A stretch of DNA of 64,000 nucleotides, from positions 13,380,062 to 13,444,061 of the forward strand of contig OU612074.1 in the NCBI GenBank assembly GCA_914767715.1, written 5' to 3'. Numbering within the stretch: the first letter of the stretch is position 1; each line of letters begins with the position of its first letter. Shown here one piece after another: positions 1 to 64,000 of this stretch. The notes beneath the pieces were generated by a model, which saw nothing but the letters and a program-made list of their open reading frames with translations, searched no databases and was not told the origin of the DNA. The DNA is from Membranipora membranacea. Lineage: Eukaryota > Bryozoa > Gymnolaemata > Cheilostomatida > Membraniporidae. Both the position numbers and the translations under genes were made by a program.

Positions 1-513
1 GCCTGGCAGTATGGGATCAATGTCTCTCCCAGGTATGTGCATCACAATTATTCTAACAAGATGTGTAATTTTTCAGTTTTGAGACAGGCTAGCTGATGGT
101 TGAATGAAAAATGTATCAAAATAAATCATTTTATCTATATTAAGTTCATCTACATTGTGGAGGTGACGGGATTCAAGCATTAGCAGCGTGGTGGAGGTGG
201 CGAAACCCTCATCAACTCAATACTGGCTAGTAGTGAAAACTTGTCATGCAGAATGAGTGTGACACATGATTCCTAATCTGTGGTTGTGCCTGTTACAGGA
301 GCAGCAGCACAAACAGGGGAATGTCAGGATACCCAGGGAACAGCATTCGGTACTACAAAGCAAGACTGTGCCGCCTTCTTACAGACCGATATGGGCAGGA
401 ACTTTGGCTGTAGCTGGGGTATCACTAAGAAGCTGTGCTGTGCCTCTCATCAGAGATTTTGTAGTGGAGCCTCGTCGGGTGCTATGATGGGTAACTCTGC
501 TCTAATGGGATAA
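1..513 (+). CDS. 3' part of an unrecognised small Cys-containing protein
   Basis: Two exons are visible, 1-32 and 299-513, and the gene starts before the window. The first ends CCCAG/GTATGTG, and the intron closes at TTACAG (297-298). Joining them in phase gives a Gly/Ser/Met-rich stretch (PGSMGSMSLPGAAAQ) and then a segment with five cysteines: GEC, QDC, FGC and KLCC, with a sixth in RFC. It ends in another Gly/Ser/Met-rich tail (GAMMGNSALMG) with TAA at 511-513. The low-complexity flanks and spaced cysteines suggest a secreted or structural protein, but I do not recognise the family and no signal peptide lies in view. A polyadenylation signal follows at 568-573. The frame is fixed by the splice junction, so the exon boundaries are fairly secure while the function is unknown. 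Confidence 0.6.
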
Positions 514-567
514 ATATGGAGCTGACAACTACTAGCTAATTAACTCTGTCCTCTATACTTATGTACA

Positions 568-573
568 AATAAA
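568..573 (+). terminator. polyadenylation signal AATAAA
   Basis: AATAAA lies 55 nt after the TAA stop of the upstream plus-strand gene. A minus-strand ATTAAA at 599-604 could serve the converging Roco-caspase gene, so the two 3' ends may nearly meet here. Confidence 0.55.
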
Positions 574-793
574 AGTATCGGAAAATCTGTTTGCCTCGTT
601 TAATAGATCAACCCCATGTATATGTTAGTTAAGTTGTAAAATAAAAAAATGCAATAATTTATGAGAAGCAGTCAGCGCAATACAAACTTGTTTAAAAAGA
701 ACAAAATATGATAATATCAAATCATCACGATTGTGGCATTATAAGAGAACAGGCAAAGTCATAAGGTGAACTGTCATGGAGGGAAACTTTTGT

Positions 794-3700
794 TCATTGA
801 ATGTTACATGCACAGGACCGTTGATCTGATTCGACTTCACGTTGTTTAGCCTGAGAAGCAGTACTTTTAGCTTTGGGTTGTTTACGGGACACCCCATCCT
901 TTGCCCACATTCCACTATCCTCGTCAGGATTTTGATCTATATCCAGTCTGCATATTTTATCAGTAGAATATTCAGCGCCGTCATCTGTATTCATAAATAA
1001 TATAAGTCTGACTATCGGATCTATCTACATGTTATGGAAGGAGACACTAATAATGCATACAATTGTATGTTGTTTACATACTAAGACATAGGAATCGTGC
1101 TCACAGTGTTTAAAATGAAAATCCTGAGTCGGTCTGTTTTTGGTAATAAAGACACCCAAGGCATGTTCTTTTAAAGATGATGATTAACTTAGTGTCGAAG
1201 TCAACACTGCTTGCAAACCATCCCTGAGATAGGAATCTCTCTGCACCGTAGCGACAGTGCCACAAAGTGGCCCAATTTGTATTTTGCCTATAGAAGCTAA
1301 CTTTTTCTTTGTGCAGAGGGAGTGACTTTTCAGTTTGAGAACTCAAGCAGGTTTGAATTAGTTCAGTCGCTACGGTGCAAAGATAACCAACCCGAAGTGA
1401 TTGGTTACACATGCACAAAGTGGTCTAAGCCTCATCTTCAATTAGAAGAAATACCACCAGTGAGACGACAGTGCACTATAAATATCTAATTGTGGTTTTT
1501 GTTGATCATAGAAAAACAAGTTTGAAGTTTAGAACGTACCACCAAACATGTCATCCATATCTCCAAAGTCAATCTGTCGTGCCATCTTATCTGTGTCATA
1601 GTTCCCGCCTACAACACAATATACAGAATCGTACCTCTACATATTATGAATGGTGAAGTGGCACAATCAGCAGTCAGACAACAGGCCTGTTGTAACTTAG
1701 AGCACTTGTTTTTTGCTGCCAGTCATTAGATTAATTTCCAGATTATAAAGCCTGGATGTTATATGATTTTAAATAAAATGATTAAAATCAGGTGTCTGAT
1801 CACATGCCAAATCCCGAAGAATGGGCAGTGAAATATTAGTTGCCTCAACGGCGAGGCAGCAATTTCTGCGCCAGGCTGTTCTCTGTTTGCAGGCAGGCAG
1901 GCCGGAGCACACCTAGGGGTCAACCAAACTCCAGTAGTCGATAGACTGCAGTGGGATTCGAACCCACAACCTTCAACACTTGTATGCTAAAGAGATGGCG
2001 CTCTAACCACTGAGCCACCTCCTACACCTACTCTTGGGTTCCAAACGTATCTCAAAATATTCAGTTTGTTTGGAATAGAAAGTCCTGTTAACTAACCAGA
2101 TAGTATTTGGGCTCCGATCATATCATCCTCCACCTCTATAATCTGTATCCTGTCCTTAGTGAACACACACCTGGGACCGTCATACAGAGGGAACAGGTAC
2201 AGCTTCCGCAGTCTAGTCAGAGTTTTAATACATATAACAGTCTGACCTCCGATACTATGAGCTGGATACCGACGAGACAACTCCATACTGGTACGCCTAA
2301 CTCTCTCCTGCATCTAATATATAACATATATGACTCCAGGTATTATATAATACATATAAATCCTGCTACGTAATAGTAACAGCCTCTATGTGAAATCTCA
2401 ATTCTTTTAGGAAAATCAAGGTCAGGCTTTATAATGGGATCAGCATGCAGCATTGATTTTAAAAAATAATACAGGTTTTTTTGGGCTGAATTTAACACAG
2501 ACTGTCATTGTAATGCGCTTAATTTGCATAATTCCGAAAAACCATTTTGTTAGTTTTGTAACACAGACTTACAATCTCGTGCAGTGAGTAGACATCTCTA
2601 TGAGCTGAATGTTTGAGGAATGTAGCTACAAGAGCTCTAATAAACAAACTACCATGTGCTGTGTTCCTTATCGACGAATAAGCTGTAAACAATCAATAAT
2701 ACTGTAAGTTAAATCTGATGTTAGATTAGGAGAAACAATTTGTCGGCTGATTTTTCACCTAAGCCTACAGAGGTAGGTTAGCGTTTGATTCTCGTGGCTG
2801 GTTGAATGGTTGATGGTGAAGTTGTTAGTATTGGGTATTAAATGCATTACAAATGGATAAAACCTGATATTTCTACATAACAGTTAACAAAATAATGGCA
2901 AGTTTTCTCTCAATCATCAGCATTTACTTTGTAATTTAATTACCCAAACGAATAATGTTGATGTCATTTTCTTAGATATTTAAAAAAAATAGCCTATTAC
3001 TTTCGAAGCTTGATTTGATGATAAGTAGATCATCTACATTCAGTGACTTATTCATGCCATGCTGCTGCTGCTGCTGGCCGGCCGCTGAATGACCGGCCGC
3101 TGACTGTTTGTTACCCTCAGGCTCTGGCTCCACTCTCTCCTCCTCATGGTGACCACCTCCTCCAAAGTCTGCCTTCTCTATATATCAAAGAGAAATGTCA
3201 AGGTCAACTATAAAACAGGTACTGATGTGCTATACTTAATAATATTCACTTCATGTAATCACCAGGAAGTTCAGTAAATATTAGCTAAAGTTTAGTTTGG
3301 TAAATTTTGGGGTGACTACCTAAGGCGGGAGCTTTTACAAAGTGAAGAGTTAATATTGGCGAGCGATGACTTTCACTTGTTCAAGCCAATACCTTACTCT
3401 GCTAGGGTACATTCTATCAATGACCTGACCTCCTTTAGAACACCACAGGGCACTCCTCAATCAAGTTTGACCCAAACATTAATACTAGAATAAGGATTGC
3501 ACAGTACAAGCTTTTCAATGAAGTTATTAATCCTTAGTTAATCCAGATGTTAACAAACTAATCTAAGTGATTGCTCTCCTACCTCCAGCGCAGGCCTGTA
3601 TTATGAGAAGCTTAGGTTTTCCCTCCATAGCAGGAAAGTTACGACCAGCTAACAGCTCACAGATATCAATCAGTCTCACAGTTTTCATGTCTGAGCCGTA

Positions 3701-6700
3701 GAAGCAGTCGTTCTCAGTACCATGTGACATGATAACGAGAGCGAACATACCAAAGTCCTCGTGTAGGGGGTCCTCAGTCTCTGCTCTCACTGTGTCCAGA
3801 AGTTCCTGTTATATATAAATTTTACAATCAAACACAGCTGATACTAAAATATTATGTCATCTTATTGAGGTAGTACATATTGGACATTTTTGTACTTTAA
3901 ATTCAGCTGATGATAAGTTTATTGCATGACATTTAAGAAGCGTCTATACCCAGTATTCCAGTAAGAAGACTGAGAGACCGGAGGCTGAAGACGTAAAACA
4001 AAAAGGGCAATGGAGAGATCAATTAAGCCTCTCCCATCCTCAGAGATAAAACGAGTTATTACAAACAACACCCACCTTCGCAGTGAGATCCTGTAGTTTT
4101 GTTGTCTCAAATCCGAGCTCATAAAATAGTCTGTTTATATTCCTGAGGTCGACGTCAGATCCTTCTCTCCTCGCTTCATCTCTACCTTTAAAGTTCATGT
4201 TATTTATTATAATAGCTCTACCTCGCTTCGGTGATGTCATCTTATATATCTGTAAAATAAACACTGAGAATCTATGTATGATACCTTTTATTGAAAGAAT
4301 TTGGATAAGAATTTATCAACAAACTTGTCTCAATTTATCAAACTAAATAGAACACTAACATCCATCAGGGATGATTGTGATCTCGAGCATCTGCAAGACC
4401 AGCTGCAGCTGTTTTTTTTTATCAGAATACACGGAACAAATATGAAATGATATGAGCCACAAAGTCAAGTGAGCTATTACAAGTGAACGCTGTGGATTTT
4501 AATGTCTTCTTATATAAATGAAGAGACAAGCAAGGACTTATTCTTCAAAATATCTTTTGAGATAGTTGGGGGGATGGCGAGAAGAGAATCAGCCTATGGT
4601 CACTCCAGGGTGACTGGATATTACCTTGTCACTATTAGTGTAGAGTTGTCTGATGGACTTGTTAGTAGTTCTCTGAGGTCTGAAGCTGATATCTACAAGC
4701 TCAGGGGTGGCAGGTACCAGATAGTCGTATCCATCTGATATAATACTGATATCGTCTCCTCCTGACGACAACGGCTGAGGTACAGTGGAGGTCTTCTGTA
4801 TACCCGGTATATGTGTACTGACAGGAGGCTTGCTCTGTATATCACCATCACCAACTACAACATAAACACAACAGGTTAACCATTACCTGGTGACGATGTA
4901 TGATGGTATTACAGGGAGCACGGAGGAGTATTTGGCCGGGAATATACTATAGTTCACATAAACAAAGAGAACTCAACACCGCTGTTTTATATAATGAAGA
5001 TCTCTTAAACATCAGTATTTGACAGGTAAATGCTGAGACAAGTCATCTAAGGTCATTCATGTATTGCCGTAAGTTGGTTAATAAGGGTGGCAACCCCAAA
5101 CCCATCTCAGAGTAAAAGGAATTTTGGCATAGGTGAATTGGGACTTGGAAGTTCAATACCCATTTAATCAAAATGGTATAAACTTGCCAATAGTAAAATA
5201 AAGACTGAAAAAGCTCTAAACTCTAAACTGTAAACTATGTACAGTTGACATACCGTCTTTTTTGGAATTCTGCTGCCTAGCTTTGTGGAGATCTGCAGCA
5301 TAAATCTCCAGATTCTTCATTCCCTCATCGCTGAGTTTACCTGCATAGTACACAACAAGATGATTAGCAATTTGATACAACCCCTGTTCACATTTAGTAT
5401 ATGGAACAACATCTATCAACATAACCTTTACAGTCATAATTTTATTGACGTTTTATATCTTTAGCCTAGAGGAGTATATATTAGTTTAGTTCAGCCAGTT
5501 GATGTGACTTAAAGTTAGCTGGCGATTATTTTTTGGCTTAGTGAGGCTGGAGTTCGTATTGACTGGGAGAGAATTTTGAGAATATTTGAGAATTCTTTCT
5601 CTAAGGTATGCATGTATAGGTGTATAGGTGTTAGCTAAGCAGGAAAGACACCATGAAACACTTACAGGGAAACATGAGAGCTTTGAGCACCTTCCTATCC
5701 TGACCGCACACAGTAACTTCTCCTCCATCCACCAGAGTAATCTCCTTCCCCTTCTTATACTTGGGAGACGTGGAGCACCACGAGGGGTTGATTGTCTTCT
5801 TAGGGTGCTGTGTACCCTTCATGAGGCAGTGAGGACAGTAGAACACACACAGAGGTCTCGCAGCTTTCCAGTGTCTCAGCGTCTCATCTATGGAGTTGTT
5901 GATGATTTCCACGAAGAGCTGCCATGTTTTCTCGATGCTTGCTAGGTCTGATATGACCTGTATACTGACAGTACGAGTATTGGAGTCGTGGGTCAGTTGT
6001 ATGTTTGTGTTGTTGTGGTAGACTGTGATGCCGTTCTGCTTGACTATCGCCTGATCTGATTCATCAGGAAATCTCTCCAACAGGGCCAGAGACATCTGGT
6101 GGTAGACATATCTAGGTAAGGACAACCCCCCAAACTTTAGCTCAGCCTTCAGGTTCAGATACTGATCATCTAGCAGTAATGAGTCGTTCTGGAAGCCTCT
6201 ACAGAAGTAAGGTATGATATAACACATGGCACCGCGGTGAGATACGGGACCATGCAGCAGTCTGAATGTTTCCAGTAAGCTTATAGCTAGAAGCAGATTA
6301 TCACCCTTGAACTGTGATTCCTGCTCTATCAGTCTGTGTAGTAGAATCTGATCCATAACTCCCGTCTCCTGAAAGTCTGACACGAGCTCCTCATAGTAAT
6401 CCTTCTCTATCCTCGTACCCTCGGCACTTTTGAAAGGTTTGAACTTCTTACGCCTCTGTTCCCAGATGAGCTCATCAGTGTGATGGAACAGAACCCCGAT
6501 GAGATCCGTGACGGCCGAGATCTTATGGAACACGTGGTTCTGTAGAGCGATGATGTTCTTATACCAGAGAATCCTCCCGCTCTCGTGTAAATATCCCAGA
6601 ATAATCTCCAGCTGAGCTCTGGAGACTTCTAACTTCTTCTGAGAGAGAATCTTCTCGAGCTGCTCGATGGTGATGGAGCCGTCCTTCTGCTGCTCGAGGA

Positions 6701-9700
6701 TTTCGCCGATGATCTCCCAGATATCCGGTATCTCCTGAGAGAACTCCATACAGTTAGACTCGAGAGCGGTGAGTAACTCACCGAATGTCTGATAGTCGTT
6801 ACCCACCACATACACATCCTCTACAGCTACAACAGGCCTGTCAGCGTCAGCAAGGTGAGCGATCTGCTCAAACTCCGCCTCCTCACCGCTCTCATCCAGT
6901 ATGAGATCAGACTTCAGCTCGTTCATAGTATCGAGAAACAGCTGTCTGAGAGAGGAGAACTCCTCATCATCCACCTTATCTCTGTGTGTGAGGATTAGTT
7001 TGGGTGGTCCGAGGTTAGGGCAGCCTATATACATATGAGACATCCAGTCAAAGCCTAATCTCCTTACTGACTCAGAGATACCTACTTCGCTGTCTTCAGA
7101 TAGGCGCTGAAACTCCTCCATGTTGATCACTATGATAGGAATGCAGTTTTTTCGGAGTGTGAGCTGATATGCTAGCTGATATATGTCATGTCCGCCCACA
7201 TCAATGAATCTGAGTATGGTGCTTTCTGTGTGTACGCTCTCTACATTGAAAACCTTAGTGGCCTCGTCCTTAGCTTCATCCGGCCCTCGATATGTCAGTA
7301 CTCTCTTCTTAGCCTTACTGTTCTGTAACGTTTTGACTAGACTTGTTTTGCCAGCTAACTTTCTACCTATAACTGCCACCACAGCGATGGGTAGGTTTTT
7401 ACCCTTTCCTTTGTTCATATCTATGTAGTATTGTTTGATAGGGAGCCAGCCTTGTGAGCAGATAGAGAATGGAGGGGAGGTCAGGCTGGGGCAGCCCTGG
7501 AAGCTGGCATACTTCATATCAGTGAGAGCTAATAGGCCTTCATCTAACTGTGTTAGTGTTTTCACATTCTGCATATATAGGCTCTCCAGATTGACCATTG
7601 AGAGGATCACCAGCGGCAGACACTCAAATGAATTTCCCTCCAGACACAACGATTTCATCTTCTTCAGATTTTTGAAGCTGTAAACAGTAAAGTAATTGGT
7701 CTACAGAGGATTAAAAGTTTTGCCACCAACTGTAAAAAACACTATCAACTGCTAATATAGATTCAAAAAATGCAGTAATATCCTACATGTTGTAATGGCT
7801 ATATACCTGTTTGGTAGAGTTTTAAGAAAGCATCTCTTCAGTGTAAGGCTCTCCAGTTGAGTTAGTTGTGACAAAGCGGCTAAGTTCTCTTCAGATAACT
7901 TTGAGTCAGATATACCCAGGTCCACCATGTTCACAAGCTTATGAAAGCTAATAATAAAACAGGGTAAATTCATTATACATCGTTGATTAGATGATGAGCA
8001 AGTAAATTTATTGAAAAATATTACGCATTCAACACAGATACACAACAGATACAGTACATATAAAGTACAGACACAGTATGGATGTAGTGCAGATACGGTA
8101 TGGATACAGTTGAAAACTGAAAGTGATTTTTGAAAATCAAATTGACTTGGAGTAAACGAGCAAAATTTTAATCAGACTGTCGTTACCATCAGGAGGGCTG
8201 GTGGAATTCTCGATGTTACCAGATAGCCCAATGATAGGGAGGAGACTAGACTTATATTGTAGGTCATGTCAGCACCCATAGCTATGGAGCAAGAGATATT
8301 GTTCTGAGAATTGAATTCACCTTGACAAAAAATAAAGAAAATTGTAGGAGAGACATACTTATGATCTTTGATCTGACATCTTTTGAATGAGAGCTTTCTC
8401 AGATTCGTAATCCCACTGATCATGTGAGGTAGACTGACTCTGTTGTAGAAATTTTTATCTCCGAGATATAAAACCTCCAGGCTCTGAAGGTCTTTGAAAC
8501 TGTATTACAATGAGAAAGAGATGGTAGTTCTCAGGGCTAAACATTCACCATCCACAGAACATACTTTGATCGTCGTGTTTTTGACACAAGAAGGGATCTC
8601 GCTGACAGTTCGGTCATGTCTGCTTCACAAACAGTCATATACCGTAAAAAGGCAGTAATGTATTCACAGGGGGAAAGTTTTCTGAACATTTGTGCAGGCT
8701 TGAAAAAACAAGAAGATTTTGACAAGCTTACATTTGAGCAACCACATCACATTTGTTTTACAAAAACATACACAATTACATAAAACTGGAAACATTATAT
8801 CTACACGTAGAAACAATTTTCTCTCTTTGGCCTTCTAACTTATTAAGAGCAGCCTGAGCACAAAATTCCAAGAATCCACAAAATCCCTGACAACACAACA
8901 CCAGCCGTGTGCCCCACAGCAGCTAGTTGGGACTGTGAAGGCTACGTGCCTGTTGTTGAAGGTGTCTGTTGTATTAACTGTATGTTCAGACTTACTTGTC
9001 AGGTAGAGTTGGCAGGTGACATTCATTCATATTTAGTGTCTTCAGTTTGGTTAACTTTGTGATGTCTTCAGGAAATCCGAACTCGCTGAAATTATTACTA
9101 TCAGCAGATAGCTCCTCAAGATTCTTCAAGTTTTCTATGCTGAAAAAAGATGTAAGCATCAATGGAATTATAGATACTGTAAATAAGCGGCCTATAACCC
9201 TGATTCCACAACAATTTTAGTCTGCCTCTATATGTTTTTCTAACACATCCACAGTGATCTTGAGATTGTGAGTTTGCTCAGGCCAATTGTTTTTCCTTCT
9301 AAGAACCTTTGAAGATACAGATATGAAATAATGCTTTACCTGGCAGGAAGCTTCTTGAATTCACATTTTCCGAGATTGAGTATTTTGAGGGAGGTGATCT
9401 GACAGACTGACTTGGGTAGTACACTCATAGGATTGGCTCGTAGTGATAGGTTCTCCAGATTAGTTAGCTGTGAGAAGCTGGATAAACAGGAAATAATTCG
9501 AAAACAGTTAACAACTTTACACAACTCATTATCTAATGATTTTTCTCATGTTCAAACTTGTAACTTGTGATATATTGATATATTTCAAGGTCAAAATGTA
9601 ACGCCAAAATTACGTCTAAGATGGAGGACCAAATACGATACACAAGAGTTTGCCAGGTGCTTGAGCAATCAATTATAAACTATACTAATAATATCAATGA

Positions 9701-12570
9701 AGAATATCAGAGATTGATGTATTATATCTACCTGGCTGGGAGATCCTTGAGTAGACATGATTGTAGATCCATTTCTTTGAGTGATGTCATGCTGCACACG
9801 ATAGCTGGTAATGTACCAAAGGCATTATCTCTCATATCTAATATCTCTAGTTTTGTCAGCTTTGCTAAACTGAAACAAAGAGGGAAAGATTTCTGATAAA
9901 TGGGATTTCACCATACATATCCTCCCTTTATGTCTACGATATTGACACAGACATGATGATGAATATTGCAACCTCACATAAAACACCTAATGATCATCTT
10001 GTGATAATTATTAAATACATTATAGTGATGTGAAAATAACTCCAATTTTGATTTCGTAAACGAGAAAACAATTAGTCAAGTCAAGCAACTGTTTTCAATC
10101 TCTTTCCGCAGTATATACTTTTCAAGCGGGCACCCAATAGTATATGCCGTTACCAGATTGTGAATGTGTTGTATTATACATCGAGGAGATGTTCAATTTT
10201 TCACTTTCTTATGACTACACGAGCGCAGGACACAATTGCATTGGCAGTGACAATTCCATGCTAGGACGTAGTTCATTGGTAGACTTAGACACCATTTATG
10301 ACAATTCCATGGCAGGGTGTAGTCCATTGTTAGACTTACACACACCATATAATGTACAGATTTAGCCCATTACCTATCAGGTAGTTTAACAGTACACCAT
10401 GACAAGCTGAGGCTCCTCAGATTTATCAACTCTCCCACAACTTCAGGTAGTCCATCAGCTTTCATATCATTACCACTGATAGATAACGACTCCAGATTAG
10501 TGAGCTTGCTCAATCTACACACATGAAAAGTAGATATAACTGATTACTGCATCCCTAAATATTACAAAGTTAAAATGAAGTGTAATGATTACACTGCCTG
10601 AAGAGCAGATCCAGCATATCATATACATGATATAGACTGTGGAGACATGCTGAACTTTCAAGTCGCTGAAATTACATCAACATTTTTGGAGAGCATGTAG
10701 CGTGGGATTATTGGTTGGGTTGGATATTGCTTCTTCGGTGTTATCTACTCATGTATCACTGTTGTGAATTTTTTGATAGACCAATGTGCTTGTGGTTTGA
10801 TTTTGTTTCGATTGGCTGATGGGTTTTGGTTTGTTGTTGTGTGGAGTTGTTTGTTCAAACCAGCACACCCAACCTGAATAGATAACTCCAAATTGTTGGA
10901 CTGAATCCGAGTCTAGAAAGCATACCACATGCTGTGGTCTGGGGGGGGGGGGGGGGGTCTGGGTTACACGTACAGATAACTTGATAGCATCTGGCCTAAA
11001 GTGATCAGTTGTGGTTCTTACTTTTTGGGAAACAAGACAAAGCAAATAATTTCGAACATTGAAAAATCTCAGTTTGAGAGATTATGCGTAACAGTAAGAG
11101 GCAAAGTAGTGGTAGTGACCTACTCTTTAGGTAGAGTGCTTATCCCAGTAGATGCTATATTAAGTGTTTTGAGAGTAACACAATCACATATGGTAAGTGG
11201 TAATTCTCCTAATCGATTCCTACACAGAATCAGCTCTGTGAGGCTGTGAAGTGATGGTATACGACTGTAATAGAGAAATAACAGGAAAACATCAAAACTC
11301 TATTTCAGAGGTGAAATTCATAAAATTGTATGTCACTCTCTATCTCCCCTTCACTTTGTCAGTCTCAGTGTATGCTGTGTTGTGGGCCAAGTTTGGTCCA
11401 TTTGCCTGCATTCGGAGCTGATCCCACTTCACTTGTCACGCCAGTTGTGGCGTACCCAGTGGATAGGGAGCCACTGGAGAGCAGCCAATTTGGATTAATC
11501 TTGATGGATCTAGGTGTGTTGTGTGAAAGCTGGTACCACAGGGTAGAGGTAGAGGTAGCGACAGATAAGACAGAAAGACCTGTTATAAGTTTGGACATAA
11601 TCGAATTACGAATACCAATTATAATGGTAGCATAAGTATATAAGGGCCACCCAGATGCCTTACAAAGTCTTTATCTGTTATAAACTGAATAACTGAGCAT
11701 CTGAACCAGATCTCTGTTTTAACAAACTATTAATCAGGGCTCTTAGCAGTATCACTGTATACCCATACCTGTTGATGAGATTAGCGATAGCTGTTGTATC
11801 ATATTTCCCGTTACTCATATACTGGAGATGGCGCACCTCCGGAGCCCATTCGGTGAGGAACTGAGGGATGGTCATCGCAGTCTTTATATGAGTAACAGAC
11901 TGTTTGTGTGTCTCCTTTAGTACCTCTTCTCTTGTCTGGAGTGTAGGCTCGTATAATGTGGTCCAGTCCACTCCCTCGGGTAGTTCAGCCTGACCAGTGT
12001 GCCGGTACCACAACCAGTACTTTCCTAGGGGATTAAAACAAAGCTGGTTGAATTACTCGAAACTTGGAGGGAGTCAGATGTGGTCTATGTATATGGGTCA
12101 GTCATAAGGACTTGTGACTTTTAGATTCAGATTCATTTCCAAGCACCAGCAGTCATTACTGACATTGAACCGTGTAAAATTCATTCCCTTGCCTTACGGG
12201 GTCAAATATTCTAAGGTAGTAACAGGAGCCCAAACACACTGCTCTACAATACACACAGTAGGGCATGGGTTGAGAACACATGTAGTCTACCGGGTGTAAC
12301 TCATTCAACATTGGAAACTTCTGCTTCATAACTTTCCAGCAAGACATGAAGTTGATTCCCAAAGTGAGAGTAGCGTATTAGGCAATGCTTTTATACATAT
12401 TTTGGATCATGTTTTTGTATCTGCAATACATAGTTTCAATAGCAGCATTTTCATTAGCATCTTTGATAAAACAAACCATACACAACATTACTTACATTGA
12501 TTTACACACTCTATTTGGACTTGACTTTAGTGTCAGAGAGTTTAGACAACCTACCCGCTGCTGAAGACAT
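794..12570 (-). CDS. LRR-Roc-COR-caspase fusion protein (1581 residues)
   Basis: Nineteen exons read on the minus strand: 12555-12570, 11769-12024, 11124-11264, 10374-10514, 9732-9869, 9340-9477, 8996-9139, 8359-8499, 7807-7947, 5666-7677, 5254-5340, 4625-4854, 4076-4249, 3583-3805, 3001-3177, 2573-2682, 2097-2313, 1540-1608, 794-984. They sum to 4746 nt with matching phases throughout. Residues about 7-90 are an unrecognised N-terminal region, and 91 to about 470 are leucine-rich repeats. The Roc GTPase carries GRKLAGKTS (about 523), DVGGH (about 578) and THRDK (about 649). A COR domain and a Cys-containing end reach about 1089. After a helical and Ser/Pro linker comes the caspase: p20 with MSHG (His1281) and IIQACAG (Cys1325), then a Gln-rich linker and p10 with SSIRN. 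Arg in RREGSDVD, Gln in QAC and Arg in SSIRN match the Asp-binding pocket of true caspases. An acidic tail ends at TGA 794-796. Likely cytosolic: a Roco sensor controlling a protease (inference). Confidence 0.85.
1242..1379. repeat. 138-bp element with 14-bp terminal inverted repeats
   Basis: TGCACCGTAGCGAC at 1242-1255 is repeated as its exact reverse complement at 1366-1379. The inside has no coding sequence. It looks like a small MITE in the last intron of the Roco-caspase gene. I see no clear target-site duplication. Confidence 0.5.
1840..2037 (-). repeat. tRNA-derived SINE-like sequence
   Basis: On the minus strand a pol III A-box (TGGCTCAGTGG, in 2005-2030) and a B-box (GGTTCGAATCC within a GTGGG/CCCAC stem, about 1951-1967) are spaced as in a tRNA. 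No anticodon stem can be drawn between them, so this is not a functional tRNA. The sequence continues to about 1840 as a GC-richer body, as a tRNA-headed SINE would. It lies in the second-to-last intron of the Roco-caspase gene. Confidence 0.6.
7807..11264 (-). other. LRR exon cassettes of the Roco-caspase gene
   Basis: Seven consecutive exons of 138, 141 or 144 nt (11124-11264, 10374-10514, 9732-9869, 9340-9477, 8996-9139, 8359-8499, 7807-7947) all begin and end in the same phase, with an AG/N or AA/N codon across the junction. Each encodes two LRRs of the form LTNLExLxLxxNxxxxLP followed by LKxLxLxxCxxxxLP. The symmetric phase means a cassette can be gained, lost or skipped without breaking the frame. 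The repeats continue into the start of the large Roc-COR exon. Confidence 0.85.
11387..11505. mobile_element. short MITE-like repeat, family A, copy 1
   Basis: It begins CCAAGTTTGGTCCATTTGCC and ends with a degraded reverse complement (CCAATTTGGATTAATCTTGA). The same sequence, including an inner GATCC...CACTTGTCACGCC block, recurs in reverse orientation at 45498-45603. It sits in the Roco-caspase intron between 11264 and 11769. Confidence 0.55.
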
Positions 12571-13715
12571 ATTTGATGGTTGAGTGCTAGCTGAGGGTAT
12601 CACAATATTTGTCTTGTTCCATACACTGGTTACCTCTAATCCACAACGTCATTGCAATAAGGATGTAACAAGACTACAATGAAATTGCTCAGCTTGTCAG
12701 CCGTCAGGTTATATTTATTGTGTGTTCTAACACATTGTCATGCTTGTCAATATTGTACAACCAAATTTTAGACATGAATCAGTTATCAACTGCATGTTCA
12801 ATTGCAATACAGCGTGATAGGTTAAAACGGAGGCACAGGTAAATTATTGGAGATGTGTTTTAAACTCACCTCCAGACCTGAAACATGTCTGTAAAGTAGA
12901 ACTCAATGTGGCAGTTTAGTTTAGCCAAGTCATGTAAACATTTTATTCAATACATTTACAAAAGAGTGCAGCAATAGCCTATTGATATTGATTAAGTTTT
13001 CATAGTTAGCGCAATCACATTATATTATAATATACAGCTATGCAGGTTTAATAATCTGATGAGAACTCTGATAGTGCAAGTGATTGGCTGTCACTAAGCA
13101 ACCAGCAAACAGTCCGTCTGTACAATTACGATGATAAGGCATGGACTCAATTATAAACTGAAGCCTGTACGGTTTCGTACACTGTGTATGAACAACAGCA
13201 CACAGAAGTTTGTGACCAGGCCTGGTATTATCATTCGTGATAAATAAAGATGATACAAACGAGAAGCTCAATAGCTTCCGAGCGGGGAGGGTGGGATATC
13301 CCACCCTCCCTGCTCCAAGCTTGTCATCATAACAATTGTTGTTGTGCAAGGAGTTATCCTTACCTTAGTGTAAGAGAATACAACTCCAAACAGTTTTATG
13401 TCAAAAATTAAGTACCTATACTCAGATAGAATCATTATATGTGACATAGAGCCAGCTATTTAGATAGGGTTTTGATAATGAAAATATATGTAGAATGACG
13501 CAGTAAATGAAAAGACAAATGTTTGACAGGGCGCTGTTTTTGCTGGACTGAGCAGTTTTATATTTTGATAGAAGCTACAGATGCTAGGAGATAGAGCGCT
13601 GGGGTTGAGCAAAAAAACCTTCAAAAATAGAAACTGCAACAGTACAAACAATTGGTCTAACTGGTGAAGCGAGGCTTCTACATCTACCGAGGTACTGGTA
13701 TTATAGATATATTAT
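12571..13715. other. intergenic: upstream of Roco-caspase, downstream of SDR copy 1
   Basis: No convincing exon was found on either strand. The region should contain the promoter of the Roco-caspase gene (transcribed leftwards) and the 3' UTR of SDR copy 1. Its one notable structure is the GC-rich palindrome at 13285-13310. Confidence 0.5.
13285..13310. promoter_or_regulatory. 26-bp perfect GC-rich palindrome centred on GATATC
   Basis: GGGAGGGTGGGAT is followed directly by its reverse complement. After one mismatch, three further pairs extend the symmetry to 13281-13314. It stands out in AT-rich surroundings about 715 bp upstream of the Roco-caspase start codon. A dimeric factor site or cruciform is possible, but the role is unproven. 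Confidence 0.35.
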
Positions 13716-15696
<1,981 letters not shown>

Positions 15697-16440
15697 CTGT
15701 ACAAAATATACATATATTATCACAGTGATTATTGTACATCTCTTTAGGGGCACACATCTTCAGTTACAAGTAGATTACAAGTAGATACAGGTTTGTTTTA
15801 TGTTGCTAGCTTCTGGTGTTCTGGTCCCCCCCCCCCTCTACTGCCGTACCATCTATAACAACAGTGTAGGCTAGGCAGCTCAAAATCCAGGGCCAGTCTC
15901 CAGTTAGTGAGGGGACAGTGTATTGATAAGTAGGTAGATTAAATGTTTTGCCTAGTGAGGCGGAGTACAGGATAGAAGTGAAGGAGTGAGTATATAAACA
16001 AGGCTTATATCTGAGTGTGTGAGAGAGTATGAGAGTGTACTATGCAAATAAGATACTAATGTTATACTCAAATCATCACCATCAATATCAAGACCGCATT
16101 ATGAGCTTTCGGTTCAAGCTGATCAACTACTCAATTTGTTTCATTTGAAAAGTAAATCTAGAAAACTTATTATTAAGTATTGTAATTATCACAGGAATCA
16201 GAGGATGACTTTGTTATGAAATAAATTAAATAAATTTAGGAATGTTAGCAGTACCAAAATGTAATAAGTCATGTCATTCTTACTATGATGCTTAGTGTTT
16301 TTGTATAAAACTCAAGGATTGGGCATTGTATGGTACTCAGTGATTGGACACTTTATGGTACTCAGTGTTTGGACACTTTATGGTACCCAGTGTTTGGACA
16401 CTTTATGGTACTCAGTGTTTGGACCGGTGAGTTATTGGGT
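15697..16440. other. gap between SDR copies 1 and 2
   Basis: No exon was recognised. It holds a C-run near 15827-15837 and a 25-bp tandem repeat at 16318-16425. This is where a first exon for copy 1 would be expected. Confidence 0.5.
16318..16425. repeat. tandem repeat, about four units of 25 bp
   Basis: The unit is close to GTTTGGACACTTTATGGTACTCA. The four copies differ by a few bases and end just before the last exon of the SDR pseudogene. Confidence 0.85.
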
Positions 16441-18545
16441 TTATCTGGGACAGATAAGCTCAGCTCCTCCAGTAACAGGCAGATGATGACCAGTAGTAAA
16501 GCTTGCCTCGTCCGAGGCTAAGAAAGCTATAGCCTTAGCTACTTCATCGATCTCTCCAAGTCGATTCATCAAGTTATCCTTTTTATAGCTCTCATAAATC
16601 TATAATAAATTGATACGATCTTGTATTATCCCATCTACTGGTATCTGGGTACAGTTTTAGTCTCATAGCTCAGTGGACAGAGCACTACCATTGATTAGGT
16701 ATGTTCTAATTTGTCTGTATTTGGAGTTGCTCCCCTTCTTGCTGGTGGCAGCTCACATGTACAATGTGAGCGACCTGTAGTGCAGGCAAACTTGATACCC
16801 TCATGTGGCATCACTTTTACTGTTTCCTATGAGCTTCTTGCCTTAGCTGGCGGACAGTTGTGACACATATCTATAACTTGCCCTTGTAATTGGAATGTGA
16901 TGGAGAACACAAACAAAACCAGTTAATGATTTAAAGCTTTTGGAATAGTTATCGATGGGCCACCAAAAAAATTTAAAAAAAATTGATTATACTAAAAAAT
17001 ATTGGGCTTGAATGAAACATAATTGTAGACAACAATAACGTACTGAGATATGAGATAATATGTCATAAGGGTTTGATGTCGTTGCTTACCTTGATGGCTG
17101 TGTCTTTCGGGATTCCTTGCCTCTCCATTCATAACAGAAGTGATCACAACACCTGGACTGGACAAATGGAGTATAAACTATGTTACGAAACTATTTATAT
17201 ACATTTGCATTCTGACTGGAGTTATAAGTATATGAAAATCAGAAATTGTCATTGGATGACTATGTGGTTTCAATGGACAAGAGTTCGAAAGCTATCAAAT
17301 CATAAATAAGAATGATGAAGATTAGATCAGATATGTTCTCGAGTAGATAATGAGGTGAGGGATTACAATAATAAGTGTAATCCTGAGCATACTGACTGAG
17401 CGCAGCTAACCCAAATAGCAAGCTGCTTATCTGATCGTTCCATTGGGGACTGATGTAGCAACCCCTAATGTAGGCAAATTGGATCATACTTGTTCTTACT
17501 CTATCTTATAACAATGCCTAATGTAAAGATATGATACTCATATAGACTTACTTAACGCTGTTGACTCGGACTCCTTTTGGTGCCAGTTCTAGAGCCACGC
17601 ACTCAGTAAAAAGATCGACTATTTTCTTTGAGATAGAACTCAGATGTCGCCACATGCTATAAGAGATGACAGTGGCATTATAATTATATATAACAAAATA
17701 ATGATTTAAAATGACTGTGAATCTTACTACAATGCATAGGACAGAGGGGACACGAAATGAAACAACATCCTCATGATTATAAACCCAAGCAAGTATTGTG
17801 AAGTTTAATAGTTATCTTACCACAACGAGCCCCCACAGACTAGATACATTGACTATCGCTCCCTTAGTAGTTATCAGATGAGGTACGCACAACATAGTCA
17901 GATGGTAAACTGAGCGTACATTCATCCTCATAATGCGATCAAACCGCTCTAGAGAAGGGTTCTGTATGGAACCACAATCACAAGCTCCGGCGTTATTAAT
18001 CTAAAACAAAGGTCAGAGATATACATTGTAACAAACGATGAAAGATCGTCCTCTTATGGTAATTTTTGCCTGCAATTCAAATATTATAGACTTGTTATCC
18101 CTGGTAACGGTGGCAACAGGGAAAGATAATTAAAAAAAAGAACAAAGTAGATTTAAATTTTAAACATTATACTAACCAGCACATCAATCTGTTTATAATG
18201 CTCTTCTGTTTTCTATACGAGTCTCTCTACATCTGTCTCTATAGTTAGATCAGCTACCACTTGTAAAATATCTCCCGCTCCAACACAAGCATCTGCTGTC
18301 TCCTGTTAATAAAAGCAGAACTTGATTATTTTGGATTCTCTGCATCCAACATTCTTGGTTAAATCTGTGTCCAGGATAATTCAAGATAAATAGCAGGTAA
18401 AAAAGGTGTTTAGAAAATATTTGGGCCAAAACAGTCTCTACCTATTGTGCCTTCAAAGCCTGGACATTTCTTCCTGTGATGATAAGTCTAGATCCAAAGG
18501 AGGCAAAGTGTATGGCTGTGCCTCTCCCAAGCCCTGAGCTGGCAC
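16441..18545 (-). pseudogene. SDR tandem copy 2, inactivated
   Basis: All six downstream SDR exons can be aligned: 18442-18545, 18177-18302, 17821-18000, 17552-17656, 17090-17157, 16441-16599. They carry several lesions. The CAG codon of the shared exon is TAG at 18213-18215, in frame. Exon 18442-18545 is 9 nt longer than its paralogues and ends in an in-frame TAG. Exon 17552-17656 is 105 nt instead of 107, which breaks the frame. In that exon the catalytic Tyr position reads SSISK instead of YCMSK. The C-terminal VDGG has become VTGG. No first exon was found. Any one lesion could be disputed, but together they make this a pseudogene. It could still be transcribed as a non-coding or decoy RNA. 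Confidence 0.85.
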
Positions 18546-19098
18546 CTAGAAATGTAAGATAACATGTGTCATTCAGGGGTCTATCAAGTCATGATGTCAT
18601 AGGTGTGAGATGTATGTAGTGCTGAGTAAAAAAAGATTTCTTGGATATGTGAGATTGTGTTATAAAATCAGTATGAAGACTGATAACTGGTAAATGTAAA
18701 ATTGTAAATATAACAGGTAAGAGTTTCTCTAAGATCAGTGAACAGTATAACATACGCTTTAAAAACAAATCAAATGCCCCCCGGATACTAAAATATTGCA
18801 CCCCTAGCACTCTTACCTCATTGTAATGTCGCAACACATCCGGGCTGAATACTTATGACAGACATAACATGAACATGTGACAGTCACAGCCACATCTATT
18901 TACTCACGTCAACAACAAGCAGAGAGTCGTCAACAACAACAACAACAACAAGCAGAGAGTCGTATCTTATTAGAATATTTATTACCCAAATGGTTCACCA
19001 AAATAGTATTACATGAAAAATAATTGAGGAACCCATTCTTTCATTATCTCATGCAATGTTTAGTTTATTGTGGCCCACAGCTCCTGTTATTGTGGAGA
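18546..19098. other. gap between SDR copies 2 and 3
   Basis: No exon was recognised. A short CAACAACAA run at about 18930-18950 is the only repeat. No start exon for copy 2 is visible. Confidence 0.45.
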
Positions 19099-22000
19099 CT
19101 AGAGATGGTTCCCTCCAGTTATCGGTAGATGATCTCCAGTAGTAAAGCTGGAATCATCCGAAGCTAGGAAAGCTATAGCCTTAGCTACTTCATTGATCTC
19201 TCCCAATCTACCCATAGGATAGATGTCTTTAGCAGAATCTTTGAACTGAAATATGCAACAAACTGCGGAAATATATCAACATGAGAAACTGACGGAATTA
19301 TTTGAGCTTTGGCCGTGTAGGAATACTTAGAGAGGTCATTTTGCACCAATCTCTCAAAATCATCCGTCCAATGTCTTTCCTGGCTATCATGTTGAGGAGT
19401 ACCATGTCTTAACAAGGAAGCTTGTCCTGACAAGCTATTCTGACAAGCTGGTTCTGACAAGCTAGTTCTGACAAGCTAGTTGGGGAGGGGATACTTGAGC
19501 TGACAGAGATCAAGCGTGTTTGCTTCTCCAGTGAACCTGTTTCAACATGAGACAACATGGAAAAGGTGACATGTTTGTAGAATATCTATACCAGCTGTAG
19601 CACGTACCTCCTGGATATGTTCCTCTGTAAGTCCACATCTCTTGATGATGTTGGTGATGATAACAGCCGGGCTATAAAAAGTTAACAGGATAAAACATCA
19701 ACAATGGCAGTAGGGTAGACCCAATGGTCAGTTTGGCTATCAAAAGTATAAGGTGACTCATACATCAGGGGTCGTTATACTGCAAACAGTCAGAATGCTG
19801 GTCTGGTCATACTATGCTGAGGGAAGAAAGTCCAAATGCATTTACCATATGCTTCAATTACTCAATAAGGCATTATGGAACCCAATGCAAGGGATTCGAG
19901 TGATGCAACAGTCGGGAGTCATCATGTTTGTATATTAGCTCCAGGTTTTTTTACAAACGAGTTCCATGAAAGTCACTTTTGACAGCAGCTATACTTTTAT
20001 GTAACATGATGACAAGGGACACAAAAAAGGGATCACAAACCCTCATTAAATGGCAGGTATTAAATTAGTGCTAGTCTAAAACTTGTCAGCGAGGCGACAT
20101 CTTTATAAAGCGTGTAAGCAGAGAGGATGTAAGGCACTGATTTACGCTACACCTAAGCTTCACATATAGCCCCACTGTGTGATTTCTAAAACTGAGAATA
20201 GTGCATACTGCAGAATAAAATAAATGTGAGACTTCCTTACTTGACACTGTTGACTCTGACTTGTTCAGGCGCCAGCTCCAGCGCTATACATTCTGTGAAC
20301 CTGTCCATCGCTTTCTTTGATAGGCTGTATTCCAAAGAATCAGGAAACTAAAAGTAACCGCCATAAAAACTAATAGATAATAATATCTCATACTGGGTAT
20401 TTTTTGCATATGAATTTTTTTCTAATATAAAAATCTTTTATCTCTCATAATTATTTGTGAGACTATCATAACAAGCCTAGGGCCATGTTGAGCTGTTACC
20501 TGCTTATTAACTGAACTAGATTGAGTGACCAGTTGTGTTATATGGGGTTTTACCATGGAGAGTATCTGCTATCTTATCAAAGCTCAAATCAATTTCCCCC
20601 CACTCTACCTGTAGATTAGACTTACAACAGACCAGAACAGGGAATTTCAGCCAACCTAACACAAAAGTCGTATATTAAGATTTAGATACTTACTACTCTC
20701 AGAGTAGCAAAACTGGATACGTTTATAATAGAGCCTTTACTAAGGATGAGATGAGGGACGCACAGCATAGTAAGATGGTAAACTGTCCTTAGATTTGTGT
20801 TCATAACTCGGTCAAATCGTTCTAGAGATGGGTCCTGAATAGAACCTACAGCACCAATACCAGCGTTATTAATCTGAAACAAAGACTCTAAGGTCAGATA
20901 TATACAATGTAACAAATAGTATGAATAGTATCAACAATATCACAGAGTAAGGATAAACAGAGTGGACACTTCAATGATCGTTATAGTGCCTGCGGTTTTT
21001 GATTAACTGGGGGAAAATTGTGCACAGCTGGATGCCGAAAACTCATTATCTCTGTATGTTATAATGTCATTTTTCTTGCAGACATCTCTACCTTTGATGG
21101 GCCATATATTTCATTCTGTATTTATCCTAAAGACTGAATTCCAACTTTGTTAGAATGTCCAACCTTCAAGCTATACACCATATTGTTGTCATTTTTTGCT
21201 AGGATACATGGGCTATGAGCTATCTGTGTTTTTAAAATGAGTTTTATTATATAGATTTACGTGTGACAATTGATAAACTTCTGGTCATAAAAATTAGGAA
21301 AATCCGTGTATTGACCCAGGCCACATGTAAATCTTTATGATAAAACTCATTTTACAATCACAGATAGCTCATAGCCTATGTATCCTAGCAAAAAATGACA
21401 ACAATATGGTGTATAGCTTGAAGGTTGATCATTCCAACAAATTTGGAAATCAGTCTTTAGGATAAATACAGAATGAATTATGGCCCATCAAAGGTAGGGG
21501 TGTCTGCAAGAAAAATGCCATTATGACATATAGAGATAATGAGTTTTCGGCATCCAGCTGTGCACAATTTTCCCCCAGTTAATCAAAAACCACAGGCACT
21601 ATAACTATCATTGAACTGTCCTCTCTGTATATCCTTACTCTGTGACAATATCATCTCAATCTGGGCTCTTGTAATCTATATTTTCACAGCAATGCTACTA
21701 TTACCCAATAAAATGCCTGGCAATGTTTCGAATTGCCTTCTCCTTTACGTCGGGAACATAGCTCCCACATAAAAGATATCGCTTAGTCAGAGCAGGGAGT
21801 ATCGAGCATCTAATGAGTTTGGAAGATGGCAGAATAAATAATAGATTTATATTTTCAACACAATACTAACCAGCACATCCATCTGCTTATAATGCTCTAC
21901 TGTTTTCTGTACAAGTCTCTCTACATCTGTCTCTATAGTTAGATCAGCTACCACTTGTAAAATATCTCCCGCTCCAACACATGCATTTGCTGTCTCCTAC

Positions 22001-22342
22001 ATAAAACGATTGGACATTATTTCTCTCATTTTTTTGCAGATCATAGGATAAGATATAATAATATGTGCATTAATTGATTATCAACTTGAAATCTGATCAC
22101 GCAGACTTAAACTTGGAGCCCCTCATCTTCCCTGGATTCTGTTCCACTTGATTAGATTTCTTAAAATTATGATTACGAAAATACAAACACAATAGAGCTC
22201 CACAGTGATGGTTTACTACTTATTCTCATTGATATCACTCAACTAACCTGAAGTTCTGTTTGGTCTCTACCACTAAGTACTAACCGAGAACCAAGAGAGG
22301 CAAAAAGAATAGCAGTACCTCTTCCTATACCAGAACTTGCTC
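19099..22342 (-). CDS. short-chain dehydrogenase/reductase, tandem copy 3 (first exon not found)
   Basis: Exons: 22248-22342, 21871-21996, 20694-20873, 20241-20347, 19608-19671, 19099-19245, all in phase. It keeps GASSGIGR, LSGRD after beta-2, INNAG, NVSSF and the catalytic pair in YSLSK, so it can be active. It differs from copies 1 and 4 at the C-terminus. The last exon is 12 nt shorter and stops at GGNHL (TAG 19099-19101), lacking the MCPR end, and the usual VDGG is ITGG. The nucleotide-binding exon is clearly diverged from copy 1, whereas exon 21871-21996 is almost identical to it. Intron 20874-21870 carries a roughly 700-bp fold-back element. No first exon was recognised between 22343 and 22829. 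Confidence 0.72.
19425..19482. repeat. short tandem repeat, TTCTGACAAGCTAG-type unit, about four copies
   Basis: Four imperfect units of 15-16 bp with the core CTGACAAGCT lie in the intron between the last two exons of SDR copy 3. Confidence 0.75.
20941..21648. mobile_element. large fold-back (inverted-repeat) element, about 708 bp
   Basis: The left arm 20941-21267 and right arm 21320-21648 are reverse complements over about 325 bp with scattered mismatches, around a loop of about 52 bp. For example, GGGGGAAAATTGTGCACAGC in the left arm matches GCTGTGCACAATTTTCCCCC in the right. There is no ORF. The arms are far longer than those of a typical MITE. It lies in an intron of SDR copy 3 and its transcript would form a long hairpin. 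Confidence 0.8.
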
Positions 22343-22829
22343 CTGTAAAAGATATAGAGCTCATTTCAGTGCTGATATACAACTCTATGTTTGCTATGCT
22401 TGCTCGTTACCATTAAACCCTGATGAGCAGTTCTACGAGCAAGCTACTATGACACGATGTAAGAAATGAGCGACTTATGAAGCAACAATTGGAATTAAAG
22501 ATGCTGTGGACGATATTATGCTGAATCAGGTTTAAGTTATTACCTGATATGGACAAGCTCTGCAGCTGACAATATCTTCTTCCAACACCAACTTCTATGT
22601 CAATAACATATTCAGGCGAACATAAACAAGATCCTTGTGATAAAATTGGTATATTCAGACCTTTAATCTTGTAAACATCATCAAAATAGCAAACTGTTAT
22701 ATAATAAACCTCATATTTCTTATAAATTGAGGCACTAGTACAAACAATTGGGTCATCCATATTCCATAACGAATGTTTTTGGCAGTGTCATTGAATGATT
22801 ATTACATGGTTGAATTATCAATCTGCTGC
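22343..22829. other. gap between SDR copies 3 and 4
   Basis: No supported exon. A minus-strand reading segment runs through here (22413-22760) but has no family resemblance and does not supply the missing SDR start. Confidence 0.45.
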
Positions 22830-25800
22830 TTATCTGGGGCACATGGCATGTCTCCCTCCATCTACCAGTAAGTGAGTTCCAGTTGTGAAGCTGGCATCAT
22901 TACTAGCCAGGAAGGCTATAGCTTTAGCTACTTCAGAAGCCTCCCCAACTCTCCCTAAAGCGTGGGTTGTCTTTGATCTCTCTAGAAACTACAAGTCAGA
23001 AAACAAGGTAACATCATGATAAATAATGTTTATGTTTACATGACTCAAGAGAAAGTCAGTGCAAGTATGCCCATATGTATGTATGTATGTATGTATGTAT
23101 GCACATGAACATATATGCAAAATTAAGTATGTATGTATGCATGTATGCACACTTGCACACATGGGTTGTCTTTGATCTCTCCAGAAATTAATGTTAAAAG
23201 AAATTTATTCATGTAAACGCACATGCATGTATGCATTACATGTATACCTATATGCACAAAAGCTTGTGATGGTTGTATTTGATCTCTCAAAATATGCATG
23301 TATGCCCATGTGCATGTGTGTATGTTTGCCCATTGCATGAAAGCACATGTGCACACGTGGGTCGTTTTTTAACTCTCCAGACACTGACGCAAGTAATAGA
23401 AAATTTATGCACAAATGCATACATGCACATATATGTCTGCACATGTGCATGTATGGACATGAGAATGCATTCAGAGATGCACATATGCATGTACACAAAT
23501 ATGCATGTACGTACACACATAAGCATGTACTCACATATGCATGTAAATCACATAAGTATGTGCGCACATATGTATGTACGTACATATGATTGTACACACA
23601 TATGCATGCATATATGCACACATGCATGTATGCACAGATGCATTTGTGAATGTTTGCCCGCATGCACATATGCATGTCTGCACATGTGCATGTACACATA
23701 TATGCATCTATGCACATATACATGTTGCACATAAACATATATATATGCACATATGCATAAGTGACTGTATGCATCTTTGCACATAATATGTATGTATGCA
23801 CATATGCATGTAAGCCCGCATGCACATATAAAGTCATGCATGTATGCACATATACATGTATGCACATATACATGTATGCACATGTGCATATATGCAAATA
23901 TGCACATATAACGGCATAGCAAGTAAACAGAAGTATGCATGGATGGTAGACATGCATGTCCTATTATAGTAGATGATGTATATTCTTACAGCTGCATATT
24001 GTTCAGGAGTCTGACCACCTCTTTGATGTACATTAGTGAGAATTACTCCAGGGCTGTAAATAATACAAATCAAGCCAAATAATATGATACTGTAGCGCAT
24101 ACAGCAAATCAATAAGGGCCTAGTGGGTATATATTATTTGGATTGCTGTTTATTCAGCTAATATATCAGGCAGTAGATAAAAATTAGTCTCATCAATTAT
24201 TTCCATAGAGCCACCCTTAGACTTAAGCTGCGTTTACATGTGAGACAAATCGGCTAATAATAACAACTCCGACACAGGTCACCGATTTGACTGACCGTGT
24301 AAACAGTTAATCTGTGTTTAAATCGGTGTTTAAATCTGTATTGTTCAAAATCGTTCACTTGTGACAAGTCACAAGTGAACGACAGATCTTAACGATTATG
24401 AATGGTTCAGCCAATAAATGAGTATAAGTAATGATGATTGATCATTATATTTCTCTCACCCTTTCCTTGTCCTTAGCAGCAACTTGTACAGCAATATAGT
24501 TATAACAGTTATTGCTGCTGCTGCTATTATAACATCTTCATCAGATGATGAATCATTACTATACATGACTCTCTGTCAGTCTCAGTCCCACCCTCCCTGG
24601 TCTGCAGGGGCACAACAGTAGCCTTTCAACTAGGGAGACTAGTGAAGGAGACTCCACTCCCCAGCTATGAATTACTAACTAGTTACTACTAGTTACTAGC
24701 TAATACTACTACTGAATAAACCAACTAGTTGTCTCACTAGCCAATCAGAGACAAGTTGAGTTGAAAGTTTGTGTTGAAATCGGTTAGGCATGAACAGTGT
24801 GTAAATAGCGTATCGTTGACATGTTGACAGACAACGATTATAGAGCAGATTCATAATCTGTGTTGGACTTGTTATTATTAGCCGATTTGTCTCACATGTA
24901 AACGCAGCTTTAGAGCTGAGAAATCTTTTAAAAACCTGCTTTCAATCCACAAATTGAAGCAAATCAACAATCACTAAGGTTCCATGCCCCGAAAGACGAA
25001 AAGATGGAGGACCTAGGGCAGTTTAGACCAATATCACTGCTAAATGTAGAAGGCAAGATATTCAGCGTTCTGGCAAAACGCCTGACAGATTATCTTATGA
25101 ACAATGGATTCATTGATCCATCAGTTCAGAAGGCAGGCATCTCAGGATTCCCTGGACGTCTTGAGCATGTGAGCATGATTTGGTCAGCAATAAAATCTGC
25201 TAAACAAGCTAAATCAAACCTTGAGGTAATCTGGATGGATTTGGCCAATGCCTTTTGTTCTGTACCGCACAGCACCGGGTGCCTGACAGGCTAAGGGTTA
25301 TGGTTGAGCGCTACTATAAAATGTTTAAAATGCGATTCACTACTAAGAACTTTACCACGAGCTGGCAGTAGGCATCCCTATGGGTAGTGCTATATCACCT
25401 TTGCTATTCATCATGGTGATGGAAATAGTTATACAAAATTTACAAGGCAGTGTGAATGGGATCCAGGTTGCGAATAACCAGATACTACCGCCGATGAGGG
25501 CCTTTATGGACGATATTACAATAATATCACGAGATAAGGCCCAGGTTGTAGCTTCCATCAATAGACTGCATGAGTTGATAGAGAGATGTGCGATATGATT
25601 CAAACCTAGCAAGAGCCGGTCCCTGTCTTTGTGTAAAGGCAAACCTGTACCAAATACCTTCTTCATAGGAACAGAGCGTATTCCCACGCTTGCAGAGCAG
25701 CCTGTGAAGACCTTAGGAAGATGGTATAGTTTACCGATCACAGACAGGTTTCGCGGAAACGAGGTGAAAAAACAACTGATTACAGGGCTGGACGCGATTG

Positions 25801-28297
25801 AAAAATGTGGTCTGTCTGGTAAATACAAAGCCTAGATTCTAAACTTTGCACTTCTGTGGCCTCTGACAGTTTATGATATTCCCCTTACACCAGTTGAGAG
25901 AATGGAGCAAATGATTAATAAGCACATGCGTAAGTGGCTCGGAGTTCCAAGGAGCTTCAACACTAATGCACTGTATGCCAGTTCGTTTACTCTTTCACTA
26001 CCTATGAAATCGCTTGTGGAAGAGTACAAAACATCAAAAGCGAGACTGGATATGATGTTGAACGAGTCACGAGACCAGGTGATAAGGGAATGTGCTCCAA
26101 CACTTGACACTGGTAAAAAATGGTCTGTCACAGAGACTGTCAGAGATGCCAAATCTCAACTGGAGATTGTGGGTGCTGTGACAACTGCACGCCATGGCAT
26201 CGGCTGGGAAGCAAACCGGTGGTTCTCAAAGGAAAGCCCAAAGGTAGTTGATGAGGTGCGCAAGATGGAAGAGGAGCGCCGCCAGACACAAGCTGTAGGC
26301 CAAGCCCAACAAGGTAGGTGGACTTGTTGATAGTCTGTTGAGCAGCGTCAGCACAAATGGACAGAAATGTGGTCAATGGAGCAACAAAGGACCAGCTTTC
26401 TGGTTGGTGCAGCTTATGATCAACTACCGACCCCGGCGAACTTGGAACGCTGGAATTGAGAACTCGAAATGCGTCGAGTGCTCGACCAAGGGGACACTTC
26501 GACATATTCTGTCGAATTGCCCGCAGAGCCTGGCAAGATACACTTATAGGCATAATCAAGTCCTGAAAGTGTTGTGTAAATATGTCACGGAGAAGTGTGA
26601 ATATGCTAATGCTGGTGGTGAAGCGCGTGAAAAGATTTTACGCAAAAGGGGATTGATGAACAGCGGAAAATGGCAGGTGAGATGCGACCTCACAGACAAG
26701 CTCAGCATGCAGCAGCAAATTGTGATCACGAACCAAAGACCAGACTTAATCGTTTGGTCTGACAAAGAAAAAGCACTAATACTGATGGAATTGACGGTGC
26801 CTTGGGAAGAAAATCTCTCAAACGCGCATGAGAGAAAGCTGACAAGATACGAAGATCTGGTGACACAATGCCAAGACAAAGGTTGGAATTGCGAATTATT
26901 CGCAGTGGACTTTGACTGGTGTATGAGTTGCACTATGCTCAATGTGGTGAATTCAAGTAGCGAACTATGGCACAAGGGGTGGGTGCCTTGACGATAGCGA
27001 CTTTGCGCCAATGAGTTGATGGAAAGCAAACCTCCCTGCACTAGTTTGGCTTAGAGTATAAGCATGAGAGTGATGGGGCGGACATTATTGCACTGAAACA
27101 ATGAAGAGTTGGCAGCCTCCCTGGTTGCGCAACAGCGTAAACACACCAATTATGTCAAACCACCGAAACTTACAAAATGCACTGAGGGATCGATGAGATT
27201 GATTGAGATGCTCATCAACACACAGTGGTGGCTTCATGCTGCTGGGGCCGGCCATGAGGAGGTTGTACTAGAGAAGGCCTCGAAACAGCGCTTGACTCAT
27301 GGTTTCTAGCTGAAGACCTGTGTGTTGTGCAGTGGTACGCGCACCACTGCATGTTGTATCTACACTCCATTTTCGAATTGATGGAAAAAACCATAGGACT
27401 GCTGCAGTTCCTGATTTTGGGCTTGGTGTGGGTGGGGGGTGGGGGCTGGGAAGGATGGAAGCTTTATTTGCTTTGCAGTTCCCAATTTGGCTGCACATAC
27501 ACTTTTAACTGCCAATGTTGGATCATATATCTTACCTGAAACACTTTCTGATTGGTTGGGTCATATTGACACATTTCAAAGCAACATCACAACAATATGT
27601 TCCAACCAATCAAAAAATGTTAGTGTTATGATAAATGATCCAACTTTGGCAGTTAAAAGTGTATGTGCAGCCAAATTGGGAACTGCAAAGCATATAGAGC
27701 TTCCATCCTTCCCACCCCTCACCCAAACCAAGCCCAAAACCAGGAACTGCAGCAGTCCTATGGAAAAAACATGAAAAACATTTGCTGCGGCCGGGACCTG
27801 AACCCCGGTCTCCCGCGTCAATGCCATTTGAAGTCATTGTGTGCAAGCGCGCTAACCATTCATCCGCCTTACTGTAATTATGCGATTTAACACGGTATTT
27901 GAATTTGCGTCAAAAATTGTCGATCGGCTGACTTTAAGTTGACTTTAATGCCATTTCCATGGATCGATAACTCCCTAAATCCTTACGAAATCACAACATG
28001 GGACATTAGTGTATATGAGCTCTGTAACTTACTTGACACTGTTGACTCTGACTTGTTTTGGAGCCAGTTCTAAAGCTATACACTCTGTAAACCTGTCCAA
28101 GGCTGATTTAGACATACAGTATGCTAACACTCCAGGAAACTGTAATATTGAATGGTGAAAAATCAATATCTAAAAATCTTTCTCCTTTATTTCAAAATAA
28201 ACATAAATATATATACACACATTTGTGCAATAAAGTGTCATATATTATATATCCCACTATTGTACCCATAAAAACCCTGGACAATAAGTCATTCATA

Positions 28298-28367
<70 letters not shown>

Positions 28368-31300
28368 CTATCAGTGTGTAGGGCAGATCTTTGCATTGGA
28401 GTTGTCCGGCCATGTCAGGCTATTTTATCTACCATTAATTACTATTGGGTTAAGGATGCCCAACATGATTATTTAAGAGGATTTAAGACATGATTTTTTG
28501 TGGGTCATATAAAATGACTCCTTATTTTTGAGTGACAATTAGTTGGGGCCAAATACACACAGATGACACTTAAAAGCACAGATTTGAATCTATATATATA
28601 TATATATATCTCTATTATGTACTATTTAGTGGATTGAGATGGGAGAGAATACGTACATGACATGAACAGTTATATGTAAAGATAATGGTTTGAGATGGAA
28701 AACTGGTAATTGGGAAACAGTCAACTAGTCAGTGACATGATTCATACAAACATACATGATATTTCTCAAACAAGGTATAAACAGTAACAGACACAGTATA
28801 TAAATTCTATTTATATAGATAATTGCGGTGATGCCAATTTTTAATTAAAAATGTGCCATTGTTTTAGGACAGTCAATCATTAGACGGCTACTTTGTGAAG
28901 CAATACATGAGGTGTTGAAGAGAGGACAATGACTATACTTACAGCCCTTGTGCCATTGACACTTGATACATTGACAATGCTGCCCTTAGTAGCTACTATA
29001 TGTGGTACACACAGCATTGTCAGGTGATAAATAGATCGCATATTGATATTCATTACTTTATCATACTGTTCTAGAGATGTGCTTTCTATAGTACCTGTCT
29101 GTACAATTCCTGCATTGTTTACCTGAAATCATAATGAATTTGGTAAAACACAACTCACCACTTACAAATCAAATCAAACATTTTACTGTCTAAAAAATAT
29201 TCAAGATCTAGGAAAAAGATGACATGGCTCTAGAAGATGTTTGTGAACAATCGGTCACAAGAGCATCAAACTTTATTAAGAATAACTGTTTTTTATAGAT
29301 AGATAAATAGATAAAGTGATCAATAGGAACAATTAAAACAGTAACCAGGTGTTTTTCAAATAAATGACCAGCAGAATGAATATCATGTTAATGACAACAT
29401 GTACTAACCAGCACATCGAGCTGTTTATAATATTCTACAGTTTTCTGTACAAGTCTCTCTACATCTGCCTCTATAGTTAGATCAGCTTGTACTATTAGAA
29501 AGTCTGCAGCTCCTTCAGCCTCAATAGATGTCTCCTGGTGTATATAATATAATCATCACATCAACCATAGTAGAAATTTACATCTCGAACAAACAAAATT
29601 ATGACATCTATTGAATGGAAAATTTTTATATTTTAATCTCGCAAAAACTTCCGGTTTTGTTCCAGGAGCATCAGCGTATTAAAACCTTCAGTTGATGTTT
29701 GTTAGTCAATCGTGCTCTGACAGATAACCACTGGGTCATTATCGCATATAATTATAACTTTATAGAGAACTAACCTCCAATTCACCTAGATTTCTACCAG
29801 ATAACACAAGTTTACAGCCGAGCGACGCAAAGTGTGTGGCTGTAGCTCTACCTATACCAGAGCTAGCACCTGTTAAATAACAAAAAACTTCACATCAATA
29901 TAAACGTATCATCATGCATCATCAAAGTCAATGACACAACATCTTGGAACAGAAATAACTGAAATATTGGTGAACACACACACATAGTGCAAAATCATAG
30001 TGAACCTTTATAGAATTACTCATTCAGAATTGGTTATAAGGGTTAGGAAACATATATAGCTTGGAATTGTGTGCAATGTTATCAAACACGCTCAAAAGAT
30101 ACAATGTTTTCTACTCACATTAATAACAGAAATTCTTCCAGTTCAGCGATTGCTGCGTCTCTGTTGCTGTGTTATTTTATTGAGTGCAAGCAAACCAACA
30201 AAAAGGTGATAGGACGACCTGGATATTTTAAATTTGCACTCACACAGCTAAGACATATTTTATATTAAGCAAAATTAATTTCAAACTTATTTCAAACTTA
30301 TAGAGGTACTGCACTGGAAGCTGAATACCAACAAAATATGGTTGGCGTCCACACAAATATATTCATATTTCTACACAGAGACTTGAATTTGAAAGTATTC
30401 CTTAAAGCATCATAAAACAGCAGTGACATGGCCGACATCCATACCTAGCCAACATTAACTATCAACAACCTACTGATGACTAGTTGTATATCAGTTTCTC
30501 AATGCCTGAATTGTGATCAGTTAAAGAAAGCAACAAACAATGATTATGTTAGAACACTGATTGACAGCAGACATGCTATGGAAAAGGAGAGGGAATAGAT
30601 ACATCAACAAAAGTCATTCATAGCTTGGTTACAGATTCAAATGGTGTTAAGTAAGAAACAGGAGTTATTTGAAAATATTAGCGCACCCACACACCAGGTG
30701 GGGACAGGATTCTCCCTGCACTCATCTTGTAAAAATATTTGTAAAAAGTCAAGGTAATATTTTACTGTGGGCATGACAAAAATGTCACCATCATTTCTTG
30801 ACAAGTCTTCCTTTTATGGAACTAAAGCTTTCATGTTGCAATGTACCTGAAACGGTAACAAGCTTGTAGAACTAAGCAGAAATCTCATTTTTGAGATAAC
30901 AAATATAAGGATAAGAACATATCAGTTAGATCCATTATGACTGGTATGCATGTGAAATGAGAGAGAGCTATGGGTGGGTGGGATTATGGAGTATTTTTGC
31001 AGAAGCTGCTTGTCACCTCACACGACCACAGCTCCCTGCAGTTCACTGCACTACTTTAAATATGAAAGATGATCTGGCAAGGCAATAAAAGGCAATTAAA
31101 AAAAAATATAGGCCTATTATATTTTCATGTTTATTTGCCTTGAGATAAATAAATATATGTATATATCAAAAAGGAACACAGATATCGTAAGGAAATTGAG
31201 GCATGTTTTCCTGTGTCAGCAATATCTTATATTTTGGCCATGATTGCCTCTAGGTCTAGGTTCAGCATTAAGCACACAAATGAATGAAGGCAAATTAATA

Positions 31301-31954
31301 CATGGGCCTACATACATCATACAGGCTTGCAACCCCATGGAGCCCATGAATGCGGATGATTTATTGAGAGAAGTGACCTACCTTGAAGAAAGTACCGCCC
31401 TGGGCTACCTACTACGATATGAGTGAGTAAGTAATCAAGTGATAAAAATGGTTAAAACCAAAACTAAAGTAAGAGATCATCGAACTCATTGTTTGTTGAT
31501 ACCAAGGAGGAGAAGGACTACTAGTACTAGGTGTAAAAGGGAATGGGTGCCTCACAGTGACAGTGTGTTGACTGAATCTGATTATATGATCAAGCAGAAT
31601 GATACTGATCAAAGAGAATGCAATGATAGTGTACTGTTAGACAGATCAGGGAGAATGAATTAAGCTAAGAGAGTAAATAGTAGATAGTAGATAATAGTAG
31701 ATAGTAGATAAGATAATAGTGAAGTGGTGAAGTGATAGATAAGATAGAAGATTTGCATGATGATGATAATTTATTCTGGTTCTACTTGCAACGTTTGATA
31801 ATAAATTAGTGATAATTTTGTTGCATATAGGTAAGCATGGGGTTTCCATTGTTATGCAAATATTTTAACTACACTATTTGCACATTTCTGTGTTGAATAC
31901 CCTATAGTCTTTACCTGTGATGAGCACAACTTTATCTTTTAAGGAGGCTGCCAT
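22830..31954 (-). CDS. short-chain dehydrogenase/reductase, complete tandem copy 4 (256 residues)
   Basis: Seven exons: 31915-31954, 29775-29869, 29409-29534, 28943-29122, 28033-28139, 23990-24053, 22830-22988. They sum to 771 nt in one frame. ATG is at 31952-31954 and the protein begins MAASLKDKVVLITGASSGIG, the normal SDR start. The length is typical of a classical SDR. Motifs: TGASSGIG (13-20), SGRN after beta-2 (suggests NADP), VNNAG (88-92), Ser in NVSS (140-141) and YCMSK with Tyr154 and Lys158. The C-terminus is VDGG followed by a MCPR end. It is predicted to be a soluble carbonyl or hydroxyl oxidoreductase, similar in sequence style to FabG-like and hydroxysteroid-type SDRs; the substrate is unknown. 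Introns are inflated: intron 5 (24054-28032) is full of mobile elements and intron 6 holds a satellite. Confidence 0.88.
22989..23965. repeat. ATGCAC/ATGTAT satellite with embedded SDR-exon fragments
   Basis: About 950 bp of alternating purine-pyrimidine sequence built from ATGCACAT, GCATGTAT and similar steps. It fills intron 6 of SDR copy 4. Decayed copies of the 5' edge of the adjacent exon (GGGTTGTCTTTGATCTCT) occur near 23163, 23271 and 23362. The long His/Cys/Met/Tyr reading frames on both strands are by-products of the repeat and not genes. Confidence 0.85.
24226..24909 (-). mobile_element. non-autonomous PIF/Harbinger-like DNA transposon
   Basis: The termini AGCTGCGTTTACATGTGAG and CTCACATGTAAACGCAGCT are perfect inverted repeats. 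They extend to about 41 identical bases and about 53 with mismatches. The element is flanked on both sides by TTA (24223-24225 and 24910-24912), the three-base target duplication typical of PIF/Harbinger. Inside, on the minus strand, 24460-24566 reads MYSNDSSSDEDVIIAAAA, then a Leu-rich and Arg-rich stretch up to a GTGAGA donor. This resembles the acidic-then-basic start of Harbinger-type proteins, while the rest of the gene is gone. A perfect 12-bp-arm palindrome lies near 24355-24380. It is inserted in intron 5 of SDR copy 4. Confidence 0.7.
24960..27310 (+). mobile_element. degraded R2/NeSL-type non-LTR retrotransposon (REL endonuclease)
   Basis: Reverse-transcriptase blocks are readable in pieces: FRPISLLNVEGKIF and VIWMDLANAFCSVPH (25004-25294), MGSAISPLLFIMVMEI and the catalytic FMDD (25380-25598), then 25629-25835 and 25902-26330. 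The last piece (26338-26991) has a CCHC-like zinc knuckle beginning CVECSTKGTLRHILSNC. Next comes RPDLIVWS...LMELTVPWE, which fits the PD-(D/E)xK restriction-like endonuclease of R2/NeSL/CRE-type elements. At least four frame breaks or stops separate the pieces, and sequence is missing after SVPHS. The 5' part is absent. It is a dead copy, in opposite orientation to the host SDR gene. Confidence 0.8.
27383..27773. mobile_element. fold-back element with about 180-bp arms
   Basis: The left arm (27383-27569) and right arm (about 27596-27773) are reverse complements. For example, CCATAGGACTGCTGCAGTTC matches GAACTGCAGCAGTCCTATGG. About 26 bp separate the arms. It follows directly after the R2-type remnant, in SDR intron 5. 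The apparent ORFs across it are mirrored on both strands and are not genes. Confidence 0.8.
27783..27868 (-). repeat. tRNA-derived SINE or tRNA pseudogene
   Basis: On the minus strand it begins GGCGGATGAATGGTTAGCGC and ends with a B-box-bearing arm, CCGGGGTTCAGGTCCCGG. The A-box is shortened relative to a tRNA and no cloverleaf closes, so it is SINE-like and not an active tRNA gene. Confidence 0.6.
28302..28365. repeat. (TA)n microsatellite, about 32 units
   Basis: An uninterrupted TA run in the intron of SDR copy 4 between exons 28033-28139 and 28943-29122. A shorter run lies near 28592-28608. Confidence 0.95.
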
Positions 31955-34261
31955 GTTGCTTTTAGAACTTTCCTTCCTCCAAATGCAAGAGAATGAGGAA
32001 TGACTGTAATAACAATATTGTGATATTTCGTAATTAAATTTATAATCCTCTCAATCTGTGAAATCCACCTAGGTCTATAAAAGTCATGTAGGAATAACAA
32101 CAAATAACAGTACACACACTCACAGTCACTGGCTAGACTGACAAGACATGGACATGGAGAGAATGCATCATTGGACCAAGTAGTTGATAGGACACAGAGT
32201 ACCAGCATCGCATATATCATATATGGGTGAATGTTCCCTCAGACCAACATTGGCAAGGGTATTAGATACTATGACCATTGATTGACATTGGATTGGGGAA
32301 GCCAACCAAAGTATTCCCTTTGACTTCCAAGCAGCATGTAACACAGGTCTACTCCAAAATCCCAGGTTTTAGAGTAGACCTGTGGCATGTAATGTATTTT
32401 TTCTCTCAGTTCTGATACTATTAACTATTATTACTACTCACTGATCTGAGGTACTAGTGTAATAGCCTAAGTCAGGGTTGTTCGATAATACCTCATTCAC
32501 AGCTGGGCCTGAACCACAGGTCTACTCCAAAACCTGGGACTTTGGCAATGTTTTGACTGCCCCCCCCCCAAAAAACTCAAGAGGGCTGGGGGCATCAGTA
32601 TAATAGGGGCTCATTATTATTGAGCATAATAGGAATTCTCTAGGCAATACGTCTAGTCTAGTACACGGTCTGTTCTACTTGTAAACATATCAATACCAAT
32701 ACTACTAGTAGCTAGACTCTCACTGATTCCCTGGAACTTAGTACTTATATGCCCCTTACTAAACTTTGCCAATGTCCAGTGGTTGGTACTGAACATGGGC
32801 AAAGTAAAGGCATTTAGATTTAAGTCCCAGGGGCCCATGACTGTCACTGTGTGGGCCAACTTCTTTTGGGTAGGCTTAGCTAGTATATAAGTGACATTTG
32901 CCCATGATCATGGACATGGTCAAGTAGACATACTAGTCTTGTAGCTCTGGATGCCTACATAGAGTCAAGTCGAAGGCTTGAGAGACATTGTACTGTTCTT
33001 AGTATCAGGCCTAAGCCATTCCCCAAACTAACTAAACAGTGTTATTTCTTGGATGCCCAACATGCCACAAACTCCTCGCTTGGGCCCAACTGGTGCTCAA
33101 AGTAACACAGGTAACTGTGCAGCTCGTCACTCGAGATCAACTCAAACCGCCAGATAGTTTGGTTGTTGGGATGGTCAATGTTCAACTTCTGTTTGTCATG
33201 CCCAGAAAACATCGTTTGACTTTGGGAATTGAAACAGGAATTTCATTTAGAAGCTTTGCAAGGTAGGTCCTACCTTTCACTTTCAGTTGAAACATTTATA
33301 ACCAATCATAATTCTAACCACTGTGTTATTCTACGGGTCACTGGAGTGAGCTGAACTGGGCAGGGACGGAAAAAATTTCAGGATTTATCTAGCAAATTAA
33401 TTGACTCCCGGCACTTCGAGATTGTTAGGTGGGGGTCATAGCCCAACCATCCCATCCAACAGTCGATCAGATATATATGTTAGGTCAGCTTGCCATTTTC
33501 CGCTGATAGCCCAATGATTACCAAGCGCAACGCCAGAGCAAGATTCAGAGACATCATTGGTCAATAGCAGTCAAAACATGGAATCACTACTAACAGATTT
33601 AGTGAGAAATATAAAATCAAAAGTTTTGGTATTTTTGAATTGCAAGATCCCCTATCAAATTCTGACCCCAATAAAGTTATTGATGAGCATTCTTCCAGAA
33701 ACTTTGATGTTTCTTGGAATTCTCACCAATCACGGCACTCCTGATTCCAGACCCAGGCGCCTTGTAATTCTCAACAATGGCTGTTCATTGTACAGCTTTA
33801 GGCATACTGGTGAAAGTATTGGGATTATGAAAGCCCACAGGTTTTTATTTACTGAATTGTTTATTCTGTTATGAATTTGTGATGACATTCGCTTTGACTG
33901 CCGAGCAGAGTGACCCGAATTATCTGGTGCATCCAACTTTACCCAAGATGTGATCAGTATCCGTTATTTGTGGTGCATTCTCTAGCTATGATTGTGATGT
34001 GAGAAGATACTGGTAATGGCTCTACATTGCTCGTTCTGAGTAGTAATTAAAGTAGTTGTGGTGGATAGTATGATTAAAATAAATCAGGCAAGTTGTTTTG
34101 TGGGTTTAAGAAAATGCCAAACAATAATGGAAGCCTGCCTGTGTTGCCTTTGGCCATAATTCCATAGCCGCTATTGAAACTACAATTCTATGAACACCGA
34201 TCTACTTTTAGGATAAAAATGGCTTCGGAATAATATAAAGCTGCGGACTCCTATAGAATAA
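31955..34261. other. divergent intergenic region between SDR copy 4 and the ClC gene
   Basis: It probably holds the promoters of both genes, which point away from each other. No coding exon was recognised on either strand. It contains a 43-bp inverted repeat (32342-32384) with a second half-copy at about 32515-32541, and a short C-run near 32560. Confidence 0.5.
32342..32384. repeat. inverted repeat CACAGGTCTACTC/GAGTAGACCTGTG
   Basis: CACAGGTCTACTC and its reverse complement frame a 17-base centre. The same arm (CCACAGGTCTACTCCAAAAC) recurs at about 32514-32533. It may be the ends of a small element or a regulatory hairpin in the shared upstream region. Confidence 0.5.
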
Positions 34262-37200
34262 ATGGCAGCCAACAGACTAGCAGTGAGTAATGGTGCTGCC
34301 TCGGCAGCAGCAGGGAACAACCCAGTGAAGGAGAATGGGTCAGCACAGCATAACAAATCTAAGTCTTATGGATATGAGCAAACTTTGGTGAGTTATTTAG
34401 AATATATCAGATTGTGATCTTTATAAGGTATTATAAGGATTTCAAGCACTACTGTATGTATATGCTACTTTAGACAAACTCATGACCTCACATCTTCTTG
34501 TTATGAGAGTTGTTTGGAGATGGGACTGTCTGCTTATGGTCACCCTGAGATCCAGGGGAAATGACATGCCTTCCATCTTATTATATTTGATTTGTTAGAG
34601 AATCTGATCACCAGTGTTTATTGGGGATGTTGTTTTGAATAGCTTTGATAGTGTGTTTTTGTCAAAATAGTAAACAAATCATCATCAATCACTTTTCAGC
34701 TGTCTTTCCCATGCTGTTCAATTCTTTGTTCATCGGTAATAATTCAGTAGTGTGAAGTCTTTGTATCTACCTAGGCCTATGCATGTTGGCAAAAGTAATC
34801 CTGTACTGTGTTGATGAATATTTCAGTGTAAATCATGTCCATGGAGATGAATGCTTACTGTATAATTTTGATTATTGTTATTCTCTCTCTCTCACACACC
34901 ATTTCCTGTCAGCTGACCGGCCTGTTTCACACTGCACACAATTAGAATAGAATCTGTCAATCTGACTTTTTTTGTAAACAATGTACACAACAATGGGACA
35001 AAAATAAACATCGACACAAAAATAGCCAAACACAGAACTATTATTGTCATAATTCTATCACTTTATCACCTCTACCCATCTTATTGATAACTTATGTATG
35101 TGACAGCTGCTAACTCATGTCTAGGTTATGCTAATGTATGTACCATCCTGACCAGTTTTTCTAATTCCAAGATCTTTCTGATTACTACTGATTACCATAG
35201 CATGTAGGAATTTGTGTCATATGAATCAGCACCTCATTTCATCAATCAGTTGGCATACTTGGGGAAAAATGAGATTGCATTCTTCTTGTGTGGGCCCTTA
35301 ATAACTCTATAATAATTCTATGTTCATCATGGTTACTGCACTGTAATTGAAAATGTTGGGTTAAGTAACCCCCTGCAATAATTTATTTCGCAAAATAAAT
35401 TTCAATGTCGCAAATAGTGACTGCTAAACCACCGTTTAAAAGTGAAAACTATACTGACATGTTGAAAGCTAACCTCTTTTCGAAAGCTTTCTTGAACGCT
35501 ACATACCTACATTCCAATCTGCGTCAATTCAGTCACAGCGATCCCTCATAGCTATCTCACGATCCAAATCGGAGCCATCTTCTATCTCTCTAGGTCTGCC
35601 TTCATAAATAGCTGAGAATATTGTGATTGCATTAATTTGTGAGTAAAACAATTTATTAATTTCTACAGCGGCGCTAATTGGATTATGAAAGCCGTCCTCT
35701 GATGTTGTTTATACAAAAGCGTTGTGATGTTAGAATCGATCTCAGCTACAGGATATGATTGATTTTGCCTGCCTTTATGTCTATCATACTACGTTACATA
35801 AACCATCAAATTGTCGGAGCAGGTTTGATTTCATTCCCTGTACATTAGAGTTTAAAATCAGTCGTTTAATTCAGTAATTTTGAGGCTGTTGTTGATTGCA
35901 TTTGCGCCGTTAGATATGGAGTTTAGGTCAGACGGTGAATGGATTGAGCCTAACTTTACAGCAGTAGGTGCTCTTCACAGAGGACTGCAGGCTCCTCTTA
36001 GGTTTCTCATGTCGGTAAGCCCTCTTCATCTCAGCTTACAAGCTTTTATTCATATTCTTCTTATCTCATCTTGACTAATATTTGAAGGGTTGGTTTTCTT
36101 CTGAATGTGGGAAAACAACATATGTGATGATATAATGGTTACGCATTGCAAAAAAATGTATGTGGATGGGATGGGTATGACTAAAGGATGTCATGTCATC
36201 AGATATGAAAACCAAAGCCCGTCCCATCTCTAACCTATTTCTTCTACTCTTCATATAGGCTAGTTTGACTGGGTAGGTGAATCCCTCTCCGTTTCACACT
36301 TTCACTCATAGCGCTATTCTTTATTTTTCGAAGATAAACATAGATACGCCATGACACACCATAACAAATATAATCTTGTCTGATACAAATGTACTTTCCT
36401 TTGTTGTCTCTTCTGTAACGACAGATTCATTGTTGACATTGACTTCCTGACTATATAACGTTCATCAGCTGGTTTTTGCAGGGAACTAATAATGCTTCTG
36501 TACCACGCTCCCCCACCCCACCCCCAGTTTGGGCGGGGGAGCTTTAACTAAGGTTGTCTATGTGTTGCGACCTAGGTGTTGAAGAAGTTTTGACTATACT
36601 GACACATCTAATCAGGGTTTGTTCCGTTGCGGTGTTTAACTGCGAGAAAATAGGTGAACAAATTAAACATGGAAGGAAACAGCAATAATATAGTATATGA
36701 CAAATATATGCATGTTTTGGGTTGGAGTTCTAACAATAGAAAGAAATCATACTTATTCACTGCCAGAATAAATATGTCATATATAAATATAAATAATGGG
36801 TGTAGCTTTGTAGCCAACAAATTAAAAGCTGTGCATAAAGCTTACTGCAGGGTGCATTCACACTCTGTACGTAAGGTACGATGGGGGATTTACTACAACA
36901 GATGAACAAAGAATATATTTAAGCTGTCGTATTTATATATAATATATATATAATATAATGATTTTTATCATTAACATAGATGAGCGGACATTATGTGACC
37001 GAAGACTTAGCAGAGATAGCGAGACATATACAAGCAGAGAGACTCAAACAACAACAAATACTGACTCATAAATCTAGGGAAGAGATCGAGAAGGCCCGAA
37101 TATTTGAACAATCAGGATGTTATCGATGCCTCTCAGGTGGGTATCGTTTCCCAGTTTACATATTGTACTGTATTATATATACGCTGAGATTTCAAATAAT

Positions 37201-40200
37201 TAGCGTTGACACAATTCCCACAATGCAACTTCAGCCTTAGCACAGGACGCCAAGATGCGGGTCTGTTCACTAGGATAAACACAAACGTTGACAAGATCTT
37301 TTTGCGGATATCACCTCACTTTCATCATTATCCTTGCCAGCTGGTACTTTCTCAGGCCCCTTTTTTCTATTCTACAAGCTCACCAAGACACCACCAACAA
37401 AATATTTAAATATTAAAATTACCCCATATTATAGAACTATAAATTGTTACCTCACCAATTTTCAATCTATATCCCTAAGATTTTCAAAAGAAGATAATTG
37501 ATATTTGATGTCACATGTTTTGTTTTAGGATGTGGATCCTTCACAAGAATGATAGTCAATAAGATTGGAGAAGACTGGGTGTTCTTATTCATGCTCGGAG
37601 CTATTATGGCTTTGCTTAGCTTCACTATGGACTATTGTATAGCCAAACTTTTAGAAGGTATTTAAAATCATTACATTGAGTTTAAAATGGTTCCATGAGT
37701 GTATTTCTCCCGACTATCTATGATTTCATGCTTTAATCTATGATTTCATGTTTTTAATCTATGAAATCCTTGGGTTTTCCCCAATTTCACTAGAAAATGT
37801 ACAAAGACCTGGCTCTTTGGTAACCCTAACCCATTATTTGTTAATCAAGTTGTTATATTTTTTTCTCAGTTGGATATTGCTATAGCCAGATACTGTGCCA
37901 ATTTTGCAATATTGTGACAGTTTGTTAATTGAGCATGAGACAACAATGATTCTGACATTTGGATTTCCTCTACACCATATAGTTGAAAGTGGAAGGCTAC
38001 CTGCAACAACAAAGCTCTCAAATCATATTGGTGATTGCAAAAAGTTTAAGTTTCACAAAATTGTTCAAACAAATAAAAATAACTTTCTCCCCAATCTATA
38101 TCCATTTGTATCTCATGGTGATTGTTGATTTTGTTTGTTATTTTCTGTAGTCTGTGAGTAGCTGTTATCATTGGTGTGCCCTGAAGTGAAGACATGACAT
38201 GTCATATATCAGCTCACTCCCTCGCTCATATCTCACCAAACTTCTATAATCCCTGTTCTGGTGGAGGATTTTTGCCTTATCCCAGCATACCTCGACATAC
38301 TACTCCCCTATATCGCCATCTATGCCCATATTTTTCCACATGATACTACCTCTTCTGAGTCATAGAGTGTGTGTAGAATGTAGATGATATATGAGCCTCC
38401 TCTTTTCTTCCTGATTTTGGATTATGTAGACATCAGGACAGGAACTTGTTTCCAGTGGAGAAGGTCCGTCTGTACTCATTGTTTCACTCCGTATATATCA
38501 CCAGCTTCTCATAGCTTAGCACTTCTCATCTCCGTACAGCGCCTGAAACGCATATGAATGATTGTTTTGTTCCAGCTGCTGCATTAAGATAGGACGCTTT
38601 TCTTGCTTCTCTCTGATGGTATAGAAGTTACCTACTTTATAAGATCGCTTCATTATTCCTCTGCCCTGTATAAGTCTATCTTCTCACTCCGTATCCCGAG
38701 GCGATAAGGAATATAAGCCTAGGTCCACAGTTTGCACATACATGTACATGTACATGGCTATGTCAGTTAGGTGAAGGATGAATGTTGAGCCCTGTCGATA
38801 TTCTGCGTTTGCCGTGTTGGTTGATTGTTGATAGCTGTTCAATTCAAACAGCCACCCATTTCATCATGGATCGATTGCTTCATAGTATTTTCACTCATAC
38901 CTAATTCATTGTATTCAAATGTGCTTACTGATTATTTACTGTATACCCAGCCCATGACTTGGCAGACTTACAAACATACTTACATATATACCTGCAGCCC
39001 ATAAATTAGCGTACATACATATATACTTACATATATACTTACAGCTCATGAGGTGATATATGAAGAGACAGGTAGAATACATCCAGCCTTCTCATTTATA
39101 ACATGGATAGCTTTCCCTGTTGTACTTATACTATTCTCTACTTACTTTGTACATCTGGTAGCACCAAACGCTATAGGTGAGTCATTTCTCATAATAAATA
39201 CCCTAGGAGAGTAAATATATGCAAGAATTTAGTTGGTTGGGATGGACTTCATAATCAGCTATCACCAATACTAGCCAGTTAGGATGGGAGCTTGTATGAA
39301 GTAAAGAGGGTATCTTAATTCAGCTGATTTAATTTGATGTGAAAATTCTCTATTTGCAGCTCCAGCTCTACTGCTTCATTACTTTATAGTTCATTGAATG
39401 ATGTTCTAGGATGTTTAGCCTGCCGTAGCTTAGTTGTTATAATGTCACCATTGTTTGTTTTTACCAGGCTCAGGTATACCAGAAATGAAGACAATCCTAC
39501 GAGGCGTTGTACTCAAAGAGTATCTCACATTCAGAACTCTGGGTAGTAAGATGGTCGGTCTAACTACTTCACTAGGCAGCGGTCTGCCCTTCGGTAAAGA
39601 GGTAAATCTTAATTCTTCTTTCAGACTAATTGTTCTGTATGAAGTAACTTGGTAACAATAGGGGTTAGTGTCATAAAAGTTCTTTTCCCTATGGCTCTGA
39701 CTATGTGCCATGTATCACGGAAATTGAGTGAGTAAGGATATTGTTAGCTTTTCGTATTTCTGAGATACTCAGGAATGATCTAGTAGTAATCTCTGTTATG
39801 GAGTAATCACAATTGCTTTATTTGTATTATTCAGGGACCGTTTGTACATATAGCCAGTATAGTAGCGACATTACTCAGTAAATGGGTCAGCTCATTTCGT
39901 GGTATATATGAGAATGAATCTCGTAATAATGAGATGTTAGCTGCAGCAGCTGCAACTGGAGTAGCCTGTACATTCGCTGCACCCATAGGAGGTAGGATCC
40001 CATCAGATAACTCTCTGTTACGTCGATGTATCCTAGTTTGCAGCCATTCCCTGATTACCAACTGGCTGTTACAATTTGGAGTTATTATCTCATTGAACAA
40101 GTTGTTCAATGAGATAATAACTCCAAATTATATGAGTGAAAGCACACAATTTATTGACAGATGGCTATAAAACGATTTGTATATTACAGGCAGGTGCACA

Positions 40201-43200
40201 CTATTACTCAAATATTTATTTCAGTTTGCATGAATGACTTTCTCAACCTTATGTGCTGTCTTATCACAAGATAATCTAATAATTGATATTTGCATGATTA
40301 TACTACATTATCTACTTACAGGTGTTTTATTCAGTATAGAGGTAACAGCTACGTACTTTGCTGTACGTAATTACTGGAGAGGATTTTTTGCAGCAGTCTG
40401 TGCTGCTATTCTCTTCAGACTATGCGCTATACTGTTTGAGGGAGAGGATACTGTCACTGCTCTATTTAAAACAACACTCAGGCATGAGTTCCCTTTTGAT
40501 GCGCTGGAGCTTCTGGCATTCGCTGCTATCGGGTAGGTACAAATTTCCCCTGAAATTTACTGCCAACATCAATTCATCAGCACATATGTGCTTGTGCTTG
40601 TCTATGTGCTCTTGTGGCTCCTGGTGACACTCACCATAACCATAACATAAGAAATCAGGTGCACTGAGATGTGCTCAGTGCTTCACCCATTAATTAATAT
40701 GTTATTCTCTTTTGTTACAGAATAGCGAGCGGGTTTGCCGGAGCATTATTTGTGTGGATTCACAGGAAGTTTATATTCCTCATGAGAAGAAATAAGAAAT
40801 TCTCATCATTCTTACAAAGCTAGTAAGTTGGGTAGTTTTTATGAATACTTACTTGTATACTTGTCACACTGTGTAGGTTCTATATATAAAATCCGTACAA
40901 TGTATTGCTTGTAAATGAGTTCTGGTTAATTAGTCATATTGTATCTCATCTTTAGTTAGTGATGTAGTGTCCATAAGATGAGATAATGAAATAAAATAAA
41001 TGCCACAAGAGTTTGTACTAGCCAGGGAATTATCAGCAGAACACTCCATGTCAAGGCCTGGGATGGTATGGCAGACTAATTATCGCCAATATAAATGTAA
41101 TTTAGTCTTGCAGACAAGTTTTCAACAAAAAGTCATGAATAGGCATCACAACAGTATTGAGCTATCCCCCTTATATGTGAATCAGAAATAATCTAGTTTA
41201 TATGTGTGTTATGATGTTTTGTGTATTTTGTAGCCGATTCATATATCCATTAGTAGTTACAGTGATTATTACCGCTGCTACTTGTCCTCAATCTCTAGGA
41301 CAGTATATGGGAGGAGGGGTAAGTCTCTATTACTCACTATTGCAGTGTAAGTGTAGATAATAACCAGCTTATATCAGTCCAAAGTCTCAATCGGCAGTAC
41401 AATTTTGTGGCATTTCATTAACAGTGGCTCCTTTTGTGGTGATTATAGAATCTAACTTGCAGCCATTCGAGCCAGTGCCTTCAATATTGACCTAATAGCA
41501 AGCTGTTTGATGAGCAGATGGATAATACTGCAGGCTTATACCATTGTTTGATAAGTTAAACTCTACAGATTCCTTGTCTGTACGCCTTGTCTACATTCCT
41601 GTGACCAATGGTTTATATTATTTACTTACAGATAACATTTAAGCAGGCGCTGACTGATTTCTTTGCCAATGTGACATGGAGTGATCCTTATAATGAGTTT
41701 CTTACTGTAGATGAGCAGAGAATCATAGCCAGATGGGACAATCCCTCTATATGGGTGTCTCTGCCTGTCTATATGATATTTGTGGTATGTGGTAAATTTG
41801 TGTTTCTTACATTCATTTGCGGTGTATATACAGTATCATTATATATTTGGTATATACAGCATCGTGAATTACAAACCCGCAAATAATCATCGGTTTACAA
41901 AAGTATATATATACCTCAGAGGAGTATATATTAGCCTGAGTTTAGTTGAGGTTACCCCAGGTGGAAGTTTCTCTAATGTAATAAGGTTTAGCAAATGCTA
42001 GCTCACCATAAGATTTGCTATTCTTGTGTATGTGAAAATTTAAACTTTTTTTCCTGGGAATACTTAACTCCTCTGGTAGTGTGTAATAAACCTGAAGAAT
42101 TGAGGTGTTGAACCTTTACTGAATATTCATGATTATTTTATGTGTCTTGCTGCCGTAATTGACACTGACTCTCAGTATTGATATTAATGTATATCTGTGT
42201 TTGTAGTTTTTAATGGCAGCGGTTGCTATCACACTTCCCGTCCCGTCCGGAGTTTTCATTCCTGTATTCGCTATCGGTGAGTTTAACTATCAGTAATAAT
42301 AATACCTAAGAAAATGAGTACATGTGTCCCAGAGTATGCATGACTTATTCTGTGATATGCTGGAGACAATGTCACCTTTCTGTGGATAGGCCCACTCTTG
42401 AGCTTGTGTATTGTTCTCAAAAGTTCATCAACAGTGGCATACTGTAATATTTATTTGAAGATATGAAGCATTAGTCAACTGCTTTCTCTTACTGGCCCCA
42501 TCTTTGGTCACCACAAGCTCTTGTGTTAATTTGTCTGATATCTTATATGATGTATGCCATTGTTGTTTTGGTTAACAGGTGCTGCGTTTGGAAGGTTAAT
42601 AGGAGAAGCTATGTATGTCTGGTTCCCTCAGGGAATAAATAACGGTCACTCTCTATACGCTGTAGTTCCTGGAGGTTACGCTGTAGTGGGTGAGTCTGTG
42701 TAGATGTTTCTGTTGATGTTTATGTTCAATGTTGGATAAAATCACACAAGGTAATTGAGTCTATCATGAAAAATGAGAAACTAGGAAGCCTTACGCTGAT
42801 TGCGTTTGCGCTCAGTTTACCAACAGAAATGACTCTGCTTATCTTATGAGGTGACCTTTCGACCCCTTAATGCACTGTTACATTTCGTGATATACAGGTG
42901 CTGCTGCCCTATCTGGAGCTGTTACACATACTATATCTACTAGTATGATAGTATTTGAGCTGACTGGACAGATGTCACATATACTACCAGCTGTGTTAGC
43001 TGTACTTATAGCTAATGCTATAGCTAATATACTACAGCCTTCCATATATGATAGTATAATACAGATCAAGCGTCTACCTTATCTACCAAACTTCCTACCA
43101 ACTAACAGCAAGTAAGTCTCGTCTCTCATAACTGCCAACTCAAATTTACGCTCCTTTTGTTATGTTAGGCCATCCGATATTAAATTCTGAATGGTGACAT

Positions 43201-46200
43201 TAAACTGAGGGTGTGTGTCCAGAGTTTTGTTTGGTCAAAATAATACAGCAAAAAGTAACAAATCCTGTGCCGCATTGAAACTGTAAACATGATGACACAG
43301 TTACCTGGAAGAAGTCTTTATTTATGTGAAAGGTCGCAGGTAGATATGGACATTTCTAAGACTCCGAATCTCTCTGGAAATTCCAGGCTAGATATGTATT
43401 GAGGGATCGCTGGTAACATGATATTGATATGTTAACATCATTGCGTACCATGTTTTAAATACACAGCGCTCACAGAATCTGTGCGGAGGATATCATGTTA
43501 CGAGATGTGAAGACTATTAGTTACGAGACGACTTATGAAGAAGTGAGACAACTCCTAACTGAAAACGAGGCTCTACGATCATTTCCTCTCGTCGATAGCA
43601 TCAGTATGTAGATTGTAAAGAATGAAGTGTGCGCAATGTAATTTTCCTCATTTAATTCTTATTTATATAGTTATATATTCGCACAAGGCAAATGTGGAAC
43701 ATGAATATTTGTCCTAAGTTATGATCTCTTACTTGACTACCATATCCCTTCGTATTTTATGATATTCCTGCGACAGTCATCTCTTTGCCCGTGTTGATGT
43801 AGATCACATGATACTGTTGGGTTCAGTACAGAGGGTTGAGTTGATCAGGTTATTAGAGCTTCACCTCGGACGAGAGACCAGGCAGACATTATCACAATCA
43901 GGTGAAACAGCCGCAGAAGTTGTCAATGAGAAAATTAACAAAAAGACTAACGGTAAGATTGGTTTTATTTTGAAAAAGATGAATATGGTGCTGATTTCGT
44001 GGACTATGTTGAGAATATTAACTACATGATGAGCCTGCTTTTTTGTCAATGCAACAAACTGCTTGAGCTTTGCCTGTTATGCTTTGCTTTATGTACAGCA
44101 GAAGACTAATCAAGGAAAGAAAACAGATGAGCCTAACCTCACATAATTTTGCTCCTCCAGCTGTCCAGGCAATCATTTCCCTAATTAATTGAATTAGAAA
44201 GATTATTTGTGGGATTCCCTTGACTCACCTTGCTTATGATATAAACAAGGCAAGTTAAGACAAACCCACAAACAATCTTTACATGTCAGTCATATTTTTT
44301 TATTATTGCATTCCAAACATGAACACTACAGATGTGTCAATTTGTGAAAGCAAGGAGTTACTCCGGGTGGAAGTAAGCTGTTACAAAATAGCCCCAATTG
44401 TACTACCAGTGTCAATGCCTGGGTGGTCCTTGTGACCAAAGAGTTAGAGACTCCTTGTTGTGACACAGTAAAACTCTTGGCATTATTTTGTACCAGCTAA
44501 CTAGATACCAGTTTTGTCACTGGGACCACCCAGGCATTGACACTTATTGTGGTGATACCGCAATATTATTGGTTAAAAATCAAGGACTTCACACTTGGTG
44601 CTCTTAACATTATGTCACTAGGACCACCCAGAGATTTTCACTGAATACTTCATATAAAGCTGAATGATCAATCCTTGTGTTATTGTATATGGCTGATGCA
44701 CACAATGTTGTGATTGCACAGGATACAAGAAGAAAGGCGCTAGACGACGTGGAGGATCATCTCCTAAAAGTACGACAAGTGGTACTAGTTCTGATGACGA
44801 GACTGTGAGTAACATTGATACCCTTCCCTTCCTCTCATATAGATAGTGTGCAGCATAACTTATATTATAACATGCATGGATAAATGATATATTCACACAC
44901 AATACTGGATCTATGGTGATTGGTGGTGTTGAAGCACTTGACCCAATGTTGTGACTCTTTACATAGGAATTGCTGTGGATAGTGAAGTGCCTGCAGTTTC
45001 CCCCCTGAGGTGTTGCTTGGCTTTCAGTTATTTTTAGATTCGAGTCCATATGAATTCATGTCAGTGATAACAATAATACAGTGCAGTTCACTTAATTCAA
45101 ACCTCTGGGGACCGCAAAAATTTATTCTAATTAAGCCGAGTCTGAATTAAGTGACATTATAATGCATTGAGATCTGGCTGAAGGGACCAATTCTCTTTGT
45201 CTGAATTAACAGGAGTTTTGAATTATAAAGTTTGAATTAACCAGCTTACATTGTATTAACAATATTTTACCCTGATTTTTCAAAGCATTAGTACATATGC
45301 ATACACATGATTGGCGTACATGGAGAATTGGTTACTTGCGTAATTGGCACATATGATAATTTGATATGTATAGATGATTTCAGTAGATATTCTGAGAATT
45401 ATTCGGCCTCCGATGTACATTTTTTGCTAGCATATCCTGTGTTCTTATCATGAATGAAGCATCTGATCCTTGTTCTACAATGACCAGTTGTTTGATAGAT
45501 CAAGTTTAATCCATTTGCCTGCATACCAGTTTCTCCCTTCCACTGCGGCGTGACCAGTGGATCGGGAGTAACTTCGAATGCAGGCAAATGGATCAAACTT
45601 GGTCTAGTTGTTTGAGGACTCATTCTTTTGTATACTATATTATTGTTGTTATTGTTATTCAAACTTTTATGACTGTTATGACTTACAGGATGTGAGGCGT
45701 GACAGAGCTCTGCAGGTGATAGCCGAGAGAGGAGATACAGATAAGGTATATCAGACTATCGGAGCTCCTGAGAGAGCCAGATCTCCTACTAAATCTATAC
45801 TTAAAAAGTCCAGCACTAACCCTGATCTCTTATCTGAAGTTAAACGTCAGGCATCACCTGCCAGAGATCGCAGTCCGGGTAGAACTGGTAAGGTGTATTA
45901 TCATTGTAGGATAAGTGTCAGACTATCTCACATAGGATTCATGGATGGCTTTGGTTTTAGTTTAGTATTCTGGTTGGTCTTTCAGTTAGAATGAGCGATG
46001 TTTTACTAAAGTTATCACTATCACATTGCTCAAAATGATCACTCACTTGGCCTTTCAATTAGATAAAATCACTCCCAAATCGCTCACTCAGAATGTATAT
46101 AGTGCCATCAATGACTGAGCGATTTGAAAGCGAGAGCCTAGCAGGTATCGCTCACTCACTGAGTGAACGATCAAATTGCGATTTTGGCTGATTCTTATTG

Positions 46201-49200
46201 AAAGACCCCTCAGCATCCTTGCTTTGAATTATCAAATTATGATCTTTTGATAAATTTTCTAGAGTATCTATTTGTATACTATATGCTAGGATTGAAGTAT
46301 AACCAAATCTTTTTCGAACTGCTCAATGTGAAATGCTAATTGCTCATTGGCGAAAGCAGAAACATTCATTGTAAAGCAACAAGGTAGCAATTTAACATTG
46401 CAAGAGACAATGTTTATGTCATTTTATGTCCATATCCTTGCGAATAAATATTGGGTATAAATTGACTAACTTGACTTTCATGTCGATTTAATATAATGAA
46501 AAAAACTTTGTAACATATAAACATAATTACAGGTAAGAAAGTGCTGCCGTTATCTCAACTATTCAAATCACGTCACAGAGCATCATTGGAGGCACTGGAT
46601 CAAAGTGATGAGCATGTATGTACCTGTTACTTCTTATCTCCTAGTTATATTTATGCACCCTTGCTAGATAATATGTGAAGTATACATTGCCTCAGCACCT
46701 ATACATTGATGTTGTCTCACTTGTTGCAGTCGTTTTTTGCTAGAAGCCACAGCAGGTGCGCAAGACTTGGCGGTCATCATAATGATGGCTAGTTTTAACT
46801 TTGCATAGTTTTAATTTAATTTAAGCAACCTTAACTTTTATATGAACAGTTGAGATTTAAAAATAGGGCAACTATGTAACCTAACAATAATATCCATCCC
46901 CATACAATCCTGCTTATCCCTAAGTCCTCAGGCATGTATACATACATTTTGCTGAGGGGAAGCAGTTTGTGTGCATGGCTCACATCCATACCTCAACCCC
47001 AATTAGCCCAGCAGCCACAAGATCCAGTTGGTCTTAATACAACATCCTGACTTTGTATCTACAGTTTACATGTATAACAGACTCAGTCATGACGACATGT
47101 TTTGCTAATAATTTGCATTTTATGAATTTCTCTTTCAGTTAAAAAATGTTTCATACTTTCTTGAGAATTGTATCTAATCATTCTACTGACAAACCTACAC
47201 TGTTTACTTATCAGTAAATAACATATAAGTGTTGAAGCTGATTGTCATATGACTATTGTATCTCATACTTCGGGGCTTATGTTGGGTTTGAGGGCGGTCA
47301 GGTGGATGTACCCTCAGTTGTCCCTGATGTCCTGGCGCTAAATTTCACCTACCAGGTTTTTGTTTCACACAGTCCCTGATTGAATTCAAAATGAATCCAA
47401 TCTCAGGAGTTTGTTTTACTATATGAGCCCAAACCAGCCGATGAGAAAGTGTTCATGTTTAAAGCGAAAATAAAACGTGGCAGGAAAATCTTTGATAAAT
47501 TTGTTTTGAGGATCCAGAAGTAAATTGAGGAAAAGAAGTGGAGTGGAGGAATGAAAGCTTCCTTTACATCCATAATAAAATTAATTCTAAACATTTATTA
47601 TGTAGATTGTAGATATAAAATTATATTAGGCTACGTTTCTGGGATAAATATATGTCACCCCTTTAAAATTTCTGCTAAACGGTTTTCAAAGCGATAGCCA
47701 TACAGTATTTGGGCTAGAATTATGGCCGCTCCAAGGGTAGTTTTGCTACCTGTGAGCAAGTATAGAATAATTAGTAGATAGATAGATTTGATGAAACAGG
47801 GATCCCACACATTCGGGGATTCTATAGCTAGCTAGCCTAATGACGAAGTAAACCTGCACTGCTCTAGGAACAAATGGTTAAGCCTGATGGCACATGTATT
47901 GGAGTTTTATTGAAAAAATATCAGGTTTTTTTTTATTATTCCATGTTTTTGACTTACTTGAAAAAATTTAATCTTGGCTTTGTTGCATACTTCCTATGTA
48001 TCCAAATTTATTGGGGTGTTATCTCAGGGAGCACGTGGTAAAAAGCATCACATACCAACAAATATTGGTGGTGACACACATTACATAATGTGGACTACTT
48101 GTGTTCACTTATAGTTAAGGTATGTCAGGGTAATCACCATATCCACCTTCACTAAAATAAGCATAATAGATCACAGGCTAGAAGTTTCTATTCCTGTTCT
48201 ATTTCTTCTTAATTGAGGGTACTTTCATCACCACCAAACCAGCTGAAGCCCAAAGTTAAGAGATACGGTAGTCCTATGTTTTTTGTTGCCTTCCTTTCAC
48301 TTGTGCGACGGCTTGTTTTTATGCTAAACCTTCTGTGCTCACTGTTATCTGCAGTCTACGGTGAGTGAAGCAGCGAGTCTGCTCTCCTCTGAGGCTGACA
48401 CAGCTGACACAGCTGACGGCCGTGTCAGATTTGTAGAATCACCGTTCAGGGTAAGAGCTATATGTGCCCCTGGCGCTGGCCCCCTTCTACTCTACTACAG
48501 CTGTTTTTCCCCCTTGTCTATCCGACCCTTTCCTCAAACCACCCAAATCCAGCTAGTGTAACTGACCAGCCTGTCTATCTTATCAGTTTATGTATAATAC
48601 TGCTGCTGTGCTTATTTCTGCTGCTTTTCTGTGAGTGCTGTCCAACTTCTTACTAACGCTGATAATAAAAACATGCTGCGGGTATACACACCAGGTTAAA
48701 CATGCTGCGGGTATACACACCAGGTTGTTTCAATTGAGGCTGACGGACAGTTTTTGATCAACTTAACAGCCGAGTTAGTATTTGGACAGGCCTTAATATT
48801 TTTGTGTGTGCGGACGTACGTATGTATGTAAGTGGCTGCTTCTATATTATTGTTTGCTCTTTATGCAGTGTGTTCAGAGTGATTCAACACGCTCCATCAA
48901 GTTGGTAAGCCAGTGTGAACACAACACTCAAGTGTGGTTTCACTGCTCACCTTTTCCATAATGGATTATATGAAAGTTCAAGTTATTTACTATAAATACA
49001 ATTTATGTAGATCTTATAATGATCATGTTGACAACTGCACTAGTCATAGTGCTAAGTGTATTATCAAACACCCATTTAGATATGGGTGATTGAAAACTCA
49101 AACTTGCAGCCTTCTCAGCCTCGCTATAATTGAGTGAATTATCAACATTAAATTCATTTACTTGGCTAAGTTACGATATTTTATCTCTAGCCACCATTGA

Positions 49201-52200
49201 GAATAGTAGATCTACCTATAGTTGAGGTAACAAGTTTGTATAGATGTGTTATAATGTAACGGGTAAAATACGACCTTTTCCTACCTGCACTCTCGTTTGT
49301 ACAGATTTATGCCTCTTGCTGATCAAAGATTTCCATTATATAAATTCGATTTCCGTTAGAAATCCACATTTCACTTGCTGCCTGCGGGTCAGGTTTTTAG
49401 AATTTTTAGATTATTATGTTCAGCGCCTGTAATTATGTTCTCACACAGCAACTAAGCAAGGAAAAGCTTTGATCCTCTACATATATAACCATTGCTTCCC
49501 TCCAGTTTTTATGTTAACTCGTTTTAGTTTCGTTAACCCCCCCTTGTGTCGTTACCCCCCCCCCCCCCTTTTGTGTGATGTTATTTTTAGTGAACGCAGT
49601 GTGCTGACAAAATAAACCACTTCACTGCAGGCTATTATCCGTATTGTTCAATGAGTCTTCTTCTATGCCCAGCTCTCTGGCTCCGGATTCCCTTTTCAAT
49701 GTGTGGAATTTTACCTCACCCGATTCTTGTTAGCTGGGAATATAACTCTCAATGTAGTTCATGTCAAAATAATACATATTTCCCTTAATTTCCCTTTCCC
49801 TCGATTAAAATACCATATATACTCATGTTCTGGCGTTTTTATCTCTTGTATTCTGGTATATTCAACAATTCAAACTCCACAGGCTACATCTTGGTACTCT
49901 GAATTGCACAAACCATTAGATGTAAGCCATCATAATGATCAAACTGTTCAACTTGACATGTTTTGTAACTCCTATTCCAAATTCTTTTTACACACAATGT
50001 TAATCTCCTTCTTGTAGCAAATGCGTTGGGAGGCTGAACAGCTGAGCTGTAAACTGGACTTTGATGAATGTCAAGTAGACCCAGCTCCATTCCAACTCGT
50101 AGAGAAAACCTCACTTTATAAAGTAAGTCTGTCTTAGGCTGCATTCTCACGAACAGATTTCTCTCTTTGGTCAGATTTTGCTTTTGTGTATGGTATCTCG
50201 GGGCACAACCAAAATCTGTATTTTGTGACAATAATAAGAATTTGTCGGTTTTAGATGGCTCCCAATTAAAGGTTTTATGAGGGCAAAATCTGACCAGATA
50301 ATCTGATAGAAGAATCTGTCCGAAATAATCTGCAGTGTATATGCAGCTGAGTCTCTTGGAATTATGTTTAAGTTGAAGTTGACGCCCATCAAAGTTCACT
50401 TTTTTTGCGAGGCCGAGAATCTAGTGAGTCATAAACTCATTATCTTGCTCATAGAGTCTTTTAACTCTGACTTGGTTGTGACACTGTTACACTGAGACGT
50501 TACGACATTATACTGAGACATTATATCATATATTTCAGGTACACTCACTATTCTCGTTACTAGGATTGAATCATGCTTATGTAACTAATGTGGGAAAACT
50601 AGTCGGAGTTGTCTCTCTCAAAGAGGTAAATATCCCGTCATTTCAGCTTTTAATTTCTCCGACATTTCACATATGTTACATTCAATATTATAATATTTTA
50701 TGAATTGTGAATGATTTAATGATTTGTCTTGTATACGTATACACGTAACAGCGATGAGATTCATGTGCATGACTTCACTTCACAGCATGAAGCATGAAAC
50801 TGCAGCGTATTATCAATTCTTCTGCATACAAACCTTTGATACATTTTACCTGGGATCCATTAATGTGATACATACATACCTATACTCTGTTTAGCTTTGT
50901 GAAAGTGTAGCGGCTCAAAATGGTGAGAGTTAACAGTGTTATATTTGATGCTGCTCCTAAGCAGATACTATATAAGTCTACAGTTATATGTTACCTGTTA
51001 TTCTGGCTCTGTAGCCTTTAATATTCGTTATTTTGTAATTACTCAATATTGTTCGCCTCTCGTATTATTGTGAAAACTATTATGTCATATGGGATTATTA
51101 TTTTTGAGAGAATTGGTCAAAAAAAAGTATATTTTTGCTTGCACTGCCAGCAGTAATAGGTTGGTCACTCTCATGGTGTAGTAAACAACTGATCATCCCT
51201 GAGTGAAAAGTTCAGGGAGAAGACAATAATGTACAGATATTATTTTATGACATTATTTGGTTATCTAAAATCAGTTACAGAAAATTATGATAGAGCTGCT
51301 GTCTCATCATCCGATCCCCGACAGTAGTGATACTGTCAGTGATACTCTGTCGGCTCATTCTGTCAATGTGTCACCAAGTGTCACACTGTCAGATCTGTCA
51401 CGTCCCCTCGATCCTATAGGCGAGGATAATGAGAGTTATGTGACAGAGGACTATTGTGGCTCTGTGATAACCCACAGAGATATGCTGGACTCGAGAAGTG
51501 CCCGCTTCTCACCAGCTGTCGTGAGTCGTGTTACACTCGTTAGACGTCAGAGTTGTGCAGTGTACTGACAAGGCTTGTCACTCTAATCATTACTTGCTTG
51601 TTAACTGATACATCAGCACGAGTGTCTCTTATTTTTCAATTTTCGTAGCAGAATTCTCAGATGTTTTCTGATTGGTCAATCAGAGACTTGGACAACGTAG
51701 ACGTGTTTATATGACAGTGTTCTGAACATTGCCGAAGGTGTTTTAGCACACTATATTTCGGCAAGCATGACTTCATACTTTTCCCCTCACACACCAAATA
51801 AATATTGTCACATTTTTATAGTTGTTGTGATCGCATCCACCTGACGGCGCTGTGGTCGTCTTTTCACCCAATCATGTGTGACTTACACTTTTATTCCACA
51901 CCACTTAGTCTCAGCTGTTGTTGTCAGTGTTGTTGTAGTATTGTGACTTCCTTACCACAATATGAAGCTTATTGTTTTTATGCTTTCTGAGATTGACTTA
52001 GCCCAATCATTGTTCACTCTCAGCCCTCTGGTACATGCTTCAGTACGTGACATACGTTCCCTCATCCTTGCTTCTCCATTACTGAATCTTATTTCACCTG
52101 GATGTAGAAACATGTCTGTAGATTGTAACGCATATTGAGAGCTTCATTGTTTCGAAAATGCAAACAGTTAAAACTTGTACTTTTGTTAGTATTCTGACAA

Positions 52201-52431
52201 ATCTCATATCGGATTTTTGCTGCTCACATTTCACTGTGTTTGTTATGTTTGTAGTTACGTAAGGCGATAAGCGGTCCGTCTATCATAGATGAACAACAGC
52301 TCGCAAAGCCAGGACTGATAAAACGTCAGACAACCTTGACCTCAACAGTGGGCGGAGTTAACCTAGAATATGAGCCTGCTAGTAACGGAAGAGTAGATGA
52401 AAGTAGTGCCAGTCTCAGTAAAACTGCCTGA
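34262..52431 (+). CDS. CLCN2-like: ClC-2-like voltage-gated chloride channel (977 residues)
   Basis: Twenty-three exons: 34262-34387, 36980-37136, 37529-37657, 39045-39176, 39468-39601, 39835-39991, 40322-40532, 40721-40822, 41234-41318, 41632-41784, 42207-42276, 42579-42689, 42898-43111, 43467-43603, 43803-43952, 44722-44804, 45689-45887, 46533-46615, 48355-48450, 48869-48904, 50018-50122, 50539-50625, 52255-52431. They total 2934 nt in frame. The YEQTL block across the first junction fits the ClC-1/2 N-terminus. Filter motifs: GSGIPE (182-187), GKEGP with gating Glu226, and PVPSGVFIP (473-481). Val286 in FSIEV replaces the proton glutamate of ClC exchangers, so this should be a plasma-membrane chloride channel. 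CBS1 begins at about residue 594. CBS2 covers about 856-930 ([15 protein letters not shown], then [11 protein letters not shown] and LRKAI). The linker between them is long and Ser/Arg-rich. Confidence 0.93.
35917..36013 (+). CDS. possible alternative first coding exon of the ClC gene
   Basis: ATG at about 35917 opens a short frame ([20 protein letters not shown]...) ending CTCATGTCG/GTAAGC, a strong donor in phase 0. That phase matches the acceptor of exon 36980-37136. Splicing would replace the first 42 residues with a different 33-residue N-terminus. No acceptor or promoter evidence separates this from chance. Confidence 0.3.
40073..40129. repeat. 57-bp near-perfect palindrome (28-bp arms, 1-nt centre)
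   Basis: AATTTGGAGTTATTATCTCATTGAACAA (40073-40100) is followed by one G and then its exact reverse complement (40102-40129). It lies in the ClC intron between exons 39835-39991 and 40322-40532. There are no mismatches, so it is either recent or maintained. Confidence 0.9.
44408..44544. repeat. inverted-repeat element with 22-bp arms
   Basis: AGTGTCAATGCCTGGGTGGTCC (44408-44429) matches its reverse complement at 44523-44544. A third partial arm (AGGACCACCCAGAG) occurs at about 44621-44634. It is probably a MITE in the ClC intron between exons 43803-43952 and 44722-44804. Confidence 0.65.
45079..45253. mobile_element. pogo/Tigger-like MITE, about 175 bp
   Basis: The ends CAGTGCAGTTCACTTAATTC and GAATTAACCAGCTTACATTG are imperfect inverted repeats, with TA on both sides (45077-45078 and 45254-45255). 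CAGT-type ends, a TA target site and an inner TTCAAACCTCTGGGGACCGC block fit Tc1/mariner-pogo derivatives. It is non-coding and lies in a ClC intron. Confidence 0.6.
45498..45603. mobile_element. short MITE-like repeat, family A, copy 2
   Basis: Inverted arms GATCAAGTTTAATCCATTTG and CAAATGGATCAAACTTGG extend into TGCCTGCAT/ATGCAGGCA. It is about 106 bp and is the reverse-oriented relative of 11387-11505. It lies in a ClC intron just before exon 45689-45887. Confidence 0.65.
45976..46209 (+). mobile_element. MITE family B, copy 1
   Basis: The ends GGTCTTTCAGTTAGAATGAGC and GCTGATTCTTATTGAAAGACC are inverted repeats. The body contains a run of GCTCACTC blocks and AGAATGTATATAGTGCCATC. It aligns over its whole length with the reverse complement of 56815-57058. 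It lies in the ClC intron between exons 45689-45887 and 46533-46615. Confidence 0.75.
48669..48726. repeat. two exact tandem copies of a 29-bp unit
   Basis: AACATGCTGCGGGTATACAC followed by ACCAGGTTA occurs twice head to tail in a ClC intron. Confidence 0.9.
51281..51568 (+). CDS. alternative last exon of the ClC gene
   Basis: An acceptor (TTACAG, ending 51280) opens a 96-codon frame, [20 protein letters not shown]..., ending with TGA at 51566-51568. It is in the same phase (0) as exon 52255-52431, so exon 50539-50625 can join either. Using it would cut CBS2 after VSLKE and add a Ser/Asp-rich tail ending [10 protein letters not shown] polyadenylation signal at 51797-51802 fits a separate, shorter transcript. 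Because it carries a stop, it cannot be an internal exon ahead of 52255. Confidence 0.65.
   Translation, partial: KIMIELLSHHPIPDSSDTVSDTLSAHSVNVSPSVTLSDLSRPLDPIGEDNESYVTEDYCGSVITHRDMLDSRSARFSPAVVSRVTLVRRQSCAVY
51797..51802 (+). terminator. proximal polyadenylation signal (AATAAA) of the ClC gene
   Basis: AATAAA lies 229 nt after the stop of the alternative last exon and before the distal last exon, where a truncated isoform would need it. Confidence 0.5.
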
Positions 52432-53406
52432 GAGTAACACAAATGATAAGAGACAGAGACATAAGCCAGTCTAAAGAGTCAGATGCAAAAGTATTCATAA
52501 TTCCTCAAGCTAGAAAACAATATCTTGTTTAACTATTTAATATCCCAGTGTCATTATACGGTGAATTAATCAGTATACACGTTATATCCCAGCCAATGCA
52601 CCAGTTCTTCTTATTCCCCTTCCACTCCCTCATAACTCACATACTTTCATACTATTTTTGCTTTTGTTATGATGCTTTATGCTTGCAAGAGCTTTGCTAT
52701 GAAAAACTGAAAAGTTTTGTCCTCTCCCAGCAGTACATTTTTATATGCGGCATTTTACTATTATATTTTTTCAGTGCATAATTTGTTTAATGCCTTATAT
52801 TTATTGCGCTTTGTATAGCTACTAGTCATTCTCATCGATATACAGTAATAATTTGGCGCCACTGTTGATTCTAAGTTGGCACCCTCAGCTGCTCGCCAAT
52901 GCCATACCTTTATCTACTTCCTTATGATATCATTGTATCATTTTGTACCTCATATTCTATGCAAACACGTTATATGCAGGATAATAAAGTCTGTATACGC
53001 TGAAGTTAGTTAGAGCTTTTTTATTCGTTTGTCAAAATATGAATATAGAGGATAACGACTAGCTGTGTGTCAGCTAAGGTCAGCAGAAAAAGGAAGAAAA
53101 ATCGTACTTATTAATATCATGTGATAAACCAGCTAAGCCACAAATTATCTTTTCAGTAATGGCAGAAGAGTTTTGTTTCAGATAAAGTCTGATGTTTTCT
53201 GGCCGTTGGGTAGAAAAAGAGCACTGTATCAGTCGTTGCAATTCAGAAAAGTTGTGCTACTGATGTGTGTGTACATAGTTGTTGTTGGCAAACAGAGATC
53301 GTCGTTTGTTATTACCTGTGAATCACATGGAATATGATAACATAATATGTTGATGTGATATGTGAGGATATTGAATAATTATACGGACAAATAGATGCGA
53401 TCAGAT
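52432..53406. other. convergent 3' region of the ClC and RGM genes
   Basis: 3' UTRs of both genes with facing polyadenylation signals at 52983-52988 (+) and 53020-53025 (-). No further gene was seen. Confidence 0.6.
52983..52988 (+). terminator. distal polyadenylation signal of the ClC gene
   Basis: AATAAA lies 552 nt after the ClC stop. On the other strand, 53020-53025 gives AATAAA for the RGM gene. The two convergent transcripts should therefore end within, or overlap across, a few tens of bases. Confidence 0.65.
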
Positions 53407-56400
53407 CTAGTTATTCTCTATGAACAGAACTGCAGCTAACAGAATGAGTGTGTAGATTGGTAGATGTTGAGTTATGACGGCAAAGTTGGGAGTTGTCCTT
53501 GCTGTAACTCCCAGTGACTCATAAATCATTTGATCATTGGACTTGACCTCCTTTTCGAGTGTAACAGCTCCCTCCGAGATCTCCGCAACCTAAAGTAATA
53601 ATATCTCGATGAGAGCTGGGGTTGTCAAGTGGAAATTTCCACAATAGCAATGTAACGAAAAAGCAGAGATCCGCAAAATCTGCCTTGGAAACCTCTCTGG
53701 AAAGTATAGATCATTTTCATCATGAAAAGTACTCTGGTTTGCTTTCACTGCATCAATAAGAGTTTCTATGTTATAAACCTCTCAAAACCATTTTCTGAAA
53801 CGAATGAGAACAGAGATGTTTGCGAGACAGCATTTCTTGTTTGATCTGATTTTCTGTATTATGATACCCGTGTGTGATACTAGATTTATTGCAGTATTTG
53901 CTAATTGTTGAATGCCCTTCAACTATGGTACTAACTCTGGAAGAACTAGTGAAGACCTGCAAAAAGGGGAATGGTCCCCAGTAAACTATATGAAATTTTT
54001 TTGTTCATAAATTGTTATTTAGTCTTGTACCAACCTGCGTATCGTTTGTCGTATCACAATCAAATATACAGGCATCGAGATAAAGCTCTGGTTGTGGTAC
54101 TGAAGCACAGGCCTGCTCACATTCTGTGTTAGATCTTCTCTTTCTACCAGTCACAGAATCTGTGGTGACGTCTATCTCTTCTGGGCATCCTGTTATTAAT
54201 AATCCTAGAGAAGCATCGAATACTTCTACTCCCATCCGCACTGTGAAGTAATATGTGTGTCTGTAAAAATATAACAAAAACTCTTCAATATCACATGGAT
54301 AGAGAGAGAACAACCACTCTAGTAACTGTTGGGCAGAAAACTCGTCACATTATTTTGTTATGGTAAAGCTAACAAACAGACCTATACTTTTTGAAGCCGA
54401 TCAAGGCTCCTGACCTCAGATCTGTCAGCTGGACATTATCCCCCATATTATTTATCCCGATTCTGTGTAAGACTGTCCCGCTACCGAAGTTTACTCCATT
54501 GACTTTCAGAGATCTGGATGGTTTATCTCCAGCTCCTGATGTATAATAGATACTTGTCCCCAGTCCTGTGAAAGTTACATTTACCTACAGAGGAGCAGAG
54601 TATCAGCGTACCGAATCAAATATGAAACGGTTTGCGGTTTAGGTGTGAATGAAGATATTGTTTTTCTTTTAGATTTAATTAGTTGTTGAGTTGGGAAGAG
54701 AGTCAGGCCTTTGTATTACAGTTTTGATTAATTGATGAGAGCAGATATACTTCTTACCTTAGTAATATAACTGGCCTGACAATTTTTACATACTGCCTCA
54801 GCAAAAGCTTTCAACTGGAAAAACTCATTATTTATGTACGTCTGCCATCCTATGACAGAACAAGTCTGGGTTCGTGTAGCCTGGTATGTGATCATATGAG
54901 GATCTCCAAATACACTGACTGATGCTCTTTCGGAGGAGGCAACAAAGGTCTGTATAGAATAAAACATGCTACTGTATCAGTATACCAAAAATATAAGTTG
55001 ACTGATTGTCTTTTTATTTATTCCTAGGTTACCTTTGAATATTAAGATTAAGAAAGTAGTACATAGCAACAAAAACGAGGTAGACTGCTGACGGTGAGAA
55101 CCAAAAAAGAACTGTCTGATTATTGGTTAAGCAGAAGTTAAATTTTTCACTAGTCTCGGTGGCAGCGTTTGTTTGTAACATGGACACATTGATATGATTA
55201 TGATCGAAGGAACAAAACTTCACATACTGGGGCTGTCGATATTGACTGCAAACTGTATCTCCTTCCAACCCTCTCCAGATGGCTGATAGCTCTCTTGTGA
55301 TCCTGAAAGAATGTTGGGAAAATCCGCTGCCAGCCTCTGAATAGACAGCGAGATGCAGTGTTTACAAACCTGTTAAAAGAGCATACCGTTATGTTAGTAC
55401 AATTTCATTCCATCAATATGTAATTCATCCGTTGGTCTCATTGCTAAAGCTCCAAGTGTTTTTACAATATTTTGCTGTTTAGGAAGAAACAGAAGACTGG
55501 GCTGCCCCTGAAGAGGATGTAAGGTGCCCTAAATCATCATACTGAGAATGTGATGCATCCTAGAAAACTAGAATGCATCCTAGATGTGTGAGGCCATAAA
55601 AGACCTCCTGAACTGTGTGTGTGCAGCAAGCTGCCAAAACTGAAGCTTGCACTAATCAGTCCTTGGCACTGGCAGTGACACTCTCATCTTAGCCAATAGG
55701 CCGAGAAGTTTTTTTTTATCTCATTTATTTTCAGCATATTCTTGCAGTACCTGATAAGTCTATCTGCGACAGTACCCGCGCCTGCTGTGGAGCTGACAGA
55801 CACCAGGAGAGACAGGTCTGCAATCAGAGACTCCAACAAAAATGTGCAATTAGTCTGTATTATGTCTCCTAGCTGCTGCCAAACTGCATCATTAAACACG
55901 ATAGAGTCGTGTCTAATGTCAAAGAGATAGGGAGAGCTCGTGTTCTTATATATACCAAACCAGTCGAGTACACTGCTGAATACCGAGCCGACATCATCAC
56001 TCAACACTACAAAATAAACAGGTACTATTTCAATACGCCAACCAAGAAAGCCCGCAGTTTGCACTAAAGATTTCTGAGCTTAGTTATTGTAATTATAATT
56101 CTGGAGAAGAGAGACTTACTTTGCAGAAGTTGAGGCTTGGCGTTTGTGTTACTAGAGCAATACTCGTCTCTAACATTAGAGAGAAAGCTCATGATAACCT
56201 CAGGTTTGTCTTCTTCTATACAGTTATCATCCATCCATGTCTGCATACACGTCACAAACGGCCTCACGCCGTAACTAAAACAGTATACCATGTATCTATA
56301 TCATAAATAGCAACATGTGAGGATAACTCCTACACACTCCTTATGACTGTTGCTTTTTTCCTTTATGTATTGGTTGGCACCAAATTCTCTTCATTTGTGG

Positions 56401-59202
56401 CTGCACTTGGATTGAACATAGCTTTGTGATTCAATGTCCATCCTTTGTCCTTCTCTTTCCTCATATCGTCTCGCTGTAAGTGTTACTAACTAATAGCTAT
56501 ATTTGGAATGAGAACACCACGCCACACTATGGTTCGATGTGATGCGTGTCCTTATTCAAACAATTTGTCAGGAAAAATTTACAAGTACACATCAAACTCA
56601 CCCTGTCACGTTTTAGTTCTGCCTATGTGATCAAATATAATAAGGAAGACAGTAAAGCTTGATTTGCAATTAGCGTAACCAGCATAGTCGACTAAATTGT
56701 TTACGTTATATCATGGTCACACCCTGATTCCGTAATTATCTTTGTGCAGTTTATTATCGCCATTTCTGAAAACTCCATTTCCAATGCAAAACCTCATACC
56801 GTAAAAAAAAGCCTGATGGGCCCCAAATAAAAAACAGCCAAAATCCGAATATAATCGCAAACTAAATGAGTGAATGAGACCTGCTATAGGGTCTCCCTCC
56901 CAAATCGCTCGCTCACTGATGGAACTATATACATTCTGAGTGAGGGATTTGGCAATGAATTCGTTCAATCGAAAGACCAAGTCAACAATAATTTTCAGTC
57001 ATGTGATAGTGATAATTTGGTTTAGTAATGCATCTCTCATTCTAATTGATAGACCACCTGATTCAGATGACAAATATCATATAGAATTAAAAAGATAGTT
57101 TTTTGTGTCTTTGTTTCTGTTACTAAGATGGGGGTATTCTGTTCAGAGGATTGTCATTGTCATGCACAACTGATTTGGAAATTCCACTGTGGTGGGAAGG
57201 GATATTGCAAAAGTAATGTATTGAGGCGCCACGCCACGCCTCAATACATTACTTTCGCAGAGGGAACAAACAAAACACTAGATTTTATGTTTATTATTTC
57301 CTTTTTAATCCGAGATGCCAATAAAATGCAAGTTTTATGCATTTATCATTTGTATTGTACCATAACCTGTAGGGGTGGCCATTAGCATACCAATGGTTTG
57401 AAATATAACGATTATTATATTACATTGCTGCAGTGTGCAGAAAGTTGGTGGTGTGACTGTGTCTGGGGCTGTGGGCCTGTGGCCAGTGATAGATTTTCAA
57501 GTATTTGATCACTATTGTCTGTTTCTTGTTTCTTGGAAAACTTCCTCATAAATGATTTTATTCTCTTATCAGAGCACATGTAAGCAAAAATGAGTCATGA
57601 CTGACAGGAAATAGCTAGAAAATATATCTATAACTCTTTGGGTTTCTAACATGCTGCTTTAGTAGCATGAGCTCCATGCATAACTAAACTTGACCAGAAT
57701 TCAATACAGAAATAATTTGTTTGTTGTGAAGTCAAGCCAATGTTATATATATAAACACCACTCAAGGAGTTGTCCCTAAATTTTGTCACACTAACCTTGT
57801 ACATGAGGCATCAAAGTATCTCTTATACATGGTCTGTAGCTGGCTTCTATCAGCAAGCGCTGCTGGTAATCCAAACATCTGTAGTTCTGCTACGGTAATG
57901 TTCTGTCCTAGGAGTAGGTCAGCTACAGCAAACAACACATAGGGCTCTACCACCACCCCCGACTCAATTATCTTACTAAGCGGATCAGGACTACTGGCAT
58001 TGATATTATCAAATAGATCCATATTTATTTCTTCTACAGAAATGTTGGGCATGGTAAGTGCCTCTGAAACGATATCAGAAACTTTCAGATCAAAGTCGAT
58101 TTGCTGTCCGAGATCGTTACTTTGCCACCATTCCATAGCGCAGGTGAAAGCTCCATTTAAGCCGAAGTTATACAGATTACACTGTAAGGAGGCTTGGGAA
58201 CTCGCTATCAGCAGGACACCTGTAAAATAGCAGATTTATATTATAAATAATAGAAACAATAATTATTATAAAACAGAATAATAAACAATATGCCATGGCC
58301 TGAGACAAAAGCATGACTGACATTACCACACCAAGAAGTAGCAAATTTTCTACCCATGTTCTTCTTATAATTATCAGTTGATGAAATAATTTGTTATGCT
58401 GGAAGGCATCTTGGCTGCCTCAAACCTAAAGGATAAAATTTTAATCTAACAAGTATTTTGACGCCGTTTACCCATAAGTAGTGAAGTGCGTAATAAAATA
58501 TTTCAATCATATTATTGAAGAGCAAACTGATAGATATTACTCTGCAGAGAGGTTTCCGTGGAGGTAAACAGTGCAGACAGGCTAGTTCTATGAAGAAGAT
58601 GGAGCTATCTCTGAAAGCTACCACATCTCTTACCGCAGTATTGCTACTACATGTAATATATAACAGATTGAACAAGACTGAATGCAGCAAGGAGGAGACA
58701 ACCTCAGCCGTCTCCTCAGTTATTCGATGGGTATCTGCTTCCTGCATTAAACAAAAACCTCGAAATCAGCTGTCGGGATTTTCAGGCGATAAAATTGTCC
58801 TTTTTGCAAATCAGGTTTGTGAATATTAGGCATGGCTGGAAATGTTTTCTACCTAGAATGCTTATTACTGCTCATTATAATAATCCTATCGGCTATTACC
58901 CAGTGGGCTTTCGTCTGAAAATTTTGGGAACCTCATTTCATCAGTGCCATTTCACCAGTGCCGTTAGATATGTCAAACTACTTCTCCACAATGTATACTT
59001 AGAATTTCCATATTCTACTTGTTCTGAATTTCTTTGTTTCTGCACAACATATAATTCTTAACCACAAGGCATAAAATATTAAACATATATTATACAATAT
59101 ATATATATATATATTTATACATTAAAATGACTTTCTCTCCAGATTAATTGACGATACAGCGTCACAGTGTAACTTACCATAGACTAAAGCCAGAGATGTC
59201 AT
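53407..59202 (-). CDS. RGM-like: repulsive guidance molecule (RGM) family protein, 599 residues
   Basis: Nine exons: 59178-59202, 57796-58219, 56120-56274, 55751-56006, 55228-55369, 54758-54949, 54388-54584, 54035-54260, 53407-53589. They sum to 1800 nt in frame. The start MTSLALVYGVLLIASSQA is a signal peptide split by intron 1. Residues to about 335 form a helical, Cys-containing N-terminal region that is longer than in vertebrate RGMs. From about 345 the C-terminal RGM domain follows: FGDPHMITY (GDPH at 349-352, the Asp-Pro where RGMs cleave themselves), QTC, INNEFFQLKA, then LLITGCPEE and LYLDACIFDCDTT. The last exon ends YTLILLAAVLFIENN after a polar stretch, which fits a GPI-anchor signal. 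In other animals RGMs bind BMP ligands and neogenin at the cell surface. Vertebrate RGMs are about 430-450 residues, so this one is long. Confidence 0.85.
56815..57058 (-). mobile_element. MITE family B, copy 2
   Basis: Reverse complement of the element at 45976-46209 across its full length. A shared block is AGAATGTATATAGTTCCATC, read on the minus strand. It lies in RGM intron 2. No ORF. Confidence 0.72.
57210..57255. repeat. hairpin with 19-bp perfect arms
   Basis: AAAGTAATGTATTGAGGCG (57210-57228) pairs with CGCCTCAATACATTACTTT (57237-57255) across an 8-base loop. It lies in RGM intron 2. Confidence 0.85.
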
Positions 59203-60249
59203 CGCTGTCAAGGGAAGAGAAATCCAACCAGCTCACAGATCTGTGTGTCTGCTGTCTATCCTGTGCATCTATGATTGCAGTTAACTGATGTTGTCTTGAA
59301 AACCGGAATATGTCATTGAAATCATATGCAGAGAGAAAAAACATGAGCATGACTCACGTTACGTTGATACCCTCTGGCAAGAGTAAGTATTGTAAACCAG
59401 TTCTGATTGGCCTATCACAATCAAATCAAAGATGAAGCTTCTGCATCTTATCTACTTTATAATTATAACAAGATCAGTTCCTGATTGATATATCTGATAA
59501 TATTATGTAATGTCACAATTTGACACTATATCGTAATAATAGATCGATTAAACAGAGGGTAATATGAGATGAAGTAGCAGGCTGCACCAGGATGTATTCA
59601 ATGCGGTACGAATACGATATCGGTAGAGATTCCAATACCAGTCTCGTTTCCTTTAGTCAGGTTACTGTTATGCTCTATTCAATTATTTGTATTCTTTATT
59701 GATGAGGGTCTATTTTTCATTTTTGAGAGCATGTATAATTGCTAAAAGAGGTATACGTGTACTTTAACAAGTGTGACAAAACCTATGATTGTTCGAAGTA
59801 TAGCTGCACAATTAGATACCAGAAATCTGGTTATTTGATCGACTGCAGAGTGCAAACCGCATTCCTCCTCTGAGTTGTCAGGATCTTAGTTTCAGATAAT
59901 ATGATTTCAATGTTTGCTATGAAGACCTTAACATTCTTATATTTTACCTTAAGCCTTCAAGGAACTGCAATAAGTATTACATATATAAAAAAATGAGCTG
60001 AAAATTGAACGAAGTGAGACAACTCCTAACTGTAAAGAGTGACCCGAGAGAAACACTCATGTCTTTTTAAGTTTTTACTAACACTTTTTACTAACTGCCA
60101 GCAAGGATGTTTCAGCGTTCATTGTTATCATAAACAAAGAGAACATTAATTGAGTATACATACAACTTTGCACTGGGTTGGGTATCATGGTCTGACTAAT
60201 GAAACGTCTAGCTAACTGTGACTGCAGCAGCTTTTTGTGAAACAGATTC
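59203..60249. other. intergenic: upstream of the RGM gene
   Basis: It should contain the RGM promoter (transcribed leftwards). No supported gene or repeat was recognised. Confidence 0.4.
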
Positions 60250-63200
60250 ATTAATTTATTTATTTTATTTATTGAGGTTTTCTAAAAGTTTATAATTAAA
60301 GCAAATTAAAAATAACTTGTTGACCTCACACACATTAACATAGATACAAAAAATGACTTGAATAAAAAGATATAAGTGGTAGGGTGTTACATACTATATA
60401 GTGTGTACTGTAGGATAATGAAAGCATGGTATCATAAATTGCATGAATAAGATGAAAAAAGAGAAGAAGAAGCAGAGAGTGGCAAACAAAAATACAAGTT
60501 AACAACATTAGGTAGGATTAAATGATGATGATTCATGAGGCTTGGCTGATTTAGTTACAAATGTATGAAAAATATTTAAAAAGGCTGATTTGCCTAGGTT
60601 TGATCTAAATGAGGGTTTCATTATTGCACAGTTGCTACGAAGTGATCGTGTATGTCTGTTTGGTTTGCTAACGAGATGAAGTATGTGCTTGGATGCACGG
60701 CCTTTATGGACCCTCGATTTGACCAACTTGTGAAAAAGAAAATTCCTTCTACTGTGGAGAGTATGTAAATTTAGGAGTAAGCGGCCAGATGTGACAGAAA
60801 ATTGTTTTTTGGGGCTGAAGTTATGATTCTGATTGCTTTATTATTTGTACTTTTTCTAATGTTTCTGAATTTTTGGCTAAACCATCAAGGTACAATGATG
60901 AGCAGTATTCTACTATTATAAAAAATAGTAAAAAAAAATAGTAAAAAAAATAGTAAAAAAAAATAGTAAAAAAAAAACTAGTAAAAAAAATAGGTCTGAT
61001 CAGTGATTTGTAAGTCTTCAATGAGTTTTCTACTGTCATGTATTTTTTTAGTTTTGATAACAAGTAGACCATTTTGTTTGCTTTAGAGGCGGTGGCATTA
61101 GCCTGAGGGGTTAAACTAAGTTCTGAATCAACAATAACTCCAAGAAGATTGAGCGAATGCTTGGATTCTGTTTTCAAATTGTTTATTTAGATTTGGTAAA
61201 AATATTCTACTTTCCTATTTGAGAAAATACAGTATTGGGTTTTGGATAAGTTGAGTTGAAGGAGATTGTTTGAATACCAATTCGATACTTCTCTCATCAA
61301 TGACTCAGATTTATCCATAAAGGTAGGGATATCTGTTGCTGTGCAGTAAATAACGGTGTCATCAGCGTAAGCGAATGCAGTTTTGTGCTTGTTAAGGAGA
61401 TCATTGATAGCAAGATTGAATAATATTGGACCTAGAACACTTCCTTGAGGTACTCCACATGTAATCGGTAGTGCACTGGACTGATCATCATCAACTTTCA
61501 TGACTTGGGTTCGATGTGAAAGATAGGATGTAAATAATTTTGTTGTTGACTCTGCAAAATTTAGTCGCTTTAGAGTGTGGATGAGTTGTCCATGATTTAT
61601 AGTGTCAAATGCTTTACGTACGTCCAAAGAGAGTGCACCTATGAAATTCGGTTGAAGGTTGTCTAGCGTTGTTCTCCAATTTTGTAAAAGAGAAAGTAGT
61701 AACTGTTCACTGGAATGGTGCTTACGAAAACCGAATTGCCGATCTGAGAGTATTCCATGTGTTTCGATAAAGGTCATTATTTGATTTTTCATATCTAGCT
61801 CAAACACCTTTGATATGATTGGCAGACTGGAAATTGGTCTGTAATTGCAGGAGTCTGTTTTATCGCCCTTCTTAAAGAGTGGGGTGACCACGGCTGTTTT
61901 TAGGCAGTCAGGGAATATTGATTCCTTGTAGCATTCGTTAATGATCAGGGCTATGGGAAGAGCTAATAGGTCTGCAACAGTTTGGTACAGGGAAGCTGGA
62001 AACATGGTCAAGCCACCACGTTTATTTGGTTTGAGGGACTTTATCAGTTTGTAGATTGTTTCGCTCTCAACATATGTGAAAGAGAAACTTGGACCTTAGA
62101 AAAGGTCAGGTTGTGGATCGATCTTAGGAATAAAAACCGATTGTCCAGCGACCGTGGTGAAATATCTATTAAGGGCATTTGCCTTGTCAGAGTTTGAGGT
62201 GTAGGTAGAGTTTTGATAGCTAATTTTCTCGATTTGATCAGAGGATTTCTTCTTTCCTGTCAGTGATTTCAGGCAGGTGAAAAAACTTTTTTCATCTTTA
62301 GATAACGAGTCATTTATAAAGTCTTTCTTAGCATTCCTAATTTTATTTGTAACAAAGTTTCGAGACTTGTTGAACTGTTTGACTTGCACTGTAGCTGGAT
62401 TAGGTATATCCTTGAATACCCTCTTGTGAAATTTGTTTCTTAAATTAATGAGATGCTGAATATCAGGGAAAAGCCACTGGTTTTTAGCCCCTCGCACTCT
62501 TTTTGTTTTAACTGGTGCATGCTTGTCAATCAGGTCAGAGATAAAGTTTTCGATATTTTCCATGTGGTGATGCAATGATTTGTTCATGTCAGTTGCTGTT
62601 TGCAGTAGTGGAAGTTTCAAACAATCATTATAAAATTCCTCATGATCAATGCTGTGAATATTTCTGGTTCTAATTAGTTTGCGTGGCTGTTTTATAGCAT
62701 GATGTTGATTAATTACTAAGTATGTGGCATAGTGATCAGAAATTGATCTATCGCATGTCAGGATCTTGCAACTTGCTGTAATAGCCCTGCAGACATGAAG
62801 CTCTGCTTTAAATGTGTTTTTTCGGTTGATGAGGAATTCCGATTAATATTAAAATCTCTAAGCAAAATAAATTTATGGCCAACATATTGGTTTTGATGTA
62901 GAATTGAGCTCATCATTGTAATGAATTCGGTTTTGTTAGCATCAGGCGAAGATAAATTGATCCGATGATGTAGCCGTGTTGGTTGTTTGAGGAGGGTATT
63001 TTAATCCAAACCGAGTCACAAAATCTGGACAGTTTAACACTTAATTGACTTATTATAGAGAATTTATATGAAGATTTTACAAAGAGCGCAGCACAACCTC
63101 CCCGGGTTTTGAACCGATATACACTGATGTGTGATCAGGGAGGGTGGATCTACCCTGCTAATTCCTTGAATCAAGTGAAGGTTATGGTCTGGTAATTAAG
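60250..63200 (-). mobile_element. degraded CR1/L2/Jockey-like non-LTR retrotransposon
   Basis: Minus strand, 5' to 3'. Endonuclease remnants lie near 62650-63120: RGGCAALFVKSSY, then FILLRDFNIN in place of GDFN, and ISDHYATYLVI with the SDH motif. 62096-62620 links to the RT at 61187-62011, which has NYRPISSLPIISKVFE, LDVRKAFDTINH, GVPQGSVLGPILFN and the catalytic FAYADD. The C-terminal part continues at 60821-61177 and 60508-60726. Stops and frame breaks separate the pieces, and an A-rich microsatellite splits the C-terminal frame. An (AATAAA)-like tail at about 60251-60270 marks the 3' end. The 5' end is lost near 63200. An apurinic-type endonuclease plus YADD RT separates it from the R2-type element at 24960-27310. 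Confidence 0.8.
60917..60992. repeat. (AAAAAAATAGT)n minisatellite inside the retrotransposon ORF
   Basis: About six units of roughly 11 bp interrupt the RT C-terminal frame between SLIRPI and VEYCSSLYLDG. Read on the minus strand, the repeat encodes a Phe/Tyr run that does not belong to the family. Confidence 0.8.
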
Positions 63201-63858
63201 CATTGGCTCTGAAGATGTATTTGTTTATTACAAAGTATTACCTAACAGCCTTTTTTTGCGCCTATCTTGAGGTACATTAAAGAAATGAGCATATTGATGT
63301 GTTTTTTATTGAGCATAAATTAAAAAATGAAAATAATAAAATCATTGAGATTAAATAGAACAAGCGCTACACATTTGATAGATGTGGACTTGGATATTGA
63401 GCTGATTGACATGGGATGCTGGCATTAAAAGGTAATGAAATCATTCATTTGGGTAAAAACTAAAAACAATATAAATATGCACAAGCATGATCACTCAGAA
63501 AGAGATATAAGATAATGGCTGGGCAGAAGGTTGTGGTGAGCATTGAGCTTTAAATGGACAACATTTAATTAATTATTAATTCAATTAATTGATGATGAAA
63601 AAAATATGGCAACTACACAATTTCATGTTTTGAAGATCATAATACAAAATATAATAAAAAACACAAATACTTGAAACTTGAATGAGTTCGGATGTATACT
63701 GAGTTCTTCCCCGATCAGCTGATAAGCTAGTAGAAGGGGAATAACTCATAATGCAGGTAAATTCTGTCTAGCTTTATGACGTAAATAAATGTACTTGGCC
63801 CTGCTGTCTGAGACTTATTTGAAGAGCTACTGTTGTATGATGGTCTGTCGATGTTTGT
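63201..63858. other. intergenic: 3' side of the second RGM-like gene
   Basis: AT-rich sequence with no exon recognised. It probably includes the 3' UTR of the minus-strand gene that begins at the window edge. TTTATT near 63303 could be its polyadenylation signal. Confidence 0.4.
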
Positions 63859-64000
63859 TCAGTTGCGTGTGTTTAACAGTAACAGCAGAGCAGTCATTTG
63901 ACAAAGCATGTACAGTGGTAACCCTTGAGCTAGTACGGCTGAACTAGTAGTAACCTCCACTGTTGTAGTGGGGAGAGCTGTGGTAACCCCAAGTGACTCA
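63859..64000 (-). CDS. last exon of a second RGM-like gene (partial)
   Basis: The minus strand from the window edge reads ESLGVTTALPTTTVEVTTSS, continues AVLAQGLPLYM, a Leu-rich stretch and NTRN, then stops with TGA at 63859-63861. The opening ESLGVT is identical to the last exon of the RGM gene at 53407-53589, which reads YESLGVTARTTPN. The order is also the same: Thr-rich spacer, LPxY, hydrophobic end, stop. This indicates a tandem paralogue with a GPI-anchor-type C-terminus whose other exons lie beyond 64000. The match is short, so the family call rests on the shared motif, layout and position. Confidence 0.65.
   Translation of the reverse strand, partial: ESLGVTTALPTTTVEVTTSSAVLAQGLPLYMLCQMTALLLLLNTRN

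Follow-up and report, generated by a model that had tools for sequence, protein, structure and literature searches.

A gene of the bryozoan Membranipora membranacea predicted to join LRRs, a Roc-COR GTPase and a caspase in one chain

A gene on the minus strand (12570-794) of the window analyzed here, a stretch of 64,000 nucleotides from the bryozoan Membranipora membranacea, encodes LRRs, a Roc GTPase, COR, a linker, an animal-type caspase and a short tail in that order. Judged by its sequence, the gene probably specifies a one-chain intracellular death receptor and belongs to an expanded bryozoan family of Roco-caspases. Its exons would be joined in a single mRNA, and bryozoans may trigger cell death by such adaptor-free receptors made in one piece.

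Gene structure and encoded protein

Rebuilt from the sequence, the gene consists of 19 exons with GT-AG introns throughout, an open frame and no phase conflict, just as it had been read in the preliminary description; the boundaries given there (794, 12570, 5666-7677, 5254-5340 and 4625-4854) agree with the rebuilt model, and the product has to be corrected from 1581 to 1579 residues plus stop. Exon 1 (12555-12570, 16 bp, MSSAA(G)) provides the start codon, which was chosen because it joins exon 2 in phase, and is the least certain part at the 5' end. Exon 2 (11769-12024) encodes the N-terminal region (residues 6-91) with a WYRHTGxAE motif common to Watersipora protein P0004. Exons 3 to 9 each encode an LRR pair and are all of phase 2-2, with lengths of 141 bp (11124-11264, 10374-10514, 8359-8499 and 7807-7947), 138 bp (9732-9869 and 9340-9477) and 144 bp (8996-9139). 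The last LRRs, the Roc GTPase and COR reside together in exon 10 (5666-7677, residues 419-1090). The Pfam stretch for Roc covers residues 519-612 (7098-7379, computed from exon 10), and those for COR-A and COR-B, both under the curated cut-offs, cover residues 736-818 (6480-6728) and 960-1045 (5799-6056). Exon 11 (5254-5340) leads from COR towards the caspase and corresponds to a helix predicted in a homologue (LxxxExxxLxxYL), and exon 12 (4625-4854) encodes an acidic linker with an IISD motif and a SIRQLY segment ahead of the caspase.

The caspase itself extends over five exons. Exon 13 (4076-4249) bears the first part of the large subunit including Arg1223, exon 14 (3583-3805) the catalytic part with Gln1323, His1281 (3724-3722) and Cys1325 (3592-3590), exon 15 (3001-3177) the intersubunit linker, exon 16 (2573-2682) the small subunit with Arg1392 and exon 17 (2097-2307) the end of the fold (RKLYLFP). 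The C-terminal exons 18 (1540-1608) and 19 (794-984) are less certain, and the tail is tentative. It ends with CACNIQ, the last four residues of which we take to be CAAX-like, ahead of the stop codon. An in-frame stop at 2092-2094, just past the exon 17 donor, is a possible alternative end of the gene, and the tail was absent from all relatives aligned with the window protein. The two tail exons resemble each other (21 of 5000 shuffles were as good) and have a GxxYxTDKxxR motif in common, followed in exon 19 by a lysine-containing stretch and CACNIQ. The ATTAAA at 604 is the sole AATAAA or ATTAAA signal on the minus strand from 2092 to the end of the window. A tRNA-like, SINE-like sequence lies at 1850-2040 inside the intron preceding exon 18; it has no second copy in the window, and ARAGORN calls no tRNA there.

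In the joined protein, Pfam matches are strong for the LRRs (LRR_14, E = 1e-34) and for the caspase (Peptidase_C14, residues 1204-1428, E = 2.2e-37). Roc (E = 1.4e-5) reaches 25.8 bits against a cut-off of 27, which is exceeded when the open frame of exon 10 is taken alone (27.7 bits), and COR-A (1.1e-4) and COR-B (8e-4) stay below their cut-offs, such that the assignment of Roc and COR would be weak on Pfam alone. It is backed by two further lines of evidence: the fold of a structure model of the homologous protein P0006 matches LRRK1, LRRK2 and the Roco protein of C. tepidum, and a 36-row profile of the family finds the latter (3dpu) in the PDB at 1.3e-21. The Roc G motifs noted earlier can be read directly from the sequence as GRKLAGKTS, DVGG and THRD, and the P-loop, DxGG and THxD positions are invariant or almost so in the family alignments. 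With a predicted Roc bearing its G motifs and followed directly by COR, the window protein would fall into the Roco family.

The caspase part resembles CED-3 and caspase-3, animal caspases of the PDB, both in sequence and in fold. His1281 and Cys1325 as well as Arg1223, Gln1323 and Arg1392 are all in place in the alignment, in agreement with the preliminary description; from caspase biochemistry, the former two are presumably catalytic and the latter three presumably form the P1 pocket. Its caspase fold, catalytic pair and pocket for aspartate at P1 make the predicted enzyme a fitting candidate for C14A. The protein had been likened to an NLR-type sensor built on a Roco core, and the order of LRR, Roc-COR and caspase bears out this one-chain logic. 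The protein is not of the NLR (STAND/NACHT) class itself because its switch is Roc-COR and no NACHT or NB-ARC ATPase was matched by Pfam at E up to 0.01.

The neighborhood of the gene comprises a short-chain dehydrogenase-like gene upstream on the same strand, which ends near 13719, and a plus-strand open frame downstream, which ends at 513 and has no Pfam match. Should this frame be a gene, hardly any space would remain for additional exons on the minus strand. Elsewhere in the window, remains of non-LTR retrotransposons with reverse transcriptase frames are located at 61187-62842 (minus strand; RVT_1 at 61190-62095, 2.2e-33) and at 24932-26991 (plus strand; RVT_1 at 24932-25291, 2.6e-5, under the cut-off), and the adjoining frames are without Pfam match. 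A voltage-gated chloride channel exon (PF00654, 4e-9) is present at 39790-40170 on the plus strand, and a weak match to the RGM C-terminal domain (4.2e-4, under the cut-off) at 54005-54349 on the minus strand.

Relatives in other species

The fusion of Roc-COR with Peptidase_C14, for which the preliminary description had proposed to search the proteomes of related species, occurs in six proteins from Watersipora subatra (P0001, P0002, P0004, P0006, P0007 and P0008, all with LRRs) and in one protein of the same plan from Bugula neritina (P0016), some of them incomplete. With residues 500-1480 as query one protein was matched, which stems from Watersipora subatra and is 36% identical over 99% of these residues (E = 6.3e-162). 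With the caspase part as query, P0002 was the only one among the matches listed and P0001 was missed. Of 7994 candidates scored with a rotated profile that has the caspase first, 38 proteins reached E values of 0.001 or below; P0001 falls outside the length limits of this search. The protein searches require shared short exact words, so that absence from other phyla does not follow from them.

The Watersipora proteins are predicted gene models. They carry the name MFHAS1 in their source, and the caspase follows COR in P0002, P0004, P0006, P0007 and P0008. In P0008 most of the small subunit is missing, in P0007 its last strand, and the Bugula protein lacks the exon-13 piece as well as the end of the small subunit. 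P0001 continues after the caspase with six FN3 stretches (residues about 1230-1869), presumably resembling FNDC3, and a hydrophobic C-terminal segment; perhaps this tail is a merged neighboring gene or marks a membrane-anchored variant. Two further Watersipora proteins, P0012 and P0017, consist of LRR, Roc, COR and linker and stop just ahead of the caspase. They end where the caspase exons would start and are possible decoys, isoforms or decayed copies.

Outside the bryozoans, P0036 from the annelid Owenia fusiformis (1019 aa) combines Roc-COR with a complete caspase (Pfam 2.6e-61); LRRs were not found in it, and its source names it a serine/threonine protein kinase. P0037 (ENA, 1698 aa) has Roc and a C-terminal caspase, and its N-terminal half looks, by eye, like a pair of degenerate large subunits of a caspase. 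A Dredd-like caspase (P0038) and an LRR-Roc-COR protein for which a caspase match was not found (P0039) also belong to the set. The remaining 26 relatives are Roc-COR frames of 562-713 aa from lgn, ena and jgi sources.

Copies in the Membranipora genome and evolution of the family

The genome assembly to which the window belongs comprises 339 Mb in 18 contigs, the window lying on contig C10. Scanning it for caspases yielded at least 145 pieces among the best candidates scored, some of which may belong to decayed copies. Once pieces on one strand and no more than 10 kb apart are joined, at least about 132 loci result, very many for an animal. The pieces are often clustered, especially on contigs C1, C3, C5, C9 and C10.

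We fetched 34 stretches representing 31 distinct caspase loci besides the window (L026 is the same locus as L005, L033 as L001 and L034 as L007); this sample is not random. In 19 of the 31 loci, a COR exon on the strand of the caspase ends 480-1575 bp upstream of its first exon. Sixteen of these (L009-L016, L018, L019, L021-L025 and L028) are among 20 loci chosen from the 145 rows to spread over the contigs, most of them multi-exon in appearance, and this proportion is accordingly not that of a random sample. The other three, L003, L004 and L006, belong to the first eight loci. A COR end did not come into view in 12 of the 31: L017 has the Roc-COR region only as a fragment, L020, L026 and L027 have none, and none is present in the stretch viewed for L001, L002, L007 and L008. 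As a control, about 5 kb upstream of each of six caspases encoded in single open frames was inspected, with Roc-COR in none of the six. The His-Gly motif and Q[AS]C[AS]G are kept in the catalytic caspase exon of all 19 COR-caspase loci. Some copies seem to be damaged or to be divided differently, and in L022 and L019 the Roc-COR frame is in two parts. Phase-2 LRR-pair exons of 138-144 bp account for seven of the eight LRR matches inside the window and for 17 of the 28 outside.

Six bryozoan Roco-caspases group together as a clade (99/98) in a caspase tree of 11 rows that was completed by CED-3, caspase-3, P0037, Owenia and the Dredd-like caspase. When 22 Roc-COR rows are placed in a tree, a supported split (100/99) separates the window gene, L013/L014, Bugula P0016 and Watersipora P0001 from four Watersipora rows and 13 rows from the Membranipora genome, which group by species. 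From this we infer that the fusion predates the split of these bryozoan species and has multiplied since. Whether the annelid protein shares this origin is less clear-cut: a single clade of Owenia and the bryozoan caspases is not rejected (AU p = 0.41), nor is one that includes P0037 in addition (AU p = 0.09), and the bryozoan Roc-COR profile gives 35.8 bits with Owenia and no match with P0037, the parts being hardly alike. Acquisition of the caspase from bacteria was considered and found no support, the matches being animal caspases and the tree being built from the rows named above.

Proposed mode of action

Roco proteins are established to switch and dimerize, and initiator caspases to be activated by proximity. 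It is because of this established behavior that we propose LRR sensing, a Roc-COR switch with dimerization and proximity activation for the window protein. Its N-terminal LRR array would bind a ligand, whereupon the nucleotide state and the dimerization of the Roc-COR switch would be altered. Two C-terminal caspases, tethered by the helix and the flexible acidic linker, would be brought together and activate by induced proximity in the manner of initiator caspases. They would then cut substrates after aspartate, and cell death or an inflammatory signal would ensue without a death-domain adaptor.

The linker could serve a different purpose, and we see perhaps one chance in a handful that self-cleavage at [ILV]SD releases the caspase from a Roco sensor bound to a membrane or a complex. 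The motif occurs in the linker of all ten bryozoan protein rows examined and is about 15 times denser there (13 in 718 residues) than elsewhere (14 in 11817), and the P0006 model has low confidence in the linker, as would be expected of a disordered stretch. On the other hand, the site is weakened in L003 of the same genome, where ISE replaces ISD, the motif is retained by P0012 and P0017, which have no caspase, and acidic SDxE sites would fit kinase CK2 equally well. Anchoring of these proteins in a membrane is possible. P0004 starts with MGAKSS, which we take to resemble a myristoylation site, and the CNIQ terminus of the window protein would suit a tethered sensor, although this CAAX-like tail is found in no aligned relative and is encoded by tentative exons.

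Slightly less probable still appears a role apart from death, in which the fusion is real, the caspase acts as a local non-apoptotic remodeling protease, for example during polypide regression or budding in the colony, and Roc-COR is a developmental switch. Non-apoptotic caspase roles are established, and the sequence specifies no death. However, at least about 132 caspase loci, an expansion that took place separately in each species and the modular LRR exons would rather suggest recognition genes.

Returning to the receptor function that we favor, one may go a step further and imagine that the intracellular recognition of cheilostome bryozoans depends mainly on one-chain Roco-caspases, dozens to more than a hundred of them, as a Roco-based counterpart of NLRs and inflammasomes. 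Their LRR repertoire would be varied by duplication, shuffling and skipping of the phase-2 LRR-pair exons and used for immunity or for discrimination of self and non-self in the colony, and the same fusion would have arisen or survived in annelids. Taken as a whole, this scenario is speculative and we regard it as rather improbable.

The junction between COR and caspase

Where COR ends, 25 of the 26 Roc-COR frames from lgn, ena and jgi read PC and then diverge, 20 of these 25 having FPC or YPC; P0035 ends earlier. The commonest readings, PCK and PCE, correspond to T|GTAAG and T|GTGAG in frame, and the splice donor after COR thus looks conserved. Among the 19 loci of the Membranipora genome, PC is present at the COR end in 18 and replaced by PS in L016. 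Most annotated relatives continue past COR into a shared helix and acidic linker (P0017 without the helix), and even in P0012 and P0017, where the caspase is missing, this linker is joined to COR. A SIRQLYTNSDK-like segment precedes the caspase in the other annotated relatives. A frame homologous to exon 12 is situated between COR and caspase in three of the 19 loci, L003, L023 and L025, the latter two being close copies. These frames score 15.3-15.5 bits with a profile of the linker to which the window also contributed; against exon 12 alone, 0, 1 and 1 of 5000 shuffles, respectively, were as good. This supports exon 12 as a putative coding exon placed between the two halves. In L020, read in the direction of its caspase, a linker-profile match of 25.0 bits begins at about 1680; the caspase pieces lie several kb downstream, and a COR end did not come into view. 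Among the observations that count against a single chain are this match in L020, the lack of a linker-profile match to exon 12 in the other 16 of the 19 loci and the position of the junction of exons 11 and 12 in a poorly conserved linker.

A Roco gene that stops after COR next to a caspase gene, the two duplicated as a pair and merged only by gene models, would be compatible with the AATAAA that the intron following COR contains at 5446 (with 13 in 13 kb, such signals are met roughly every kb here), with the ATG (MTSPKRG) that opens exon 13, with the absence of the caspase from P0012 and P0017 and with P0001 as an example that annotation may merge genes, but we hold such an arrangement to be very improbable in view of the conserved donor at the COR end, the linker attached to COR in P0012/P0017 and to the caspase in others, the intervening exon-12 frames, the conserved segment upstream of the supposed caspase start and seven annotated proteins from two species that carry the join. 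The same donor, shared linker and exon-12 frames bear on the original proposal of one gene that joins COR to the caspase, and they speak in its favor. The ATG ahead of MTSPKRG was rejected as a gene start, the preceding conserved segment being present in those relatives that reach there. Chance assembly of the exons is ruled out by the 36%-identity homologue over Roc, COR, linker and caspase together with 19 loci of like layout.

Comparison with known systems

The tasks of sensing, switching and activating a caspase usually fall to separate animal proteins (receptor, adaptor and protease) that are connected via death-fold domains. A large animal family in which the three are fused would offer a natural way to test induced proximity, and Roco GTPases such as LRRK2, DAPK1 and MFHAS1 would gain a clear readout coupled to the switch, the effect of Roc-COR on its effector becoming directly testable by protease assay. 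It would also show the LRR-Roc-COR-effector plan of bacterial conflict systems at work in an animal.

The plan of LRR, Roc, COR and caspase is already known from bacteria. Kaur et al. (2021; PMC8195603), in the part of their article considered here, describe LRR-AP-GTPase-COR proteins of bacteria, whose C-terminal domains are of at least 24 kinds, caspase included, as predicted counter-invader systems and name a kinase as the metazoan (DAP) case. The assumption in the preliminary description that a Roco protein with its own caspase had not been described does not hold in the light of these bacterial cases. The latter share the domain order, the caspase effector and the many paralogues per genome with the system studied here, which differs in being an animal gene with an animal-type caspase and modular LRR exons. 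A report on an animal Roco-caspase was not found in those portions of the open-access literature that were searched, and within these a widely expanded animal family that combines modular LRR exons with a caspase of animal type appears to be undescribed.

Exons of similar design have been reported for the ROCO genes of brown algae by Teng et al. (2024; PMC11378527), whose main text does not contain the word caspase. According to the sections of that study used here, the algal LRR exons are shuffled, and they are of phase 2 and unit length as in the window gene but measure 72 bp compared to 138-144 bp; two LRRs per exon set the window gene apart.

Among animal proteins, LRRK1/LRRK2, MFHAS1 and DAPK1 have the same Roc-COR core, and LRRs are present in LRRK and MFHAS1. 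A link between the Roco core and the cell-death machinery likewise exists in Trichoplax, for which Roco proteins with CARD and death domains are mentioned in the excerpted text of Civiero et al. (2014; PMC4104024). As far as the partial sources go, COR is followed by a kinase, by nothing or by a recruiting domain in these animal Roco proteins, whereas it is followed by a caspase in the window protein. Animal initiator caspases (CED-3, caspase-2/8/9) resemble it in the full fold, His, Cys, P1 pocket and long N-terminal part; they have a CARD or DED ahead of the protease in place of the predicted LRR-Roc-COR receptor. NLR receptors and inflammasomes likewise combine an LRR sensor, a nucleotide switch and caspase output. 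In contrast to these, the switch encoded in the window is a Roc-COR GTPase and not a STAND/NACHT ATPase, and the protease resides in the same chain.
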